From Devosia sp. Root413D1 (lineage in GTDB: Bacteria; Pseudomonadota; Alphaproteobacteria; Rhizobiales; Devosiaceae): a DNA stretch of 64,000 bases. The stretch lies in NCBI RefSeq assembly GCF_001425235.1, contig NZ_LMEA01000012.1:437818-501817 (forward strand). Reading direction: 5' to 3'. How positions within the stretch are numbered: position 1 is the first letter of the stretch; the number at the start of each line of letters is the position of its first letter. Under the pieces are notes generated by a model. That model worked only from the letters and a program-made list of their open reading frames with translations, was not told the DNA's origin and ran no database searches. Position numbers and translations under genes: made by a program. This document shows, piece by piece, positions 1-64,000 of this stretch.

Positions 1-894
1 CAGCTGGTGCCAGTCGGCGATCTGCTCTTCGCAGCGGTAGAGATATTCGCGGATGCGCAGGTTGTACTGGTCCAGCAGGTCCGGCCGGCCGCGCTTCAGA
101 AACCACGAGTTGTATTCGGAGAAGTGGACGCTCGACTCGGTAACGAAGTGGCCGACCCGCTTCAGCAGGTCGAAACGCACTCGGTCGTCGTCGGGGATCG
201 GGCCGTGCTGGGCGATAGCCTTGAGGCGCGGATAGAGATCCTCGAAGGCGCCATCGGGCCGCACCTTGCCGAACTTCAGGTAGAAGGCGACGTGGTTGAT
301 GCCGGCGCAGAGATAGCTGAGGTCGGCGGGGTTCTCGCCCAGGAGCTCCGCCAGCTGGTGCGAGGTTTCCTGTACCGAGTGACAGAGGCCGACGGTTTTG
401 ATGTGCGGGAACTGCTGCTTGATGGCCCAGCAGTTGATGGCCATCGGGTTGACGTACTGCAGGAGCGTCGCGTCCGGGCACACCTCCTCCATGTCGCGGC
501 AGATGTCGAACAGCACCGGAATGGTGCGGAGGCCGCGGAAGATGCCGCCAATGCCGAGCGTATCGCCGATGGTCTGGTTGAGCCCAAAGCTGTCGGGCAC
601 TTCGAAATCGGTGACGGTCGCCGGCTTGTAGCCGCCCACCTGCATCATCAGGATGACGAAATCGGCATCCTGCAACGCGGCGCGCCGGTCCATCGTGGCC
701 TCCACCTTGAGGTTGGTGAGCCCCAGGGTCTGGCCGATGCGGTTGGCGACGACATAGGATGTGGAGAGCCGGGTTTCGTCGATATCGAACAGACTGATGG
801 TGGCGTTCTGCAGCGCTGGATTAGAGAGCACGTCACCGAGGATCGACTGGGCGAAGACGGTGCTGCCGGCGCCGATGAGACAGATTTTGAGCAT
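1..894 (-). CDS. melA: GH4 alpha-galactosidase (MelA-type), C-terminus beyond the window
   Basis: This gene encodes an NAD- and metal-dependent family 4 glycosidase, most like alpha-galactosidase MelA, which would hydrolyse imported alpha-galactosides in the cytoplasm. The visible 298 residues start with the nucleotide-binding motif GAGSTVF (8-14). They contain NP at 149-150, the metal-binding CHS motif at 171-173 and GINH with His201, all typical of GH4. The ATG is preceded by a GAAGGA ribosome site. The reading frame is still open at base 1, so roughly a third of the protein is missing. It is the last visible gene of the leftward binding-protein/permease operon. GH4 also includes alpha-glucosidases and glucuronidases, so the exact sugar is inferred from the family pattern and the AraC-regulated context. 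Confidence 0.88.
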   Translation of the reverse strand, partial: MLKICLIGAGSTVFAQSILGDVLSNPALQNATISLFDIDETRLSTSYVVANRIGQTLGLTNLKVEATMDRRAALQDADFVILMMQVGGYKPATVTDFEVPDSFGLNQTIGDTLGIGGIFRGLRTIPVLFDICRDMEEVCPDATLLQYVNPMAINCWAIKQQFPHIKTVGLCHSVQETSHQLAELLGENPADLSYLCAGINHVAFYLKFGKVRPDGAFEDLYPRLKAIAQHGPIPDDDRVRFDLLKRVGHFVTESSVHFSEYNSWFLKRGRPDLLDQYNLRIREYLYRCEEQIADWHQL

Positions 895-958
895 GAGTTT
901 TTCCTTCATCGCGAAGCGATGTTGAGGGGGTGGCTGGTTGGAGGCTGCGGGTCAGGGG

Positions 959-1834
959 TTACTTGATGCCGGTCGCGGCGAACCCCTGGATGAACTGCTT
1001 CTGGGCGAAGAAGAACGCCACGATGATCGGGGCGATCGAGATGATCACGGCGGCCATCATCAGCGCCCATTGCGCGCGATAGAGCCGCTGGAACAGCGCC
1101 AGCCCGACCGGCAGTGTGGTCTTTTCAAGATCGGACGGTAGGTAGATCAGGGCGCTGAACAGGTCGTTCCACGAACTCATGAAGGCGAAGATGGCGAGGG
1201 CGGCGAGCGCGGGCTTCGCCAACGGCAGGTAGATCGAGAAGTAGATGCGGAAAAGGCTCGCTCCATCGAGCCGGGCCGCTTCGAGCAGCTCGAGCGGGAT
1301 GGTGCGGAAATACTGGCGCAGCAGGAACACGCCGAAGGCGCCGCCGAGGAAGCTCGGCAGATAGAGCGGCACGTCGGTGCCGTAGAGACCGAAGGTTTTG
1401 AAGATGATGAACTGTGGGATCACCGTCATCTGGTAGGGAACCATCAGCGTTGCCAGCAGCACGAGGAAGAGCAAGTCCCGGCCTTTGAAGCGGACGATGG
1501 CGAAGACGAAGGCGCCCATCGAGCAGGTGACCACCTGGCCGATAGTCGAGAGCGCCGCAATGCGGAACGAGTTCCAGACGAGGTGCTGGAACTCCATCAG
1601 CTCCCAGGCCTTGCCGAAATTCTCGAAGGTGATCTGGCGCGGGATCAGGTCGCGGGTGAACTGGTCGGCCGCCGGCTTCAGCGCCGTCGACACCATCCAG
1701 ACGAACGGCGCGACCATCAGCACGCCGCCGGCGAGCAGCACGAGATAGAACCAGAGGTTCTCGCGCAGGTGTTTGGCGAGGAAGGCCGTGGTCGGCAGTT
1801 CGGTGGCCGGGGCAGAGGCGGTGACGACGCTCAT
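959..1834 (-). CDS. CUT1 sugar ABC transporter permease, MalG-type
   Basis: This is a 291-residue inner-membrane permease of a carbohydrate ABC importer. The sequence shows about six hydrophobic segments, starting with WFYLVLLAGGVLMVAPFVW near residues 28-46. It also has the cytoplasmic EAA loop ELLEAARLDGASLF followed by LP, which docks the ATPase. Its start overlaps the stop of the preceding permease by 4 bp (ATGA), indicating translational coupling. It lies between the MalF-type permease and the GH4 alpha-galactosidase, so the substrate is probably an alpha-galactoside such as melibiose or raffinose. No ATPase gene is adjacent. Confidence 0.93.
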   Translation of the reverse strand: MSVVTASAPATELPTTAFLAKHLRENLWFYLVLLAGGVLMVAPFVWMVSTALKPAADQFTRDLIPRQITFENFGKAWELMEFQHLVWNSFRIAALSTIGQVVTCSMGAFVFAIVRFKGRDLLFLVLLATLMVPYQMTVIPQFIIFKTFGLYGTDVPLYLPSFLGGAFGVFLLRQYFRTIPLELLEAARLDGASLFRIYFSIYLPLAKPALAALAIFAFMSSWNDLFSALIYLPSDLEKTTLPVGLALFQRLYRAQWALMMAAVIISIAPIIVAFFFAQKQFIQGFAATGIK

Positions 1835-2718
1835 CCCTGCCCCCAGCGCTTGTTGAGCCGCGAATAGATCAGGGTCAGGCTCAAGACGATCACCGCCAGC
1901 ACCACCGACTGGGCCGAGGCATTGCCCATGCGGAAGTAGTTGAAGCCCTCGCGGTAGATGTTGAACACCAACATAGGCAGGCTCGAGCCGCCATTGCCGG
2001 TCTGGGTGAGGATGTATACGTAATCGAAGGCCTGGAAGGCGTGGATGGTGCACAGCACGGCCTGAAAGAAGATCGAGGGCAGCAGCATCGGTATGGTGAC
2101 GGCGAGGAACTGCTGGAAGCGGCTGGCGCCATCGATGGTCGCGGCTTCGTAGACATCGCGCGGAATGGCCTGCAGGCCACCGAGGAAGATGATCATCCCC
2201 TCGCCGATGGCGCCCCAGACATTGACGATCACCACCGAATAGAGCGCCATGTCGGAGCCGAGCCAATGCACCGGATCGCCGCCGAAAGTGGTGATGATGG
2301 CGTTGAGGACGCCCTTGTCCTTGGAGTAGATCCAGGTCCAGACGAGGCCCACCGCAGTGGGCGAAGTGACCACCGGGATGAAGTAGATCAGCCGGAACAG
2401 GCTGACGCCGCGGATGCGCTGGTTGAGCAGCACCGCCACCACCAGCGAGATCGAGAGCGTCGCCGGCACATAAATGGCGGAGAACAAAGCTGTATTGCCC
2501 AGCGCCTTGAGGAAATTGCGGTTCTCGGGCAACGCCAGATAGTTGTCGAAGCCGACCCATTTGGCCGGGCTCAAGAGGTCCCATTGGAACAGGCTGATGC
2601 CGATGGTGGCGGCGATCGAGCCGAAGGCGCCGAGCGCCAGCCCCAGCAAGGTCGGCAGCAGCAGCACGATCACCCAAAAGCGCTCGGCGCCGCGCGGCGA
2701 TACTCCGATCTGCGACAT
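1831..2718 (-). CDS. CUT1 sugar ABC transporter permease, MalF-type
   Basis: This 295-residue membrane protein is the first permease of the alpha-galactoside importer. It opens MSQIGVSPRGAERFW, has several hydrophobic helices (for example FWVIVLLLPTLLGLALGAF) and carries the EAA loop DVYEAATIDGASRFQ with a following IP. The frame is open further upstream, but the ATG at 2718 fits the usual permease length. The far upstream extension would run back through the hairpin into the binding-protein gene. It partners with the overlapping MalG-type gene and the binding protein upstream. Confidence 0.92.
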   Translation of the reverse strand: MSQIGVSPRGAERFWVIVLLLPTLLGLALGAFGSIAATIGISLFQWDLLSPAKWVGFDNYLALPENRNFLKALGNTALFSAIYVPATLSISLVVAVLLNQRIRGVSLFRLIYFIPVVTSPTAVGLVWTWIYSKDKGVLNAIITTFGGDPVHWLGSDMALYSVVIVNVWGAIGEGMIIFLGGLQAIPRDVYEAATIDGASRFQQFLAVTIPMLLPSIFFQAVLCTIHAFQAFDYVYILTQTGNGGSSLPMLVFNIYREGFNYFRMGNASAQSVVLAVIVLSLTLIYSRLNKRWGQG

Positions 2719-2757
2719 CTGTGCTGCCCTCGCGCCTGCTGGCTTAAGTCTGAGACT

Positions 2758-2797
2758 AACCCGGGCGGCCGGCAAGCCGGTGGAGGTCGCCCGGGTC
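2758..2797 (-). promoter_or_regulatory. Hairpin between binding-protein and permease genes
   Basis: Bases 2759-2770 pair with 2785-2796 as a 12-bp GC-rich stem with one G-U. It lies between the binding-protein stop and the first permease. No T-run follows it, so it looks like a partial terminator or mRNA-stabilising element that keeps the binding protein in excess. The effect is inferred. Confidence 0.6.
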
Positions 2798-2807
2798 CCC
2801 TGGCGGG

Positions 2808-4061
2808 TTACTGGTTGTTGGCGAGCGCCGCGTCGGCGTTGGGCACGATCTCGGCGAGTGCGTCGTCGATGCTCATCTCGCCGGTCCAGACCAGCGCCAG
2901 CGTGTCGCCGACGGCGGCCGACCATTCCTCGTAGCCGCGGAAGCTCGGCTTGGTGTGGGCGTAGGCCAGCGCATCAAGGAATACCTTGTGGGTGCCGCGC
3001 GCCTTCTGCTCGAGGAACACCGGGCTGTTGGCCACCTTGTCGATAACAGGGATGGCGAAGCCGAGTTCGGTGAGCTTCGACTGCCCCTTCTCGCTGATGA
3101 CGAACTGCACGAATTTCCAGGCCGCATCCGGATTGGGCGTCGTGGCGCTGACGACGATGCCGGCGCTGTTGACCAGAGTGGCGCGACCGGCCGGGCCCTT
3201 GGGGAACGGCGCCACATCCCACTCGAAGGCGAGCTCGGAATAGGCCGGCACCACCCAGTGGCCGGAGAAGGTCATCGCTGCGACGCCGGCAAGAAAGCCA
3301 TCGCTGCCATAGCTTTCGAGGTCTTCCTGGCTCATCACCGAGCCATCGTTCAGACGGAAATCGGCGAGGAACTTCCAGGCATCGGTCGCCGGCGCGTCGC
3401 CGAGCGTGGTCTTTTTGAAATCCGCACTGATCGGTGCGCCGCCATAGCTGTAGAGCACCGGGCCCCACATCGGCTCCATGTCCCAGAGCTCAGTGCCAAG
3501 CCCCCACTGGTCGGTCTGGCCGTCGCCATCCTTGTCGATGGTCAGTTTCTTCGCGGCGGCGCGGAGGTCGTCGAGGGTCCAGCTGTCATCGGGATAGGCC
3601 ACGCCGGCAGCGTCGAACATCGCCTTGTTGTAGAACAGCACGATGGTCTGGAAGTCGCGCGGCAGCCCGAAGGTGCCGGCGCTCAACCGGTAGGCGGCGA
3701 GCGGGCCGGGGTAGACGCCATTGAGCGTCTCAGGGGCGGCCGCGAGATAGGGCGAGAGATCGAGCAGGCTGCCGCGCGACTGCCAATCGGGGTAAAGCGG
3801 CGCATCCATGGCGAAGACATCGGGCGGGTTGCCGCCCACTGTGGTCACCCGCAGCTTGTCCCAGTAGCTGTCCCAGTCCGAAACCTCGACCTTCACCTTG
3901 ATATCGGGGTTGGCAGCCTCGAATTCGGCGACGATCGCTTCCCAGACGGCGATCTCCGGCGGATCGCCCCACATCATATAAGTGAGGTTGGTCTCGGCGA
4001 AGCTCGCCGTTGCCGACAGTGCCAGCGCGGTGAATGCGGTGGCCGAAAGCAATGCCTTCAT
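2808..4061 (-). CDS. Extracellular sugar-binding protein (CUT1 importer)
   Basis: This 417-residue protein is a periplasmic solute-binding protein of the MalE/UgpB class. It begins with a signal peptide (MKALLSATAFTALALSATASFA) followed by the typical LTYMMWGDPPEIAVWEAIVAEF start of the first lobe. The ATG at 4061 has a strong GGAGGG ribosome site. It heads the operon with two permeases and a GH4 alpha-galactosidase, so it should capture alpha-galactosides. The divergent AraC gene at 4237 probably controls it through the direct repeats in the shared promoter region. The ligand itself cannot be read from the sequence. Confidence 0.93.
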   Translation of the reverse strand: MKALLSATAFTALALSATASFAETNLTYMMWGDPPEIAVWEAIVAEFEAANPDIKVKVEVSDWDSYWDKLRVTTVGGNPPDVFAMDAPLYPDWQSRGSLLDLSPYLAAAPETLNGVYPGPLAAYRLSAGTFGLPRDFQTIVLFYNKAMFDAAGVAYPDDSWTLDDLRAAAKKLTIDKDGDGQTDQWGLGTELWDMEPMWGPVLYSYGGAPISADFKKTTLGDAPATDAWKFLADFRLNDGSVMSQEDLESYGSDGFLAGVAAMTFSGHWVVPAYSELAFEWDVAPFPKGPAGRATLVNSAGIVVSATTPNPDAAWKFVQFVISEKGQSKLTELGFAIPVIDKVANSPVFLEQKARGTHKVFLDALAYAHTKPSFRGYEEWSAAVGDTLALVWTGEMSIDDALAEIVPNADAALANNQ

Positions 4062-4156
4062 AGGTGCAACCCTCCATCTGATCCCTGTTGCCGGAGAGCG
4101 CTTTCCCTCTCGCCATCCGACCGTGGAACCCACTGTCTGGCAAAGCGGGCGCGTAA

Positions 4157-4188
4157 TCTTCCGGAATTTCGGTGTTATTCTTCCGGAA
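4157..4188. promoter_or_regulatory. Direct repeats TCTTCCGGAA, candidate AraC operator
   Basis: The ten bases TCTTCCGGAA occur at 4157-4166 and again at 4179-4188. They are spaced 22 bp start to start, about two helical turns, on the same face of the DNA. This is the usual geometry for an AraC/MelR-type activator. They lie between the divergent binding-protein operon and the AraC gene. Confidence 0.6.
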
Positions 4189-4236
4189 AAGTAGCGACTA
4201 TGAGGGTTGTCGTTGCCGGCATCAGGAAGGGACGCC

Positions 4237-5160
4237 ATGCCAAACGCACTGCGCACCACTCCCAGCGACGTGCCGATGTCCGACAATAACGAAGAGATCC
4301 TGCGGCACGAGTTCTGCGTCGAGACGCATCTCGCCGACGCCATGCCCGAGAGCCACTGGCACGACCATATCGAGCTCAACTACCTGTGGTCGGGGCAGCT
4401 CACCTACCTGATCAACGGACGCCGGCTGGTGCTGAATGCCGGAGAGCTGGCGATCTTCTGGGCGGCGACGCCGCACCAGGTGGTGGCGGTGGAAGAGCAG
4501 CAGCGGTTCAGTTGCGCCTATATGCCGTTATCGTTCTTCCTCAGCCTGCCGCTCGAGCCCGGCTTCCGCCAGGCCATCCTCGATGGCGAGGTGTTCTACA
4601 GCCACGAGCATGACGAGGGCGACCGGCACATGTTCGCGCGCTGGACGCGCGAGTGGCAGGACGCCGACACAGCGCAACGGCACATCCTCGAGGAGGAGGT
4701 GCGGCTGAGGGTACGGCGCCTCTCCTGGTCGCAATCGATCGCCCGGGCGGGAGGACGCGCGCCGGCCCCAGCGATGTCGCCCTCGGGCCACCGGGCGGTG
4801 GCAATGGCGGAGCGGATGACCCGCTTTATCCATGATCATCTCGATACGCCGGTGAGCGTCCGCGACGTGGTGGCGGCATCGGGGCTGCATGCCACCAATG
4901 CCGGGGCGGCGTTCCAGAAGGTGCTGGGCATATCGATCGGCGAGTATATCCGCCGGCATCGGCTGCAGCACGCGATGCGGCTCTTGGTCGATACCGACAT
5001 GGAGATCGCCGAAGTGGCGTTCGAGTGCGGCTACACCTCGCTGGCCCGACTCTATGATGCGTTCCAGAAACGGCTGGGGAAGACGCCCCGGCATTACCGG
5101 CTGGAATTCCATGAGGGGCGCAGTGCTGCGAAACGGGAAACGGCACGGCTCGTTCTTTGA
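4237..5160 (+). CDS. AraC-family transcriptional regulator
   Basis: This 307-residue regulator has an N-terminal cupin-like sensor domain, with SHWHDHIELNYLWSGQLTYLI near residues 36-56 and a G-E-x-x-x-F turn. A C-terminal double helix-turn-helix follows (VSVRDVVAASGLHATNAGAAFQ and MEIAEVAFECGYTSLARLYDAF), ending in the AraC signature F-QKRLGKTPRHYR. I chose the ATG at 4237 because AGGAAGGG lies seven bases upstream; a TTG at 4207 is in frame but has no ribosome site. It is divergent from the alpha-galactoside operon and resembles MelR in layout. It is probably that operon's sugar-responsive activator. Confidence 0.93.
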   Translation: MPNALRTTPSDVPMSDNNEEILRHEFCVETHLADAMPESHWHDHIELNYLWSGQLTYLINGRRLVLNAGELAIFWAATPHQVVAVEEQQRFSCAYMPLSFFLSLPLEPGFRQAILDGEVFYSHEHDEGDRHMFARWTREWQDADTAQRHILEEEVRLRVRRLSWSQSIARAGGRAPAPAMSPSGHRAVAMAERMTRFIHDHLDTPVSVRDVVAASGLHATNAGAAFQKVLGISIGEYIRRHRLQHAMRLLVDTDMEIAEVAFECGYTSLARLYDAFQKRLGKTPRHYRLEFHEGRSAAKRETARLVL

Positions 5161-5167
5161 CGTCAAT

Positions 5168-5185
5168 TCGTCATGGACATGTCAT
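5168..5185 (+). promoter_or_regulatory. Candidate Pho box upstream of phnM
   Basis: TCGTCAT-GGAC-ATGTCAT has the 7-4-7 architecture of a PhoB box (consensus CTGTCAT-N4-CTGTCAT), matching 5/7 and 6/7 positions in the two halves. It starts eight bases after the araC stop and about 80 bp before the phnM start codon. This implies induction of phnM by phosphate starvation. Confidence 0.6.
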
Positions 5186-5263
5186 ATCACGCCTCGGTTT
5201 TCGCCCTCCCCGGGCGCGGTGAGTCTCCCGCCCGCGCCGCCCGCCACATCGGAATCAACGCCC

Positions 5264-6400
5264 GTGAACACCACCATCAGGAATGCCCGCCTCGTCTTGC
5301 CGGACGCAGTGATCGAGGGAGAGCTCGGCATCGCCGATGGCCAGATCAGTGCAGTGGGCGAGGCGAGCGGCGGCGCCGAGATCGATCTCGAAGGCGACCT
5401 GCTGCTGCCTGGGCTGATCGACCTCCACACCGACAATATGGAGCACCACTTCCAGCCGCGGCCGGGGGTGCGCTGGCCCTCTACCCTGTCGGCGGTCCTG
5501 GCGCATGACTGGCAGATGCTGGGCGGCGGTGTCACCACGGTGCTCGATGCCCTGTCGCTGGGCGATTATGACAGCGGCGGGGCGCGTACGGCGATGCTCG
5601 ATGCGGCGATCACCGGGCTGACCGAAGCGCGCGACGCCGGGCTGGTGAAAGCCAACCACTACCTGCATTTCCGCTGCGAGCTGTCGGATCCGGCACTGCT
5701 GGGGATCGTCGAGCGCCATATCGACAATCCGGCGCTGCGCCTGCTCAGCGTGATGGATCACACGCCGGGGCAACGGCAGTGGCACAATACCCAGCTCTAT
5801 CGCGAATTCCGGCGCAAGAAGAACTCGCAGGTGTGGACCGACGAGGAGTTCGACGCCTATCTCGCCGACCGCCGCGCCGACCAGACCACCTATGTGGTGC
5901 CCGGACGCGCGGCGATCGGCGCGCTGGGCCGGGCGCGCAACCTCCGCATCGCCAGCCATGACGACACTTCCATTGCCGATGTCGAGGAATCCTACGCCGA
6001 CGGCATCGCGATCAGCGAGTTTCCGACCACGCTGGTGGCGGCGCAGCGGGCGCGTGAACTCAAGATGCAGATCGTCATGGGGGCGCCCAATGTGGTGCTC
6101 GGCCGTTCGCACTCAGGCAATGCCAGCGCCACCAGCCTTGCCGATGCCGGGCTGCTCGACCTCCTCACCTCGGACTATGTGCCGGCCAGCCTGCTGCATG
6201 CGCCGTTCATTCTCGCCGGGCGCGGCATGCCACTGCATGAGGCGATCGCCAAAGTCACCGCCAACGCCGCCGATGCCATCGGCATGGCCGATCGCGGCCG
6301 GCTGGCGCCGGGTCTCAGGGCCGATCTGCTGCGGGTACGGCTGGTCGGCGATCAACCGGTGATCCGCGGCATCTGGGTCGGCGGAAAACAGTTGGCCTGA
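5264..6400 (+). CDS. phnM: PhnM, ribose 1-methylphosphonate 5-triphosphate diphosphatase
   Basis: This amidohydrolase-superfamily enzyme of the carbon-phosphorus lyase pathway releases pyrophosphate from alpha-D-ribose 1-alkylphosphonate 5-triphosphate. The 378 residues equal the length of E. coli PhnM. They carry the metal-binding LIDLHTDNMEHHF near 51-63, followed by PRPGVRWP and later ASHDDT and SEFPTT motifs characteristic of PhnM. The start is a GTG at 5264, the only one that gives the family N-terminus NTTIRNARLVLPD. No other phn gene is in the window, so the lyase core must be elsewhere or this copy has a separate role. A candidate Pho box precedes it. The alpha/beta hydrolase gene follows after 67 bp. 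Confidence 0.93.
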   Translation: MNTTIRNARLVLPDAVIEGELGIADGQISAVGEASGGAEIDLEGDLLLPGLIDLHTDNMEHHFQPRPGVRWPSTLSAVLAHDWQMLGGGVTTVLDALSLGDYDSGGARTAMLDAAITGLTEARDAGLVKANHYLHFRCELSDPALLGIVERHIDNPALRLLSVMDHTPGQRQWHNTQLYREFRRKKNSQVWTDEEFDAYLADRRADQTTYVVPGRAAIGALGRARNLRIASHDDTSIADVEESYADGIAISEFPTTLVAAQRARELKMQIVMGAPNVVLGRSHSGNASATSLADAGLLDLLTSDYVPASLLHAPFILAGRGMPLHEAIAKVTANAADAIGMADRGRLAPGLRADLLRVRLVGDQPVIRGIWVGGKQLA

Positions 6401-6467
6401 AATGTCGAACGGACCTTAGCCCGCTCGACCAGTTGCGTTGCCAACCGGAAACGAGCAAGCAGGGACC

Positions 6468-7268
6468 ATGACATTCAGCGACGACGAACTGAAGCATTTC
6501 GAGGATGCGGGGGCGGAGCTGCCGCCGGGCGGCATCTCGGCCTATGTCGAAAATGACGGGGCGCAGATCTGGCACGCCAGTTTCGGCGCCGGCCCGGCGG
6601 TGATCCTGCTGCATGGCGGGCTTGGACATGCCGGCAACTGGCAGCACCAGGTGCAGCCATTGGTCGATGCCGGCCACCAGGTGGTGGTGGTCGACAGCCG
6701 GGGCCACGGCCGCAGTTCACGCGACGATCGCCCCTACAGCTACGAGCTGATGGCGACCGACGTTTTCGCGGTAATGGACGCGCTGGGACTCGAGAAGGCG
6801 GCGGTGGTCGGCTGGAGCGATGGCGCCTGCACCGGCCTGATCATGGCCGACAAGGCGCCGGAGCGGGTCAGCGGGCTGTTGTTTTTTGCCTGCAATGTCG
6901 ATGACAGCGGCACCTACCCGTTCGAAATGACACCGGTGATCGGCCGTTGTTTCAACCGGCACGTGAAGGACTATGGGCGGCTCTCAGCGACGCCCGACGC
7001 GTTCCAGCAGTTTGCCGACTCGGTCGGCCTGATGCAGCGGACGCAACCGAACTACACAGCGGCGCAGTTGGAGGGAATTCGGGTACCGGTGACGGTTGCG
7101 CAGAGCGAGAACGAGGAGTTCATCCGGCCCGAGCATGCGGCATATCTGGCGCGGACGATTCCGGGGGCCGAGCTGGTGCAGCTGCCTGGGGTGAGCCATT
7201 TCGCCCCACTGCAGCGGCCGGAAGTGTTCAACGCGCAAGTGCTGAGGTTTCTGGGTCGTCTTAGATAA
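6468..7268 (+). CDS. Alpha/beta-fold hydrolase
   Basis: This 266-residue cytoplasmic hydrolase has an oxyanion region at LLHGGLGHAGNW (48-59) and the nucleophile elbow GWSDGA with Ser117. A C-terminal His sits in GVSHFAPLQRPEVF. The usual acidic site, normally G-x-N-D before E-F-I-R-P, reads S-E-N-E-E here, so the acid would be a Glu rather than an Asp. The ATG at 6468 has an AGCAGGGA ribosome site. It may be co-transcribed with phnM. The family acts on esters, lactones and epoxides, and I cannot name a substrate. Confidence 0.87.
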   Translation: MTFSDDELKHFEDAGAELPPGGISAYVENDGAQIWHASFGAGPAVILLHGGLGHAGNWQHQVQPLVDAGHQVVVVDSRGHGRSSRDDRPYSYELMATDVFAVMDALGLEKAAVVGWSDGACTGLIMADKAPERVSGLLFFACNVDDSGTYPFEMTPVIGRCFNRHVKDYGRLSATPDAFQQFADSVGLMQRTQPNYTAAQLEGIRVPVTVAQSENEEFIRPEHAAYLARTIPGAELVQLPGVSHFAPLQRPEVFNAQVLRFLGRLR

Positions 7269-7281
7269 CGCTCGGAACTCT

Positions 7282-7333
7282 CAGTCGGCATCCCTCTCCC
7301 CCCTCCCCCGCAAGCGGAGAGGGCCGCCGACTG
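7282..7333. terminator. Imperfect inverted repeat between convergent genes
   Basis: CAGTCGGC and CCCTCTCC (7282-7299) face GGAGAGGG and GCCGACTG (7316-7333), giving a long hairpin with small bulges around a CCCGCAAG centre. It sits between the convergent hydrolase and LacI genes, where it could terminate both. It belongs to the C-rich palindrome family seen elsewhere in the window. Confidence 0.6.
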
Positions 7334-7344
7334 GGCCATTAGTT

Positions 7345-8388
7345 CTAGCTCCGCCAGTGCGCCACCGGTTCGCTCAGCGTCTGCAGCGACTCCGCCGGTT
7401 CGCCGTCGATGCGGCGGAGCAGCAGGCGGGTGAGTTCCAGCCCCGCGGCATAGACGTCTTCCTCGATGGTATCGACGTTGGGGAAGACGGTCGAAAGGAT
7501 GTCCGAGGTCTGCTTGCAGATGAAGCGGATGTCGCGGCCGAGCAGCACGCCGCCATCCTCGAGGCCGCAGAGCATCGAGATGGCGCGGGTTTCGCTGTCG
7601 CAGATGATGCCGTCGGGCCGATCCGGCTTGTCGGCGAGATCGCGGCCGAACTGGCGCATCTCGGCCGAGGCGGGGCGGATGCCGTCCTGCACCACGACGC
7701 GCCCGGTGATGCCGCGGCGGGCCACGGTGCGCTCGAAGGTGCGGACGATGTTGTGGTAATTGTTGGTGGTGCCGTCGCCGACCGAAATCAGGATATCGCG
7801 CGCTCCGGTATCGGCCAGCCGCTCCACCGCCAGTTCGGCAAACGCCTCGGAATGGAAATCGTGGAAGGCGTGCGGCGTGAAGAACTCGGTGCGGCCGTGG
7901 CTGACGAACGGGAAATCGTGATCCATCATCAACTGCACGCGGCGGTCGCGCGCTCCGGTATGGGTGATGATGACGCCGTCGGCGGTGCGGTTCTCGAGGA
8001 TATAGCGCACCGTTTCGACTGAGCGGCTGCGGTCGAACTCGGGCATCACCGTCAAGTGGTAGCGGGTACCGCCGATGGCATCGCCGATGCCGCGGATCAT
8101 GTGGCGTGAGAAGTCGATGGCTTCGTCCGAGCCATCGAGCACCAGGGCGATGACGTTGGTCTTGCCGGTCCGCAGGCGCACCCCTGCGCGGTCCGGCACA
8201 TAGCCGACCTGCGCTGCCGCTTCAGCCACCTTCTGGCGAGTTTCTTCCTTCAACGACGCGCCGCCACGCAGCGACAGCGACACCGTCGACAGGCTCAACC
8301 CGGTCAGTTCCGAGATGGTCTTCAGCGTTGCCCGCTTGCCCGACGGCTTGCGGATGCCCCTGCTGGCTTCTGGCCTGAACTTCGTCAT
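7345..8388 (-). CDS. LacI-family transcriptional regulator
   Basis: This 347-residue repressor begins with a LacI helix-turn-helix (ATLKTISELTGLSLSTVSLSLRGG, residues 20-43) and a hinge helix region. A type I periplasmic-binding-fold sensor follows (NVIALVLDGSDEAIDF). It is divergent from the binding-protein/permease/alpha-mannosidase operon starting at 8671, and the 282-bp gap between them contains two perfect TTGCA-type palindromes. It is probably a repressor of that operon, released by a sugar ligand, and may act also on the related site at 15078. The ligand is unknown. Confidence 0.93.
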   Translation of the reverse strand: MTKFRPEASRGIRKPSGKRATLKTISELTGLSLSTVSLSLRGGASLKEETRQKVAEAAAQVGYVPDRAGVRLRTGKTNVIALVLDGSDEAIDFSRHMIRGIGDAIGGTRYHLTVMPEFDRSRSVETVRYILENRTADGVIITHTGARDRRVQLMMDHDFPFVSHGRTEFFTPHAFHDFHSEAFAELAVERLADTGARDILISVGDGTTNNYHNIVRTFERTVARRGITGRVVVQDGIRPASAEMRQFGRDLADKPDRPDGIICDSETRAISMLCGLEDGGVLLGRDIRFICKQTSDILSTVFPNVDTIEEDVYAAGLELTRLLLRRIDGEPAESLQTLSEPVAHWRS

Positions 8389-8450
8389 CGTCGCTTCTTG
8401 GACCCCGCCTCCTCATACACCGGCCACCGGGTGGCGGGAACTGCAGAAAA

Positions 8451-8464
8451 TTGCATCGATGCAA
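8451..8464. promoter_or_regulatory. Palindrome TTGCATCGATGCAA, candidate LacI operator
   Basis: This is a perfect 14-bp palindrome with a central CG, the form expected for LacI-family operators. It lies 63 bp upstream of the LacI start and faces the sugar operon on the other side. A partial copy (AACGATGCAGAC) follows directly. Confidence 0.65.
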
Positions 8465-8533
8465 ACGATGCAGACGACGAACCAACCGTCTAATCAGCGT
8501 CTATCACATTGAATTTGCTATGAAAACTTAACA

Positions 8534-8545
8534 TGACGTACGTCA
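8534..8545. promoter_or_regulatory. Palindrome TGACGTACGTCA
   Basis: A perfect 12-bp palindrome lies between the two TTGCA-type sites in the divergent promoter region. It does not match those sites, so a second regulator may bind here. No binding protein can be named. Confidence 0.35.
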
Positions 8546-8567
8546 CTCGAAGAATTCTGCACCAATC

Positions 8568-8583
8568 ATTGCAACGTTGCAAT
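8568..8583. promoter_or_regulatory. Palindrome ATTGCAACGTTGCAAT, candidate LacI operator
   Basis: This is a perfect 16-bp palindrome sharing TTGCA-N4-TGCAA with the site at 8451. It lies 88 bp upstream of the binding-protein start, a suitable position to block transcription of the operon. Confidence 0.7.
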
Positions 8584-8670
8584 AAATGCGCTTAGCTCTG
8601 CGCGCACTCAGGAGGTGCCGCGCAGCCCACGCATGAGGGTTGCGACGCCAAACCCTTGGAGGAGGAATTC

Positions 8671-9984
8671 ATGCTTAAACGGACTCTCTTGGCGTCTGCG
8701 GCGGCGCTGGCGCTGCTGGCAGCCACTGCCCCCGCGCAGGCGGTGAGCATCATGTACGCCGAGTGGCTGGCCTCTCTGGTCGAGCCCGGTATCGCCAACT
8801 ACGAAGCCGCGACCGGCGAAAAGGTCGAGGCGATCAAGCTGCCGGGTGCCGCTTACGACCAGCGCACCTCGCTCGATCTGGCTGCGGGCACCGCCGCAGA
8901 TGTGATCCAGCTCGACTCGTTCATGGTCTCCGAGTTCGCCTCGTCCGGCTATCTCGAGCCCCTGACTGAGCCGGCCAAAGGCTGGGACCAGTACAAGTAT
9001 TACATGCCTGGCCTGTTGGACGTCGCGTCCTATGACGGCGCGGTCTATGCGCTGCCGACCGACACCGACGTGCGCATGCTGTGGTACGATAAATCCAACT
9101 TCGAGAAAGCCGGCATCACCGTGCCATGGGAGCCCAAGAGCTGGGCCGATGTGCTCGACGCTGCACAAAAACTCAAGGACGCGGGCGTGCAGTATCCGTT
9201 CCAGCTGCCGGCCGGCATCAAGCAGGGCGAAGGCGCCACCATGCAGGGCTTCTACATGGCGCTGCTCGGCGCCGATGTGCCCGAGGGGGATCGCAACCGC
9301 CTGCTCAACCGCGAGACCGGTCAGTGGATCGGTGACAGCCCGGCGATCCGCAAGACGCTCGAACTCTATCGCAAGGTCTACCATGACATCGGCCAGCCTG
9401 CCGATCTCAACTACGCAGCCGATCCCGGCGCCGCGGTGCGCGAAGCGCTGGCCAACGACCAGCTCGGCATTCTCGCTTCCGGCTCGTGGGAAGATGCGTG
9501 CCTGTGGGATTGCAACGGCGTGAACCTGCCGAGCCGCGAAGAGCGCGACGCGATGGTGGGCTGGACACCGTGGCCGGGCTCGGGCGATCCGGGCAACAAG
9601 GCGACCACCAACATCTCGGGCGGCTGGACCATCGCGGTGAACTCCAAGGCCGCCGACAAGGCCAAGGCGTTCCAGCTGCTCACTACCATCTTCGACGTCG
9701 GTAACTTCAAGGACTGGACCATCAAGAACCACCGGATGGGCGTCCGCACCGACATCTCGGAGTCGCCCGAGTACATGGCCGATGCCTACCTCGCCAAGGC
9801 GACGTCGCTCGCAGCCGACACCACCGGCCGCGACACCATCCCAGGCTACCAGACCGTTTCGGCGCTGGTGCAGACGATGACGACGGAAATCCTCGACGGC
9901 GCCAGCGTCGAAGACACCGTGAAGAACTACCACGATGCGCTCGTCGACGAGTTCGGCGCGGAGAAGGTCATCACGTACGAATAA
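8671..9984 (+). CDS. Extracellular sugar-binding protein (CUT1 importer)
   Basis: This 437-residue periplasmic binding protein begins with a signal peptide (MLKRTLLASAAALALLAATAPAQA). Motifs of the family-1 solute-binding fold follow, such as PTDTDVRMLWYDKSNFEKAG and a C-terminal lobe with ISGGWTIAVNSKAADKAKAF. An excellent GGAGGAGG ribosome site precedes the ATG at 8671. It leads an operon with two permeases and a GH38 alpha-mannosidase, so an alpha-mannose-containing oligosaccharide is a reasonable ligand. A hairpin separates it from the permeases. Two candidate LacI operators lie upstream. Confidence 0.93.
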   Translation: MLKRTLLASAAALALLAATAPAQAVSIMYAEWLASLVEPGIANYEAATGEKVEAIKLPGAAYDQRTSLDLAAGTAADVIQLDSFMVSEFASSGYLEPLTEPAKGWDQYKYYMPGLLDVASYDGAVYALPTDTDVRMLWYDKSNFEKAGITVPWEPKSWADVLDAAQKLKDAGVQYPFQLPAGIKQGEGATMQGFYMALLGADVPEGDRNRLLNRETGQWIGDSPAIRKTLELYRKVYHDIGQPADLNYAADPGAAVREALANDQLGILASGSWEDACLWDCNGVNLPSREERDAMVGWTPWPGSGDPGNKATTNISGGWTIAVNSKAADKAKAFQLLTTIFDVGNFKDWTIKNHRMGVRTDISESPEYMADAYLAKATSLAADTTGRDTIPGYQTVSALVQTMTTEILDGASVEDTVKNYHDALVDEFGAEKVITYE

Positions 9985-10000
9985 GCGGATCCTCCCGACG

Positions 10001-10029
10001 CGGCGGCGCCCCCCACTGGGGTGCCGCCG
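10001..10029 (+). promoter_or_regulatory. Hairpin between binding-protein and permease genes
   Basis: A 12-bp stem with one G-U (10001-10012 with 10018-10029) and a five-base loop lies between the binding-protein stop and the first permease. It has no T-run, so partial termination or protection of the upstream mRNA is the likely role. Confidence 0.6.
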
Positions 10030-10093
10030 TGACGGTTGATGTCGGCCCTGCCGGCGCGGGTCCAGTTTCGTCCTCTATTCGAACGAGCCGTCC

Positions 10094-10984
10094 ATGAGAC
10101 ACCAGGCCAACCCCTGGATCACCAGCAACCTATGGTTGCTCAGTGCCGCAATGCTGCCGGCGATCATTCTGGTCGGTGCGCTGCTCTTCTTCACCGGCTG
10201 GGCCGTCACCTTCAGTTTCACCGACCTCGGCCTCACCGGCCGCAAGGCTGTCGAGTGGTCCTGGGTGGGCCTCGAGAACTACGAGCGGCTGTTCACTCGC
10301 AAGGGCTTTCTCGAGTCGCTCTGGACCACGGTGATCTTCGTCTTCTTCTCGGCGATTGTCGGCCAGTCGGTGCTCGGCTTCCTGCTGGCGGCGACCCTGC
10401 GCGGCACCGTCTCCACTACCCGCAGCGTCGTCGAAATCTGCATCATGCTCGGCTGGCTGCTGCCCGACATCGTCGCGGCCTTTCTGTGGTCCGCCACTAC
10501 GTCGCAGACCGGGCTGATCAATTCGCTGTTCGTCGTGCCGTTCGGCCTCAAGCCGATCAACTTCATCAACGATTTCGCCCTGCCGGTCGTCACCCTCGCC
10601 AATATCTGGAAAGGCACGGCCTGGAGTTACCTGCTGTTCGTCGCGGCGCTCGACTCAGTGCCGAGGGAGATCATCGAGGCCGCCAAGATCGACGGCGCGA
10701 CCCGCTGGCAGCGCGCCTGGTTGGTGGTGCTGCCGATCATCCGGCCGCACATCGCCACGAACCTCCTATTCATCACCATCTGGACCTTCACCTACTTCCC
10801 GCTGATCTTCGCGATGACGGGCGGCGGGCCGGGCCGGCAGACGGAAACGCTGGCGCTGTTCCTCTACAACCAGAGTTTTGCCCGCGGCAATCTCGGCTTC
10901 GGCAGCGCCATCTCGGTGGCCATGCTGCTGATCGTCGGCGCCCTTTCCACCGTCTATCTACGCATGCTGCGGGAGCCCAAGTAA
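10094..10984 (+). CDS. CUT1 sugar ABC transporter permease, MalF-type
   Basis: This 296-residue inner-membrane permease has about six hydrophobic segments (for example LWLLSAAMLPAIILVGALLFF near the start). Its EAA loop EIIEAAKIDGATRWQ is followed by LP and couples to the ATPase. The stop TAA shares its last base with the ATG of the second permease. It belongs to the operon running from 8671 to the alpha-mannosidase gene. No ATPase gene is present in this operon. Confidence 0.93.
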   Translation: MRHQANPWITSNLWLLSAAMLPAIILVGALLFFTGWAVTFSFTDLGLTGRKAVEWSWVGLENYERLFTRKGFLESLWTTVIFVFFSAIVGQSVLGFLLAATLRGTVSTTRSVVEICIMLGWLLPDIVAAFLWSATTSQTGLINSLFVVPFGLKPINFINDFALPVVTLANIWKGTAWSYLLFVAALDSVPREIIEAAKIDGATRWQRAWLVVLPIIRPHIATNLLFITIWTFTYFPLIFAMTGGGPGRQTETLALFLYNQSFARGNLGFGSAISVAMLLIVGALSTVYLRMLREPK

Positions 10985-11796
10985 TGGAACGCACGACGCT
11001 CTCGCGACCAATGGCGATCGCGCTCGCCTTCATGGCGGTGATCTGGGTCAGCCCGTTCGCCTGGCTGTTCAGCAATGCCTTCGACACTGCCGCGACCGGG
11101 CGGCTGGTCTGGCCGCAGAACTTCGGCATAGGGAACTTCACCGGCGCCATCGGTGGCGATGCGGGGCGAATGTTCCTCAACTCACTGCTGATCGCCGCAG
11201 GAACGGCAACCATCAGCGTGGTTGTCGGCGCCGCCGCCGCCTACCCGTTGTCGCGGCTCAGGATGCCAGGCAAGAACGCCTTGCTCTGGACGCTGGTGCT
11301 ACTGCGCATGCTGCCGTCGGTCGGCGTGCTGGTGCCGCTCTATTTCGCTGCCCAGCGGTCGGGGCTGTTGAACCAGTTCGGCGTCATGCTGGCGCTGAGC
11401 TGCCTCAACCTGCCGTTCACGCTGCTGCTGCTCAAGAACTTCTTCGACACGGTGCCGATCGAGCTCGAAGAGGCGGCTTATGTCGATGGCGCGTCGCTCT
11501 GGCAGATCGTTACCGGCATCGTGCTGCCGATGTCGCGGGCCGGCCTGGCAGTGGTCTGGTTCTTCAGCTTCACCGGCGCCTGGAACGAGTTCCTCTTGCC
11601 GCTGATCTTTTCGCGCGTCGAGGCGGCCTTCCCGATGTCGGTGGGCCTCTATGGCGCGTTCGGACGGATGGGGGCCATCGACTACGGGTTCCTCGCCGCC
11701 TTCTCCATCATTTATGCGGCGCCGGCGGTCGGCGTGTACTTCCTGCTGCGGCGGAACATGAACACCGGGTTCGCCGGTGTCGGGGTCAAAGGATAG
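10984..11796 (+). CDS. CUT1 sugar ABC transporter permease, MalG-type
   Basis: This 270-residue permease is the partner of the gene ending at 10984, with which it overlaps by one base (TAATG). It has an N-terminal membrane helix (MAIALAFMAVIWVSPFAWLF) and the EAA loop ELEEAAYVDGASLWQ with a following LP. The C-terminus, GFAGVGVKG, is the usual MalG-type ending. The GH38 gene begins five bases after its stop, so all four genes are probably one transcript. Confidence 0.93.
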   Translation: MERTTLSRPMAIALAFMAVIWVSPFAWLFSNAFDTAATGRLVWPQNFGIGNFTGAIGGDAGRMFLNSLLIAAGTATISVVVGAAAAYPLSRLRMPGKNALLWTLVLLRMLPSVGVLVPLYFAAQRSGLLNQFGVMLALSCLNLPFTLLLLKNFFDTVPIELEEAAYVDGASLWQIVTGIVLPMSRAGLAVVWFFSFTGAWNEFLLPLIFSRVEAAFPMSVGLYGAFGRMGAIDYGFLAAFSIIYAAPAVGVYFLLRRNMNTGFAGVGVKG

Positions 11797-11801
11797 CCTC
11801 A

Positions 11802-14800
11802 ATGAACACTCTCGCGACCAAGCTCGGTCTCCTCGACGATGACATCAAGCAGGAGGAGAAGCTCTTTCGCCTCTGCGCCGACCTCAAGGCCAAGATCTTG
11901 ACCCCGATCGAGGGTGACTTCGCCTGGCGCTACACCGAGGCCGAGCTCGACGCGGAGGCCGCGCTCAAGGCGGATATCCGCAGCTGGCAGCCCTTCACCG
12001 ACAAGACGGTGTGGGCCAAGAAGCAGGGGCACACCTGGTTCGTTGCGGAGGTCACCGTGCCGCCGGCGGCCAAGGGCAAGACCTTCGTGTTGCGCTTTTC
12101 CTCGCAATGGCAGGACCGCCCGGGCACCACCGATCCGCAATGCCTCGCCTATCTCGACGGCCACGTGGCGCAGGCGATCGATGGCAACCACACCGAGCTG
12201 GTGATTGCGCATGACGCAAAACCCGGAACCAGGCGCACGCTGCTGGTCAACGCCTTCACCTTCTTCGACCGGCCGCTGGTCGGCTTCAAGGTCGAACTGC
12301 TGGTGCGGCACGAGCGGGCGGAGAAGCTCTATTTCGACCTGTTGACCCCGCTGGAAGTCGCGACCCGGCTGACGCAGATCGACGGCCGCCGCCATGCGAT
12401 CATGAACCTGGTCGAGCAGTCGCTGCGGGCGCTCGACCGGCGTGGCGGGGTGACGCCGGAATTCGAGGCCTCGCTCGGTGCGGCCGAAAAGATCGCCAAA
12501 AAGATCTACGAGCTGGTCGATACCGAGGTGCAGCCGACGGTTTCGGCGGTGGGACACACCCATCTCGATGTCGGCTGGCTATGGCGGGTGATGCATACCC
12601 GCGACAAGACCGGCCGCAGCTTTGCGACGGTGCTGGCGCTGATGGCCGAGTACCCGCAGTTCGTCTTCATGTACAACCAGTCGGTGCTGTTCGACTTTTT
12701 GAAGAAGGACTACCCGGAGATCTGGGCCGGTGTGGTCGAGCGGGTCAAATCCGGCCAGTTCGAGATCGAAGGCGCGATGTGGGTGGAGCCCGACGCCAAC
12801 ATCGTCTCGGGCGAATCCATGGTGCGCCAGATCATGCGCGGCCGCCGCTTCCACCTCGAGCATTTCGGCGTGGTGCCCAAGACCGTGTGGCTGCCCGACA
12901 CATTCGGCTATTCGGCCAACATGCCGCAGATCCTCGAGCGCTCGGGACTCGAGTATTTCATCACGTCGAAGCTCAGCTGGAACGATACCGATCGGCACCC
13001 CTATGACACGTTCTTCTGGCGCGGCATCGACGGCACCAAGACCAAGGCGCAACTGATCACTGCGCAGAAGTTCGACAGCGAGCGGATCTTCACCACCTAT
13101 AACTCCGACCTCTCCGTCTCCGAGGTGATGGGCGCCTGGAAGCGCTATGAGCCCAAGTCGGTGAACGACGAGGTGCTGGTCTGCTACGGTTATGGCGACG
13201 GCGGCGGCGGGCCGACCCGCGCCATGATCGAGCGCGGCACGCGGCTGGAGCGCGGCATCCCCGGCGCGCCGAAGGTGAAGCTCGAAGGCATCGGGCCGTT
13301 CCTCAAGCGGCTCAGCAAGCGCATGGACGAGAACGCCATGCGTTTCCCCGTCTGGAACGGCGAGCTCTATCTGCAATACCACCGCGGCACGCTGACCAAT
13401 GTGGCGAAGAACAAGGCCAATAACCGCCGCGCCGAGCGCGTGCTGCGTGAGCTCGAGTTCCTTAGCGCCATGGCGATGCGGACCGGGGCGCCCTACCCCA
13501 GCGAAAAGCTGAACGAGTTCTGGGAGCTGGTGCTGATCAACCAGTTCCACGACATCCTGCCCGGCACCTCGATCGCCGAGGTCTATGTCGACAGCGACGC
13601 CGAATATGCCGGGCTATTCTCGACCCTCGCGTCGGGCAACGGGCCGTGGCACAGCGCGGCGAAGGCCATTGCGCCTAAGGCCAAGGGCGGGTTGCAGCTG
13701 TTCAACTTCACCGGCCACGCGCGCGACAAGGCGCTGGTCCGCGTCGCGGGCGCAGCCGAAGGCTCGGCACTGAGCCAGGGCGGCGCAGCCCTGCCGCTGC
13801 AGAAGCTGGTTGGTGCCGATGGCAGCGTGACGCCGGCGGCGCCGGCCGACCTGCCGGCGCTGGGCTGGGCGTCGGCCTCGCTGGTGGCCGGTGGCGCCGC
13901 GCCGAGATCGAGCCTCTCGGCTTCGGCCAAGCAGCTCGAGAATGAGCTGATCCGGGTCAGCTTCGACGGCAATGGCGAGATCAGCTCGGTATTCGACAAG
14001 CAGCATGGCCGTGAGCTGATCGCCGAGGGCGAAACGGCCAACCGGCTCGTCGCCTACGAGGACAAGCCGCTCAACTGGGATGCCTGGGATATCGACCGCT
14101 ATTTCGAGGAGCAGTTCTGGAGGCTCTCAGAAGGCAAGGCGAAGATCGAGGTGGTGGAGACCGGTCCCTATCGCGCGGCGCTCCGCATCGAGCGGCAGTA
14201 TCTCAACTCGAAGGTGGTGGAGGTGGTCTCGCTGGAAGCCGGCGCACGGCAGGTGGAGTTCGACACTTTCGTCGACTGGCAGGAACGCCAGACGGTGCTG
14301 AAGGCGGAATTCCCGTTCGATCTCAACATTTCGGAGATCCGCTCGGAGATCCAGTTCGGCCATGTGAAGCGCGCCACGCACCGCAATACCAGCTGGGACC
14401 GGGCCCGGTTCGAAGCCAGCATGCATCGCTGGGTGGATATCAGCGAGCCGGATTTCGGCGCCGCGCTGCTCAACGACAGCAAGTATGGCTATGACGCGGT
14501 GGAACAGCTGGTGCGGATCACGCTGCTGCGCGGCGCCACCTTCCCCGACCCGGCATCGGACCGCGGCGAGCACCGCATCAAATATGCGCTCTTGGTGCAT
14601 GACGGGGTCAGCGACCTCGCCGACGTGCCGGTGGCGGCCGAGCGGTTCAACAACCCGGTGGCGGTGATCGGCGATGTCTCAGCACAGGCCTCCGCGCCCG
14701 CGGAAAGCACGAGCTTCTCCTTCGCCTCGGTCGACAAGCCGAACGTTACGCTGGAGACGGTGAAGAAGGCCGAAAAGAGTGATGCGCTGGTGCTGCGCGT

Positions 14801-14984
14801 GTTCGAGCACGCCAATGCCCGTGCCAACGCCACGATCAGTTTCGGCGTGCCGGTGAAATCGGCGAAGCTGGTCAACCTGATGGAAGAGGGTGGCGAGCCT
14901 ATCGCTGTCACCGGCAACAGCGTGACGCTGAACCTCAGGCCGTTCGAGATCGCGACGCTACTGCTGGACGTAGACGCCGGCTGA
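11802..14984 (+). CDS. GH38 alpha-mannosidase
   Basis: This 1060-residue enzyme is a family 38 alpha-mannosidase, a retaining, metal-dependent exo-glycosidase. Its catalytic domain starts at AVGHTHLDVGWLWR, where His252, His254 and Asp256 mark the zinc-site motif. The nucleophile is expected at Asp366 in WLPDTFGYS, and QFHDILPGTSI is another family motif. The C-terminal half is the beta-sandwich region (ELIRVSFDGNGEISSVFDKQHGRELI). The length is typical of bacterial and vacuolar-type GH38 enzymes. There is no signal peptide, so it acts on imported oligosaccharides. It is the last gene of the LacI-controlled operon and is followed by a hairpin. Confidence 0.94.
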   Translation: MNTLATKLGLLDDDIKQEEKLFRLCADLKAKILTPIEGDFAWRYTEAELDAEAALKADIRSWQPFTDKTVWAKKQGHTWFVAEVTVPPAAKGKTFVLRFSSQWQDRPGTTDPQCLAYLDGHVAQAIDGNHTELVIAHDAKPGTRRTLLVNAFTFFDRPLVGFKVELLVRHERAEKLYFDLLTPLEVATRLTQIDGRRHAIMNLVEQSLRALDRRGGVTPEFEASLGAAEKIAKKIYELVDTEVQPTVSAVGHTHLDVGWLWRVMHTRDKTGRSFATVLALMAEYPQFVFMYNQSVLFDFLKKDYPEIWAGVVERVKSGQFEIEGAMWVEPDANIVSGESMVRQIMRGRRFHLEHFGVVPKTVWLPDTFGYSANMPQILERSGLEYFITSKLSWNDTDRHPYDTFFWRGIDGTKTKAQLITAQKFDSERIFTTYNSDLSVSEVMGAWKRYEPKSVNDEVLVCYGYGDGGGGPTRAMIERGTRLERGIPGAPKVKLEGIGPFLKRLSKRMDENAMRFPVWNGELYLQYHRGTLTNVAKNKANNRRAERVLRELEFLSAMAMRTGAPYPSEKLNEFWELVLINQFHDILPGTSIAEVYVDSDAEYAGLFSTLASGNGPWHSAAKAIAPKAKGGLQLFNFTGHARDKALVRVAGAAEGSALSQGGAALPLQKLVGADGSVTPAAPADLPALGWASASLVAGGAAPRSSLSASAKQLENELIRVSFDGNGEISSVFDKQHGRELIAEGETANRLVAYEDKPLNWDAWDIDRYFEEQFWRLSEGKAKIEVVETGPYRAALRIERQYLNSKVVEVVSLEAGARQVEFDTFVDWQERQTVLKAEFPFDLNISEIRSEIQFGHVKRATHRNTSWDRARFEASMHRWVDISEPDFGAALLNDSKYGYDAVEQLVRITLLRGATFPDPASDRGEHRIKYALLVHDGVSDLADVPVAAERFNNPVAVIGDVSAQASAPAESTSFSFASVDKPNVTLETVKKAEKSDALVLRVFEHANARANATISFGVPVKSAKLVNLMEEGGEPIAVTGNSVTLNLRPFEIATLLLDVDAG

Positions 14985-15008
14985 CCTAGCCACATTTCAA
15001 CACCCCTC

Positions 15009-15037
15009 GCGGCCGCCTCCCACCGGGAGGCGGCCGC
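15009..15037 (+). terminator. Strong hairpin after the alpha-mannosidase gene
   Basis: Bases 15009-15020 pair perfectly with 15026-15037 (12 bp, all but two pairs G-C) around a five-base loop, 25 bp after the GH38 stop. It looks like the terminator of the first operon, although no clear T-run follows. Confidence 0.65.
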
Positions 15038-15077
15038 TGTCGTTCGTGCAACCTCCAGCCAGCGTTGTCCAGATTTC

Positions 15078-15089
15078 TGCAAATTTGCA
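15078..15089. promoter_or_regulatory. Palindrome TGCAAATTTGCA, candidate LacI operator
   Basis: This perfect 12-bp palindrome resembles the TTGCA-type sites at 8451 and 8568. A half site (ATTGCAAG) follows at 15097. It lies upstream of the second binding-protein gene, so this operon is likely under LacI control, either by the gene at 7345 or the one at 20165. Confidence 0.55.
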
Positions 15090-15227
15090 ACGAACTATTG
15101 CAAGACTGATTTTCCGCTGCTAGCGTCCGACACGATCCGATCCCGGCGGCACGGTGAAATCAGCCAGCGAAGTCTGGTGGCCAGCTGCAGGGGGCGATCG
15201 GGACCGAGGAATCCTGAGGAGGAAAAA

Positions 15228-16556
15228 CTGGACAACACGGTAGGACGTTTGTTTGCGGCAACCGTGCGCCTGGCGCGGCTCGCCCTTGCCACCACGGCGC
15301 TCGCCACACTGGCGACGGCCGCTCCCGCCGAGGAGCTGACCGGCACCATCACGGTGTGGAGCTGGACCGCTCCCGCCGATGGGCTGGAAGCGGCGGTTGC
15401 CGGCTTCAACAAGCTGCACCCGGGCGTGACGGTGAAGGTGGAAGACGTCGGCAACCCAGCGATCTGGGACAAGATCACCGCCGGCATGGCGGCGGGCGGC
15501 GCCGGCCTCGCCGACGTGCTCAACATCGGCATCGACTATATCGGCAATTACATCGAGACCTTCCCGACCGGGCTCGTCAACCTGAGCGAGGTCGGCGCCA
15601 ACGACCTTGCAGCGCAGTTCCCCTCAGGCATGTGGGCCAGTGGCTCGTCGGCCGATGGCGGGGTCTACGGTATCCCCTATGAGGTCAACACCTCGGGCTT
15701 CTTCTATAGGAAGGACCTGTTCGACCAGGCGGGCGTGGACATCAACACGATCGCCACCTGGGATGACCTGCTGGAGGCCGGCAAGAAGATCAAGGAGGCG
15801 ACCGGTGCGCCGCTGATCTCGATGGACAAGGCAGCGACCGTCGCCGACTCCGCCGGGCTGTGGCAGCTGCTGACCAACCTGCAGGGCAGTTTCTACTTCA
15901 ACGCTGCCGGCGAGATCACCATGAACGGGCCGGCTGGCCTCCGCTCACTCGAGTGGATCAAAAAGGCCAATGATGCCGGTGTCGTCGCCGATATCCCGGG
16001 CGGCTGGGACAACTTCATGCTGCAGATCAAGGGGCAGACCAATGTCGCGGTGATCCCGGCGGCCTCCTGGGCGGCCGGGGTGTTCGAGAACGAAGCTCCT
16101 GACATGGCCGGCAAGTGGGGCCTGAGGCTCCCGCCGGCGGTCGAGGCCGGCGGGCTGACCGCCGCGATCTCGGGCGGTACTTACCTCTCTGTAGCGGGCA
16201 CCAGCCCGAACAAGCAGGCGGCCTGGGAGTTCGTCAAATATGCGATGGGCACGCTCGAGGGCCAGCAGGCGACCTACGCGGGCGGCGGCATGTTCCCCGG
16301 CTTCAAGCCGATGCTGGAGAGCGACGGCTTCGTCAAGAAGAGCGCCTATTTCGATGCCGAGGTGAACAAGTTCTTCATCGACGAGCTCGGCCAGAACACC
16401 CCGACGGTGAACTACACCACCGATTATGCCCGGGCGCTCAAGGCCTATACCGATGCCCAGACCCAGGTGCTGCTGAGCGGCGCCGACCCCAAGACCGTGC
16501 TCGATGAGGCCGCCGCGCTGGTTGCCGGCCAGACCGGCCGGACCATCGCCAACTGA
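15228..16556 (+). CDS. Extracellular sugar-binding protein, apparent CTG start
   Basis: This 442-residue periplasmic binding protein has the family start GTITVWSWTAPADGLEAAVAGFNKLHPG after a signal peptide (VRLARLALATTALATLATAAPA). No ATG fits. A perfect GAGGAGG ribosome site at 15216-15222 sits five bases before an in-frame CTG at 15228, which I take as the start. Alternatives are GTG at 15177, upstream of the ribosome site with a 52-residue leader, and GTG at 15264, without a suitable site. It heads the second importer of this block, next to a GH36-type alpha-galactosidase. It therefore probably binds an alpha-galactoside or a related oligosaccharide. Confidence 0.88.
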   Translation: MDNTVGRLFAATVRLARLALATTALATLATAAPAEELTGTITVWSWTAPADGLEAAVAGFNKLHPGVTVKVEDVGNPAIWDKITAGMAAGGAGLADVLNIGIDYIGNYIETFPTGLVNLSEVGANDLAAQFPSGMWASGSSADGGVYGIPYEVNTSGFFYRKDLFDQAGVDINTIATWDDLLEAGKKIKEATGAPLISMDKAATVADSAGLWQLLTNLQGSFYFNAAGEITMNGPAGLRSLEWIKKANDAGVVADIPGGWDNFMLQIKGQTNVAVIPAASWAAGVFENEAPDMAGKWGLRLPPAVEAGGLTAAISGGTYLSVAGTSPNKQAAWEFVKYAMGTLEGQQATYAGGGMFPGFKPMLESDGFVKKSAYFDAEVNKFFIDELGQNTPTVNYTTDYARALKAYTDAQTQVLLSGADPKTVLDEAAALVAGQTGRTIAN

Positions 16557-16577
16557 TACGCTCCGCCTGAGCGTTAC

Positions 16578-16616
16578 GGCGGCAGGATTATGGACTTTCC
16601 TCCCGGTCCTGCCGCC
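16578..16616 (+). promoter_or_regulatory. Hairpin between binding-protein and permease genes
   Basis: GGCGGCAGGA (16578-16587) pairs perfectly with TCCTGCCGCC (16607-16616) across a 19-base loop. It follows the binding-protein stop by about 20 bases, as in the other importer operons of the window. Confidence 0.55.
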
Positions 16617-16641
16617 ACACCCTTCCCTTCCGGTGAACCAG

Positions 16642-17547
16642 ATGACGTCGTCCAAGCTGCAGCCGGCCACGCGCCGGCGCTGGCGAGGCTCCTCGCCGCG
16701 CCTCACGCCCTACCTGTTCCTGTTGCCCGTGCTGGTGCTGTTCGCCGGCTTCAAGGTTTACCCGTACCTCTATGCGGCCTGGCTGAGCCTCACCAAGATC
16801 ATCAAGGGCCAGACGACCTTCGTCGGGCTCGGCAACTACGGGCGGCTTGCCACCGATCCGATCTTCTACAAGGCGCTCAGCAACACGCTGATCATCCTCA
16901 TCACCCAGGTGCCGCTGATGCTGGGGCTGGCGCTGCTGCTGGCCGTGGCCTTCAACTCGGCGCTGCTCAAATTCCGTGCCTTCTGGCGCACCGCCTATTT
17001 CGTGCCGATCGTCATGGGGCTGGTGGCCTACGGCATCCTGTTCTCGACGCTGCTCAACAGCCACCACGGGCTGGTGAACTTCCTGCTCGAGGCCGTTGGG
17101 TTGCCGCGGGTGCCGTGGCTGGCCGACCCGGTGTGGGCCAAGGTGTCGATCATCATCGCGCTGACCTGGCATTACACCGGCAACAGCGCGGTGATCTACC
17201 TGGCGCAGCTGCAGTCGATCCCGGGGGAGCTCTACGAGGCGGCCGAGATCGATGGCGCCACGGCGTGGCAGCGCTTCTGGCACATCACCCTGCCCGGGCT
17301 GCGTCCTGCCATCACCCTCACCGTGGTGCTCTCGACCATTGGCACGCTGCAGCTCTTCGATGAGCCCTACGTGCTGACCAATGGCGGGCCCAACAACGCC
17401 ACGCTGACTATCGGCATGTACCTCTACCAGAACGGTTTCAAGTACTTCGACTTCGGCTACGCCTCGGCCATCGGCTACGTGCTGACCGGCATTATCGGGG
17501 TGATTGCGCTCATCCAGTTCCGGTTCCTTAGGGAGAAACAGGCATGA
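16642..17547 (+). CDS. CUT1 sugar ABC transporter permease, MalF-type
   Basis: This 301-residue permease has a first membrane helix YLFLLPVLVLFAGFKVYPYLY and the EAA loop ELYEAAEIDGATAWQ with a following LP. I chose the ATG at 16642; a GTG nine bases earlier is also possible, and neither has a strong ribosome site. The frame is open far upstream, but that extension would run back through the hairpin. Its stop overlaps the next permease start by 4 bp. It works with the binding protein starting at 15228. Confidence 0.92.
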   Translation: MTSSKLQPATRRRWRGSSPRLTPYLFLLPVLVLFAGFKVYPYLYAAWLSLTKIIKGQTTFVGLGNYGRLATDPIFYKALSNTLIILITQVPLMLGLALLLAVAFNSALLKFRAFWRTAYFVPIVMGLVAYGILFSTLLNSHHGLVNFLLEAVGLPRVPWLADPVWAKVSIIIALTWHYTGNSAVIYLAQLQSIPGELYEAAEIDGATAWQRFWHITLPGLRPAITLTVVLSTIGTLQLFDEPYVLTNGGPNNATLTIGMYLYQNGFKYFDFGYASAIGYVLTGIIGVIALIQFRFLREKQA

Positions 17548-18383
17548 GAACCGACCGCAGCCCTCAGACGCGCGCCGCGAGCCTCGCCGTCAGCATCGTC
17601 ATCGCCATTGGCGGCCTGCTGATGCTGGCGCCGTTCTACTGGCTGATCGTCGCCAGCACGCACCGCACCAGCGACATCTTCTCCAACCCGCCGAACCTCG
17701 TGCCCGGCGACCAGCTGTGGGTCAACCTCACGAACCTGTTCGTCGGCGAGGGTTTTGGCCAGGCAGTGCTCAACTCCACCCTGGTGGCGACGATCTATGC
17801 GTTGCTGGGCGGGCTCGTCTGCACGGCGGCCGGCTATGCCTTCGCCAAGTTCCGCTTCCCCGGACAAGGGGCGCTGTTCGGCATCGTGCTGGTGATCCTG
17901 GCGCTGCCCTCGCAGGTGACGCTGGTGCCGCTGTTCCAGATCATGGTGCAGCTCAACTGGCTCAACACCTACCAGGCGCTGATCCTGCCCAACCTGGCGC
18001 TGCCCTTCGGCATCTTCCTGATGCGCCAGACCATGCAGTCGGTACCGGATGAACTGATCCAGGCGGCGCGGGTCGATGGCGCCGGTGAGTTCCGGATCTT
18101 TGCGCAGATCGTCCTGCCGACGATGCGGCCGGCCCTGGCGGCGCTGGGCATCTTCCTGTTCCTCGCGCAGTGGAACGACTTCGTCTACCCGCTGATCGTG
18201 CTCAGGACCTCGGACGCCTACACGGTGCCGGTGGCGCTCGCCTCGCTGCAGGGCCTCAGCGACACCGACTATGGCCAGTTGCTGGCCGGCACCATGGTGT
18301 CGGTGCTGCCGGTGCTCGGGGTGTTCCTGTTCCTGCAACGTCATTTCGTCGCCGGCATCCTCGCCGGCGCGGTCAAGCAATAG
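17544..18383 (+). CDS. CUT1 sugar ABC transporter permease, MalG-type
   Basis: This 279-residue permease begins with a hydrophobic helix (LAVSIVIAIGGLLMLAPFYWLI). It contains the EAA loop ELIQAARVDGAGEFR with a following LP and ends FVAGILAGAVKQ, a typical MalG-type tail. It overlaps the previous permease by ATGA and is followed after 18 bases by the GH36-type alpha-galactosidase. The three genes and the binding protein form one importer operon without its own ATPase. Confidence 0.93.
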   Translation: MRTDRSPQTRAASLAVSIVIAIGGLLMLAPFYWLIVASTHRTSDIFSNPPNLVPGDQLWVNLTNLFVGEGFGQAVLNSTLVATIYALLGGLVCTAAGYAFAKFRFPGQGALFGIVLVILALPSQVTLVPLFQIMVQLNWLNTYQALILPNLALPFGIFLMRQTMQSVPDELIQAARVDGAGEFRIFAQIVLPTMRPALAALGIFLFLAQWNDFVYPLIVLRTSDAYTVPVALASLQGLSDTDYGQLLAGTMVSVLPVLGVFLFLQRHFVAGILAGAVKQ

Positions 18384-18401
18384 CATTAGGAGACTGGCAC
18401 C

Positions 18402-20150
18402 GTGCTGCTGGAAGACTACGCATCCGTCATGGCCCCTGCCGTCACCGGCATCCCCGGCGTCGAGGTGACAATCGGCACTGGCTGCCGGGTGATCGGCAAA
18501 CAGAGCCTCGGCGAGCTCGAGATCACCACGATCGAGACCGATGGCGAACTGATCCGGGTGTCGCTCGAAGTGCCGCTCGGCGATATCGAGGGCTATTGGT
18601 ACCCCAACGCTTCCATGCGGGCGCTGCCGGCCGACTGGAGCGGGCGAGACAAGACCAGCATCATTTCCTCGAGCCCGCTCGGCTGTGTCTATGACCGGCA
18701 CTGCAAGGCCATCCTCGCCTTCTGCTTCGACCAGCAGATCGAGGAGAGCCAGTTGCGCTTCGGCGTCTCGGAAGAACACAAGAGCTTCGTCATCTATTAC
18801 GAGCACGACCCCAAGGGACCGCGCACCATCCGGCTCGCCACGGCACGGGCCGGGCTCGATCATGCGGAGGCGGTCGGGCTGCTGCGCGACTGGCTGCGCG
18901 ACGATATCGGTGAGCCCTTGCCGGTGCCCTTCGCCGGGACCGTGCCGGTCTACTGCACCTGGTATGCCTATGCGCAGAACATCGATGCCGAAAAGATCGA
19001 GCGCGACGCGGCCCTGGCCACTGCCCTCGGTTGCAAGGCGGTGATCATCGACGACGGCTGGCAGAAGCTGGCCACCGGCCGTTGGTATGCCGGGTGCGGC
19101 GACTGGATGGCCGACCCGCAAAAGTTCCCCGATATGCGCGGGCATATCGACAGGCTGCACGGGCTTGGCCTGTCGGTGATCCTCTGGGTGGCGCCGCTGC
19201 TCCTGGGCGAGAAGAGCGATGCCTATGCCCGGCTGAAGCCGTTTGCGCCCTACCACAATGCCGACGGCTGGCGCGCCTCGGCGCTCGATCCCAGGTACCG
19301 CGAGGTGCGGGAGCACTTCGTCGCAACCTGCATCCGCTTGATCCGCGACTATGGTGTCGACGGGCTGAAGATCGATTTCCTCGACGGCGTCGTCGCCTAT
19401 CAGGGGACGCCGACCGGCGGCGATATCCCCGATGTGGGGCAGGCGCTGCATGCCACGTTGCAGCAGCTCAAGACGGAGTTGAAGGCGGCCGGGCTCGACG
19501 AGGCGCTGATCGAGTTCCGGCAGGCCTATGTCGGGCCGGCCACCGCGCCTTACGCCAACCTGCTGCGGGTCGGCGACTGCCCGGTCGATGCCAACCAGAA
19601 CCGTCGCGCCACCGTCAATATGCGGATGATCGCGGCCGGCCAGGTGATCCATTCGGACCCGACCGTGTGGGACCACCGCGCCGGCGCGGAGCCGGCGGCG
19701 CGGCAGTTGCTCAACGCCTATTTCAGCGTGCCGCAGGTCTCCATGGACCTGTCGAGCCTGCCAGCAGTGCAGCGCGACGCGGTGCAGGCGGTGCTGCAGA
19801 ACTGGATGGAAGACCGCGAGACGGTGCTGTTCGGTGAGGTGAGCGCCGGGCTGCCGTCCGAGGGATATCCGGTGGTACAGGCGCGGCACCAGGGTCGGCT
19901 GGTGGTCGGGGTGTATCAGCCGCTGGTGGTCGAGATCGACCTCGACGGCGTCACCGAGTTGCGGCTGCTCAACGCGACTTCCCACGAGCGGATCGTTGTG
20001 CGATGGACCGGCAAGTCTCGACGGCTGAGCGGCATCGCTCACTCCGCCCGCGGCGATGTCGGCATGCCGCTCGAAGTGGACACTGAGGGGCTTACCGAAC
20101 TCAGCATTCCGGTGTCTGGTATTGCGACGCTCAGTGTCTTGAACGAGTAG
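18402..20150 (+). CDS. GH36-type alpha-galactosidase (melibiase superfamily)
   Basis: This 582-residue protein has the clan D glycosidase signatures of a retaining alpha-galactosidase. IIDDGWQ is at 215-221, the nucleophile is expected at Asp325 in GLKIDFLDG, and the acid/base is expected at Asp392 in LRVGDCPVD. No signal peptide is seen, so it is cytoplasmic. The GTG start is chosen because TTAGGAG lies about ten bases upstream. It is shorter than the classical 700-residue GH36 enzymes, with a reduced N-terminal beta domain. It is co-directional with the preceding importer and the following LacI gene. Other activities in this clan, such as alpha-N-acetylgalactosaminidase, are not excluded. 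Confidence 0.88.
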   Translation: MLLEDYASVMAPAVTGIPGVEVTIGTGCRVIGKQSLGELEITTIETDGELIRVSLEVPLGDIEGYWYPNASMRALPADWSGRDKTSIISSSPLGCVYDRHCKAILAFCFDQQIEESQLRFGVSEEHKSFVIYYEHDPKGPRTIRLATARAGLDHAEAVGLLRDWLRDDIGEPLPVPFAGTVPVYCTWYAYAQNIDAEKIERDAALATALGCKAVIIDDGWQKLATGRWYAGCGDWMADPQKFPDMRGHIDRLHGLGLSVILWVAPLLLGEKSDAYARLKPFAPYHNADGWRASALDPRYREVREHFVATCIRLIRDYGVDGLKIDFLDGVVAYQGTPTGGDIPDVGQALHATLQQLKTELKAAGLDEALIEFRQAYVGPATAPYANLLRVGDCPVDANQNRRATVNMRMIAAGQVIHSDPTVWDHRAGAEPAARQLLNAYFSVPQVSMDLSSLPAVQRDAVQAVLQNWMEDRETVLFGEVSAGLPSEGYPVVQARHQGRLVVGVYQPLVVEIDLDGVTELRLLNATSHERIVVRWTGKSRRLSGIAHSARGDVGMPLEVDTEGLTELSIPVSGIATLSVLNE

Positions 20151-20164
20151 CCACAGGGGAGCCA

Positions 20165-21250
20165 GTGGACAGGTCCGACGACAGCAATGGGCCGCGCAGC
20201 CAACGTGGCCGCAGCAGCGGCACCGAGGGTGCGGCGCACCGGCCACGCCCCCGTTCGCCGGCCGCCAATATAGGGCTTGCCGCGGTCGCCGAACTCGCCG
20301 GGGTCAGCGAAGCGACAGTCAGCCGGGTGCTCAACCGCAAGTATGGCGTATCGACCGCAACACGCGAGGCAGTCGAAGCGGCCCTGCGCAAGGCGGGCTA
20401 TGAGCGGCAGCTGAAGGGTGAGCTGGTGCTGCTGCTGGTGCCCGGTGTTGCTGAATCGATCTTCGCCGACCTCTGCGAGGCGATCGAGAACGAGATCGCG
20501 CCTTATGGCTTACGCGCGGTGATCTGCCCCGGCACGCAGCGCGAGCGCGACTATGTCGAGGCGATGATCGATGCCGGCATCGCCGCGGTGGTGTTCCTGT
20601 CGTCGAGCAATACGGTGCGCAATGCCGATCCGGTGGCACGGCAGCTGCTGCAATCGCGCGGCATCCCGTTCATCTGCGTCAATGGCGGCTTCCCCGATAC
20701 ACCCTCGCCGGTGTTTTCGACCGACGACTGGCGCGCCGCCGAAATGGCGGTGGCGCATCTCTACGACCTCGGGCATCGCCGAATCGGCATGTGCGCCGGG
20801 CCGGTGGGCAACACCCCGGCCGATCGCCGCGTCGAGGGGTTCGTCCAGGCGATGGACCGGCGTGAGCTGCCCAATTCCGAGGATTTCGTGGTGCGGCAGT
20901 ACTACAATGTCGAGGGTGGTCGGCACGCGGCCGAGGAACTGCTGCAGATGGGCGTGACGGCGATCGTGGCGTCGAGCGACGACATGGCGCTGGGGGCGAT
21001 GCGCGCCATCCAACGCGCCGGGCTTCGGATCCCCGGCGACATCTCGGTGATCGGCTACAACGATTCCTACATGCTGGATTTCACCGACCCGCCGCTGACC
21101 GCGGTGCGGCAGCCGGTCGAGCGCATTGCCGAGAACACCACCCGCGCCATCGTGGCGCTGACCGCGAACCGTTCGCTGCCACTGGCCGAAGTGCTGATCG
21201 ATCCGGAATTCCGGCTGCGCGGTTCGACCGCGCCGGTGACGACGAAGTAA
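20165..21250 (+). CDS. LacI-family transcriptional regulator
   Basis: This 361-residue regulator has an unusually long, arginine-rich leader of about 35 residues. The helix-turn-helix follows (LAAVAELAGVSEATVSRVLNRKYGVS) and then a sugar-binding sensor domain ending TDPPLTAVRQPVERIAENTTRAIV. The start is a GTG 14 bases after the alpha-galactosidase stop, with AGGGGAGC as ribosome site. It is the last gene of the operon, so it likely controls its own cluster by feedback. The palindrome at 15078 is a candidate target. Confidence 0.92.
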   Translation: MDRSDDSNGPRSQRGRSSGTEGAAHRPRPRSPAANIGLAAVAELAGVSEATVSRVLNRKYGVSTATREAVEAALRKAGYERQLKGELVLLLVPGVAESIFADLCEAIENEIAPYGLRAVICPGTQRERDYVEAMIDAGIAAVVFLSSSNTVRNADPVARQLLQSRGIPFICVNGGFPDTPSPVFSTDDWRAAEMAVAHLYDLGHRRIGMCAGPVGNTPADRRVEGFVQAMDRRELPNSEDFVVRQYYNVEGGRHAAEELLQMGVTAIVASSDDMALGAMRAIQRAGLRIPGDISVIGYNDSYMLDFTDPPLTAVRQPVERIAENTTRAIVALTANRSLPLAEVLIDPEFRLRGSTAPVTTK

Positions 21251-21556
21251 CCCCCTTCATCAATGAGGTGGTCCACGGCCTCGCCTCCCTCCACCGGCTG
21301 TCATCCCAGCGAAAGCTGGGACCCATTTCACAGCCCGCGCTGGAGGAGAGTTGGATCCCAGCTTTCGCTGGGATGACACCGAGTGGGTGGGCAGATCGTA
21401 AGCCAAAACGGGAAAGCGATCCGCCAGAAATAGAGAGGCCCAGACTAGGAGGTGGAACTCCAGCTGGGCCTCAGTCATCGGGCGGCGAAGCCCGACAACG
21501 GAGTTCACATAGACCGATGACCTGCGTGAGTCCAGCGCCGATGTCGCATGGCTGGC
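21251..21556. other. Intergenic region of about 300 bp with two hairpins
   Basis: No gene is evident between the convergent LacI and dehydratase genes. It holds the TGTCATCCC inverted repeat (21299-21378). A second hairpin has GAGGCCCAG (21435-21443) pairing with CTGGGCCTC (21464-21472). An open reading frame on the minus strand here has no ribosome site or recognisable motif. Confidence 0.6.
21299..21378. repeat. Inverted repeat of the TGTCATCCC type
   Basis: Arms 21299-21321 and 21356-21378 are perfect 23-bp inverted copies. Each arm itself folds as CCCAGC-GAAA-GCTGGG, a stem with a GNRA loop. A second copy of the family lies at 36181. Such elements are common between genes in Alphaproteobacteria and may act as bidirectional terminators here. 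Confidence 0.75.
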
Positions 21557-22876
21557 CTACTCCGGCCAACGATCGTCCGGGCGCCAGAAGCCGAGTTTGG
21601 GGGTGTTCCACTCGTCGGTGGGGAGGAACATCGTGCCGGGAGTGCGGAGGTTCGCTTCGATCGCCTCGAGGTTGAGGTCGATGCCGAGGCCCGGCTTGTC
21701 GGGCACGGTGACGTAGCCGTCGGCCATGTAGTTGGGCTCGAGGCCGGTGACGAGGCTCTCCCAGAACGGCAGGTCGAGGCCGTGATGCTCGCAGGCGAGG
21801 AAGCTCGAGATCGCGGCGGCAGTGTGGATATTGGCCATGAAGCCGATGGGCGAGCCGGCGCAGTGCAGCGCCGTCGGGATGCCCTCTTCTTCGGCGTCGT
21901 CGGAAATGCGCTTGGTTTCCATCAGGCCGCCCGAGGTGAGCAGGTCCGGGTGGACGATGTCGAAGGCGCGGGTGCGGATCGCCTCGCGGAAACCATCACG
22001 CAGATAGAGATCCTCGCCGGCGGCGATCGGGGTCAGCAGCGCATCGGCGATCTTCTTGTGGCCCGGTATGTCGAAGCGCGACACCGGGTCTTCCATCCAG
22101 GCGAGATCGAACTTTTCGAGCGCCTTGCCGAGGCGGATGACCTCATCGGAGGTGAGATAGCCTTCGCCGAAGTGATCGACGCAGATCTGCACGTTGGGGC
22201 CGACGGCCTGGCGGACTTCGCCGACGACATGCGCGGCGCGTTCGATGGTGGCATCGGTGAGCTTGACGCCGCGGCCATGCATCGGTGCCTTGAACGGCCG
22301 GCCCTCCTCGTAGGCGAAGTCGTATTTGGCGTCGTTGCCGATCAGCGGGCTGTCACCGGTCTCGAACAACGACGGCCTCAAATCGAACTTGATCCAGGTG
22401 AGGCCCCGGTCACGACGGCCGAGCACCGCGGCAACGAAGTCCTCAGGGGTCGGATCGTCGGGGGTCGGGGTGTCGCCGTAGAGGCGGACCTTGTCGCGAT
22501 GCTTGCCGCCGAGCAACTGGTAGCACGGCACACCATAGACCTTGCCGATCAGGTCCATCAGCGCGATCTCGATGCCCGAGACACCACCGCCTTCGCGGCC
22601 CCAATTGCCGAAGCGCTTGATGGTGCGGAAGATCATGTCGACGTTGCAGGGGTTCTGCCCGACCAGCATCGACTTGAACTGCAACGCGTTGCTGGCATGG
22701 CCGGCGTCGCGCACTTCGCCAAGGCCATAGACGCCCTGGTTAGTGTCGATCCTCAGGATCGGATAATCGTAATTGGCTGCCACCACGGCGAGCCGCATGT
22801 CGGTGATGCGAAGTTCGGACGGGTTGGAGTGGGTGGTTATGGCGTTTTCAATCCGGCCCAGCTGCTTGTCGGTCAT
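21557..22876 (-). CDS. Enolase-superfamily sugar-acid dehydratase
   Basis: This 439-residue enzyme belongs to the mandelate racemase/muconate lactonising group of the enolase superfamily. The probable magnesium ligands are Asp234 (ICVDHFGEGY), Glu262 (WMEDP) and Glu288 (AAGEDLY). Lys163 lies in WIKFDL and His338 in LHCAGSPIGF. This pattern fits dehydratases of sugar acids such as gluconate, mannonate or galactonate, giving 2-keto-3-deoxy acids. The adjacent DapA-family gene would act on such a product. Both lie in a leftward operon facing the GntR gene at 24021. The exact acid cannot be read from sequence. Confidence 0.87.
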   Translation of the reverse strand: MTDKQLGRIENAITTHSNPSELRITDMRLAVVAANYDYPILRIDTNQGVYGLGEVRDAGHASNALQFKSMLVGQNPCNVDMIFRTIKRFGNWGREGGGVSGIEIALMDLIGKVYGVPCYQLLGGKHRDKVRLYGDTPTPDDPTPEDFVAAVLGRRDRGLTWIKFDLRPSLFETGDSPLIGNDAKYDFAYEEGRPFKAPMHGRGVKLTDATIERAAHVVGEVRQAVGPNVQICVDHFGEGYLTSDEVIRLGKALEKFDLAWMEDPVSRFDIPGHKKIADALLTPIAAGEDLYLRDGFREAIRTRAFDIVHPDLLTSGGLMETKRISDDAEEEGIPTALHCAGSPIGFMANIHTAAAISSFLACEHHGLDLPFWESLVTGLEPNYMADGYVTVPDKPGLGIDLNLEAIEANLRTPGTMFLPTDEWNTPKLGFWRPDDRWPE

Positions 22877-22957
22877 CTTGCTTCTCTAGGTTGTCGTTTA
22901 TTTTGGTCGCGCTTTCGAACCGGAAAAGTCTGCAACTTTTCCTGAAAACGCTCCGTT

Positions 22958-23881
22958 TCAGCGGCGGTGCGTATAGGCGGGGAGCATCAGGTCGGCGAGG
23001 TCGTCCATGATGGCGGCGGCCTCGGCGCGGGCGGCAGCGTCGAGCGCGCGGAAGCCGGATTGGCGGACCGCAGCGCTGGGGATGACGCCGCGCTGCTTCA
23101 GCACCTCCTTCATCAGCGGCATGCCGTAATTGCTCTCCATATCGAGCAGCGGCAGCAGGCGCTGGAAGATGTTGCGGGCGCGCCTGTCGTCCCCGGCTTC
23201 GATGGCGTTCCACAGCGCCACGTGCACGTCGGCGATTTCGCAGGCCGGCATGGTGCCGGAGACGCCGTGACGGACTTCCTCCATCAGCGTCTTGCCGGCC
23301 TTGCCGCCCATCACGCCCTCGAGCTTGTCGCCGCAGAGCCGGATGATCTCGCCGACGGTCTGGGCCGGGTAACCCGACTCTTCCTTGACGAAGCGAGCGG
23401 TGGGGATCTCGCTCACCAGCTCGGCGATGAGGCCGGCGCTCAGCGGCGAGGCGCCCTGCCCCGAGACGTTCTGGATCACCAAGGGCAGCGTGGTGGCGGC
23501 GCCGATGGCCTTGTAGTGCGCCTTGATATCGGCCGGGCTCGAGGGATGCAGCGTCGGCGGCAGCGACATCACCGCGTCGGCGCCGATCGTCTCGGCATGG
23601 CGGGCGAACTCGACGGCGAGGTGGTAGTGCGGCGCCGACACAGCGACGATCACCGGCACCTTTCCCTTGGCCTTACCGACGACGATCTCGGCGGCGCGCC
23701 GGCGTTCGGCTTCGCTGAGATAGAAGCCTTCGCTGGCCAGCGCGTTGGCGACGACGCCATGGACGCCTGCGGCAAGACAGAAATCGAGCGTGCGCTCGAG
23801 GGCCGCCTCATCCAGCCGGAAGTCGTCGGTGAACGGCGTCGTGACGATCACGAAGATGCCGCGGTAGTCGTTGCGATCCAT
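22958..23881 (-). CDS. DapA-family aldolase/dehydratase
   Basis: This 307-residue TIM-barrel protein is of the dihydrodipicolinate synthase/N-acetylneuraminate lyase family. The Schiff-base lysine is Lys166 in FVKEESG. The usual catalytic Tyr of the YN motif is replaced by Gln137 (LVIQNVSG), and the GTTGE phosphate/carboxylate loop reads ALASEGF. It is therefore not a standard DapA. Next to a sugar-acid dehydratase, a role on a 2-keto-3-deoxy sugar acid is likely. I start it at the ATG at 23881; an upstream extension would cross the operator region. The divergent GntR gene and a 16-bp palindrome lie immediately upstream. Confidence 0.87.
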   Translation of the reverse strand: MDRNDYRGIFVIVTTPFTDDFRLDEAALERTLDFCLAAGVHGVVANALASEGFYLSEAERRRAAEIVVGKAKGKVPVIVAVSAPHYHLAVEFARHAETIGADAVMSLPPTLHPSSPADIKAHYKAIGAATTLPLVIQNVSGQGASPLSAGLIAELVSEIPTARFVKEESGYPAQTVGEIIRLCGDKLEGVMGGKAGKTLMEEVRHGVSGTMPACEIADVHVALWNAIEAGDDRRARNIFQRLLPLLDMESNYGMPLMKEVLKQRGVIPSAAVRQSGFRALDAAARAEAAAIMDDLADLMLPAYTHRR

Positions 23882-23995
23882 GGGTATTGCCTTGTGTTTT
23901 GGATCAGGCGGCGATGCGCGGCCCATCGGGAATGCGCTGGACCTCCCCGTCCTGCGCAACGTATAGGACGATGCAAGATCGTATCAAATGTGTCA

Positions 23996-24011
23996 ACATC
24001 GTATACGATGT
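23996..24011. promoter_or_regulatory. Palindrome ACATCGTATACGATGT, candidate GntR operator
   Basis: This perfect 16-bp palindrome is centred on GTATAC in the gap between the DapA-family gene and the GntR gene. Partial copies (ATCGTAT near 23979 and ACGTATAGGACGA near 23960) lie beside it. GTATAC-centred sites are typical of FCD-type GntR regulators, so the adjacent protein probably binds here and controls both directions. Confidence 0.72.
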
Positions 24012-24020
24012 GAGGTTGCC

Positions 24021-24719
24021 ATGCTCCAGGACAGTTCCGCCCCCCGCAAGCGCCGCGGCGATTCCGACCCCAAGACCGAGACCAGCTACCAGCGGGTCAC
24101 CAATCTGCTGCGCAGCGAAATCCTCGCCGGCGATATCCCCCTCGGTGGTCGGCTGACCATGACGGCGATTGCCGACCGCTTCGGCGTCAGCGTGCAGCCG
24201 GTGCGCGAGGCGTTGCAGCAGCTCGAGGGCGAGGGGCTGGTGGAGATGATCCCCAATCACGGGGCGCGGGTTCGCCAGCTCGACCGCAACCGGCTGGTCC
24301 ACTCCAGCGAGATCGGCGAGGCGCTTGAATGCTACCTCGCCCGGCAGTTCGCCGAGGAGGCGTCGCTGTCGTCGCTGCGCCAGCTCGAAGCCTTGCAGGT
24401 CGAACACGATGCAGCGATCGAGGCGATGGACTGGGCCCGCATCGACGCCGGCAATCGCGTCTTCCACCGCTTCATCAACACGCATGGCGGCAATCTCGAA
24501 GCGGCCGATCTCATCGCGCGTTATTATGGCCTCAGCGAAGGCCTGATGAACAAGCACGGTCGCGACAAGGCGTTCGCCGAGCGGGTGCGCGCCGAACACC
24601 ACGCGCTGCTCGAAGCGTTCCGCCGCCGCGATCCGGAGGCCGCCGCCCGGATCAACGCGGAGCACGTGCGCGGCACCGTAGCCGCGGTGCTCGCGGCCTT
24701 CGAGACGACCCAGCGCTGA
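24021..24719 (+). CDS. GntR-family (FCD) transcriptional regulator
   Basis: This 232-residue regulator has an N-terminal winged helix (YQRVTNLLRSEILAGDIPLGGRL...FGVSVQPVREALQQLEGEGLV). An all-helical FCD ligand domain follows with the metal/ligand motif region NRVFHRFI and a late histidine (EHVRG). The ATG at 24021 follows GAGG. It is divergent from the dehydratase/aldolase operon and sits ten bases after a perfect palindrome. It probably represses that operon and itself until a sugar acid is bound. Confidence 0.92.
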   Translation: MLQDSSAPRKRRGDSDPKTETSYQRVTNLLRSEILAGDIPLGGRLTMTAIADRFGVSVQPVREALQQLEGEGLVEMIPNHGARVRQLDRNRLVHSSEIGEALECYLARQFAEEASLSSLRQLEALQVEHDAAIEAMDWARIDAGNRVFHRFINTHGGNLEAADLIARYYGLSEGLMNKHGRDKAFAERVRAEHHALLEAFRRRDPEAAARINAEHVRGTVAAVLAAFETTQR

Positions 24720-24787
24720 ACGGCGGATAGTTGGGGGCAATGCTCACTTGGGTACCTCCCCCACATGCACCCTTGTCATCTCTCCGA

Positions 24788-24807
24788 GACTTTGTATGAT
24801 AAACAGA
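24788..24807 (+). promoter_or_regulatory. Site GACTTTGTATGATAAACAGA, shared with 28699
   Basis: This 20-mer differs at only two positions from the one at 28699. Its core TTGT-N3-ATAA is near-symmetrical, as in FadR-type GntR operators. It lies about 95 bp upstream of the GntR gene at 24900, suggesting autoregulation. Confidence 0.6.
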
Positions 24808-24899
24808 CATTCTTGCAAGCCCTCGTGATTCAGCAAAAGGGAGGTACAAGCGGGAGCACGGACTCGTGGTCCGGGGCGGCCAAAAGGACGGAGCAGTTC

Positions 24900-25697
24900 A
24901 TGTCGGTAGTTTCGCGTCAGCCGGGCGGCACACGGGGCAACAGCCTCGGCGGCCTCATGCAGGTGCGCGGCATATTGGGGGGCATCGTCGCCGATCTCGG
25001 GCGGCGGGTGGTGGCGGGAGAATGGAAATCCGGCGAGACCCTGCCCACCGAGGCGGAACTGATGGCCGAGCTCCAGGTGGGCCGGTCGGTGGTCCGCGAG
25101 GCGATGCGCATCCTCAATGCCAAGGGCCTGGTGCGCAGCCGGCAGATGGAGGGCACGACAGTGATGCCGCGCGCCAACTGGCGGCTGCTCGACCCCGACC
25201 TGATCCAGTGGCGGATCGAAGCTGCCGACAAGAAGACGCTGCTGAAGGACCTGTTGCAGGTGCGCCTGGCGCTCGAGCCCGGCGTGGTCTGGATCGCCAC
25301 CGCCACCGGATCGGACGAAGCCAAGGCGCGCATCCATGCCGCCTGGAAGGCCAAGACCGATGTCCTCACCGAGTCGTCGTCCCCGCAGGAACAACGCGAC
25401 CATTTCATCACTCACGATCTCGAATTTCATCGCGCGTTCCTCGCAGCGGTTGGTTCGGAGATCCTCGAGCAGCTCTTTTCGGTGATCGAAGCGGCCCTGT
25501 CGCTGATGATCGACGGGCAGATGCAGGCGAGGGGTTCGACGACCACCCTGGTGGGGATGGAGGAGACCAACCAACTGCATCAGGACGTCTATGACGCCTT
25601 CGCCGCCGGGGATGCCGACAAGGCCGAGCGGGCGATGCGCTACCTGATCCAGCGCGCCATTATCGACGCCAACGAGGGCTTCGCGCTCAGCGAGTGA
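24900..25697 (+). CDS. FadR-type GntR transcriptional regulator
   Basis: This 265-residue protein has a GntR winged helix (GEWKSGETLPTEAELMAELQVGRSVVREAMRILNAKGLV) and an FCD effector domain with D-L-E-F-H-R-A-F and H-Q-D-V-Y motifs. I chose the ATG at 24900 because GGACGGAG precedes it; an upstream ATG has no ribosome site and would overlap the operator. The GH105-like gene follows after 21 bases. The same 20-bp motif lies before this gene and in the lactonase-SDR/importer promoter. It is therefore the best candidate for the controller of the whole 25-36 kb block. Confidence 0.92.
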   Translation: MSVVSRQPGGTRGNSLGGLMQVRGILGGIVADLGRRVVAGEWKSGETLPTEAELMAELQVGRSVVREAMRILNAKGLVRSRQMEGTTVMPRANWRLLDPDLIQWRIEAADKKTLLKDLLQVRLALEPGVVWIATATGSDEAKARIHAAWKAKTDVLTESSSPQEQRDHFITHDLEFHRAFLAAVGSEILEQLFSVIEAALSLMIDGQMQARGSTTTLVGMEETNQLHQDVYDAFAAGDADKAERAMRYLIQRAIIDANEGFALSE

Positions 25698-25718
25698 CGG
25701 GCCCCGCAAAGGGACGAC

Positions 25719-26807
25719 ATGACAGAGCCGACAGGGGAGCAACGCCAGCTGTTCAAGCGGGTGGCGGAGCGGCTGCAACAACACGATTTCAAGGGCTGGT
25801 TCTACGGCGACTCGGTGGGTTTTGAAGGCCTGATCGCTGCCGGCGACATGCTCGGGGTAAAAACCTGGCAGGATTTCTCGCAAGGCTTCTTCCGCGCCTG
25901 GGCCACCCGCATGGAGCCGTTCCAGCTCGACGACAACACCGCGCCCGGCCACGCCATGTGCGAGATCGTCAGGCGCACCGACGACCAGGTGCTGTTCGCG
26001 GCGGTCAAGAAGCTTGCCGAACACCTCTATGCGCGCCGCCGCGTGCGCGGCGTCAGCATCACCTTCGAGGATACGCTGCGCGCCCTGCGCCAGCCCTATG
26101 GCGGGGTGCTCCTCTCAGCCGCGGACCAGCAGTTCATGCAGGACCCGGGTGCCGGCATCTGGCTCGACTGCATGCATTTCGATCCGCCGTTCTACGCGCA
26201 TCTGGCAGCGATCGGCGGCGGCGGCGAGTGGTCGCAGCGCGCGGTCGACGAAATCCTCGGCTATTGCGACCTGCTGTTTGACCCCGAACTCGGCACCTAC
26301 AACCACTACTGGCTGGAAAAGACCGAGCGCTCCTATATCCGCGGCTGGGGTCGCGGCCAGGGCTGGGCGCTGCTCGGGCTGCTCGACGTGGTCGAGCATG
26401 CCAGCGAGAGCTCTGGGAATTACGACGAAGTGGTGTGCCGCACGCAGAACCTGGCGCTGGCGATGCGCGACTGGCAGCTCGATGACGGCAACTGGTGGGC
26501 CATGGTGCACGAGCCGGCTTCCGGCCCGGAGTCGTCAACCGCCGCCTTCATGTCATGCGCGCTCTACCGGGGTATTCGGTTGGGCATTCTGCCGGCGGAC
26601 GAGTTCCGGGCCGCGGCGGACAAGGCCTATGATGCGATGGTCAAGAACCTCGACGCCGAGGGTAACCTCCAGGGTGTCTCAGCGGCGGTCTATGCGGCGC
26701 TGGTGCAGCAGCATTACTGGCACGTGCCGCGCGGCTACATCGTGCCGTGGGGCCAGGGGCCGGTGCTGACCGCGGCATTGGCGCGGGTCAGGGTGGATGA
26801 GCGGTAG
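25719..26807 (+). CDS. GH105/GH88-like unsaturated glycuronyl hydrolase
   Basis: This 362-residue protein has the alpha/alpha-barrel hydrolase motifs of the YteR/YesR group. IWLDCMHFDPPFYA places Asp150 at the catalytic aspartate position, and it also has WGRGQGW, ESSTAAF and PWGQGP. Known members hydrate the unsaturated uronic acid left by pectin or other polysaccharide lyases. No signal peptide is present, so the substrate is an imported unsaturated oligosaccharide. It is co-transcribed with the GntR gene. The family is broad, and the true substrate could be another uronate-containing glycoside. Confidence 0.83.
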   Translation: MTEPTGEQRQLFKRVAERLQQHDFKGWFYGDSVGFEGLIAAGDMLGVKTWQDFSQGFFRAWATRMEPFQLDDNTAPGHAMCEIVRRTDDQVLFAAVKKLAEHLYARRRVRGVSITFEDTLRALRQPYGGVLLSAADQQFMQDPGAGIWLDCMHFDPPFYAHLAAIGGGGEWSQRAVDEILGYCDLLFDPELGTYNHYWLEKTERSYIRGWGRGQGWALLGLLDVVEHASESSGNYDEVVCRTQNLALAMRDWQLDDGNWWAMVHEPASGPESSTAAFMSCALYRGIRLGILPADEFRAAADKAYDAMVKNLDAEGNLQGVSAAVYAALVQQHYWHVPRGYIVPWGQGPVLTAALARVRVDER

Positions 26808-26816
26808 GCTGCTGGC

Positions 26817-26940
26817 AGACGGCCCCCTCCCATCCTCCCCCAAAAAGGGGGAGGTGCCGCACCGAGTGCCTGGCACTACCTAGCCACAAACTCGACTCTT
26901 CACCTTCCCCTTTATGGGGGAGGCCGGGAGGGGGCCGTCT
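26817..26940. repeat. Compound inverted repeat between convergent genes
   Basis: Outer arms 26817-26831 and 26926-26940 are perfect 15-bp inverted copies. Inside are two further hairpins built on CCTCCCCC/GGGGGAGG. The element separates the convergent GH105-like and lactonase genes and probably terminates both. Confidence 0.7.
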
Positions 26941-26965
26941 CTATCAGTCGACTAGTCGTCCACCC

Positions 26966-27865
26966 TCACCCAAACTCCGGCGCCGCCATCCCCTTCACCC
27001 CGGGCCGGCAGACCAGCACGTTGCCCGACTCGGGCGCTGCCGCCAGCTCGGCCTCGGTCGCGCCATAGCTCGCCGTGGTGATGTACAAATCGCTGAGGTC
27101 CGGCCCCCCGAACGCGCAACTGGTGGGCTTGGCCACCGGCACCTCCAGCACCAGGTCGACGTCGCCGCGCGGCGTGAAGCGCACGACACAGCCGCCGTCC
27201 CAGCGGGCGTTCCACAGGCACCCTTCGGCATCGACGGTGGAGCCGTCCGGCACGCCGCGATCGAACCTGGCAAAGGGGCGCTTGTTGCTGATCACGCCGT
27301 CATCGAGGTCGAAATCATAGGCCGAGATTATCCCCGAGGCGGTGTCACAGAAGTACATGGTGCGGTTATCCGGGCTCCAGCACACGGTGTTGGAGATCCA
27401 GATACCGGTGTCGTGGGCGGTGAGCGTCAGGTCCGGATCGAGCCGGTAGAGGGTCCCCGCCGCTTCGAGCAGATCCATCCCGCCACCATTGGGCTGCAGG
27501 TTGTTCTGCATGGTGCCGAACCAGAAGCGGCCTTTCGCGTCGGTGCCGCCGTCGTTGGAGCGATTGTAAGGTTTGGCCGGGTCGGGATCGAGCAGGTGGG
27601 TCAGTTGCTTCGTGGTGAAATCGAAGCTCGAGATGCCGCTATGGGTGGCGACGATCAGCCCGCTGCCGTCGCGTCTGGCTCGGACGCTCATCACCATCTG
27701 CGGCATGGCGTAAGTGTCGCTCTTGCCGCTGGCCGGATCGTAGCAATGGAGCTTTGCCGGTTGCGGCACATCCACCCACCAGAGCTTTTGCCGCCGCGCA
27801 TCCCAGAAGGCGCCCTCCCCCAGGAGGTCATGGCTTTCGACGGCAGTTGAAACCGAAATGGACAC
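26966..27865 (-). CDS. SMP-30/gluconolactonase-family lactonase
   Basis: This 299-residue six-bladed beta-propeller enzyme hydrolyses sugar lactones to aldonic acids using a divalent metal. The expected metal ligands are all visible: Glu17 (LLGEGAFWD), Asn104 (NRSNDGGTDAKGRFWFG), Asn159 (WISNTVCWS) and Asp207 (VPDGSTVDAEG). There is no signal peptide. It follows the SDR gene in the same direction with only a few bases between them. A dehydrogenase-lactonase pair that oxidises an imported sugar to its acid is therefore likely. The sugar is probably the ligand of the CUT2 importer divergent from it. Confidence 0.91.
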   Translation of the reverse strand: MSISVSTAVESHDLLGEGAFWDARRQKLWWVDVPQPAKLHCYDPASGKSDTYAMPQMVMSVRARRDGSGLIVATHSGISSFDFTTKQLTHLLDPDPAKPYNRSNDGGTDAKGRFWFGTMQNNLQPNGGGMDLLEAAGTLYRLDPDLTLTAHDTGIWISNTVCWSPDNRTMYFCDTASGIISAYDFDLDDGVISNKRPFARFDRGVPDGSTVDAEGCLWNARWDGGCVVRFTPRGDVDLVLEVPVAKPTSCAFGGPDLSDLYITTASYGATEAELAAAPESGNVLVCRPGVKGMAAPEFG

Positions 27866-27877
27866 GAACGTTCCCCT

Positions 27878-28651
27878 CTATTCGTACATGCGGATGGTGA
27901 CGCCGCCATCGATCACGATGTTGGCGCCGACAATGAAACGAGCCTCGTCGGAGGCGAGCATGGCAGCCACTGCCGCCACTTCGTCGGGCCGTCCGAGCCG
28001 CCCGACGGGCTGCTTCGCCTCGACCTTGCGGCGGGCATCGGGGTCCGGGTTCTCGGCGAACATCCGCTGGTTCAGCGGCGTATCGATATAGCCGGGCGAG
28101 ATGGCGTTCACGGTGATGCCACGGTCGGCATATTCGAGCGCCAGCGACCGGGTCAGCCCCAGGAGGCCATGTTTGGCGATCGGATAGGGGAAGGTGTTGC
28201 GGATGATCTGGAACGAGTGGTTCGAGGCGATGTTGACGATGGCGCCGCTGCCCCGCGCCAGCATCGCCGGCAGCACGGCGCGGCAGCAGAACCAGGCGCC
28301 GTCGAGATCGACCGACATGCAGCGGGCCCAGTCGGCATCGGTGATCCCGAGCGGATCGCCGAACACCGCGATGCCGGCATTGTTCACGAGGATATCAGGG
28401 GCGCCGAGGGTCGCGGTGGTCTCCGCTACCATGGCCTCGACGCTGCTGGTATCGGCGACATCGCAGTGGATGTATCGCGCCCCTGTACCGGTCTCCGCCC
28501 GCAGCGCCGCAGCCGTCGCCTCGCCCAGCGCCGAGCTGATTTCGGCGACGGCCACATGCGCGCCTTCGGCTGCGAAACGGCGGGCAATGGCCTCGCCGAT
28601 ACCCTGACCGGCACCGGTGACAATGGCGACCCTGTCGCGCAAACGCTCCAA
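27878..28651 (-). CDS. SDR-family sugar dehydrogenase, TTG start likely
   Basis: This 257-residue short-chain dehydrogenase has the NAD(P) motif TGAGQGIG, NNAG, a catalytic Ser in NIASNHS and the YPIAK catalytic pair, ending IDGGVTI. I place the start at TTG 28651 because GGGGAGG lies exactly six bases upstream. The in-frame ATG at 28684 has no ribosome site and would add 11 residues. With the lactonase immediately downstream it probably oxidises an imported aldose to a lactone. Its promoter faces the CUT2 importer and carries the GntR-type site at 28699. Confidence 0.88.
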   Translation of the reverse strand: MERLRDRVAIVTGAGQGIGEAIARRFAAEGAHVAVAEISSALGEATAAALRAETGTGARYIHCDVADTSSVEAMVAETTATLGAPDILVNNAGIAVFGDPLGITDADWARCMSVDLDGAWFCCRAVLPAMLARGSGAIVNIASNHSFQIIRNTFPYPIAKHGLLGLTRSLALEYADRGITVNAISPGYIDTPLNQRMFAENPDPDARRKVEAKQPVGRLGRPDEVAAVAAMLASDEARFIVGANIVIDGGVTIRMYE

Positions 28652-28698
28652 AACGATCCTCCCCAACTCGTCCACACCCGTCATTAGTGGGGCGCGTT

Positions 28699-28718
28699 GA
28701 CTTTGTCAGATAAACAGA
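28699..28718 (+). promoter_or_regulatory. Site GACTTTGTCAGATAAACAGA, shared with 24788
   Basis: This 20-mer matches the site at 24788 at 18 of 20 positions and has the near-palindrome TTGTCAGATAA at its core. It lies between the divergent SDR-lactonase and importer operons, where one bound GntR dimer could control both. Confidence 0.65.
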
Positions 28719-28802
28719 TAAACATCCCAGTCGTCAACGGAGACCATCCCAATCAAAGGGCGGGCCCGTTCCGAGGATTTCACATCGGTCAGGGAGGACC
28801 AA

Positions 28803-29783
28803 ATGACCAAAACGTCTCGCATGCTGGGGCATGCGATGCTGGCTGCCGGCATGTTCGGCATGGCTTTGAGCGGCGCTGCGCTGGCGCAGGAGAAGCTGAT
28901 CGTCGGCATCTACAAGTCGGGGACGCAGCAATACTTCATCGATGAGGCCGCGGGCTTCACCAAGGCGGCGGAAGCGGCCGGCTACACCGCCAAGATCATC
29001 AATGTCGAACTCGACGCCAACCTCGCGATCAACGCCATCACCGATGCGATCGCCTCTGGCGCCAAAGGCATCGGCATCACCGCGCCGGACCAGGCGATCG
29101 GGCCGGCGGTGACCAAGGCTGCCGCCGATGCCGGCGTGCTGCTGGTCGCCACCGACGACTCGCTGAAAGACGGCGCCGGCAACGCGGTCCCCTATGTCGG
29201 CTTCGACGGCAAGGACATGGGCACCAAGGTCGGTGTCGCCGCCGGCGGGCTGCTGAAGGGTGCGGGCTGGCTCGAGGCCGGCAATTACGGCATCCTGTCG
29301 GTCGAAGTGCAGACCCTGTCGGTCTGCAACGACCGCACCAACGCCTCGCGCGATGAAGTGACCAAGGCCGGCGCCGATGCCGCCAGGATCTTCCCGGTGG
29401 CCTATGACGGCACCACCAATTCATCCCTCGAAGCCGCCGGCCCGGTGATCACCGCGCATCCGGATGTCGAGAAATGGGTGGTGTTCGCCTGCAACGACGA
29501 GGGCGCGCTGGGCGCCGTCAACGCACTGGCCAATGCCGGCTTCTCGCCCGACAACATCATCGCAGTGGGGCTGGGCGCCTACGAAGCCTGCCGGCCCTGG
29601 GCAGCGGGCCAGCCGTCGGGCTTCAAGGCGGCGCTTTATATCAGCGGCGTCGACGTGGGCGAAGCTGCAGCCAACGCGCTGATCAACGCCATCGAGAAGG
29701 GCGAGCCGCTGCCGCCGAACACGGTTGCCGCGACCTCGATCGTCGACCCGACCAACTACAAGGATGCGATGCCCTGCACCTGA
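28803..29783 (+). CDS. CUT2 sugar-binding protein, arabinose-binding-like
   Basis: This 326-residue periplasmic binding protein has a signal peptide (MLGHAMLAAGMFGMALSGAALA) and the two-lobed type I sugar-binding fold. Motifs include IVGIYKSGTQQYF at the start and AVGLGAYEACRPW late in the second lobe. CUT2 binding proteins usually carry monosaccharides such as arabinose, ribose, xylose or galactose. The ATG has an AGGGAGGA ribosome site. It heads the operon that runs through the CoA-transferase to the second SDR. The likeness to AraF-type proteins is a general impression only. Confidence 0.92.
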   Translation: MTKTSRMLGHAMLAAGMFGMALSGAALAQEKLIVGIYKSGTQQYFIDEAAGFTKAAEAAGYTAKIINVELDANLAINAITDAIASGAKGIGITAPDQAIGPAVTKAAADAGVLLVATDDSLKDGAGNAVPYVGFDGKDMGTKVGVAAGGLLKGAGWLEAGNYGILSVEVQTLSVCNDRTNASRDEVTKAGADAARIFPVAYDGTTNSSLEAAGPVITAHPDVEKWVVFACNDEGALGAVNALANAGFSPDNIIAVGLGAYEACRPWAAGQPSGFKAALYISGVDVGEAAANALINAIEKGEPLPPNTVAATSIVDPTNYKDAMPCT

Positions 29784-29800
29784 TGCAGCGCTGAACGCTC

Positions 29801-29823
29801 GGGCGGGCCACCTTGGTCCGCCC
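29801..29823 (+). promoter_or_regulatory. Hairpin between binding-protein and ATPase genes
   Basis: GGGCGGGCC (29801-29809) pairs with GGTCCGCCC (29815-29823) with one G-U and a five-base loop. A C-rich stretch follows. It matches the position of the hairpins in the CUT1 operons. Confidence 0.55.
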
Positions 29824-29848
29824 CCTTCCCCCACTGGTATCTCTCGTG

Positions 29849-31348
29849 ATGACCGATACACCTGTTCTTGACATCCGCGGCGTCGGCAAGGCGTTTCCCA
29901 ATGTCCGCGCCCTCAGCAATCTCAGCTTCGACGTCCGGCGCGGTGAGGTGATGGCGTTTGTCGGCGAGAACGGCGCCGGCAAATCCACCCTGCTCAAGAT
30001 TCTCTCCGGCGATTACCGGCTCGACGAAGGCACCGTGCTGCTCGATGGGCAGGAAGTCAGCCATGCCAACCCACTGGCGGCGCGGCGCGCCGGCTTCCGC
30101 CTGGTGCGCCAGGAGCCCGAGATCGTCCCGCATGTCAGCGCGGCCGAGAATATCTTCGTCGGCGAGTTGCCGCAGCGCGGCGGGGTCGTCGACTTCAAGC
30201 AGTTGCGCGCCGAGGCCAAGGCGTTGCTGGTCGAATGCGGCTTCGACGGCCTGCTCGACCTCGACGCCCAGGGCGACAGCTTTTCACCGGCGCAGCGCCA
30301 TATCGTCGAAATCGCCCGGGCGCTGAAGCCCGGCGTCAAGGTGATCGCCTTCGACGAGCCGACTTCCTCGCTCACCGCCGACGAGACCGAGCGGCTGTTC
30401 GCGCTGATCCGCAAGCTCAGAGCGCGCGGCCTCGCGGTGATCTACGTCACCCACCGCCTGCATGAGGTGATGGCGATCTCCGATCGTATCGTGATTCTGC
30501 GCGATGGGCGGCTGATCGGGGTCAAGGAAACCACGGCGACGACGCCGGACGACGTGGTGCGGATGATGGTCGGGCGTGACCTCTCCTATGGCTTCTCGCG
30601 CGCCGAGACGACGCGCGACGAGGTGGTGCTGGAGGTGCGCGGCCTCAAGAGCCGCTGGCACCGCGACATCAGTTTTCAGATCCGCGCCGGCGAGATTCTC
30701 GGCTTTGCCGGACTGGTCGGCGCAGGGCGGACCGAGCTCGCCAAGGTGATCTTCGGCGAGTACCACCGCAGCGCCGGCGAGATCCGCATTGCCGGCAAGC
30801 CCGCCCATATCCGCTCGCCCTCCGACGCCATCCGCGCCTCGATCGGCTTTGCGCCGGAAGACCGCAAGGGCGAGGGACTGATCCTTGTCCGCTCGGTGAT
30901 GGAGAACGCCTCGATGGCGGTGTTCTCGTCGCTCGCCCGCTGGGGCGTGCTGCGCAACCGGATAATGGTCGAGACGGTCGAGCCGCTGATCAAGAGCCTC
31001 GAGATCAAGACGCCTTCGCTCGAGCAGGAAGTCGGCAAGCTCTCGGGGGGCAACCAGCAGAAGGTGGTGCTGGCCCGCTGGCTCGCCGCCAAGCCGAAGG
31101 TGCTGATCCTCGATGAGCCGACGCGCGCCGTCGATGTCGGGGCCAAGGCCGAAATCTACCGGCTGATCGACAGCCTCGCCCAATCCGGTATCGCCATCAT
31201 GCTGATCTCGTCGGAAATGCCGGAGCTGCTGGCGCTCGCCGACCGCATCGTCGTCATGCATGGCGGCACAATTTCCACGCCGATCGAGAAGCACGACGCT
31301 TCCGAAGAGGTGATCCTCAACCACGCGCTCGGCCAGCGCGCCGCCTAA
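29849..31348 (+). CDS. CUT2 sugar ABC transporter ATPase (AraG/RbsA-type)
   Basis: This 499-residue protein is the duplicated ATPase of a monosaccharide importer. The N-terminal half has Walker A GENGAGKST (39-47) and a degenerate signature FSPAQR. The C-terminal half has the degenerate Walker A GLVGAGRTE and a standard signature LSGGNQQKV followed by LILDEPTRAVDVG. This asymmetry is normal for the family. I chose the ATG at 29849; a GTG directly before it is also in frame. It works with the binding protein before it and the permease 15 bp after it. Confidence 0.94.
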   Translation: MTDTPVLDIRGVGKAFPNVRALSNLSFDVRRGEVMAFVGENGAGKSTLLKILSGDYRLDEGTVLLDGQEVSHANPLAARRAGFRLVRQEPEIVPHVSAAENIFVGELPQRGGVVDFKQLRAEAKALLVECGFDGLLDLDAQGDSFSPAQRHIVEIARALKPGVKVIAFDEPTSSLTADETERLFALIRKLRARGLAVIYVTHRLHEVMAISDRIVILRDGRLIGVKETTATTPDDVVRMMVGRDLSYGFSRAETTRDEVVLEVRGLKSRWHRDISFQIRAGEILGFAGLVGAGRTELAKVIFGEYHRSAGEIRIAGKPAHIRSPSDAIRASIGFAPEDRKGEGLILVRSVMENASMAVFSSLARWGVLRNRIMVETVEPLIKSLEIKTPSLEQEVGKLSGGNQQKVVLARWLAAKPKVLILDEPTRAVDVGAKAEIYRLIDSLAQSGIAIMLISSEMPELLALADRIVVMHGGTISTPIEKHDASEEVILNHALGQRAA

Positions 31349-31363
31349 GCACCAGAGGGCGTA

Positions 31364-32419
31364 ATGACCAACATGACCAACTCTTCCATCCAGCCGACCA
31401 GCAGCAGCAACCCGCTGAAAGCGATCACCCGCTTCGTCGGCGCCGAGAACCTGTCGCTGATCATCGCGCTGGTGCTGCTGGTGGCCCTGATCGCCTCACA
31501 GACGCCGTTCTTCTTTGCACCGCGCAATCTGATGAATATCGGCATGAACCTGAGCGTCGTCGGACTGCTCGGGGTTGGGATGACCATCGTCATCGTCTCG
31601 GGTGCGCTCGATATCTCGGTGGGCTCGATCGCCGGCGTCGCCTCGGTGGTCTCGGCCATGCTGGTGACCTATGTGGGCACGGTGCTGGGCGGTGTGGCAA
31701 TGGGCGTCCTGGCCGGCGCCATCCTCGGCGTCGTCAACGCGGCGATCATCACCTACCTGAGGGTCAACGCAGTGGTCGCGACCCTTGCGACGCTCTCGGC
31801 CTATCGCGGACTGGCGTTCCTCATCGCCCCGGAAGGCCGGCCGATCGGCGTGCTGGACCAGAATTTCGCCTGGCTCGGTTCCGGCCGCATCCTCGAAGGC
31901 GGCGGCTTTCCAGGCGTTCCGGTGTCGCTGATCCTCCTCATCATCATCGCCGCCATCGGCCACTTCGTGATGAGCTCGACGGTGTTCGGCCGCTCGGTTT
32001 ATTCGATGGGCGGTAACCCGGCGGCGGCGCGACTTGCCGGCATCAACCTCAACCGGATGAAGTTCTACATCTTCACCATCTCGGGCGCGCTGGCGGGTCT
32101 CGCCGGAGTGCTGGTGACAGCGCGCACCAGCTCGGGCCAGCCGGCCTCGGGCACGCAGGGGCTGGAGCTCGAAGCGATCACCGCGGTGTTCCTCGGCGGC
32201 GCGATCCTTGCCGGCGGCAAGGGCACCATCGTCGGCACCATGCTGGCCGTGGTGCTGCTCGCGACGCTGTCGAACGGCATGAACCTGCTGGGCATCCCGA
32301 CCTTCTACCAGCTGGTCGCCAAGGGCTTCCTGCTGGTGGTGGCCGTGGCGATTGGGCAGTGGCGCATGGCGCGGGCCGAGAAGGCGCAGGCGCGTGCTGC
32401 CGCCGCGACGGGGAGCTGA
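31364..32419 (+). CDS. CUT2 sugar ABC transporter permease (AraH/RbsC-type)
   Basis: This 351-residue inner-membrane protein has eight to ten hydrophobic segments. It shows the family motifs VSGALDISVGSIAGVASV, YSMGGNPAAARLAGIN and GTIVGTMLAVVLLATLSNGMNLLG. It completes the monosaccharide importer, presumably as a homodimer. The aldose-epimerase-like gene begins two bases after its stop, so the metabolic genes downstream are part of the same transcript. Confidence 0.94.
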   Translation: MTNMTNSSIQPTSSSNPLKAITRFVGAENLSLIIALVLLVALIASQTPFFFAPRNLMNIGMNLSVVGLLGVGMTIVIVSGALDISVGSIAGVASVVSAMLVTYVGTVLGGVAMGVLAGAILGVVNAAIITYLRVNAVVATLATLSAYRGLAFLIAPEGRPIGVLDQNFAWLGSGRILEGGGFPGVPVSLILLIIIAAIGHFVMSSTVFGRSVYSMGGNPAAARLAGINLNRMKFYIFTISGALAGLAGVLVTARTSSGQPASGTQGLELEAITAVFLGGAILAGGKGTIVGTMLAVVLLATLSNGMNLLGIPTFYQLVAKGFLLVVAVAIGQWRMARAEKAQARAAAATGS

Positions 32420-32421
32420 GG

Positions 32422-33303
32422 ATGAGCACAGTCCTCCTCGAAAACGACCGGATGCGCGTAGGGGTGGAGCCGGGTTACGGCGCCCGCGTCACCAGCCTCC
32501 TCGACAGGCAGAGTGGGCGCGAGTGGATCGCGCAGGGGCAGCCGAGTCCGAAGACCGGCGAAGACGCCGAGTATGCCGGTGACGAAGCGGTCGGCTGGGA
32601 CGAGTGCTTCCCCACCGTCGCGCCGTGGGACGCCAGCCACGCTGCCTGGGGGCGGAAGCTGCGCGACCATGGCGACCTGTGGGGCCGGCCGTTCGCCGTG
32701 GAAGAGCAGACGCCGACGGCGCTGCGCCTCAACTACACCGACCCGCAGTTCCGCTTCACCCGCGAGCTGCGGCTCGACGGGGCGTCGCTGATCGCCCGTT
32801 ACCGGGTGGAAAACCGCACCGACACATCGCTGCCCTATCTCTGGGCCCTGCACGGCCTGCTCGCCGTCACCGACGCCGACAGCATCGAACTGCCTGAGGT
32901 CGAGACGATATCGGCCACCTATCTGTCGATCGGCGACACGTTCCTGAGCGTGCCGCGGCTCGCCTGGTCGAAGCCGAACGGCGTGCTGCCGTTCACGCTC
33001 GACAAGGTGCAGCCGGCCGCCTCGGTGTTTGCCGGCAAGTTCTACGCCGCCGTGCCGGGTCGCACGGCCCGGGTCGGTCGGCCAGGGCAATGGCTCGAGC
33101 TTGCCTGGGACCAGAGCATCGAGCAGCTCGGCATCTGGCTGACCTATGGCGGCTGGCCGGGCCCCGGCGGCCACCACGAGATCGCGCTCGAGCCCACCAA
33201 TGCCGCCGCCGATACGCTCGGCGAAGCCATCGACGCCGGCGCACCGCCGCTTGCCCCAGGCGAGCGGCGCGACTGGCGCGTCACCCTTTCCCTCACATCC
33301 TGA
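32422..33303 (+). CDS. Aldose 1-epimerase-like (mutarotase fold) protein
   Basis: This 293-residue protein is of the galactose mutarotase-like superfamily, which interconverts sugar anomers. It shows an N-terminal beta sandwich (ENDRMRVGVEPGYGARVTSLLD), the segment WDECFPTVAPW and a late E-P-T-N-A-A motif. The ATG follows GAGG, two bases after the permease stop. In this operon it probably prepares the imported sugar for the dehydrogenase by equilibrating its anomers. Superfamily members also include D-hexose-6-phosphate epimerases, so the precise role is open. Confidence 0.82.
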   Translation: MSTVLLENDRMRVGVEPGYGARVTSLLDRQSGREWIAQGQPSPKTGEDAEYAGDEAVGWDECFPTVAPWDASHAAWGRKLRDHGDLWGRPFAVEEQTPTALRLNYTDPQFRFTRELRLDGASLIARYRVENRTDTSLPYLWALHGLLAVTDADSIELPEVETISATYLSIGDTFLSVPRLAWSKPNGVLPFTLDKVQPAASVFAGKFYAAVPGRTARVGRPGQWLELAWDQSIEQLGIWLTYGGWPGPGGHHEIALEPTNAAADTLGEAIDAGAPPLAPGERRDWRVTLSLTS

Positions 33304-33318
33304 ACACCGGACCCCGAG

Positions 33319-34107
33319 ATGACCGAAGAACCGCACATCCTCTACAGCGTCGAAAACGGCGTCGCGCATATGCAGATGAACCGGCCGAAAAAGCTCAACG
33401 CCATCACGGCGGCGATGGGCGGCGAGTTCGTACGCATCTGCCGCGAAGTCGACTATCGCGACGACATCAAGGTGCTGGTGATTTCCGGCGCCGGCGAGCG
33501 CTCGTTCTCGGCCGGCAGCGATGTCGGGGCGCTCGACGACCTGGGCGAGCCGTGGGAGCAGCGTAACCGCGCCGAGTATGACCGCGACTATATCGCGCCG
33601 CTCCTGAAACTGCGGAAGCCGGCGATCGCGGCGATCGACGGTTATTGCCTCGGCGGCGGGCTGGAAGTGGCGATGAGCTGCGATATCCGCGTCGCCACCG
33701 AGCGCTCGAGCTTCGGGGCGCCGGAAGTGCGGCGCGGCTGGCATGCGGGTTCAGGCAACACCTCGATCCTGCCGCGGCTGATCGGCTATGGCAACGCGGC
33801 GCGCTGGGTGCTGACCGGCGACATCTTCCCCGCCGCCGAAGCGCATCGCGTCGGCTTCGTGCAGGACCTGGTCAGCGTCGAGGAACTGTGGCCGCGGGTG
33901 CACGCCATTGCCGACCGGCTGGCGAAGAACCCGCCGATCGCCGTGCAGTCAGCCAAGAACATCATCAAGCAGAGCCAGGGCACCTCGATCATGCAGGGGC
34001 TGGCCTGGGAGAATGACGGCTACACGCTGTGCATGGGCACCGAAGACGCGGCCGAGGGCATCAAGGCCTTTGCCGAAAAGCGCGACCCCGTGTTCCGCGG
34101 GCGCTGA
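33319..34107 (+). CDS. Enoyl-CoA hydratase/isomerase (crotonase)
   Basis: This 262-residue crotonase has the oxyanion-hole segments FSAGSDV and GYCLGGG. Both catalytic glutamates of true hydratases are present: Glu116 in GGLEVAMSCD and Glu136 in FGAPEV, twenty residues apart as in mammalian enoyl-CoA hydratase. It should therefore be able to add or remove water across the 2,3 bond of an acyl-CoA. Its place between a sugar importer with a mutarotase and a CoA-transferase is unusual. Its substrate is probably the CoA ester formed by the next gene. The pair resembles CaiD/CaiB of carnitine metabolism in type only. Confidence 0.92.
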   Translation: MTEEPHILYSVENGVAHMQMNRPKKLNAITAAMGGEFVRICREVDYRDDIKVLVISGAGERSFSAGSDVGALDDLGEPWEQRNRAEYDRDYIAPLLKLRKPAIAAIDGYCLGGGLEVAMSCDIRVATERSSFGAPEVRRGWHAGSGNTSILPRLIGYGNAARWVLTGDIFPAAEAHRVGFVQDLVSVEELWPRVHAIADRLAKNPPIAVQSAKNIIKQSQGTSIMQGLAWENDGYTLCMGTEDAAEGIKAFAEKRDPVFRGR

Positions 34108-34119
34108 GAGACCACTGAC

Positions 34120-35361
34120 ATGAACGAACACGCTCCCCGCAACCGTGGCCCGCTGACCGGCCTCAAGGTGCTCGATCTCACCATCGCGCTGGCCGGCCCG
34201 ATGTGCACGCAGCGCATGGGCGAAATGGGCGCCGACATCATCAAGGTGGAAGCCCCGGGTGGCGGCGATTTCTCGCGCTACTCGACCATGGCGGGGGTCA
34301 CCAAGTTCGGCGACGCCACCACCTTCATCACGCTCAACCGCAACAAGCGCTCGCTGATCCTCGACCTCAAGTCGGATGCCGGGCGCGAGGTGCTGTACCG
34401 CATGGTGAAGGATGCTGACGTGCTGGTGCAGAACTTCCGACCGCGCGTCGCCAGCAAGCTTGGCATCGACTTCGCGACGCTCAGCGCCATCAACCCGCGG
34501 CTCGTCTATGGCTCGATCAGCGGCTATGGCGAGGACGGGCCGATGAAGGATCGGCCGGGCCAGGACCTCTTGGTGCAGAGCTTTACCGGCCTCACCATGA
34601 ATGCCGGCCGTGCCTCCGGGCTGCCACACGCCTCGCCGCTCTACATGGTCGATGTCTCGGCCTCGCACCTCCTCACCGAAGGGGTGCTGGCGGCACTGGT
34701 GGCGCGCGGCATCACCGGACGCGGGCAGGAGATCAAGGTTTCTATGGTCTCGGCGATAATGGAGATGCAGATCCAGGAGCTCACCTCCTACATGTCGACC
34801 GAGGCCCCGCCGACCCGTTCGGCGAGCCCGCAGGTATCGATCTGGATGGAGCCCCCCTACGGCATTTACGCCTGCACTGACGGCCACCTGGCGCTGGCGC
34901 AGGTCGATCTCAATGTGCTCGCCGAGGTGATCGGCGTGCCGGCGCTGAAGACGCTCAAGACGTCGCGCCCGAAGCAGACCGACAGCGCAGCGCTGATGCA
35001 GTGGCGCGACGACATCTACAATGCGGTGGCGGCAAAACTGGCGACCGATAGGGTGGCGCACTGGGATGAACTGCTCACCGAGCACGGGCTCTGGTGTGGC
35101 GTTGTCAACAATTACGAGCGGTTCCTCAGCCACCCGCAGACGCAGCGCTACCTGACCACCATGACGCACTCCAAGGGCGGCGAGTATCGCACCGTCGCGC
35201 CGGCCATCCGCTTTTCCGAGCAGCCGACCCCGGCACTGCGTGGCTCGCCGCGCTATGGCGAGCACAGCCGCGAGGTGCTGCTCGGCGCTGGCCTGTCGGT
35301 GGCCGAGGTGGATAAACTGTTCGCCGATCGCGTCGCGGTGGCGCAGCTGGAGGACGTGTGA
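34120..35361 (+). CDS. Family III CoA-transferase (CaiB/BaiF type)
   Basis: This 413-residue enzyme transfers CoA between carboxylic acids through an aspartyl-CoA intermediate. It starts with the family motif GLKVLDLTIALAGPMCTQRMGEMGADIIKVE. It contains the NRNKRSLILDLK and ISGYGEDGP segments, with catalytic Asp149 in RPGQDLLVQS. It lies 12 bases after the crotonase and overlaps the SDR that follows by one base. In this operon it would activate an acid derived from the imported sugar. The acid and CoA donor are unknown. Confidence 0.93.
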   Translation: MNEHAPRNRGPLTGLKVLDLTIALAGPMCTQRMGEMGADIIKVEAPGGGDFSRYSTMAGVTKFGDATTFITLNRNKRSLILDLKSDAGREVLYRMVKDADVLVQNFRPRVASKLGIDFATLSAINPRLVYGSISGYGEDGPMKDRPGQDLLVQSFTGLTMNAGRASGLPHASPLYMVDVSASHLLTEGVLAALVARGITGRGQEIKVSMVSAIMEMQIQELTSYMSTEAPPTRSASPQVSIWMEPPYGIYACTDGHLALAQVDLNVLAEVIGVPALKTLKTSRPKQTDSAALMQWRDDIYNAVAAKLATDRVAHWDELLTEHGLWCGVVNNYERFLSHPQTQRYLTTMTHSKGGEYRTVAPAIRFSEQPTPALRGSPRYGEHSREVLLGAGLSVAEVDKLFADRVAVAQLEDV

Positions 35362-36128
35362 TGGCAGGCCGGCTCGACGGGGAACATGTGCTGGTCACCG
35401 GCGGCAGCCGCGGCATCGGCGCAGCCATCGTCGAGAAGGCGCTGACGGAAGGCGCCCGGGTCTCGATCATCGATATCGAAGAGCAGGCGGGGCGAGCCTT
35501 CGCTGCCTCGCTCGGCGCCGACGATCAGGTGTATTTCGGCCGCGGCGACATCCGGATGGCCGACGAAATCAAGGCGTTCCACACAGCGGCGGTGGCCAGG
35601 CTCGGGCCGGTAACCGGGCTGGTCAACAATGCCGGACGCAACTCCAACGCCGACCCGGTGACGATGACCGAGGCGCAGTGGGATGATGTGTTCTCGGTCG
35701 ACCTGAAATCGGCGTGGCTCTGCGCTCGTGAGGTGCTGCCGGCAATGCTCGCGGCGAAGCGCGGTTCGATCGTCAACATCGCCTCGGTGCATGCCGACCA
35801 CACCTTCCCGGGGTACTTTCCCTATGCCGCGGCGAAGTCCGGGCTGGTCGGTCTGACCCGCTCGCTGGCGCTGGAAGTCGGCCCGCAACAGGTCCGGGTC
35901 AACGCGCTGTCGCCGGGCTGGACCGAGACCCGGCTGGTGGCCGAGTATTTCGCGACGCAGCCTGCCGACATGCGGCAGCAGGTGCTCGACGTGCACCCGA
36001 TGGGCCGCATCGCGACACCGATGGAAATCGCCAACTGCGCGGTGTTCCTGCTGTCTGATGAGGCAAGCTTCGTCACCGGCGCCAACTGGCGCGTCGATGG
36101 CGGCATGGGCGCGCGGTTCGCGGGGTAG
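35361..36128 (+). CDS. SDR-family oxidoreductase
   Basis: This 255-residue short-chain dehydrogenase has TGGSRGIG near the start, NNAGRN and a catalytic Ser in NIASVHAD. It has the YAAAK catalytic pair and a C-terminal VDGGMGARFAG. The ATG overlaps the CoA-transferase stop (TGATG), so translation is coupled. It is the last gene of the CUT2 operon and could oxidise or reduce the CoA-bound or free sugar-acid intermediate. SDR substrate cannot be read from sequence. Confidence 0.92.
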   Translation: MAGRLDGEHVLVTGGSRGIGAAIVEKALTEGARVSIIDIEEQAGRAFAASLGADDQVYFGRGDIRMADEIKAFHTAAVARLGPVTGLVNNAGRNSNADPVTMTEAQWDDVFSVDLKSAWLCAREVLPAMLAAKRGSIVNIASVHADHTFPGYFPYAAAKSGLVGLTRSLALEVGPQQVRVNALSPGWTETRLVAEYFATQPADMRQQVLDVHPMGRIATPMEIANCAVFLLSDEASFVTGANWRVDGGMGARFAG

Positions 36129-36180
36129 TTTTCGCTGACCTAAAAGCTGGTTGAGCTCGGCTCCTGTCCGCCCCACCGGA

Positions 36181-36260
36181 TGTCATCCCTGCGAAAGCAG
36201 GGACCCAATCATCCGTTTGCGCCGGCTGCGAGTTGGGTCCCTGCCTTCGCAGGGATGACA
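36181..36260. repeat. Inverted repeat of the TGTCATCCC type
   Basis: Arms 36181-36207 and 36234-36260 are inverted copies with one mismatch over 27 bp. Each arm folds on CCCTGC-GAAA/GAAG-GCAGGG. It is the second copy of the family found at 21299. It lies in the roughly 300-bp gap after the CUT2 operon, in which I see no gene. Confidence 0.75.
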
Positions 36261-36425
36261 TCGTGGGTGTGGTGATCGCGGTGGTTCAGCCCACCGGTGG
36301 CGTAACAGACGGGCGCCAACCATCTGAGCCGTGAGAGAGCCCAACCCGCTCAAAAACCTCGCCTCCCAGGTTGTCGCTCACCGCCCGATAGGCCACTGTC
36401 GGCGCAACAAAACGAGGGAGTGACG

Positions 36426-37445
36426 ATGACCGAACTGGGTGAAACACGCTCGCTGGTCTGGGCGCATGGCGTGGTCAGCGTCGAGAGCCTGGGCGGGATG
36501 ATCGGGCCGACGCTGTTCGTGCTGCCCGACGGCCGGCAGGTGGCGCCGTTCCAGGTGGCGCCATGGGCGAACGAGCCTGGTGGCGAGACCCTGCCCGGCA
36601 TTTTGAAGCGGCTGCGCGGCGAGTGGCCCTGCGTGCCGTTCGGGGTCGACGGGGATCGCCCGGCACAGGGCGACTGGCCGGGGTCGGCGGCGCGCCCGAC
36701 GGTCGATACCGACCCGCATGGCTTCAGCTCCAACCATGACTGGCAGTTCGAGGCCGCGGCTGATGGCAGCATTGGGCTGAGCATTGCCTATCTGGAGACC
36801 CATCCGATCAAGGCGCTGCACCGGCGTGTCACGCCCGATCCGACCACGACGGCATTGGACTTTGAATTGATCATCGAAGTGCGGGACGACTGCACCTTGC
36901 CGCTGGGCCTCCATCCCTCGTTCCGGCTGCCGAGCAAGGTCGGCGCCATGCACATCGAGGTGGGGGACGAGATCACCGGGGCGACCTTCCCCGGACCGGT
37001 CGATGACACCTCGATCTTCGAACAGGGCCGGTTCCAAACGCCGTGGCGCGATGTGGCGCTCAAGGACGGGACACGGCTCGATGTCGCCCAGGTGCCGCTG
37101 GCGCAGGCGACGGAGGAGATCCTGCAGCTGCTCGACATGCCCGGCACGGCATCGCTGTGGAACAGCGCCGAGGGCTATCGGGTGCGGCTCAGCTGGAACA
37201 AGGAGCACTATCCGAGCGCGCTGCTCTGGATGTCGAACCGCGGCCGGCAGATGGCGCCGTGGAACGGCCGGCATTTGGCGCTGGGGTTCGAGCCGATCTG
37301 TTCGGCTTTCGATCTGGGGCCGCAGATTTCGGCGGCGGACAATCCGATCTCGAGGCGAGGCACGAAGACGGCGCGGCGATTCAGCGCGGGCGAGCGGTTC
37401 ATAACGCGTTATCGGATTGCGGTGGAGGCAGCGGAAGTGGTGTAG
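36426..37445 (+). CDS. Mutarotase-like (aldose epimerase family) protein
   Basis: This 339-residue protein probably has the galactose-mutarotase beta-sandwich fold. The sequence shows GLHPSFRLP, LLWMSNRGRQMAPWNGRHLALGFEPICSAFD and a C-terminal RYRIAVEAAE strand, the last part being typical of epimerase-like proteins of about 340 residues. The ATG at 36426 follows CGAGGGAG, while a GTG six bases earlier lies too near that site. It stands alone between two repeats. No specific sugar can be named, and enzymatic activity is inferred only from the fold. Confidence 0.75.
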   Translation: MTELGETRSLVWAHGVVSVESLGGMIGPTLFVLPDGRQVAPFQVAPWANEPGGETLPGILKRLRGEWPCVPFGVDGDRPAQGDWPGSAARPTVDTDPHGFSSNHDWQFEAAADGSIGLSIAYLETHPIKALHRRVTPDPTTTALDFELIIEVRDDCTLPLGLHPSFRLPSKVGAMHIEVGDEITGATFPGPVDDTSIFEQGRFQTPWRDVALKDGTRLDVAQVPLAQATEEILQLLDMPGTASLWNSAEGYRVRLSWNKEHYPSALLWMSNRGRQMAPWNGRHLALGFEPICSAFDLGPQISAADNPISRRGTKTARRFSAGERFITRYRIAVEAAEVV

Positions 37446-37460
37446 GGTATCGGAGCTGCG

Positions 37461-37597
37461 GCCCACCCCCACCCAGCTTCGCTACGGCTTCGCCTAGCTG
37501 CGCTACCCTCCCCACAAGGGGGAGGGAGACGAAAGAACCGAAGCTAGCAGTCGGATCTCCCTCCCCCTTGTGGGGAGGGATCAAGGGTGGGGGTGGC
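37461..37597. repeat. C-rich compound inverted repeat
   Basis: CCCTCCCCACAAGGGGGAGGGA (positions 37506-37527, given here in part) is repeated in inverted form at 37558-37579. Outer CCACCCCCACCC-type arms lie at both ends. It separates the convergent mutarotase-like and GH38-like genes and probably terminates both. Confidence 0.7.
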
Positions 37598-37617
37598 CAC
37601 ACGCTCCGGCCTGGCGA

Positions 37618-40254
37618 TCACCCCTCCGGCGTAAACCGCACCAACACCGTCCTGATTTCCCGCGGCAGCACCTCCACCGTCAACGCCTTGCCCTGCAGTT
37701 CCAGCGCCGCACTCGGATGCTCGGTCGGGTCGGCACTGCGAGCCGCGGCCGGGTTGCCGGTGAAGGTGACGGTCTGGCTCGCCGGCTTGGCCGAGAGGTT
37801 CTGCAGGCGCAGCGCCACCCAGCCGCTGTCCTCGCCGGGCTTGGCAGTCACGAGCACCGGTGATTTCTCGTCGGTGCCGAAGAAGCTGTCGCTCAGCTTG
37901 CCCGTCGGCTTGATGTCGCGCATTGCGACCGGCGGGGTCGCGACTTCGGCGGCGAACTTCGCCGCGGCGGCTGCATCGGCCGGACCTTCATGCGTGATGA
38001 GGCGATAGCGCAGCGGGATGCGGCCGGATTGCGCCGACTTGAAGTTCACCAGCCAGTGGTTGTTGAGCGCCCAGCTCATGATGGTCGGGCCTTCGGGCTC
38101 GAGCGTGCGGTTCCACTTGCCGGTGGTGATGCCACCCAGATGCACCAGCGGTGCGTCGAGCGGCACCACCGTGACGCCGCGTTGCTTGTCGCTGACATCG
38201 ACCCAGCGTCCCACCGGGTACCAGTCCTTGGCGGCGCCATCGAGCTGGTCGGTATTGGGCACGGCAGGGATGCCGTTGAGATCGAGCAAGAAATCCGGCT
38301 TGCCGAGGTTGAACGGGAAGGCGACGAACACCGCTTCGGCGTCGGCATGCTCGAGCTTGTCGATGCTCCAGTCGACGACGACGCATTTGGTATCGGCATC
38401 GAGCGCATAGACCACGGTCGCGGCGGAGACGCCGGGTGCTTCGATGTGGACAGTGATCGAGGCGCGGCCTTCGAAAAGCTTCGCCGCATCGAGCGTCACC
38501 TTGGTGGCGGTTTCGCGCTTCCAGGGCGTGTCCGTGTGGCCGGTGAAGAATTCCGGCTTGTCGAAGCTGATATCGGCGATGGCCAGCCGATCGTCGGGGG
38601 AATCGACGGTCTCGTAGACGTATTCGCCCGGGCCCCAGCCCTGGTACTGGCCAGCGAAGTCGTGGCCCTGCGCCTTGTCGAACAGCTCGGCAATGGCGCC
38701 GGTCTTGCCGTCGATGCGGATGCGATAGTGCCGGTTCTCGATGGTATCGCCATTGGCCTTGAGGTCGCCAGCGGGGACGCCCTGTTTGAGATCGAGGAAG
38801 GCATAGCCCATCGGCGGGACGGTGCCGGCGACGCGACGGATCTCGGGATAAGGACGCGGACCGCCCCAGGTGCTGCGGCGATTGAAGAAGGTATCGAGCA
38901 TGCCGACCGGCGCAGCGCCGCCGCGCGGCTCGGGTTCCTCGACGATCACCTGGCGCTCCCAGGGCAGTGTGTTGAACACCAGCACTTCATCGATGCCTGA
39001 GGCCTTGAAGGCTTCCTTGGGATCGAGGTTGCCGAGGTTGAAGATGCCTTCCGGCCCCTTCGTACCGAGCGGCGCCGCCAGCGCATTGGCGGCCTTGGCG
39101 ACGGTGCCGTGGCCTTCCATGGCGGCGGTGTAGGCGAAGCCGGCCTTGCGGTTCCACTGCGCCTGGCTGAACAGCGAATGCGGCGCTTCCACGGACGAGT
39201 AGGCGCCCCAGGTATGCTCGTCGAACAGCGTCATCGACTCGTAGATGTCGGCAGCCCGATCGGCATTCCACTCGCCCTGCCCCTTGCTGCGGCGCCAGGC
39301 CTCGAGCGCTTCGCCGATGCCGACGATCTCATGCGCGGCGCGGTTGACGCCGACTTCGAAGGCGGAGGAGCCGACGCCATCGGCCCAGTGGTCGGTCCAG
39401 TCGCCGCGCTGCGTGCCGATGACCTTGGCGTATTTGTCTTCGAGCAGTCGGCCGAAATCGGTGACGGTGATGAACTCCATGCGGACGTTCTTCCGCTCAT
39501 CATTCCAGCGGCGGACGAAGTCCGGCATGCGGGCATCGGGCGGACCGTTATCGACGCGCACCGGGTGGGTGGATTCGCAGTAGAGGAAATCGAACGGATA
39601 GCTCGCGTCGTTCTCGAGCTCATCGATCCAGCGCGGCAGCAGGCGATCGACCAGGTCCCAATTGCCGAGCCCGGCCTGGCTGCGGCCGAACAGGTAATGG
39701 TAGCCGTTCCAGGCCAGCACCTGCTTGCCGCTCGGCCCTTCCCAGCGGAAGGCGCCGGGAAACGGCTTCGGCCGGGCGCCGCGGATCGGGTTGATGGCGG
39801 CGGTGTAGAACTTGATGCCGAGCTCGGCGAGCAGGTCGGCATAGAGCCAGCTCACGCCATTGACGTCGTCCTGCATGGCGGCTTCGACATTAAAGCCGAA
39901 CTCGTCGCGCAACGCCCGCAGGGGGTAGAGCGAACGGTGCATCTGCTCGACATTGAGCAGCGGCGTCATGTTGTACTGCATGCTGGCGATGTCGATGCGG
40001 CCCTGCTCGTGCCAATGGCGGAAGCGGGCCACCTCGGCGGGGCTCGCCTGCCGGAGGTAGCGGAGGAACGGCCCGGTCGTCTCGACGGTCCAGCGGTACT
40101 GCGCTTCAGCCGGATAGCGGTCGGTTGCCTCGATCAGATCGAGCGCCTGGCCGACGAACTCGCCGTGCTGGCGCAATGCCAGCTCCTGATAATCGGTGAA
40201 GCCGATATCGGTATGGGCGTGGTTGCAGATGTAGATCGTCTTGATCTTGCTCAC
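37618..40254 (-). CDS. Divergent GH38-like glycoside hydrolase, copy 2
   Basis: This 878-residue protein resembles family 38 glycosidases in its N-terminal barrel. CNHAHTDIGFT has His12, His14 and Asp16 at the metal site, and MQDDVNGVSW has Asp130 at the expected nucleophile position. A long beta-rich C-terminal part with MSWALNNHWLVNF follows. It is clearly different from the classical GH38 enzyme at 11802. It is a tandem paralogue of the next gene at 40280, with 25 bases between them. No signal peptide is seen. Alpha-mannosidase activity is possible, but these divergent proteins are poorly characterised and the true linkage is unknown. Confidence 0.8.
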   Translation of the reverse strand: MSKIKTIYICNHAHTDIGFTDYQELALRQHGEFVGQALDLIEATDRYPAEAQYRWTVETTGPFLRYLRQASPAEVARFRHWHEQGRIDIASMQYNMTPLLNVEQMHRSLYPLRALRDEFGFNVEAAMQDDVNGVSWLYADLLAELGIKFYTAAINPIRGARPKPFPGAFRWEGPSGKQVLAWNGYHYLFGRSQAGLGNWDLVDRLLPRWIDELENDASYPFDFLYCESTHPVRVDNGPPDARMPDFVRRWNDERKNVRMEFITVTDFGRLLEDKYAKVIGTQRGDWTDHWADGVGSSAFEVGVNRAAHEIVGIGEALEAWRRSKGQGEWNADRAADIYESMTLFDEHTWGAYSSVEAPHSLFSQAQWNRKAGFAYTAAMEGHGTVAKAANALAAPLGTKGPEGIFNLGNLDPKEAFKASGIDEVLVFNTLPWERQVIVEEPEPRGGAAPVGMLDTFFNRRSTWGGPRPYPEIRRVAGTVPPMGYAFLDLKQGVPAGDLKANGDTIENRHYRIRIDGKTGAIAELFDKAQGHDFAGQYQGWGPGEYVYETVDSPDDRLAIADISFDKPEFFTGHTDTPWKRETATKVTLDAAKLFEGRASITVHIEAPGVSAATVVYALDADTKCVVVDWSIDKLEHADAEAVFVAFPFNLGKPDFLLDLNGIPAVPNTDQLDGAAKDWYPVGRWVDVSDKQRGVTVVPLDAPLVHLGGITTGKWNRTLEPEGPTIMSWALNNHWLVNFKSAQSGRIPLRYRLITHEGPADAAAAAKFAAEVATPPVAMRDIKPTGKLSDSFFGTDEKSPVLVTAKPGEDSGWVALRLQNLSAKPASQTVTFTGNPAAARSADPTEHPSAALELQGKALTVEVLPREIRTVLVRFTPEG

Positions 40255-40279
40255 GGGGTTCCTCCTCCAGAGAGTAGAT

Positions 40280-42895
40280 TTAGCTCAGGGCGATGCGGGT
40301 CCAGGCGCGCGGCGCGATGGTGAAGGCGACCGCGCCACCGGTCACCGGCAGGGCTTCGCCGGCGCCACCCGAGAGCGGCGTGCGGCTGGCCTTGCCGGGC
40401 TTGAAACTGCCGGCCCCGACCTTTGCTTGCACTTCGACATCACCGGGGTTGAGCACGGTGATCGCCACGCCGTTGCCGTCGGCTTCCAGCCGGGTGAGCA
40501 GGGCCGTGCCGAGGTCCAACGTCAGCAGGCTCGCCGCCGTGCTACGGACCGGTCCGCGTTCGGCGTAGGCGTGGGTCGCCAGCGGCTGGGCGTAGCTCAG
40601 CGCCGCCTGGGCCGAGGCGCCGAGCTCACGACGCGGCGCCGGCACCACCGTAAAGCGGTACTTGGTCTGGCCACCCTGGTCGGCCTGGAAATTGGTGCTC
40701 CAGTAGTTGTTGGTGAGCCAGGCAACCAGGCTCGGGCGTTCGCGGGTGACGCGGCCATCCGGATCGCCGAAGCGGCCGAACGTGTAACCGCCCACCTGCC
40801 AGAGCGGCGCATCCGGGCAGGCGACCGTCACCTCGGACTTGGCATCGCCGATGCGGATGAAGCGCTGCGCGGTGATGTAGTGCCGGCTGGCATAGGGCAG
40901 TTGCTCGTCGTCGAGCTTGGCGACGGCGCCGCCAGTCTCGTAATGGGCGTCCCAGCCCGCGGCGAGCGCCGTCGGCATGGGCAGGTAGATGGCGTGCGGT
41001 TCGACGAGCGGTTGCTTCTTGACCGTGGCCTCGACATGCAGCACCGGTTCATCACCGACGAGGCGGTAGAGCACGTCGACCTTGTCGCCATTGGGCAGCT
41101 CGAAGCTCTGGACAATGCGGGCATTGCCGCGCTCGACCGCCTCGCTGCTGCCGACCAGCTTGCCGTCGAAGCGCTCGGCCTGCCAGTCGCGATGCCAGGC
41201 GAGGTGCCAGTCAGGCGACTCGAGATCGGGCTGGCCGAACATGTCGGTACGGATGCCGGAGGCGACGCGCTCAAGCACCGGCACGCCGAACTTCAGATGC
41301 TCGGTGGCGCCGCCGGCATATTCGGTGCCGTCGAGCTTGAGCGAGGTCAGCCCGCCGGCAGCATCGAAAGTGACCACGAGGCGGCCGTTGGAGAGCACGC
41401 CATCCCTGGCCGAGAGCTTGCCATTGGGCATCACGGCGGCCTTGGCGGCCGGGATGGTGATGTAGCTCAGCGAGGGGATCTCGATCGGCGCGGTGTAATA
41501 GGCGCCATGCTCGGGCAGGTCGGAGGTCACCACGTCCTGGCGCTGGATGCGGTGCGACGAGGGACCGGTGGGAACCAGATCCTCGAGCCCGAAGCCGCGC
41601 TTGGGATCGGGCGCATCTGTCATCGGCGGCAGGTAAGGCAGCCGCACCGACTGCTTCACCGCAAAGCCGTGCGGGTTGTAGACCAGTAGCGTCGGCTCGT
41701 CGCCGCCGGCTTCGATGCCGAGGCGTTCGAGCCCATCGCGGCGCAGCATGCGGGCGACGCTGGCGCCTTCGGCGACGGTCGCGAGCTTCAGCAGCTGCTG
41801 GGTGCGGGTTTCGGGCGAGTATGGCTGGGTGATCGAGCGGTCGGCGCCCCAGGTGTGCTCGGCATAGAGCGCCAAACCCTTGCGGGCGACGTCGTGCAGC
41901 ATGGCACGGCGGCGCGGCGCTTCGCTCGGGTGCCAGGCGTCGAGGCCGGTGGCGGCATCGAGATCGCGCTGGCCGCGCATCGCCTGGGCGGTTTCGTGCG
42001 CCGTGGAGCCGGCGCCGAAATTCCACCAGTCGGTCCAATCGCCGCGCAGCGTCTGCATCGTCTCGGCCGGCTGCTGGCGGACGCGGTCGAAGAACTCGCT
42101 GATCGTCCCGAGCCGGAGCTTGATGCCGCCGGTCGAGGCGTTGCCTTCATTGAAGTTACGGATGAAATCGGGCAGCGCCGCCTGCGGCGAGCCGTTGTCG
42201 TGGTAGCGGACATTGGTGATCTGCATCATCAGGAAGGGGTGCGGATAGCCGGTCGCCTCCCACTTTCTGGCCCAGCGCGGCACCCGGGCCCGGGCCTCTT
42301 CCATGTTGGTCGGAATCTGCAGGCTGCGATCCGAGGTCACGCCGTAGATGAAGCCGTTATAGGCGGTGATGCTGCGGCCGCCCGGCGCCTGCCAGTTGAA
42401 GGCGCGCGGCCAGGGCTTCAGCGCATGCCCATAGTGCTCGTTGATGGCCATCGAGATGCCGGTGATGCCATGGTCGAGCAGCGCATCGACCACACCCCAG
42501 GGCAGGCCGTTGACGTCGGTGTTCATCGCCGAGCGCACCGGGATGCCGAGCTCGCGGAAGAATTTCAGCGGCTTCAGCACATCGAGGACCATGGAATGGT
42601 CCATCAGCGGGGTCATGTGCCAACCCATGCCGGCGACTTCGATCTGCCCGCGCTTCACCGCGGCGAGGAAGCGGTCGCGGTCGGCATTCCCGGCGTGCAC
42701 CCACCAATCCATGGTTCCGCCGGTGACCTCGCAGGTCCAGCGGAACTTGGCGTCGTCGGGGTAATCGGCCGTGCGCTCGGCGATATCGAGCGCCTCGTCG
42801 ATGAAGCGGCGGTGCAGCTCCATCACCACCGGCTGCGGATGGGTGTAGCCGATGTCGGTATGGCTGTGATGGACGAAGAGGATTTCGTTGATCAT
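40280..42895 (-). CDS. Divergent GH38-like glycoside hydrolase, copy 1
   Basis: This 871-residue protein is the upstream member of a tandem pair. It opens INEILFVHHSHTDIGYTHPQ, with His10, His12 and Asp14 at the metal site, and has NTDVNGLPWG with Asp127 at the nucleophile position. Both motifs align with those of its neighbour. Shared blocks such as RGDWTDWW, EHTWGA and LTNNYWSTNF show that the two arose by duplication. Much of the rest differs, so they likely cleave different substrates. It is transcribed leftward after the lactonase gene at 42932, with 36 bases between them. It is probably cytoplasmic. Confidence 0.8.
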   Translation of the reverse strand: MINEILFVHHSHTDIGYTHPQPVVMELHRRFIDEALDIAERTADYPDDAKFRWTCEVTGGTMDWWVHAGNADRDRFLAAVKRGQIEVAGMGWHMTPLMDHSMVLDVLKPLKFFRELGIPVRSAMNTDVNGLPWGVVDALLDHGITGISMAINEHYGHALKPWPRAFNWQAPGGRSITAYNGFIYGVTSDRSLQIPTNMEEARARVPRWARKWEATGYPHPFLMMQITNVRYHDNGSPQAALPDFIRNFNEGNASTGGIKLRLGTISEFFDRVRQQPAETMQTLRGDWTDWWNFGAGSTAHETAQAMRGQRDLDAATGLDAWHPSEAPRRRAMLHDVARKGLALYAEHTWGADRSITQPYSPETRTQQLLKLATVAEGASVARMLRRDGLERLGIEAGGDEPTLLVYNPHGFAVKQSVRLPYLPPMTDAPDPKRGFGLEDLVPTGPSSHRIQRQDVVTSDLPEHGAYYTAPIEIPSLSYITIPAAKAAVMPNGKLSARDGVLSNGRLVVTFDAAGGLTSLKLDGTEYAGGATEHLKFGVPVLERVASGIRTDMFGQPDLESPDWHLAWHRDWQAERFDGKLVGSSEAVERGNARIVQSFELPNGDKVDVLYRLVGDEPVLHVEATVKKQPLVEPHAIYLPMPTALAAGWDAHYETGGAVAKLDDEQLPYASRHYITAQRFIRIGDAKSEVTVACPDAPLWQVGGYTFGRFGDPDGRVTRERPSLVAWLTNNYWSTNFQADQGGQTKYRFTVVPAPRRELGASAQAALSYAQPLATHAYAERGPVRSTAASLLTLDLGTALLTRLEADGNGVAITVLNPGDVEVQAKVGAGSFKPGKASRTPLSGGAGEALPVTGGAVAFTIAPRAWTRIALS

Positions 42896-42931
42896 GGGTG
42901 GCTCTGATGAACGGGGTGAAGAGGGAGCCGC

Positions 42932-44029
42932 CTAGAAGGCGGCGAGTTTGACCGACATCGGCGTGCCGACATCGAAGTGCTGCAGGGGTTCGGACAGGGT
43001 GCCGGTGGCGTGATCGACGGCGAACACCGTCAGCCGATCGGAATCCTGGTTGGCGACCACGAGGTGCCGGCCCGAGGGTGAGAAGGCGAGATCACGCGGC
43101 GTCGTGCCGCCGCTCGGCCGGCGGCCGGTCTGGGTGAGCTTGCCGGTGGCGTCGTCGATGCCGAGCGCCAGGATGTCGTTGCAGACGCGCAAGCCGACGA
43201 ACAGGTGCCGGCCATCGGCGCTGAGCACGATGCCTGATGGCTGGACGATGCCGCCATCGAGCGAGGGGATGGTGAAGCTGTCGCGCTGGGTCAGGGCGCC
43301 GGTTGCCGGGTCGACGGCGACGCTGACCACGGTGGGGATCAGTTCGCTGACCATGAAGATGGCGCTGCCATCGGCCGAGAACACCAGGTGGCGCGGGCCG
43401 AGACCGGGCGGCAGCGTAAAATCGCGAGACGGCTCGGGGCTCAAACTGCCATCGGCGCCGAGCCTGTAGGCAACGAGCCTGTCGATGCCGAGATCGGCGA
43501 CATAGACGATGTCCCCTGCCGGTGCCGGGACGACACAGTGGGCGTGTGCGGTGGTCTGGCGCGCCGCGTTGGGACCGCTGCCGGTATGGCGGACACTGGC
43601 GACGGCGGCGCCGAGCGAGCCGTCGCTGGCGATGGGAAAGACGCTGAGCGCCGCGTCGGGCCAGCCCTCGGGGTTGGCGCCATTGTAGTTGGCGACCAGC
43701 AGGAATTTTCCGTCGGTCGAGAGGCTGGCGTGGCAGGCCTCGTTGCCGCGCGTCGGCTGGCGGTTGATCAGCCGCAAGCCGCCCGCCTCCACGGCGTAGG
43801 CGGCGATAGCGCTCTCGCGGGTGCCGGTGATCTCGCAAGTCGAATAGAGCCGGCCACGCGCCGCGTCGGTCACCAGCCAGGCGGTGTCGTCGACGCCGCC
43901 GACCAGATCCACTGCACTCAGCCGGCCGGTTTCGTCGTCGAAGCTCAGCCGGGAAATGCCCGCGCCATTGGCCGCGCCGTATTGCGGCATGGCACGGGTC
44001 AGGCTCCCGGTGAATGCGTAAATCGGCAC
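42932..44029 (-). CDS. YbhE-type seven-bladed propeller lactonase
   Basis: This 365-residue protein is of the 6-phosphogluconolactonase (YbhE/Pgl) propeller family. The repeated blades are visible as A-x-x-x-D-G-x-x-L/I-Y/F-V patterns (STDGKFLLVANYN, SADGRHLFVGLR, SPSGRHLVVANQ). The motif TAHAHCVVPAPAG matches the family's conserved His-containing loop. The start is a GTG five bases after GGGAGGG; an upstream start has no ribosome site. It heads the leftward operon with two GH38-like genes, so it may hydrolyse a sugar lactone made from their product. Activity on phosphorylated or free lactones cannot be distinguished. Confidence 0.85.
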   Translation of the reverse strand: MPIYAFTGSLTRAMPQYGAANGAGISRLSFDDETGRLSAVDLVGGVDDTAWLVTDAARGRLYSTCEITGTRESAIAAYAVEAGGLRLINRQPTRGNEACHASLSTDGKFLLVANYNGANPEGWPDAALSVFPIASDGSLGAAVASVRHTGSGPNAARQTTAHAHCVVPAPAGDIVYVADLGIDRLVAYRLGADGSLSPEPSRDFTLPPGLGPRHLVFSADGSAIFMVSELIPTVVSVAVDPATGALTQRDSFTIPSLDGGIVQPSGIVLSADGRHLFVGLRVCNDILALGIDDATGKLTQTGRRPSGGTTPRDLAFSPSGRHLVVANQDSDRLTVFAVDHATGTLSEPLQHFDVGTPMSVKLAAF

Positions 44030-44117
44030 GACGTCCCTCCCGCTTTCCCCGTCATTGCCCCCTCGCGCCCGATCAACGCTTGCCAAGCCCGTTCGTTTGG
44101 AACAGGATCGAGGGCAA

Positions 44118-44146
44118 TTGACACAACTAGTATGGTAGACCTACAA
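44118..44146 (+). promoter_or_regulatory. Candidate promoter and GntR-like site
   Basis: A perfect TTGACA (44118-44123) is followed after 17 bases by CTACAA, a weak -10. TGGTAGACC (44133-44141), a near-symmetrical half-site pair of the kind bound by FCD GntR proteins, overlaps the spacer. This would drive the dehydratase, ATPase and importer genes. Confidence 0.45.
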
Positions 44147-44255
44147 CGTCTTGGCAAGGGCGGACGACATCGATGCGGGATGCGACAAAAGCAGCACCCG
44201 GATCGATCAGCCAACCACCGCCCTGCCCGTTCGAAACGCCGAAAGCTGCACCCGA

Positions 44256-45479
44256 ATGAAGATTGTCGACATCAAGGCCACCACCGTCGCCGTGCCGCTC
44301 GAGGCGCCGCTGCGGCATGCGTCGGGCGCCCATTGGGGGCGGTTCGTGCGCACCATCGTCGAGGTGGTGACGGACGAAGGGATTTCCGGCTGGGGTGAGC
44401 TCGGCGGCGGCGGCGAGAGCGCCGAAGCGGCGGTCAAAGGGCTGCTGCCTTACCTGAAGGGGCATGACCCGCTGCAGCTCGAGCAGCTGCGCTGGAAGAT
44501 CATGAACCCGGTGGCGAGCCTCTACAATTCACGCATGCAGCTGCATGCGGCACTGGAAATGGCCTGCATGGACGTGGCCGGCAAGGCGCTGGGCATCCGC
44601 GCCTGCGACCTGATCGGCGGGGCGCTGCGCGAGTCGATCCCGTTCGCGAGCTACCTGTTCTATCGCTACGGCAACGAAGAGCAGGGGTTTGGCGACGAGT
44701 TTTCGGCCGACGCGCTGGTGGCCGAGGCCAAGCGGCAGAAGCAACTGCATGGCTTCAAGTCGCACAAGCTGAAGGGCGGCGTGTTCGCTCCAGAGCATGA
44801 CGTCGAAGTGTTCTCGGCGATTGCCGAGGCGCTCCCCGGCGACCGCTTCCGGCTCGACCCCAATTCGGTGTGGTCGGTCGAGGAGTCGATCTGGGTGGCC
44901 AAGGAAATCGAGCACATCCGCAACGACTATTTCGAGGACCCATGCTTCGGGCTCGAGGGGATGCGGCGGTTGCGCGACCGGATTTCCATCCCTACCGCCA
45001 CCAACACCGTGGTGGTGAATTTCGAGCAGCTCGCCGCCTGCATCAAGCATGACGCGGTGGATGTGATCCTCCTCGACACGACGTTCTGGGGCGGGTTGCG
45101 GCAGGCCTACAAGGCGGGCCAGGTCCTCGAAACCTTCCAGTTCGGCGCCAGCGTCCATTCTTCGGGCGAGCTCGGCATCCAGCTTGCCTCGATGCTGCAT
45201 CTCGGCGCAGCGCTGCCCAACATGAGCTTTGCCGCCGACGCGCATTACCACCACCTGCTCGACGACATCATCGTCGGCGGCAAGCTCAAATATATCGACG
45301 GCGAGATCGCGCTGCCCAAGGGGCCGGGGCTCGGCGTCGAGGTCGACCGCGACAAGCTCGCCCAATACGCCGCCTATTACCGCGAGGTCGGCGGCTACAC
45401 CTATGACCGCGATCCGCAGCGCCCGGACTGGTACTCGATCCAGCCCGAGATGCGCTACGCCGACCCAGCCGGACGATAA
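44256..45479 (+). CDS. Glucarate-dehydratase-like enolase-superfamily enzyme
   Basis: This 407-residue enzyme has the glucarate-dehydratase arrangement of active-site residues. These are Lys171-Leu-Lys173 (SHKLKGG), Asp201 (FRLDPN), Glu227 (YFEDPC), Asn250 (TATNTVVVN) and His301 (VHSSGELG). Such enzymes dehydrate glucarate or related diacids or aldonates to 5-keto-4-deoxy or 2-keto-3-deoxy products. It starts at the ATG giving [14 protein letters not shown]. It is followed after eight bases by the importer ATPase gene, so substrate uptake and dehydration are co-expressed. Specificity for glucarate itself is not certain. Confidence 0.87.
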
Positions 45480-45487
45480 GAGGCGCC

Positions 45488-46576
45488 ATGGCAACCGTTA
45501 CCCTCCGGGATATCATCAAGATCTACGGCGAGTTCGTCGCCATCAAGGGCGTCGACCTCGACATCGAGGACGGCACTTTCGTGGTGCTGGTCGGGCCCTC
45601 CGGCTGCGGCAAATCGACGATCCTGCGGATGATCGCCGGGCTCGAAACCATCTCGCATGGCGAGTTGAAGATCGACGGCAAGCTGGTCAACGACCTGCCG
45701 TCGCGGGATCGCGGCATCTCGATGGTGTTCCAGTCCTACGCGCTCTATCCGCACATGAGCGTCTCCGACAATCTCGGCTTCGGGCTTCGTATCAGCGGCG
45801 TGCCGAAGGTCGAGATCGCCCGGCGCCGCGGCGAGGCGGCGAAGATGCTGGGGCTCGACCCCTATATGGATCGCCGGCCGAGCCAGCTCTCCGGCGGGCA
45901 GCGGCAGCGCGTCGCCATCGGCCGCGCCATGGTGCGCGAGCCAAAAGTGTTCCTGTTTGACGAACCGCTTTCCAACCTCGACGCCAAGCTTCGCAACCAG
46001 ACCCGCATCGAGATCAAACGGCTGCAGCGCCAGCTCGGCGCGACGGTGGTGTTCGTGACGCACGACCAGGTCGAAGCGATGACGCTGGCCGACAAGATCG
46101 TGGTGCTGAACGACGGCCGCGTGGCGCAGATCGGCACGCCGCTCGAGGTGTTCGAGCGCCCGGCCAATATCTTCGTTGCCGGTTTCATGGGCGCGCCGTC
46201 GATGAACATGCTGAAGGCCGAGGTCGGCCCAGGCAACACCATCCGCGCCGCCGGGCTCAATGTCCCGGTGCCGGCGGACCGCTTCAAGCTGCCGGCAGCG
46301 GGTACGGCGGTGACGCTGGGCATCCGGCCCGAGGATATCGTGCCGGAAGGGCACGGCACGCGACCGGAGTTGGGCGCCGATTTCAGCGCCGAAGTGAGTT
46401 TCGCCGAGATGCTCGGCAACGAAAGCCTGCTGTTTGCCGAGCTCGGCGGGACCGAGATCGTCGCACGCATGCAGCACCCACGCGCCCTTGAGCCCAACCA
46501 GCAGGTGCGGTTCCGCATCGACGGCGCGCGCGTCCACGTCTTCGACAACGAAAGCCAGAATTCGCTGCTCCGCTAA
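45488..46576 (+). CDS. CUT1 sugar ABC transporter ATPase (MsmK/UgpC-type)
   Basis: This 362-residue ATPase energises CUT1 importers. Walker A is GPSGCGKST (36-44), the signature LSGGQ is at 134-138 and Walker B is VFLFDEP (154-160). H-D-Q-V-E-A-M-T and a C-terminal OB-fold regulatory domain (TLGIRPEDI) are also visible. It is the only CUT1 ATPase gene in the window, while five CUT1 binding-protein/permease sets are present. It probably energises several of them, as known for MsmK- and MsiK-type ATPases in other bacteria. It is in one operon with the dehydratase and the importer that follows. Confidence 0.95.
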   Translation: MATVTLRDIIKIYGEFVAIKGVDLDIEDGTFVVLVGPSGCGKSTILRMIAGLETISHGELKIDGKLVNDLPSRDRGISMVFQSYALYPHMSVSDNLGFGLRISGVPKVEIARRRGEAAKMLGLDPYMDRRPSQLSGGQRQRVAIGRAMVREPKVFLFDEPLSNLDAKLRNQTRIEIKRLQRQLGATVVFVTHDQVEAMTLADKIVVLNDGRVAQIGTPLEVFERPANIFVAGFMGAPSMNMLKAEVGPGNTIRAAGLNVPVPADRFKLPAAGTAVTLGIRPEDIVPEGHGTRPELGADFSAEVSFAEMLGNESLLFAELGGTEIVARMQHPRALEPNQQVRFRIDGARVHVFDNESQNSLLR

Positions 46577-46609
46577 GGCGCAGCGGGAACAACGACAAGG
46601 GAGAGAGAC

Positions 46610-47848
46610 ATGTCGTTACTAAGGACTTTTACAGCAGCGGGCCTTGCCGCCGTACTGTCGGCGGGCACCGCGTATGCTCAGGACCTGATCCTCAACTCGG
46701 ACAAGACCGAGTGGAATCCGGGCATCACCGCGATGATGGACGCCGCCGGCACCGCCGCGGGCGTCAAGGTCACGGTGCAGGACATCACCCCGACCGACAA
46801 GTATCAGGCCTATATGCAGACCTCGATCGCCGGCAATAATGCCCCGGCGTTCTTCACCTGGTGGAACGGCCAGCAGCTGAGCGACCTGGTGGCGACGGGC
46901 ATTCCCGCCGACCTCAGCGCCAACTGGGATGCCGCCATCGCCAATGGCGACTATTCCGAAGCGCAGCGCGAACTGGTCAGCGTCGACGGCAAGCCGTACG
47001 GCGTGCTGCTGAACGTCGCCAACTGGGTGGTGTTCTACAATACTGCGGCCTTCGAGAAGGCCGGCATCGCGGCCCCTCCCACCACCTGGGAAGAGCTGAT
47101 GGCCGACGCCGACAAGCTGAAGGCGGCGGGCTACACCCCGTTCAACGGCCCGACCTCGGGCGGCTGGATGCCGTTCATCTGGTTCAGCCAGTTGGTGCTG
47201 GGCGGCGATCCGGACGCCTTTGTCGGGCTGACCGACGGTACAGTGCCCTATGACGGTCCGGCCGTGCAGAACGCCTTCAAGGTGTGGGGCGAGATGTACG
47301 CCAAGGGCTACTTCACCGATCCGCGCGAGCAGGACGACCAGAAGTTCTTCGTCGATGGCACGGCCGCCATGTATCTGATCGGCGACTGGCACTCGGGCTC
47401 GTTCGCCGAAGCCGGGATGGAGCCGGGCAAGGACTTCAAGACCTTCCTGATGCCGTCGCTGTCGCCGGATGTGCAGCAGTCGGTGATCGTCGAAGCCTCG
47501 CCGATCGTCGTCTCGAAGGCAGCGCTCGATGCCAACCCCGAACTCGCCAAGGCCGTGCAGTCGATGATGGGCGTCGATGCCTCGAACGCGCTCGGAACCA
47601 AGATCCAGGTCTATAACGGCAACCTCAAGGCTGCCGCGCCGAACGCCACCATCCAGGCCAACAAGGACATGGTGGCCGCCGCCAAGCCGCGGGCGCTGGT
47701 GCGCTGGTGGGAAGCCGTACCGTCGCAGATCCAGGGCGACCTGGTCGCGGCCATGGGCGCCTTCATGTTCAACCCGACCCCCGAACAGGCGGCCGAGTCG
47801 ATGAAGACCATGCAGACCATCAACGCCGACTACTGGGCCAGCAAGTAA
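46610..47848 (+). CDS. Extracellular sugar-binding protein (CUT1 importer)
   Basis: This 412-residue binding protein has a signal peptide (MSLLRTFTAAGLAAVLSAGTAYA) and a mature start QDLILNSDKTEWNPGI. Its ligand-lobe motifs are PAFFTWWNGQQLSDLV and AMYLIGDWHSGSF. A strong AGGGAGAGAG ribosome site precedes the ATG. It follows the ATPase gene and precedes two permeases. A glycoside yielding a sugar acid is suggested by the adjacent dehydratase, but the ligand is not known. Confidence 0.93.
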   Translation: MSLLRTFTAAGLAAVLSAGTAYAQDLILNSDKTEWNPGITAMMDAAGTAAGVKVTVQDITPTDKYQAYMQTSIAGNNAPAFFTWWNGQQLSDLVATGIPADLSANWDAAIANGDYSEAQRELVSVDGKPYGVLLNVANWVVFYNTAAFEKAGIAAPPTTWEELMADADKLKAAGYTPFNGPTSGGWMPFIWFSQLVLGGDPDAFVGLTDGTVPYDGPAVQNAFKVWGEMYAKGYFTDPREQDDQKFFVDGTAAMYLIGDWHSGSFAEAGMEPGKDFKTFLMPSLSPDVQQSVIVEASPIVVSKAALDANPELAKAVQSMMGVDASNALGTKIQVYNGNLKAAAPNATIQANKDMVAAAKPRALVRWWEAVPSQIQGDLVAAMGAFMFNPTPEQAAESMKTMQTINADYWASK

Positions 47849-47863
47849 GCAGGTTCCTCCCAG

Positions 47864-47889
47864 CCGGTCGCGCTTTCGGGCGCGGCCGG
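47864..47889 (+). promoter_or_regulatory. Hairpin between binding-protein and permease genes
   Basis: CCGGTCGCGC (47864-47873) pairs with GCGCGGCCGG (47880-47889) with one G-U and a six-base TTTCGG loop. It occupies the gap between the binding protein and the first permease, as in the other operons. Confidence 0.6.
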
Positions 47890-47911
47890 TCCTTCGATTG
47901 GAGCGTCTCGG

Positions 47912-48856
47912 ATGATCGCCACCGCCTCGGCCCTGCTCTCGCCGCAAGTGTTGAAGGAAGCGCGCCAGCGCGAGCGGCGGGTCGCCTGGCAGCAGACCCG
48001 CATCGCCTGGCTGTTCATCGCCCCGGCGGTGCTCATGGTGACGCTGTTCCTGCTGACGCCGGTGGTGTTCAACGTCATCCTGAGCTTCACCAAGTGGCAG
48101 AAGTTTACCGGGCTCGACCAGTTCGCCGGCTTCAATAACTACGCGCGGCTGTTCCGCCTGCCGTACTTTTCGGAAGCGCTGGCCAATACCGCGGTCTGGG
48201 TGGTCGGCGCCGTGGTGTTCCCGCTGGCGGTGGGCCTCGGGCTGGCGCTGCTCTTGCGCAACATCCCGTTCCAGGAAACCTTCAAGAGCCTGTTCTTCCT
48301 GCCGCGCGTGCTGGCGCCGACCGCGGTCGCCGCCATCTGGTACTATGTCTACGCGCCGCGCGGGGTGCTCAACTCGGCTGTCTCCGGGATCACCGGCACG
48401 CCGTTCGATTTCGGCTGGCTCTACGACCCGGCGACCATCACCGGCTCGGTGATCGTCACCTTCGTCTGGCAGACCGTCGGCATCACCATGGTGCTGCTGT
48501 TGCTCGGGCTTGCTGCGATCCCCAAGGACCCGATCGAAGCGGCGCGGGTCGATGGCGCATCGAATTTCCAGATTTTCCGCCACATCGTCTGGCCGCTGCT
48601 GCTGCCGACGGTGCTGGTGGTGACCATTCTCAATGTTGCCGCGGGCTTCACCACCTTCGACCTGCTCTGGGTGATGGCGACCTCGTTCCCCGGCAAGCGC
48701 ACGCTCTCCCTGGCGGTCTACATGTATTACGAGAGCTTCTCCAACGGCGCCTGGGCCTATGGCTCGGCCGTCGCCGTGGTGCTGGGCGCCATGGTGATCA
48801 CCGTCAGCGCGCTGCTCGCCGTGGTGCAGGCGCGCGTCAGCAAGAACATCCGGTAG
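47912..48856 (+). CDS. CUT1 sugar ABC transporter permease, MalF-type
   Basis: This 314-residue permease has an N-terminal cytoplasmic stretch and a first helix at LFIAPAVLMVTLFLLTPVVFNVIL. Its EAA loop is DPIEAARVDGASNFQIFRHIVWP. It follows the hairpin after the binding-protein gene. It is followed after seven bases by the second permease gene, with which it forms the membrane channel of this importer. The ATPase gene at 45488 is in the same operon. Confidence 0.94.
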   Translation: MIATASALLSPQVLKEARQRERRVAWQQTRIAWLFIAPAVLMVTLFLLTPVVFNVILSFTKWQKFTGLDQFAGFNNYARLFRLPYFSEALANTAVWVVGAVVFPLAVGLGLALLLRNIPFQETFKSLFFLPRVLAPTAVAAIWYYVYAPRGVLNSAVSGITGTPFDFGWLYDPATITGSVIVTFVWQTVGITMVLLLLGLAAIPKDPIEAARVDGASNFQIFRHIVWPLLLPTVLVVTILNVAAGFTTFDLLWVMATSFPGKRTLSLAVYMYYESFSNGAWAYGSAVAVVLGAMVITVSALLAVVQARVSKNIR

Positions 48857-48863
48857 GCAGATC

Positions 48864-49751
48864 ATGGCAGTCGACATCACCGACAAGGCGTTTATCTCGG
48901 GCCTGATCGCCAAGGAAAAGCGCACGCAGCGCCAGGGCGGCCGCTGGCTGGTGCTCCCGATCCTGGCGCTCACCATCGCCTACCTGACGCCGCTTTATTA
49001 CCTGTTCGTCACCATCTTCAAGACCTCCGAGGAATACGCCAAGAAGGGTGTGCTGGAGCTGCCGGACAGCCTCGCGCCGCTCGCCGACAACGTGGTGCAG
49101 GCCTGGACCATCGCCAACCTCGGCCAGGCGGCGATGAACTCGTTCAGCTACGCACTGGTCGGCGCCGTGCTGTCGGTGTCGTTTGCCGCGGCGGCGGCCT
49201 ACGGCATGACCCGGCTGCACCTGCTCGGGTCGAACGGCTGGTTCATGCTGATCTTCACCGGCACGCTGTTCCCGTTCCAGATGTACCTGGTGCCGCTGCT
49301 GTTCGGTTATCAGCGGCTTGGACTGGTCAACACCTGGTTCGGCATGCTGCTGGTCTATGTGGCGATCTGCATCCCCTTCCCGCTGCTGGTGCTGCGTAAC
49401 TCCTTCTCCTCCATCACCCGCGAGGTCGACGAGGCGGCGCGGATCGAAGGGGCCAGCGAGTGGCGGGTGTTCACCTCGATGATCGTGCCCAATGCGATGG
49501 GCCCGCTGATCGCGCTGTTCCTGCTACAATTCACCTTCATCTGGAACGACCTGCTGTTTTCCTCGATCCTCGCCAACGGCATCGAGGTGCGCTCGATCAT
49601 GGTGGCGCTGCAATCGCTGCAGGGCACCTATTCGACGCTCGGGCCCAATGTGGTGATTACCGCGACGCTGATTTCGAGTATCCCCACGGTCTTGCTGTTC
49701 ATCGCCTTGCGGAAGTACTTCATGGCAGGATTGCAACTGGGGACCAAATGA
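48864..49751 (+). CDS. CUT1 sugar ABC transporter permease, MalG-type
   Basis: This 295-residue permease has a first helix at WLVLPILALTIAYLTPLYYLFVTIF. The EAA loop is EVDEAARIEGASEWR, with IEG replacing the more common IDG, and the C-terminus YFMAGLQLGTK is typical of MalG proteins. It completes the importer that starts with the binding protein at 46610. The GntR gene follows after 13 bases and may be in the same transcript. Confidence 0.93.
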   Translation: MAVDITDKAFISGLIAKEKRTQRQGGRWLVLPILALTIAYLTPLYYLFVTIFKTSEEYAKKGVLELPDSLAPLADNVVQAWTIANLGQAAMNSFSYALVGAVLSVSFAAAAAYGMTRLHLLGSNGWFMLIFTGTLFPFQMYLVPLLFGYQRLGLVNTWFGMLLVYVAICIPFPLLVLRNSFSSITREVDEAARIEGASEWRVFTSMIVPNAMGPLIALFLLQFTFIWNDLLFSSILANGIEVRSIMVALQSLQGTYSTLGPNVVITATLISSIPTVLLFIALRKYFMAGLQLGTK

Positions 49752-49764
49752 CGGCGGAACGACC

Positions 49765-50514
49765 ATGAAAGCCCCCAAGGGGAGATCGGCGGCGGCGGAG
49801 TTCGGAAGCGAAGCCAGCTACGGCACGCGGCAGGATGGCGGCTCGATGGCAAGCCAGGTCTATGACCGGCTGATGCAGCAGATCCTCGACATGCAGCTGC
49901 CGCCGTTCCAGGAACTCTCCGAAGCGCGGCTCGCCGCCGAGTTCGGGGTCAGCCGCACGCCGGTGCGCGAGGCCTTCGCCAGGCTGGCACGGCGCGGGCT
50001 GGTGGAAATCCTGCCGCAGCGCGGCACCATCGTTTCGCCGCTCAGCGAGAACCTGATCGCCAAATCGCGATTCATCCGCGAGGCGCTGGAGCGCCCGCTC
50101 GCCCGGCTTGCCGCCGAGCGGCTGACGCCGGAAATCGCGGCGCTCCTCAAGCGCGAGATCGTCCTGCAGCAGACCTTTGCCGGGCTTGGCGACGACCAGG
50201 ACTTTCTGCAGTCGGATGACCGGTTCCACTCCCTGATCGCCAAGGCAGCCGGGTTCGAGACGATCTGGGACGATGTGCGCGAAGCCAAGTTCCACATGGA
50301 CCGCATCCGCCGGCTGTCGCTGCTCAGCCAGGAGCACATGTATTTTATCGTCGGCGAGCACGAGGAAATCCTGGCGCGACTGCAGGCGCACGACGCCAAG
50401 GGCGCCGACGAAAGCATGACCGTGCACCTCGCCTCGGTGATGCACGAACTCGACGTGATCCGCTCGGCGCATCCGGAATACTTCGTGCGCGAGGCGGCTG
50501 GGGTGGAGCAGTAG
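49765..50514 (+). CDS. GntR-family (FCD) transcriptional regulator
   Basis: This 249-residue regulator has a winged helix (LSEARLAAEFGVSRTPVREAFARLARRGLVEI) and an FCD domain with the metal-ligand motif pieces D-D-R-F-H, E-H-E-E-I and H-L-A-S-V-M-H-E-L. An alternative start at the ATG 49846 has an AGGATGG sequence upstream and would remove 27 residues of leader. As the last gene of the dehydratase/importer operon it probably provides feedback control. The site near 44133 is a possible target. Confidence 0.91.
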   Translation: MKAPKGRSAAAEFGSEASYGTRQDGGSMASQVYDRLMQQILDMQLPPFQELSEARLAAEFGVSRTPVREAFARLARRGLVEILPQRGTIVSPLSENLIAKSRFIREALERPLARLAAERLTPEIAALLKREIVLQQTFAGLGDDQDFLQSDDRFHSLIAKAAGFETIWDDVREAKFHMDRIRRLSLLSQEHMYFIVGEHEEILARLQAHDAKGADESMTVHLASVMHELDVIRSAHPEYFVREAAGVEQ

Positions 50515-50671
50515 GGCCTGTCGGCGAGCTGTCGCTCCGATCGCGCAGACCGAGTGAGGGCCCGGAAGCTCAGACGACGGGCGTCGCAGTCCCGATCTCG
50601 CAGTTGGAAGCCTCCTGAGACAAACCTGTTTAGGCGTGTCGCGGGGGTTTCCACGTGGCTCGTGCGCTACT

Positions 50672-51358
50672 CTAGAAGTGCCAGTTCACGCCGATTGTCG
50701 CGGTATGAGTGACATATCCGAGATCAAAGTCGCCTTCACCCGGAACGACGTAGGTGCGAAGCCCGTAGTCGGAATACCGGTACTGCGCGTCAATCGAGGT
50801 TTTGTCCGAGATCGCGGCTTCAATTCCAGCGCCAAGGGTCCACCCAAGGTGGGTTGCATCGGCCCTTCGTGGCCCTTCCTCATAGGAACCACCGCCAAGA
50901 GCCAGCCCTCCGGTGAAGTATGGCAGGTAGTTGCCGTCAACGAGCCCGATCCTCCCCCGCAGAGAGGCGTGCCAGTCCAGCCCGATACGATAGGGATAGG
51001 TCAGTTCCCCGCCTCCCGACGCTTCGACGTTGTTGACAGCGATATCGGCCGCTATTCCAGCGATCAACACTTCCGACAGGGACGCGTCAAACCCTACCAC
51101 CCCGCCAAACAGCAGCCCGTTGATGTCCTGATCGTCAACTCCACCTCGATGGTGAGTGACCACAATCAGGTCTGGCGCTGGGGTGGTGGGATCGTCTTCA
51201 AAAGTGACGGTATCGTACAGCATGTGCTCGTTGCCGATGCCGTAGCCAACGAACGCGCCCACATAAGGCCCGCTCCAAAGCGCCGGACCGGCAGCCGATT
51301 CGGTGACCCACGCCGCAAGCGCGCAAGAACCTAGAGCCACAAACAGTCGCAATGTCAT
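50672..51358 (-). CDS. Outer membrane beta-barrel protein (Omp25-like)
   Basis: This 228-residue protein has a signal peptide (MTLRLFVALGSCALAAWVTESAAG). Alternating beta-strand patterns follow (WSGPYVGAFVGYGIGN, LRGRIGLVDGNYLPYFTGGLAL, TSIDAQYRYSDYG), and it ends in an aromatic residue (GVNWHF), as expected for insertion by the Bam machinery. The pattern matches the small porin/Omp25-Omp31 group of Alphaproteobacteria. It stands alone, with about 160 bp before and 310 bp after it. The role is unknown and probably structural. Confidence 0.83.
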   Translation of the reverse strand: MTLRLFVALGSCALAAWVTESAAGPALWSGPYVGAFVGYGIGNEHMLYDTVTFEDDPTTPAPDLIVVTHHRGGVDDQDINGLLFGGVVGFDASLSEVLIAGIAADIAVNNVEASGGGELTYPYRIGLDWHASLRGRIGLVDGNYLPYFTGGLALGGGSYEEGPRRADATHLGWTLGAGIEAAISDKTSIDAQYRYSDYGLRTYVVPGEGDFDLGYVTHTATIGVNWHF

Positions 51359-51671
51359 GTATATCCCCCATCGAGCATCTCCTTGTCAGAGGCGTCCCGA
51401 TGGCAGCATCTTATCCTCTATCCCAGTTCGAGCCAATCCGGGACAATGTGATTACGGCAGCGACCAAGATAAACTGCCGGTGCAGCTAGCACTGCATGCA
51501 TTACCACGTCCCCCGTCTGCGAGAGAACACGCTAAACAGCAACAAAGATGATCTACACCGTACAAGTCATCGAAAGCGGTGGCATCGACAAAACCGCACG
51601 ACACACTTCTGCATACCCATGGGGTTGCGCGATCGGAGCGAAGCGACGAGCGGCTGGAGCTTGCCCCTCCA
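51359..51671. other. Intergenic region of about 310 bp, no gene seen
   Basis: I see no credible reading frame, tRNA or clear repeat here. It presumably contains the promoter of the leftward outer membrane protein gene and the end of the GH1 operon. The lower GC content compared with flanking genes is noticeable. Confidence 0.5.
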
Positions 51672-53009
51672 CTAAACCCCGCGCCGCTTGATCACATCGC
51701 GGTACCACAGCGCCGACGCCTTGGGCGTCCGTTGCATGGTGTCGAGGTCGACGTGGACGATGCCGAATTTCTGGGTGTAGGCGGCGGCCCATTCGTAGTT
51801 GTCGAGCAGCGACCAGAGGTAGTAGCCGCGCACGTCGGCCCCCTCGTCGATCGCCCTTGCGATCCATTCGAGGAAGGCCCCGACATAGGCGATGCGCTCA
51901 TCGTCCTGCAGTGGATCGGCCAAAGTCCTGCCGTCGGAAACGCCGTTCTCGGTAATGAAGATCGGGCGGTCGAAGCCGTAGTCGGCCTTGACCATCACGA
52001 TCGCGTCGTAGACGGCCTTGGGGTAGAACTCCATACCGTTATCGAGGAAGTTGCCGCCCGGGTGCCACTCGTCGGCGACCCACCATTTCGGGTTGTAGTG
52101 CTCGGCGCTGACCACGACGCGCGAGTAGACGTTGAGCCCGACATAGTCGATCGGCGTGGCGATCAGCTCGAGGTCGCCGGCCTCGATCTCGGGCATGGTG
52201 CCCTCGGCGGTCAGCCGCTGGGTGAGACGCTCGCTGTAGCCGCCGCCGAGCAACGGATCGAGGAAGAAACGGAAGCCGTTATCCTCGTCCTCTGCCGCCA
52301 GGGCCTTGTCCTCGGGTTTGTCGGTCGCCGGATGGCGCTGCCAGATATCGAGGACAATGCCGATCTCGCCCGGACTGCTGGCGGCGCGGAACGCTTCGAC
52401 GCCACGGCCATGCGCCAGCAGCGCATGGTGCATCGCCTGCCGGGCCGCCTTCTCGTCGGTGCGGCCAGGGGCGAAAGCGCCCATGCCGTACCCTACCCAG
52501 ATGGAGATCGGCTCGTTGAGCGTCGCCCAGCGACGGACGCGATCGCCATAGCTGTCGAACACCAGCGCCGCATAGTCGCCGAACCAGCCGACGACGTCGC
52601 GCGTCACCCAGCCGCCCCGATCCTCGAGCGCCTGCGGCAGGTCCCAGTGGTAGAGCGTGACATTGGGGGCGATGCCCTGCTCCAGCAGTTCATCGATCAA
52701 CCGCGAGTAGAAATCGATGCCGGCATGGTTCACCCGGCCGGTTCCCTCGGGCATCAGCCGCGACCAGCTGAGCGAGAAGCGATAGCTCTCGATGCCGAGC
52801 TCGCGCATCAGGGCGACATCCTCGCGAAAGCGCCGATAGTGCTCGACGCCGCGATTGCCGGAGACATCGCCTGCCACCTTGCCGGGGGTCTGGGTGAACG
52901 TGTCCCAGATCGAGGGACCCTTGCCATCCTCGTTCCAGGCGCCCTCGATCTGATAGGCGCTGGTGGCGACGCCAAAGGTGAAGTCCTTGGGCAGCAGAAT
53001 TTTGGGCAA
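51672..53009 (-). CDS. GH1 beta-glucosidase
   Basis: This 445-residue family 1 glycosidase hydrolyses beta-glucosides or beta-galactosides. The acid/base is Glu166 in TLNEP and the nucleophile is Glu354 in ITENG. The N-terminal FTFGVATSAYQIEG is the standard family signature. The start is taken as TTG 53009 (PKILLPKDF), which gives the normal family length and has AGGACGG upstream; no ATG fits. It is the last gene of the leftward operon with the GH42 enzyme and a binding protein, from which a repeat-bearing gap separates it. It is cytoplasmic. Confidence 0.93.
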   Translation of the reverse strand: MPKILLPKDFTFGVATSAYQIEGAWNEDGKGPSIWDTFTQTPGKVAGDVSGNRGVEHYRRFREDVALMRELGIESYRFSLSWSRLMPEGTGRVNHAGIDFYSRLIDELLEQGIAPNVTLYHWDLPQALEDRGGWVTRDVVGWFGDYAALVFDSYGDRVRRWATLNEPISIWVGYGMGAFAPGRTDEKAARQAMHHALLAHGRGVEAFRAASSPGEIGIVLDIWQRHPATDKPEDKALAAEDEDNGFRFFLDPLLGGGYSERLTQRLTAEGTMPEIEAGDLELIATPIDYVGLNVYSRVVVSAEHYNPKWWVADEWHPGGNFLDNGMEFYPKAVYDAIVMVKADYGFDRPIFITENGVSDGRTLADPLQDDERIAYVGAFLEWIARAIDEGADVRGYYLWSLLDNYEWAAAYTQKFGIVHVDLDTMQRTPKASALWYRDVIKRRGV

Positions 53010-53093
53010 AGCAGAACCGTCCTGTGAAACGGGAGGGGGAATGACTGAACTGAGGTGAGTGGGAGAACCGCGACGCTGGTGCGCGCGGACCCC

Positions 53094-53150
53094 CACCCCT
53101 GTCCCCTCCCCGCAAGGGGACGCGGTAGCGCCCTGAGGGGAGGGAGACGA
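53094..53150. repeat. C-rich palindromic repeat
   Basis: GTCCCC-TCCCCGCAA-GGGGAC (53101-53121) forms a hairpin, and CTGAGGGGAGGG follows as a further arm. It belongs to the CCCTCCCC family of the window and lies between the binding-protein and GH1 genes. Confidence 0.55.
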
Positions 53151-53180
53151 TGGAGCGGAAGCCCCGGTGTGTGTGCCGGC

Positions 53181-54485
53181 CTACTTCGCAGTGACGGTGA
53201 AGCCCTGCTCCGTCGCGTATTCGGCAATGCGCTTCTGCCAGGCGGCAAAACCTTCGGCGATGCTGGTCTTGCCGGAGATGGCCTGGCCGACGGTGTCCTT
53301 GTAGACGCTGCCGACATACGGCTGGAACGGCAGCCAGCTCCAGCCGACCACCGAGTTCTTGGCCGACTCGGCGAAGATCTGGCGCGCCTTCTGGCCGCCG
53401 AGATAGGCGATTTCCTCATCGAGGAATCCTGGGTCTTCCCAGGCAGCATTGGTGGTGGGCAGCAGGCCCTGGTCGTTCTTCAGCGAGGTGACGCCTTCCG
53501 GGCTGCTGTTCATCCACAGCGCGAACTCGACCGCCGCTTGTTTGTTGGCGCTCTGCTCGAGGATCACCGTGCCGGAGCCGCCGAACTGGCTGGTGCCGAC
53601 ATCGCCCTCGTTCCACACCGGCTGCGGCGCGACCCGCCACAGGCCTTCGTTCTGCGGCAGCACCCCGGTGAGCGCCTGGAGGCCCCAGGCCCCGACCACC
53701 CAGGTGGCCATCTGGCCGGCGCCCAACTGCTTGAACCAGGCATCCGAACCCATGACGGACTCGATCGTCAGCCCCTTGGCGTTGAGATCGGTCCAGTAGT
53801 CGGCCCACTGCCTGGCCTTGTCGGAGTTGAAATCGAGCGTCACGTTGGTGCCGCCCTCCAGGGTCCACGGCGCGGCACCGAGCTGCCACAGCCCCATATA
53901 GGCGGCGTCGACCAAAGCCGGATCGATGAAGGTGATGAAGTGCTCGGGGTTCTTGGCGTGGATCGCTTCGCCGGCGGCGGCGAACTCGGCCCAGGTGCGC
54001 GGCACCGCGACGCCGGCTTCATCGAATACATCCTTGCGGTAATACATCACGCCCGGACCAAAATCCTGCGGGATGCCGTAGATGCCGCCATTGATGTCGA
54101 CCAGCCCGACCACGCCGGGCAGGAACAGCTCGCGCACGCTCTCGCCGCCATGCTTGGTGACATCGGCGAGCGCGCCGGTGAGAGCGAAGTTGGGGATCGC
54201 GTCATAGGTCATGTGGGCGACGTCGGGGCCGCCGGAGCCGGCGTCCACGGCGTTCTGGATCTTGGTGTACTGGTCGGCGCCGACGCCGACATTTTCCACC
54301 TTCACCTTGATGTTGGGGTGACCAGCCTCGAACAGGTCGACGGTCTTCTGGATGTCGGGCAGCCAGGTCCAGAAGGTAATCTGGACCGGCTCCTGGGCGT
54401 TGGCGGCGCCGGCGAACAGGGCCGCTGCCGCGATCCCGGCGGCGAGGGCAGCCCGGATAAGGCTGCCGGTTTTCAATCCGATCAT
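53181..54485 (-). CDS. Extracellular sugar-binding protein (CUT1 importer)
   Basis: This 434-residue periplasmic binding protein has a signal peptide (LIRAALAAGIAAAALFAGAANA) and the family start VQITFWTWLPDIQKTVDLFEAGHPN. The late motif GTSQFGGSGTVILEQSANKQAAVEFALWM is also typical. The ATG at 54485 follows GGGAGAAG. Unlike the other importer operons, the gene lies after its permeases. The permease next to it is broken, so this binding protein may lack a working channel. The flanking GH42 and GH1 enzymes suggest a beta-galactoside or beta-glucoside ligand. Confidence 0.93.
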   Translation of the reverse strand: MIGLKTGSLIRAALAAGIAAAALFAGAANAQEPVQITFWTWLPDIQKTVDLFEAGHPNIKVKVENVGVGADQYTKIQNAVDAGSGGPDVAHMTYDAIPNFALTGALADVTKHGGESVRELFLPGVVGLVDINGGIYGIPQDFGPGVMYYRKDVFDEAGVAVPRTWAEFAAAGEAIHAKNPEHFITFIDPALVDAAYMGLWQLGAAPWTLEGGTNVTLDFNSDKARQWADYWTDLNAKGLTIESVMGSDAWFKQLGAGQMATWVVGAWGLQALTGVLPQNEGLWRVAPQPVWNEGDVGTSQFGGSGTVILEQSANKQAAVEFALWMNSSPEGVTSLKNDQGLLPTTNAAWEDPGFLDEEIAYLGGQKARQIFAESAKNSVVGWSWLPFQPYVGSVYKDTVGQAISGKTSIAEGFAAWQKRIAEYATEQGFTVTAK

Positions 54486-54559
54486 AATGACTTCTCCCTT
54501 TGTCATTGTTGTCGTCGTTGGCGCCCCGCGCCGGATGGCGCGGGGGATTGGAAGCGCGC

Positions 54560-55259
54560 TCATTGCTTGACCCCGCCGGCGGCGATGCCGGACTGCCAAT
54601 GGCGCTGCAGGAACAGGAAGGCGACGATCAGCGGCAGCACCGCGAGGAGCGAGCCGGTGATCACCAGCGGATAGAGCGGCTGCGATAGATTGACCCCGCC
54701 GGCATTGGCGAGCTTGTTCCACAGGCTCAACCCCACGGTCCGGCACCGCGTCCTGGGCGTAGACCAGCATCAGGAACAGCCCGAAGGGGCTGGCCAGCGC
54801 CGGGATGATCACCGCCAGCTCGGTGTTGATCAGGCCCCACTGGCTGAACAGCATGTAGGTGGGGACGGCGAGCGCCGTACCCGGCACGGCGCTGGCGCCG
54901 AGCACCGCCATCAGCACGCCGCGGCGGCCGTGGAAATCGAACTTCGCCAGCGCGTAGCCGCCCATCGCGGCGATCACCGCGGCGCCGCCGGCCCCGACTA
55001 CGGCGTAAAGAACGGTGTTGCCGAACCAGCGCAGGAAAATGCCGTCCTGGAAGGCGAAGAGGCTCTGGATATTGTCGAACAGCGCAAAGCTCGGCGCGAA
55101 GGCGAGGCCGAAAGTGGCGAACAGATCGACATTGGACTTGGTGGCGTTCACCAGCAGCCAGCAGAGCGGCAGCATGAAATAGGCGAGCAGCATCCACATG
55201 ACGATGCTCAGCACCACGGACTTGCGCGGCTTGAGGCCGGTGTTCTCGCTCGTCGCCAT
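54560..55259 (-). pseudogene. Broken CUT1 permease (MalG-type) with internal deletion
   Basis: The reading frame starts MATSENTGLKPRKSVVLSIVMWMLLAYFMLPLCWLL and is a normal MalG-type permease up to VYAQDAVPD. It then changes frame near 54738. In another frame the expected C-terminus resumes as VGLSLWNKLANAGGVNL and ends WQSGIAAGGVKQ at a TGA whose complement is 54560-54562. About 55-60 residues normally found between these parts are missing, including the whole EAA loop that contacts the ATPase. The gap and the frame change together point to a deletion of roughly 170 bp. The start overlaps the previous permease stop by one base. An assembly collapse is an alternative. Confidence 0.85.
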
Positions 55260-56167
55260 CAGATCAGCCGATCCCGGCGGGCGATGCCGAGTTGCACGAC
55301 ATAGGCGATGGCGACGGTGAAGCCGCCGAGGATCACGGCGATGGCCGCGGCATAGTTGGTCTGGCTGCCGGTGAAGGCCAGGTTGTAGGCATAGAGGTTG
55401 GGCGTCCAGTTGGTGGTGATGACGCTGGGCCGCACCGCCTGCAGGATGCTCGGCTCGTTGAAGAGCTGCAGGCTGCCGATCACCGAAAAGATCAGCGCCA
55501 GGGTCAGTGCGCGACGGAGCGCCGGCAGCTTGATCGAGAAGGCCTTGCGCCACTCGCCGGCGCCGTCGATATCGGCGGCCTCGTAGACCTCGGTCGGCAC
55601 GGCGCGCAAAGCGGCGTAAAAGATCAGCATGTTGTAGCCGACGAACGACCAGGTCACGACATTGCCGACGCTGCCCAGCATCAGCCCGGGGCCGAGGAAA
55701 TCCGGCGCCGTCGCGCCGAAAAAGCCGAACACCTGGCCGGCGAGGCCGAACTGGCCGCCGAAGATGTAGCCCCACATCAGCGCCGCAACCACCGCCGGCA
55801 CGGCATAGGGGAGGAACAGCCCGATGCGGACAATACGGCTGCCGGCGAGGCGGCCACTGTCGATGGCCAGCGCCACGAACATGGCAACCGCCAGCATGAT
55901 CGGCACCTGCAGGAAGAAGAACAGCAGCACCCGCAGCACGCCGTCATGCAGCAGCGCATCGCCGAAGGCGCGCACATAATTGCCGAGCCCGACGAACACC
56001 GTGCCGCCGACCATTTGCTTCCTGAAAAAGCTGATGACGATGGCGTAGCCGAGCGGGATCACCACGCTGATCGCGAACACCGCGATGAACGGCGCGAGAA
56101 AGAGATAGGCGGTGACCGAAGCGCGCGCTTTGGCTTTGGGGCGGTGGAGGGTGGTGGGGGCGGTCAA
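55259..56167 (-). CDS. CUT1 sugar ABC transporter permease, MalF-type
   Basis: This permease of about 302 residues has a first helix at VTAYLFLAPFIAVFAISVVIPLGY. Its EAA loop is EVYEAADIDGAGEWRKAFSIKLP and the tail is QLGIARRDRLI. The start is uncertain: the frame is open through the upstream repeat, and TTG 56167 (LTAPTTLHRPKAKA) is the best position by family length but has only a weak ribosome site. GTG 56176 is another option. It precedes the broken partner permease, so the importer may be inactive unless another permease substitutes. Confidence 0.88.
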   Translation of the reverse strand: MTAPTTLHRPKAKARASVTAYLFLAPFIAVFAISVVIPLGYAIVISFFRKQMVGGTVFVGLGNYVRAFGDALLHDGVLRVLLFFFLQVPIMLAVAMFVALAIDSGRLAGSRIVRIGLFLPYAVPAVVAALMWGYIFGGQFGLAGQVFGFFGATAPDFLGPGLMLGSVGNVVTWSFVGYNMLIFYAALRAVPTEVYEAADIDGAGEWRKAFSIKLPALRRALTLALIFSVIGSLQLFNEPSILQAVRPSVITTNWTPNLYAYNLAFTGSQTNYAAAIAVILGGFTVAIAYVVQLGIARRDRLI

Positions 56168-56213
56168 TCTTGCCACCCGTCCATGCTGAACTCGCCAGCT
56201 CGCGGGCTCCCGC

Positions 56214-56327
56214 CCCCCTCCCCAACCCTCCCCGCAAGGGGGAGGGTGCAGGGCGGCGAACTTGGCGAGGTTGTGCCCCACACACCGGCGGGCACCCTCC
56301 CCCTTGCGGGGAGGGTTGGGGAGGGGG
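56214..56327. repeat. 36-bp perfect inverted repeat, C-rich family
   Basis: Arms 56214-56249 and 56292-56327 are perfect 36-bp inverted copies, each built from CCCTCCCC-GCAA-GGGGGAGGG with extensions. It lies between the GH42 gene and the permease that follows it in the operon. It is the longest member of the family in the window. Confidence 0.8.
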
Positions 56328-56369
56328 GTGCCAAGCACTCCGAACCCTTGGCAGGGAGGAACACCGCCC

Positions 56370-58466
56370 TCATCGCCCTGCCCCGCGCTCGCGCAGCACG
56401 CGCACGTCCCAGGGCCCGAGTTCCAACAGCTCGACCGGCGCGCCGCTCAGTACGTCCTCCACCGGCATCGGGGGTGCGACGCTCCGAGCCTCCCAGCCGA
56501 AATTGTGCACGAACCACAGCCGCTCGCCCGCGGCATTGGTGGCGCCGTGGACGGTCAGCGCGCCGGGGACGAGCTGGTCGGCCCAGGGGTGATCCGGCGC
56601 CAGCCATCGCGCCAGCGACTCGGCGAGGTCGAGGTCGGGGAAGCTGCCGAGATAAGTGACGCGGCCGGCGCCGTGCCGGTGCGTAGTGGCGGCGGGCCAG
56701 CGGCCGAAATGCGGATGCTGATAGCTGGCGAGCACCGTTGCACCATCGGGGATCAGGCCTTCGACAAGGCCTTCGGCGGCGCCCGAGATGTCGCCGCTGA
56801 CGGCGACCGGCTGCACCAGGTTGCTGAACTCGTCGTACCAGGCGCCGGCGGCGGCAGCGAGGCCGGCTGGCTGCCGGTCGAGTTTCGGCCGGCCGATCTC
56901 GTCGGCATAGCCGGTGCGGATACCGAGGACGAGATGACCGCCCGCCGCGGCATAGGCGGTCAAATTGGCGATCAGCGCGTCGGAGGCGAGATAGAGCGCC
57001 GGCACCACGAGCACCGGCAGTTCGGCCGCGAGTATCGTGGGATCGGTGATCTCGAAATCGGCAGCGTGCATCACCCGGACCTGATGGCCGGCGCGGTTCA
57101 GCCCGCCATAGAAGCGATAGACGATGCGCTCATAGGCGGCGCGATCCGGCGGCCCCTGTTTCTCGGGTTTGACGCCCGGGTCCTGCATCGGCGGGTGGTA
57201 TTCGAAGGCCCAGCGGGTGGGCATCGAGAACAACAGCCCGGTCGTCGCGTCGGGCACGAGGCCTTCGACCGCCTGCCCTGCCCGCTGGATCTCGCGGCCA
57301 AGCGCTGCAATCTGCTCGTAAACCCGGCCGGGCACGAAGCTATGCGGCAGCACGCCGCCCCAGAATGTCTCCCAGGAGCCGTGCATGGTATGCCAGTGCC
57401 AATATTCGACGGCGCGGGCGCCGCGGGCGATCATCGCCCAGGCGACCTGCCGCCACTGGCCATCGAAGGCAGGATAGTTGAACCAGGGAAAACCGACGCT
57501 GGTGGCATTGGTCTCGGTGACCATGAAGCGCTGCTGGCCGATGGCCCAGGTGCGATCGGAAATGAAGAACGGCGCCCAGCTGCCGGACGGCGGGAAGGCG
57601 TAGTCGCCGACGATGTCGGGACCGAGCTGGTCCTGGGTGGCGAGGTACTGGTTGGAGGCGATGACGTCACCGGTGGCGCCGATGGCGCGGTCATCGACCG
57701 CAGGCCGCATCGGGTCGATGCAGGTGGTGATGAACTGGTCGGGCGTGGCGTATTCGCGGACGATCGCCGTCTGCCAGGCGATGTACTCGGTGGTCAGTTC
57801 AGCCTGATAGCGCCGCCAGGCCAGATCGTATTGCGGCACGTGGTTGCCGTCGGGCACCCACAGCTCGTCGATATCGTTCAGCCGGTGTGCCCAATGGGTG
57901 AGGTTCCAGGCCTGGTTGATGGCCTCGACGCCATTGTACTTTTCGAGCAGCCAGCGTTTGAAGCCGGAGAAGACATGGGTGTTGTGCGGCACCTGCTGGC
58001 CGGGCTCGTTGTCGACCTGGAAGCCGACTACGGCCGGGTGGGCAGCATAGCGGCCGACCACGGCGCGGATGATGCGCTCGGCATAGTGGCGGAATACCGG
58101 ATGCGAGCAATCGGTCTCCTGCCGGGCGCCCCATGGCACGCGCACGCCAGTCTTCTGTTCCGCCGCGATCTCGGGGTGCTTGAGCATCAGCCAGGGCGGC
58201 ACGGCGTAGGTCGGGGTGCCGAGCACCACCGAGATGCCATGCGCGTGGGCGCCATCGAGCACCGGCTGCAGCCACTCGAGCTCGAACTCGCCTTCGCGCG
58301 GTTCCCAGGTGCTCCACACCGACTCGCCGACGCGGATCAGGTTGAAGCCGGCTTCCCGCATCAGGCGGAAATCCTCGGCCAGGCGCTCGACCGGCTGGTA
58401 CTCCGGGTAATAGGCGGCGCCAAACAGGATGCGGTCCCCGATCCGGAGCCCTGACTTCGATTCCAC
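56370..58466 (-). CDS. GH42 beta-galactosidase
   Basis: This 698-residue enzyme is a family 42 beta-galactosidase. It has the family start FGAAYYPEYQP, acid/base Glu154 in FQVDNEPGQQ and nucleophile Glu318 in FMVTETNA, plus the trimerisation-domain type continuation after YWHWHTMHGSWETFWGG. The start is a GTG with GAGGGAG directly upstream. There is no signal peptide. It is the first gene of the leftward operon with an importer and a GH1 enzyme, and it is divergent from a LacI gene. The 20-bp palindrome in between is likely the operator. Substrates of GH42 range from lactose to galacto-oligosaccharides and arabinosides. Confidence 0.94.
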   Translation of the reverse strand: MESKSGLRIGDRILFGAAYYPEYQPVERLAEDFRLMREAGFNLIRVGESVWSTWEPREGEFELEWLQPVLDGAHAHGISVVLGTPTYAVPPWLMLKHPEIAAEQKTGVRVPWGARQETDCSHPVFRHYAERIIRAVVGRYAAHPAVVGFQVDNEPGQQVPHNTHVFSGFKRWLLEKYNGVEAINQAWNLTHWAHRLNDIDELWVPDGNHVPQYDLAWRRYQAELTTEYIAWQTAIVREYATPDQFITTCIDPMRPAVDDRAIGATGDVIASNQYLATQDQLGPDIVGDYAFPPSGSWAPFFISDRTWAIGQQRFMVTETNATSVGFPWFNYPAFDGQWRQVAWAMIARGARAVEYWHWHTMHGSWETFWGGVLPHSFVPGRVYEQIAALGREIQRAGQAVEGLVPDATTGLLFSMPTRWAFEYHPPMQDPGVKPEKQGPPDRAAYERIVYRFYGGLNRAGHQVRVMHAADFEITDPTILAAELPVLVVPALYLASDALIANLTAYAAAGGHLVLGIRTGYADEIGRPKLDRQPAGLAAAAGAWYDEFSNLVQPVAVSGDISGAAEGLVEGLIPDGATVLASYQHPHFGRWPAATTHRHGAGRVTYLGSFPDLDLAESLARWLAPDHPWADQLVPGALTVHGATNAAGERLWFVHNFGWEARSVAPPMPVEDVLSGAPVELLELGPWDVRVLRERGAGR

Positions 58467-58511
58467 GCCTCACTCCCTCGTGGAGACGCGGTTGGTCGCG
58501 CCATTGGGGCA

Positions 58512-58531
58512 AATTGTTTGCGCAAACAATT
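58512..58531. promoter_or_regulatory. Palindrome AATTGTTTGCGCAAACAATT, candidate LacI operator
   Basis: This perfect 20-bp palindrome has the central CG-type symmetry of LacI-family operators. It lies 46 bp upstream of the GH42 start and between the two divergent genes. Confidence 0.75.
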
Positions 58532-58634
58532 CTGATGTCAATACGACTCGCGGACGATCGCGATAAGGACAGTCATCATGTCGTTTCCGCTGGTGATGCT
58601 GGATGTCCGGCTTGCGTCAGCATGGCGGCGTGCA

Positions 58635-58653
58635 TATTGTTTGCGATAACGAA
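58635..58653 (+). promoter_or_regulatory. Second, degenerate LacI-type site
   Basis: ATTGTTTGCGATAACGA matches the left half and centre of the palindrome at 58512, with a weaker right half. It lies just upstream of the LacI start and would allow autoregulation or looping with the strong site about 120 bp away. Confidence 0.55.
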
Positions 58654-58662
58654 AGGCAGCCG

Positions 58663-59682
58663 ATGGCACGACCGGACAGCAAGGCGCGCGCGCCGACAAT
58701 GATGGATGTGGCGCGGCTGGCGCGAGTCTCACCGCAGACGGTGTCGCGGGTGCTGAACGACTACGCCTTCATCAAGGCCGACACGCGGCAGCGGGTGCTG
58801 CAGGCGATCGACAGCCTCGACTACCGGCCCAATATCGCGGCGCGGACCCTCGCCACCAGCCGGTCGCGCACCATCGGCGTGGTGGCTACCGATTACCTGA
58901 GCTTCGGGCCAGCCAGCGCGCTGTGGGCAGTCGAGCAGGCGGCCCGGGAAGCGGGTTACGCGGTGTCGATCGTCAGCCTGCCCGAGTCCAACTACCGCAC
59001 CATTTCGGACGCACTGCAGCGGCTCGCCAGCCAGGCGGTCGAGGGCATCGTAATGATTGCGCCGCAGGACGTCTCGGCCAGCGCGGCGTTCATGTCGTTC
59101 GACAATGTGCCCGTGGTGACGCTCAGCTCGGTCGATACCGGCGAGCACACCTCGATCATGACCGACTCGGTGGAAGGCTCGCGCCTTGCTACCCGGCACC
59201 TGATCGAACTCGGACACACCGCGATCGCGCATGTCGCCGGCCCTGCGGGGTTCACGGTCTCGGACTCGCGCATCCATGGTTGGCGCAAGGCGCTGGGCGA
59301 AGCGGGCCTCGTGGCGGTGGAGCCGGTGGTGGGGGATTGGTCGGCGGCGAGCGGCTATCGCGCGGGCCTCAAGGTCGCTGCCAATCGCGAGTTCACCGCG
59401 GCCTACGTCGCCAATGACCGGATGGCGCAGGGGGTGCTGCTGGCACTGCACGAGAGCGGTCGACGGGTCCCCGAGGAGTTCAGTGTGGTCGGCTTCGACG
59501 ACGTGCCGGAGGCCGCTTACTTCATCCCGCCGCTCACCACCATGCGGCAGGATTTCGCCGCGCTGGGCCGGCGCTGCATCGAGGCGGTGCTGGTCCGCAT
59601 CAACGGCGAGCCGCCGCTCGAGGCAGACCCGTTGCTGCCGGTGCTGGTGGTGCGCGCCAGCACGGCGCGAGCGCCTGGCTGA
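58663..59682 (+). CDS. LacI-family transcriptional regulator
   Basis: This 339-residue repressor has the helix-turn-helix TMMDVARLARVSPQTVSRVLNDY, a hinge (YRPNIAARTLATSRSRTIGVV) and a sugar-sensor domain ending PPLTTMRQDFAALGRRCIEAVL. The ATG at 58663 has GAAAGG upstream. It is divergent from the GH42/importer/GH1 operon, and the two sites at 58512 and 58635 fit a LacI dimer. It probably represses that operon in the absence of a galactoside or glucoside. Confidence 0.93.
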   Translation: MARPDSKARAPTMMDVARLARVSPQTVSRVLNDYAFIKADTRQRVLQAIDSLDYRPNIAARTLATSRSRTIGVVATDYLSFGPASALWAVEQAAREAGYAVSIVSLPESNYRTISDALQRLASQAVEGIVMIAPQDVSASAAFMSFDNVPVVTLSSVDTGEHTSIMTDSVEGSRLATRHLIELGHTAIAHVAGPAGFTVSDSRIHGWRKALGEAGLVAVEPVVGDWSAASGYRAGLKVAANREFTAAYVANDRMAQGVLLALHESGRRVPEEFSVVGFDDVPEAAYFIPPLTTMRQDFAALGRRCIEAVLVRINGEPPLEADPLLPVLVVRASTARAPG

Positions 59683-59695
59683 GCCGGTTACCTGG

Positions 59696-60877
59696 TCAGC
59701 CGATGCCGGGGACCGGCGTAACCTTGCCGCTGAGCCGCGCGCCGACGAACAGGCTCGCCGGGAAGACGCTGACGAAGCGGTGCATCAGGCCGGCGGTGAG
59801 CGGGCGGGTGGCGAGGCCGGCCAGCACCGACGCCGTGAGGATGCGCAGCGGAAACTGCTTGTGCCAGGCGGCCGCGTAGCGTTGCCCGGCGAGTTCCCGC
59901 CCGGCCCTGCTCCACTCGGCGACGCCCGCCAGTTCCGATGCCAGCAGCCAGCCCGATTGCAGCGCCATGGAAATGCCTTCGGCAATGATCGGGTGGGATT
60001 CGCCGGCGACGTTGCCGACGCTGAAAATGTCATGCGCGTAGCAGTCGCGAATACCGGGCCGGATCGGACCGGCGGCCAGCCATCCCCCATCGAGCGTGGT
60101 GTCCCGCAGGACCTCGGCGACGCTCGGGCAGGCAGCTGTAATGTGCCGGAACACCGCTTCGCCTGCCGGCAAGCCACGCTGTGCCGCCCGGACGGCATCG
60201 AGCCGGTCGCGGCGAATGCAGCACGAGAGCGACATGCGGCCCTGGTCGGCCCAGACCATGCCGCCATAGCCGCCGGGGAAGGCCAGCAACGGCATCAGGT
60301 CGGATGGCAGCGCGGAGCCGCGAAAATGCGCCTTGAAGCCGAGGAAATCCGACGGGAGGTGCGGCCGCCTCGGCTGGCTCGAGAGCCCGCCTGCCTCCCA
60401 CGAGCCATGGGCAACAATAAGCACCGGCGCCAGCAGGGTACGCCGTTCCCCGGAGCGCTCGATGCTGACGGCCATATCGTCGCCGTCGCGAACCGCGGCA
60501 GTGGCCTGCCAGGGCTGCAGCAGCGTGGCCCCCGCCGCCGCGGCCGCCTCGAGCAGCAGCAGGTCGAGCACGTCGCGACCGAGCGCACGGCCGAAGGCGT
60601 CGGTTTGGCTGCGCGGCATCCGGGCTTCGATGCTCGGTCCGGCGGCGAACAGGGCAAGCCGGCGGATCTCGGGGCCGGCGAGAGCGCGCACCCGCTCGCC
60701 GACACCCAGCCGGTCGAGCAATGCCAGGTTCACCGGGGAGATGAACTCGCCGCACACCTTGTTGCGCGGAAATGCGCTCCTTTCGACAATGGCGACGGCG
60801 CGCCCCTGGGATGCCAGGGCGATAGCGGCCGAGGCCCCGGACGGCCCGCCCCCGATGATGACCGCGTCATATCTCAT
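59696..60877 (-). CDS. FAD-dependent oxidoreductase (geranylgeranyl-reductase-like)
   Basis: This 393-residue flavoprotein has the FAD-binding motif IIGGGPSGASAAI (7-19), the family motif KVCGEFISP (40-48) and the second FAD contact FSVGNVAGESHPIIAEG. It is related to geranylgeranyl reductases and aromatic-ring hydroxylases. It overlaps the methyltransferase gene by 11 bp and is the last of three genes that start with a type III polyketide synthase. It likely oxidises or reduces the polyketide product. The exact reaction is unknown. Confidence 0.9.
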   Translation of the reverse strand: MRYDAVIIGGGPSGASAAIALASQGRAVAIVERSAFPRNKVCGEFISPVNLALLDRLGVGERVRALAGPEIRRLALFAAGPSIEARMPRSQTDAFGRALGRDVLDLLLLEAAAAAGATLLQPWQATAAVRDGDDMAVSIERSGERRTLLAPVLIVAHGSWEAGGLSSQPRRPHLPSDFLGFKAHFRGSALPSDLMPLLAFPGGYGGMVWADQGRMSLSCCIRRDRLDAVRAAQRGLPAGEAVFRHITAACPSVAEVLRDTTLDGGWLAAGPIRPGIRDCYAHDIFSVGNVAGESHPIIAEGISMALQSGWLLASELAGVAEWSRAGRELAGQRYAAAWHKQFPLRILTASVLAGLATRPLTAGLMHRFVSVFPASLFVGARLSGKVTPVPGIG

Positions 60878-61592
60878 CGTGCAGCACCGGAGGTGTGGAG
60901 CGCGCGGAGAAGATATGGGTGAACAACCCGACCGTCCCCTCCCGCGCCGTCATCGCCTGGCCGCCGGGCCACAATCGAGAGAGCTCCTGCCCGGCAAAAC
61001 CGGCGCGGACACTGGCGGCCGCATCGTGCAGCGTCACGGCGTTGGCGCCGATGGCGCGCAGCAGCCCGGTCGCGGCGAGTGCGGCAGCGTTCCGGCTCGG
61101 CTCGGTTGCAACGAACACCGGCGCGAGCCGGGCTGCGGCCGCCAGCAACCGCGTCAGCCCGGCCTCGGCAAAGTGATGCAGGAACAGATTGGCGGTGACG
61201 AGATCGAACCCGGTGCTCGGGGACTGTTCCATCCACACGAGCGCATCGGCGGTCACCGTCTCAACCTGCCAGCCGAGCGCGGCGTATGCGCCCAGCCGCG
61301 GGGGCGGCACCAGGTCCTGCTGGTCGAGCAGCACGATCTCGCCGCCCGGCCAGTGCCGCCGCATGCGTTTCAGCACCGCGAGCATGAAGCCACCATCGCC
61401 GCAGCCGATCTCGAGGATGCGTCGCGGCGGCCGCTGCAGGTCACGCCGCAGGCGCCGGCACATGATCGCCGCCTGAAACATGATGGCGTTGATCCGGGCC
61501 AGGTCGCGGCGGGAGCCGATCGCCTCGGGATCGCTCGCCGGCAGCTGATCGAGCAGTTCCGGCGACAAGTGGCGCACCGGCATCCCGGCCAT
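60867..61592 (-). CDS. Class I SAM-dependent methyltransferase
   Basis: This 241-residue methyltransferase has the SAM-binding motif ILEIGCGDGGFM (59-70), an acidic end of strand two (VLLDQQDL) and FDLVTANLFLHHF. The ATG at 61592 lies two bases after the end of the polyketide synthase stop; a second ATG nine bases later is possible. It probably methylates the polyketide, most likely on oxygen or carbon. The tight linkage on both sides means the three proteins act in one pathway. Confidence 0.91.
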   Translation of the reverse strand: MAGMPVRHLSPELLDQLPASDPEAIGSRRDLARINAIMFQAAIMCRRLRRDLQRPPRRILEIGCGDGGFMLAVLKRMRRHWPGGEIVLLDQQDLVPPPRLGAYAALGWQVETVTADALVWMEQSPSTGFDLVTANLFLHHFAEAGLTRLLAAAARLAPVFVATEPSRNAAALAATGLLRAIGANAVTLHDAAASVRAGFAGQELSRLWPGGQAMTAREGTVGLFTHIFSARSTPPVLHDEI

Positions 61593-61593
61593 T

Positions 61594-62676
61594 TCAGGCG
61601 GCGTCGGCGGTATGGAACATGAAGGTCTCGGCGGTGAGGCCGGGACCGAAGGCCATGCCACAGCCGATCTGGTCGGCCTGTCGATGGGCCAGTATATCGG
61701 CAAGCACGAACATCACCGTCGCAGAGGACATATTGCCGTTCAAGCGCAGCACCTCGCGCGATGGGCGCAAGGCCTCGCCGTCGAGGCCCAGCGACCGCTC
61801 GACCGCATCCAGCACGGACTTGCCGCCCGGGTGGACGGCCCAGAGGTCGACATTGTTGAGCCCCCGATTGCCCAGAATGTCGGTGATGCGGGTGCTCAAC
61901 GTGTCGTGGATGGCGGCAGGCACCTGGCCGGACAACACCATATCGAAGCCGTCATTGCGCACCGTCCAGGTCATCAACTCGCGGCTATCGGGGGCAACGA
62001 CGGCGCGGAAACTGTCGAGCGCGATGCCGGTGGGCTCGGCCGTGACCAGCGCCGCAGCGGCCCCGTCGCCCCAGAGGATGAAGGTCAGCAGCCGTTCGAT
62101 ATCGGTGGTTTCTTTCAGGTGCAGGGTGCAGAGCTCGACATTGACGGCCAGCACCCGCGCCTCCGGATCCGAACGCACGATGTGATGGGCGAGCTTCAGA
62201 GCATTGACTGCCGCATAGCATCCCATGAAGCCGACGATGGTTCGCTCCACCGAGGGCGACAGGCCGCAGCGCTCGATGATCTCGAGGTCGATCCCGGGCG
62301 AGGCGAGGCCGGTGCAGGTGGTGACGATAAGGTGGGTGATCCGGGCGGCATCAGACCCGAGCTCCAGCCGGTCCACCGCTTTCTGCGCCAGCACGGGAGC
62401 GGCCTCGGCGAAGAGATCCATCCGGGTGGCGGTCGAGGGAAAGTTGCCGCGGGTGAACCGGCCGGCGCCATCGACCGCCGGGCCGTTGGGGTCGTCAGCG
62501 GAGGGGAAGCAGCAGTAGCGGTGCTCAATGCCGCTTCTCTCTGCCATCCGGGTGAACACCGCCTGGCGCCTGGGGTCGTCGGCAAGCTGAGAGGCGGCGA
62601 AGCCGATGGAGAAACGGTGCACATCGTAATCCGGCACCGCGACAGCGATCTTGTTCACATAGGCCTTGGCAGACAT
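61594..62676 (-). CDS. Type III polyketide synthase
   Basis: This 360-residue enzyme of the chalcone synthase family condenses an acyl-CoA starter with malonyl-CoA units to make alkylpyrones, alkylresorcinols or similar products. The catalytic triad is visible: Cys153 in GFMGCYAAVNAL, His282 in WAVHPGGKSVLD and Asn315 in NGNMSSATV. The ATG at 62676 has GAGGAG eight bases upstream. The gene starts an operon with a methyltransferase and an FAD oxidoreductase. The starter and chain length cannot be read from sequence. Confidence 0.95.
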   Translation of the reverse strand: MSAKAYVNKIAVAVPDYDVHRFSIGFAASQLADDPRRQAVFTRMAERSGIEHRYCCFPSADDPNGPAVDGAGRFTRGNFPSTATRMDLFAEAAPVLAQKAVDRLELGSDAARITHLIVTTCTGLASPGIDLEIIERCGLSPSVERTIVGFMGCYAAVNALKLAHHIVRSDPEARVLAVNVELCTLHLKETTDIERLLTFILWGDGAAAALVTAEPTGIALDSFRAVVAPDSRELMTWTVRNDGFDMVLSGQVPAAIHDTLSTRITDILGNRGLNNVDLWAVHPGGKSVLDAVERSLGLDGEALRPSREVLRLNGNMSSATVMFVLADILAHRQADQIGCGMAFGPGLTAETFMFHTADAA

Positions 62677-62839
62677 GACGGCTCCTCGGTTGAGACCCAA
62701 GGGAGCGGAGAGCACTGTTCCCAGGGCACTCAGGGTCAACACTTGCCGTGGTGGTTTATTCCATCAAACCGACACCATGGCGCGGTGGCGGCCGTCCTTC
62801 GGCCGTCGCGGCGCGAGTGCCGCCGCAGGTCTTCAGCCC

Positions 62840-63283
62840 CTATCCCTGCCCTGGCGAGAGCCGGCCAGGCACCCGGTCCACCAGCAGTTGCCGCGACTGC
62901 CGGACATCGCTTTCCATCTGGGCGATCAGCGCCTCGACACTGGTAAAGCGGCGCATGTCGCGCAGGCGGCGCAGCAGGCGAAGCTCGGCGCCGAAGCCAT
63001 AGAGCAGCTCGTCGAGATCGTGGATATGGGCTTCGACGCGGATCGAGGCGATGTCTGGAAATGTCGGGTTGGTGCCGACGCTGACGGTGGCGCCATAGAG
63101 CGTGTCGCGATGCGAGAACCGTGCGACGCTGCAATAGACGCCCTCGGGCGGGAACGGATTGCCCAGGGCCAGCGCAATGTTGGCGGTAGGGAAGCCGAGG
63201 GCGCGACCGCGCTTCTCGCCGTGAACGACGCTGCCGCTGATGACCAGCTCGGCGCCCGGATCAGGAAGCGTTGGAAAGGGCAA
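62840..63283 (-). CDS. Stand-alone riboflavin kinase domain protein
   Basis: This protein of about 147 residues matches the C-terminal riboflavin kinase domain of RibF without the FAD synthetase half. Visible motifs are GEKRGRALGFPTANI (22-36), VSVGTNPTF (68-75 region) and the catalytic-type Glu84 in VEAHIHDLDELLYG. The start is taken as TTG 63283, overlapping the flavin reductase gene by 23 bp; no ATG or GTG fits. It could make FMN for the flavin enzyme it overlaps. Whether this short form is active is untested. Confidence 0.78.
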   Translation of the reverse strand: MPFPTLPDPGAELVISGSVVHGEKRGRALGFPTANIALALGNPFPPEGVYCSVARFSHRDTLYGATVSVGTNPTFPDIASIRVEAHIHDLDELLYGFGAELRLLRRLRDMRRFTSVEALIAQMESDVRQSRQLLVDRVPGRLSPGQG

Positions 63284-63764
63284 GATACTGGCTCTGGTGG
63301 AAGACCAGCGGCGGGATGTGCGGGAAGAGGCTGGTCTCACGCACTTCGAGCAGAATGATCTCGTGGTCGCCGCCCTCGAGCCGATCGCTGATGGCGCAAT
63401 CGAGCCAGAGCGCTGCGCCCCTGACGAACAGCGCGCCATCGGGGGTCGCCTCGAACTCGACGCCCTGGAAGCGATCGCCGTGGCGCGACGACAGCTGACG
63501 GGAGAGCCGCTCCTGGCTCACGCCCAGCACACTGAGGCCGATGCGCGGCAGGCGGTTGAGCCGCGGCCAGGTGGCGGACTGGCGCGCCACGCAGACCGAG
63601 ACCAAGGGCGGGTCGAGCGACACCGAACTGAACGAGTTCACCGCCATGCCGATGGGCGCCGCGCCATCCATGCCGCACATGGCGACGACACCGGTCGGGA
63701 ACATCGAGAAGGCCCTCCTCAGGGCCAGCGTCGCCTCACCTGCCTGCACCGCGATTTCCTCCAT
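63261..63764 (-). CDS. Flavin reductase-like FMN-binding protein
   Basis: This 167-residue protein is of the NADH:flavin reductase/DIM6-NTAB split-barrel family. It shows FSMFPTGVVAMCG, VNSFSSVSLDPPLVSVCV and HGDRFQGVEFEA. Such proteins supply reduced flavin to a two-component monooxygenase. No ribosome site is seen before the ATG, so it may be leaderless or start slightly later. It overlaps the riboflavin kinase gene, and its promoter faces a PadR gene. A monooxygenase partner is not visible in the window. Confidence 0.88.
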   Translation of the reverse strand: MEEIAVQAGEATLALRRAFSMFPTGVVAMCGMDGAAPIGMAVNSFSSVSLDPPLVSVCVARQSATWPRLNRLPRIGLSVLGVSQERLSRQLSSRHGDRFQGVEFEATPDGALFVRGAALWLDCAISDRLEGGDHEIILLEVRETSLFPHIPPLVFHQSQYLALSNAS

Positions 63765-63765
63765 A

Positions 63766-63805
63766 TAGTCAAGTTTGAATAATTGGACTGAAGCTAGTCA
63801 ATTTG
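63766..63805. promoter_or_regulatory. Direct repeats TAGTCAA-TTTG, candidate PadR operator
   Basis: TAGTCAAGTTTG (63766-63777) and TAGTCAATTTG (63795-63805) lie 29 bp apart in the AT-rich gap between the flavin reductase and PadR genes. They are probably part of the divergent promoter and may bind the PadR protein. Confidence 0.45.
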
Positions 63806-63846
63806 TTAGAGGGAGACAAGCGCCTTCCCCGGTTTCAGGAGCCAGC

Positions 63847-64000
63847 ATGTCGAACATTACCCGCCTGGTGGTGCTGGGCGCCGTGCGCCAGTTCGAGCCG
63901 GTGCATGGCTATTTCCTGCGCCGCGAGCTGATGACCTGGCATGTCGACGAGTGGGCCAATATCCAGCCCGGCTCGATCTACAACGCACTCAAATCGCTGA
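63847..64000 (+). CDS. PadR-family regulator, N-terminal part only
   Basis: Only the first 51 residues are in the window. They read MSNITRLVVLGAVRQFEPVHGYFLRRE and continue to WANIQPGSIYNALKSL. This is the typical PadR winged-helix start, including the GSIY-x-A-L recognition segment. It is divergent from the flavin reductase/riboflavin kinase pair and probably represses it in response to a small, perhaps phenolic, molecule. Confidence 0.85.
   Translation, partial: MSNITRLVVLGAVRQFEPVHGYFLRRELMTWHVDEWANIQPGSIYNALKSL

Follow-up and report, generated by a model that had tools for sequence, protein, structure and literature searches.

A gene cassette in which a sugar importer is combined with two coenzyme-A (CoA) enzymes and an unsaturated-uronide hydrolase is common to some soil and sea bacteria. 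It was studied here in a window of 64,000 nucleotides from Devosia sp. Root413D1, the whole stretch of DNA that was analysed, and in related loci. Its best explanation, put forward tentatively and at somewhat less than even chances, is the CoA-dependent cleavage of a hexuronate-galactose glycoside. This reading builds on gene content, conservation, intact catalytic residues, the GH88/GH105 fold of a structure model and a D-galactonate dehydratase (DgoD) gene in 11 of 17 relatives.

Gene content of the cassette

All genes named in a first-pass annotation of this DNA were found as open frames at the positions given for them (Table 1). These comprise the importer and, downstream of it, genes for a mutarotase-like protein, for a crotonase with Glu116 and Glu136, for a CaiB-type CoA-transferase with Asp149 and for an SDR, as well as a divergent pair of SDR and SMP-30 lactonase facing the importer operon. 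The text of that annotation passes over the genes of the GH88-type hydrolase and the GntR/FCD regulator, which lie inside its coordinates; the real start of the latter is possibly downstream of 24765. For the ATPase, the ATG at 29849 was preferred by inspection over the start in the ORF list (29813), and the ATG at 32422, 2 nt past the permease stop, was chosen in the same way for the mutarotase-like gene. The start of the SDR2 gene overlaps the CaiB stop codon.

The adjoining protein without a Pfam match shares 93% identity with its copy in locus L031 and 37% with that in the Vibrio locus L053. On the other side, the neighbouring enolase scores 172 bits against a galactonate-dehydratase cut-off of 311. 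This protein and the DHDPS-family protein next to it are both 91-96% identical in L031, and they are possible, if uncertain, candidates for downstream steps.

Table 1. Genes of the cassette and its neighbours in the window
Feature	Position	Strand	Basis
Enolase-superfamily protein	21557-22876	-	MR_MLE domain
DHDPS-family protein	22958-23959	-	DHDPS domain
GntR/FCD regulator GntR2, which opens the cassette	24765..25697	+	GntR and FCD Pfam domains
GH88/GH105-like unsaturated-uronyl hydrolase	25719..26807	+	Glyco_hydro_88 132 bits, cut-off 26.6
SMP-30/gluconolactonase-family lactonase	26966..27865	-	SGL 286 bits
SDR1, probable sugar 1-dehydrogenase	27878..28684	-	adh_short_C2; Y167xxxK and GAGQGIG kept
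Periplasmic sugar-binding protein (SBP), L-arabinose-binding-protein type	28803..29783	+	Peripla_BP_4 83 bits
AraG-like ABC importer ATPase	29849..31348	+	AraG profile 553 bits, cut-off 689
AraH-like ABC importer permease	31364..32419	+	BPD_transp_2; AraH profile 234 bits, cut-off 378
Mutarotase-like protein	32422..33303	+	Weak Aldose_epim 19.6 bits, below Pfam cut-off 27
Crotonase/enoyl-CoA hydratase, Glu116 and Glu136	33319..34107	+	ECH_1 175 bits
Family III (CaiB/BaiF) CoA-transferase, Asp149	34120..35361	+	CoA_transf_3 322 bits
SDR2	35358..36128	+	adh_short_C2; Y156xxxK and Gly-rich motif kept
Protein of unknown family adjoining the cassette; membership uncertain	36420..37445	+	No Pfam match

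Conservation in related loci

The orthologous set consisted of 17 loci with a CoA-transferase of at least 60% identity. GH88, crotonase and CaiB occur together in all of them (one GH88 is cut by a contig end), a grouping that is not due to chance. GntR2 is found in 16 loci, the remaining one (L046) being cut by a contig end, and the mutarotase-like gene in 15. SDR2 is limited to three loci, all from Devosia, and a TRAP-like transporter adjoins the cassette in some relatives. An M24 gene is present in 9 of the 17 loci and finds no place in the route proposed below, which counts against that route. When genomes were sampled by GH88 only, the CoA pair was present in 7/7, six of these genomes already belonging to the locus set or the window.

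The first-pass annotation had tied the crotonase and the CoA-transferase to the importer. Comparison of gene order supports this for 16 of the 17 loci, in which importer, SDR1, crotonase and CoA-transferase are kept together as a unit. Two results speak in part against that link: in the Afifella locus (L048), GH88, crotonase and CoA-transferase stay grouped while ABC importer, SDR1 and lactonase are all absent from the 21 kb examined, and no importer unit of this kind was found at 20 CaiB loci of lower identity (29-35%). Two ORFs 5-8 kb upstream in the Afifella locus look, by eye, like a thiolase and like a second CaiB.

In the 11 loci with DgoD, this gene lies directly 3′ of CaiB. The L046 copy scores 589 bits (cut-off 311) and the remaining copies are 65-79% identical to it; DgoK is found in six loci and DgoA in three. 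Because DgoD dehydrates the aldonate without CoA, the CoA pair probably acts on a carboxylate other than galactonate. The presence of DgoD in relatives also suggests galactose as the substrate of SDR1. In the Devosia versions (window, L042, L043, L061) there is no DgoD beside CaiB, and the window genome's best match at E 1e-60 lies on another contig, with 34% identity. Afifella has neither DgoD (at E 1e-60) nor SDR1 (at 1e-50), so galactose cannot be a general substrate, a point against the route proposed below.

Importer, hydrolase and CoA enzymes

All three importer subunits are homologous to AraFGH-type monosaccharide importers; AraG and AraH are the best NCBIfam profiles for ATPase and permease, both under the equivalog cut-offs. 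The closest solved relatives of the SBP are L-arabinose-binding proteins (E 7e-26). Compared with the ligand residues of the latter, which we take to be Lys10, Glu14, Asp89/90, Arg151, Asn205 and Asn232, the SBP matches Lys10, Asp89/90, Arg151 and Asn205, has Gln for Glu14 and no Asn matching Asn232. Proteins of this type usually bind a monosaccharide, which counts against the import of a disaccharide-type glycoside.

The GH88-family protein shows no evident signal peptide as judged by eye. Its AF2 model (mean pLDDT 86.8) was compared with solved structures by Foldseek, and 24 of the best 26 matches are titled GH88, GH105, UGL or YteR, the other two being a putative glycosyl hydrolase and, in the second row, a polysaccharide lyase. 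Matches to 3k11, 5noa, 4q88, 4ce7, YteR and UGL have a probability of 1.00, in line with (alpha/alpha)6-barrel homology. Identity to the solved members among these best 26 is only 12-20%, which, like the lyase title in the second row, counts against the proposed role. D72, D150, H196, W210, R212 and W216 are invariant in 16 sequences. The active pocket of the C. acetobutylicum GH105 enzyme is described as Tyr25, Asp75, His119, Trp128, Asp130, Met134, His176, Trp198, Arg200 and Trp204 in the relevant part of PMC4528949. A HMMER alignment pairs D150, H196, W210, R212 and W216 with Asp130, His176, Trp198, Arg200 and Trp204, respectively, and Y29 and D72 with Tyr25 and Asp75 only in a very weak stretch of 3.5 bits; the Trp128 position holds Trp or Tyr and the Met134 position Phe, with no residue assigned to His119. 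The model fold and probably most of these pocket residues are shared with YteR, UGL and the C. acetobutylicum enzyme, whereas coupling to crotonase and CaiB (17 loci) sets the cassette protein apart. It is a candidate delta-4,5-uronide hydrolase.

In the crotonase, Glu116 and Glu136 are invariant among eight aligned sequences including the window, and a profile built from eight homologues matched hydratases and a 3-hydroxypropionyl-CoA dehydratase best. Asp149 of CaiB, within RPGQD, is invariant in five aligned sequences including the window and aligns with Asp in 4/4 solved relatives shown, which are formyl- and succinate-hydroxymethylglutarate CoA-transferases. CaiB stands outside the named NCBIfam subfamilies, with seven matches all far under their cut-offs. 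In a tree, the CaiBs of this cassette and of other sugar clusters form one clade, with sister CaiB-crotonase pairs in Sodalis (L059), Devosia (L058) and Hyphomicrobiaceae (L060). No GH88 was found in the stretches examined around these sister pairs, so that the CaiB-crotonase pair has some function independent of GH88, which argues against the proposed route.

Proposed route

From these data we infer the substrate, every reaction, their order and the CoA donor. A small glycoside with a hexuronate, free or C4-substituted, joined to galactose would be taken up by the arabinose/galactose-type ABC importer, and the CaiB-type enzyme would place CoA on the uronate carboxylate. The thioester would render H-5 acidic and allow the crotonase to remove the C4 group as water, or as methanol if 4-O-methylated, to give a delta-4,5-unsaturated uronyl-CoA. 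The transferase would then hand CoA to the next molecule, making it catalytic, and the GH88-type enzyme would hydrate the C4=C5 enol ether with ring opening and release of galactose. The latter would pass through SDR1 oxidation, SMP-30 lactonase and galactonate dehydratase to aldolase cleavage. Crotonase hydratases act syn, and H-5 and O-4 of glucuronate (GlcA) lie on the same face, which supports such an elimination. The expected product, 4-deoxy-5-keto-uronate, requires a route of its own; the single PF04962 match in the window genome is IolB and not KduI, and Afifella has zero PF04962 matches, which counts against the proposed route.

A wider version, somewhat more doubtful, sees CoA as a catalytic handle for glycosidic bond cleavage: CaiB and crotonase would make the delta-4,5 uronide inside the cell from a saturated, possibly 4-O-methylated one and GH88 would finish, CaiB-crotonase pairs in other sugar clusters would act generally as a CoA-dependent dehydratase of sugar acids, and GH88 would have been added once. 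It would place this gain where the alpha oxygen is ring-locked, with 4-O-methyl-glucuronosyl-galactose from arabinogalactan proteins as an example substrate, parts which share that same doubt.

No elimination on a sugar that depends on CoA is known to us, which is a further argument against the route. The first-pass annotation recognised no known pathway, and our literature search likewise found no description of one, nor a CoA-dependent counterpart of ulvan-type uronide dehydration. In the latter, the Formosa agariphila ulvan dehydratase P29_PDnc converts saturated terminal GlcA/IdoA to the delta-4,5 form, which P33_GH105 then releases, by a seemingly cofactor-independent, lyase-like mechanism according to the part of PMC8511951 used here. 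Dehydration to a delta-uronide ahead of a GH105-type enzyme would be common to both systems, but the cassette would employ a CoA-transferase and a crotonase via a thioester. Ordinary beta-glucuronidases strip GlcA and 4-O-methyl-GlcA from arabinogalactan (part of PMC8424115), so a CoA detour is not required in principle.

Alternative explanations

The main rival, in our view rather unlikely, follows the order of the first-pass annotation, in which an imported sugar is converted to lactone, aldonate and CoA ester; the crotonase would drop the C3 hydroxyl to yield a 2-keto-3-deoxy acid, as a CoA-dependent stand-in for aldonate dehydratase. That order is weakened by DgoD beside CaiB, which makes a CoA path for the same acid redundant, and it leaves GH88 idle in 17/17 loci. 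It suits the Devosia versions, and the single clade of sugar-cluster CaiBs may point to an older chemistry. The Sodalis locus L059 is a good fit, with two CaiBs, crotonase, DgoK, DgoA and a protein resembling sugar lactonases (106 bits to the L-fuconolactonase profile, cut-off 400), and no dehydratase or GH88 found in its 19.7 kb; Sodalis has a separate DgoK-DgoA-DgoD locus, however, so its CoA cluster may take another acid. Many relatives share SDR, lactonase, galactonate dehydratase, kinase or aldolase with the De Ley-Doudoroff D-galactose/D-galactonate pathway (DgoD, DgoK, DgoA), which classically has no CoA step; the Devosia versions differ in the missing DgoD, with SDR2 there in two of three relatives. 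A proposed precedent for sugar-acid CoA esters is deoxyribonyl-CoA in Klebsiella michiganensis, with CoA-synthetase, hydroxyacyl-CoA dehydrogenase and thiolase, and the portion of PMC6365646 drawn on mentions neither crotonase nor glycoside cleavage.

It is improbable that GH88 cuts a glycoside with a carboxylic-acid aglycone, which CaiB and crotonase then degrade in CoA-ester form, the galactose being left to SDR1, lactonase and DgoD. The importer type fits a small galactoside, and CaiB-crotonase pairs are known to act on non-sugar acids. In the carnitine system, the family III CoA-transferase CaiB works with the crotonase CaiD, which hydrates or dehydrates a CoA ester, and transfer recycles the CoA; the substrate of this system is not a sugar, and the window CaiB reaches 129 bits against a carnitine CoA-transferase cut-off of 413. 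Such degradation is disfavoured in that no thiolase or 3-hydroxyacyl-CoA dehydrogenase occurs among the recurrent gene clusters that were typed, though the Afifella locus does have the thiolase-like ORF, and in that GH88/GH105 enzymes use unsaturated uronides and residues for this appear to be kept. Least probable is a supply of unsaturated disaccharides by extracellular lyases, imported and cut by GH88, with the CoA pair serving another substrate under the same regulator: such products are the usual GH88/GH105 substrates (parts of PMC8511951 and PMC4528949), but this gives no reason for GH88 and the CoA pair never being apart in 17 loci, Afifella included.

Significance

Uronic-acid ends occur widely on the polysaccharides of plants and algae and, to our knowledge, are overcome by hydrolysis, by lyases or by a dehydratase that seems to need no cofactor. 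If true, CoA-dependent elimination would add a further chemistry and tie sugar catabolism to acyl-CoA enzymes, and it would account for the recurrent CoA-transferases and crotonases in sugar operons. Seagrass arabinogalactan proteins carry 4-O-methyl-glucuronate ends with unusual frequency (part of PMC7237498), and such ends may be where the chemistry of this cassette, if true, is put to use.

Gene organization of the cassette

All genes that the first-pass annotation had named in this sugar-importer/CoA cluster are present in the window, each in an open frame. Two genes within the cluster had been left unnamed there and encode a GntR/FCD regulator and a GH88-family protein. The start of SDR2 overlaps the stop of the gene for the family III CoA-transferase (CaiB), and the most likely start of the mutarotase-like gene lies 2 bases past the permease stop. 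Because of this overlap and this short gap, the importer, mutarotase-like, crotonase, CoA-transferase and SDR2 genes probably form one operon. Two adjacent GH38 alpha-mannosidase-family genes adjoin the cassette, and a 7-bladed-lactonase gene lies beyond them.

Features of the cassette and adjoining genes (positions in the window)
Feature	Position	Remark
GntR/FCD regulator	24765-25697	
GH88-family protein	25719-26807	No signal peptide evident by eye
SMP-30 lactonase	26966-27865	
SDR1	27878-28684	
Binding protein	28803-29783	
Mutarotase-like protein	32422-33303	Most likely start
Crotonase	33319-34107	
CoA-transferase (CaiB)	34120-35361	
SDR2	35358-36128	
Two GH38-family genes	37618-44086	Minus strand

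Conservation of the cassette

A single scan of contigs with a CaiB alignment, for which four CaiB sequences supplied a pair of short patterns and which thus undersamples more distant loci, yielded 40 loci, 17 of which (L042-L057 and L061) have a CaiB of at least 60% identity. Many of the records are metagenome-assembled, including that of SAR324. GH88 and crotonase genes occur in all 17 orthologous loci (the GH88 copy of L046 is cut by the contig end), and a search at E 1e-12 gave no GH88 match in the stretch around CaiB in the other 23 (CaiB identity 29-51%). The GntR regulator was found in 16 of the 17, the exception being L046, cut by the contig end; SDR1 and the three importer genes are each present in 16 and the mutarotase-like gene in 15. 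A gene for D-galactonate dehydratase (DgoD) directly follows CaiB in 11 loci, and a twelfth copy (L057) lies about 8 kb downstream. Counts for genes farther downstream are minimum values, since the sequence of several loci breaks off shortly past CaiB or DgoD: a DHDPS-family gene in at least eight of the 17, 2-keto-3-deoxygalactonokinase (DgoK) in at least six, its aldolase (DgoA) in at least three and SDR2 in at least three, all Devosia. Downstream of DgoD, at least nine of the 17 cassettes carry an M24 metallopeptidase-like gene (e.g. L046:9643-10821), for which a prolidase-type role on arabinogalactan hydroxyproline is a guess.

The grouping of importer, crotonase and CoA-transferase, from which a single route had been proposed, recurs in 16 of the 17 loci, but the Afifella locus (L048) lacks importer, SDR1 and lactonase. 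It retains GH88, crotonase and CaiB beside DgoK-, DHDPS-, DgoA- and TRAP-like genes. A thiolase-like ORF, recognized by eye, and a second CaiB-like ORF lie 5-8 kb upstream of this trio (both in L048:2-2369). The CaiB gene of one Devosia MAG (L032:9184-10413, the same gene in L043) contains an in-frame stop, which could be a sequencing error, and in the Devosia genome closest to the window's the gene for the permease (L031:13929-14908) matches as two pieces in different frames, perhaps due to a frameshift or an assembly error.

Searches with GH88 instead of CaiB covered 385 genomes of the class (E 1e-50), 295 genomes of the family of Aliiruegeria with the Aliiruegeria query (E 1e-50) and 297 genomes of the order (E 1e-40). 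They detected the gene in one, three and four genomes, respectively, seven in total when the window's own genome is counted once, and in all seven crotonase and CoA-transferase lie directly downstream. The test is partly independent, as six of the seven are the window or already among the 17 loci and only one (G555, locus L101) is new. Among the genomes and loci compared, the GH88 hydrolase is always accompanied by the CoA pair. The cassette is rare, since GH88 was confined to the window's own genome in the class sample.

Properties of the GH88 protein and the galactose branch

Residues D150, H196, W210, R212 and W216 of the GH88 protein are invariant in 16 sequences and align with Asp130, His176, Trp198, Arg200 and Trp204 of a C. 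acetobutylicum GH105 enzyme, which the available part of the source places in the active pocket (PMC4528949). Y29 and D72 pair with Tyr25 and Asp75 of this enzyme in a very weak stretch of the alignment. The AlphaFold model (pLDDT 86.8) matches GH88/GH105 structures best, 24 of the first 26 matches being so titled.

The DgoD of L046 reaches 589 bits against the profile NF010624, whose cut-off is 311; the other copies following CaiB are 65-79% identical to it, and in some loci kinase, aldolase or both come after DgoD. This linkage points to D-galactonate, and through it to D-galactose, as what SDR1 and the lactonase probably handle. Closest to the window's binding protein are L-arabinose-binding proteins, which also bind D-galactose. 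In Afifella, neither DgoD (E 1e-60) nor SDR1 (E 1e-50) was found, so galactose is not a universal substrate.

A possible CoA-dependent route

The cassette is conserved, and we tentatively read it, at somewhat less than an even chance, as serving the CoA-dependent dismantling of a uronide joined to galactose. The group hydrated by GH88/GH105 enzymes is an alpha-alkoxy, alpha,beta-unsaturated carboxylate, which could arise by elimination of the C4 substituent of the uronide against H-5. The acidity of H-5 would be raised by a thioester at C6, and crotonases with a pair of Glu residues are suited to the syn elimination of water from acyl-CoA. The CoA-transferase would supply and recover CoA. This order of reactions would explain why the trio stays together, including in Afifella. 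In ulvan degradation a dehydratase similarly readies saturated uronides for GH105, and is seemingly cofactor-independent in the portion of PMC8511951 available, whereas the cassette would employ the CoA pair.

A possible substrate, at the level of a guess, is 4-O-methyl-glucuronosyl-galactose from arabinogalactan proteins, in which seagrass is rich according to the available text of PMC7237498. The idea that 4-O-methylation blocks ordinary cleavage is contradicted by PMC8424115, which in its accessible part describes ordinary glucuronidases for such ends.

Several points count against the uronide reading: the lack of DgoD and SDR1 in Afifella, the monosaccharide-type importer (this class favours monosaccharides), the M24 gene, which it leaves unaccounted for, and the keto-uronate freed by GH88, for which the window genome offered no recognized sink. 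KduI as sink for 4-deoxy-5-keto-uronate found no support in the window genome, where a PF04962 search returned a single protein, IolB. PF04962 matches fall at 31 places, spread over 15 of the 16 genomes; for seven of the higher-scoring places, typed with NCBIfam, IolB was the sole match at the threshold used, four scoring above and three below its cut-off. SDR2 or the neighbouring DHDPS-family protein might conceivably serve as the sink.

CaiB phylogeny and the aldonate alternative

A CaiB tree with 38 rows, given a midpoint root for drawing only, unites the 31 rows from sugar-type clusters in one group (100/97). All of these except L092-L094 constitute an inner group of 28 (98/94), within which the 18 GH88-linked rows are united (99/94). 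The nearest branches outside the latter are Sodalis (L059), Devosia L058 and Hyphomicrobiaceae L060, with no GH88 seen in the stretches around CaiB. Provided that the root is correct, the CoA pair was therefore part of sugar clusters before it joined GH88. The main rival, the aldonyl-CoA route of the first-pass annotation, in which aldonates undergo CoA-dependent dehydration, thus keeps a place, perhaps as the older function of the pair. Its best case comes from Sodalis, whose locus combines a pair of CaiBs with a crotonase, a lactonase-like protein, a kinase and an aldolase, with no dehydratase found. A BglB/3-keto-glycoside route was discarded, as the GH88 protein resembles NCBIfam BglB distantly and over part of its length (87 bits vs a cut-off of 420) and the literature offered no useful support.

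The Sodalis, L058 and L060 loci carry a solute-binding-fold protein without an obvious signal peptide, which might work inside the cell, either as an enzyme or as a sensor. It recurs beside CaiB or CaiB-crotonase where GH88 is absent (L034:6655-7863; also L037, L059, L060 and L092-L094), the L059 copy being of SBP_bac_1/8 type, likewise with no obvious signal peptide. It was found in six of the 385 class genomes, three times beside CaiB (L092-L094) and three times with no CaiB nearby (L089-L091). A second conserved unit of DUF4432, SDR, CaiB and crotonase is present in Devosia relatives (L035, L036, L038 and L039, and also L037) and in the window genome (G000:C10:54321), and adjoins ABC sugar-importer permeases in some loci.

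Outside Alphaproteobacteria, the GH88-containing cassette occurs in Vibrio penaeicida (L053) and a SAR324 MAG (L049), with 60-64% CaiB identity. Since their rows fall among alphaproteobacterial ones, the tree suggests horizontal movement between lineages.

Six sugar-acyl-CoA names returned no mention in the open-licence PMC literature. CoA esters of sugar acids do have precedent, as deoxyribonyl-CoA is proposed for Klebsiella michiganensis in the available part of PMC6365646; the corresponding part of PMC9007349 does not treat the cassette system. The earlier remark that this is not a recognized pathway agrees with the open-licence PMC literature on CoA-transferase, crotonase or enoyl-CoA hydratase combined with sugar-acid, galactonate, uronic-acid or unsaturated-glucuronyl-hydrolase topics, where no description of the cassette was found. 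The cassette is real and conserved and, to judge from the literature searched, hitherto undescribed.
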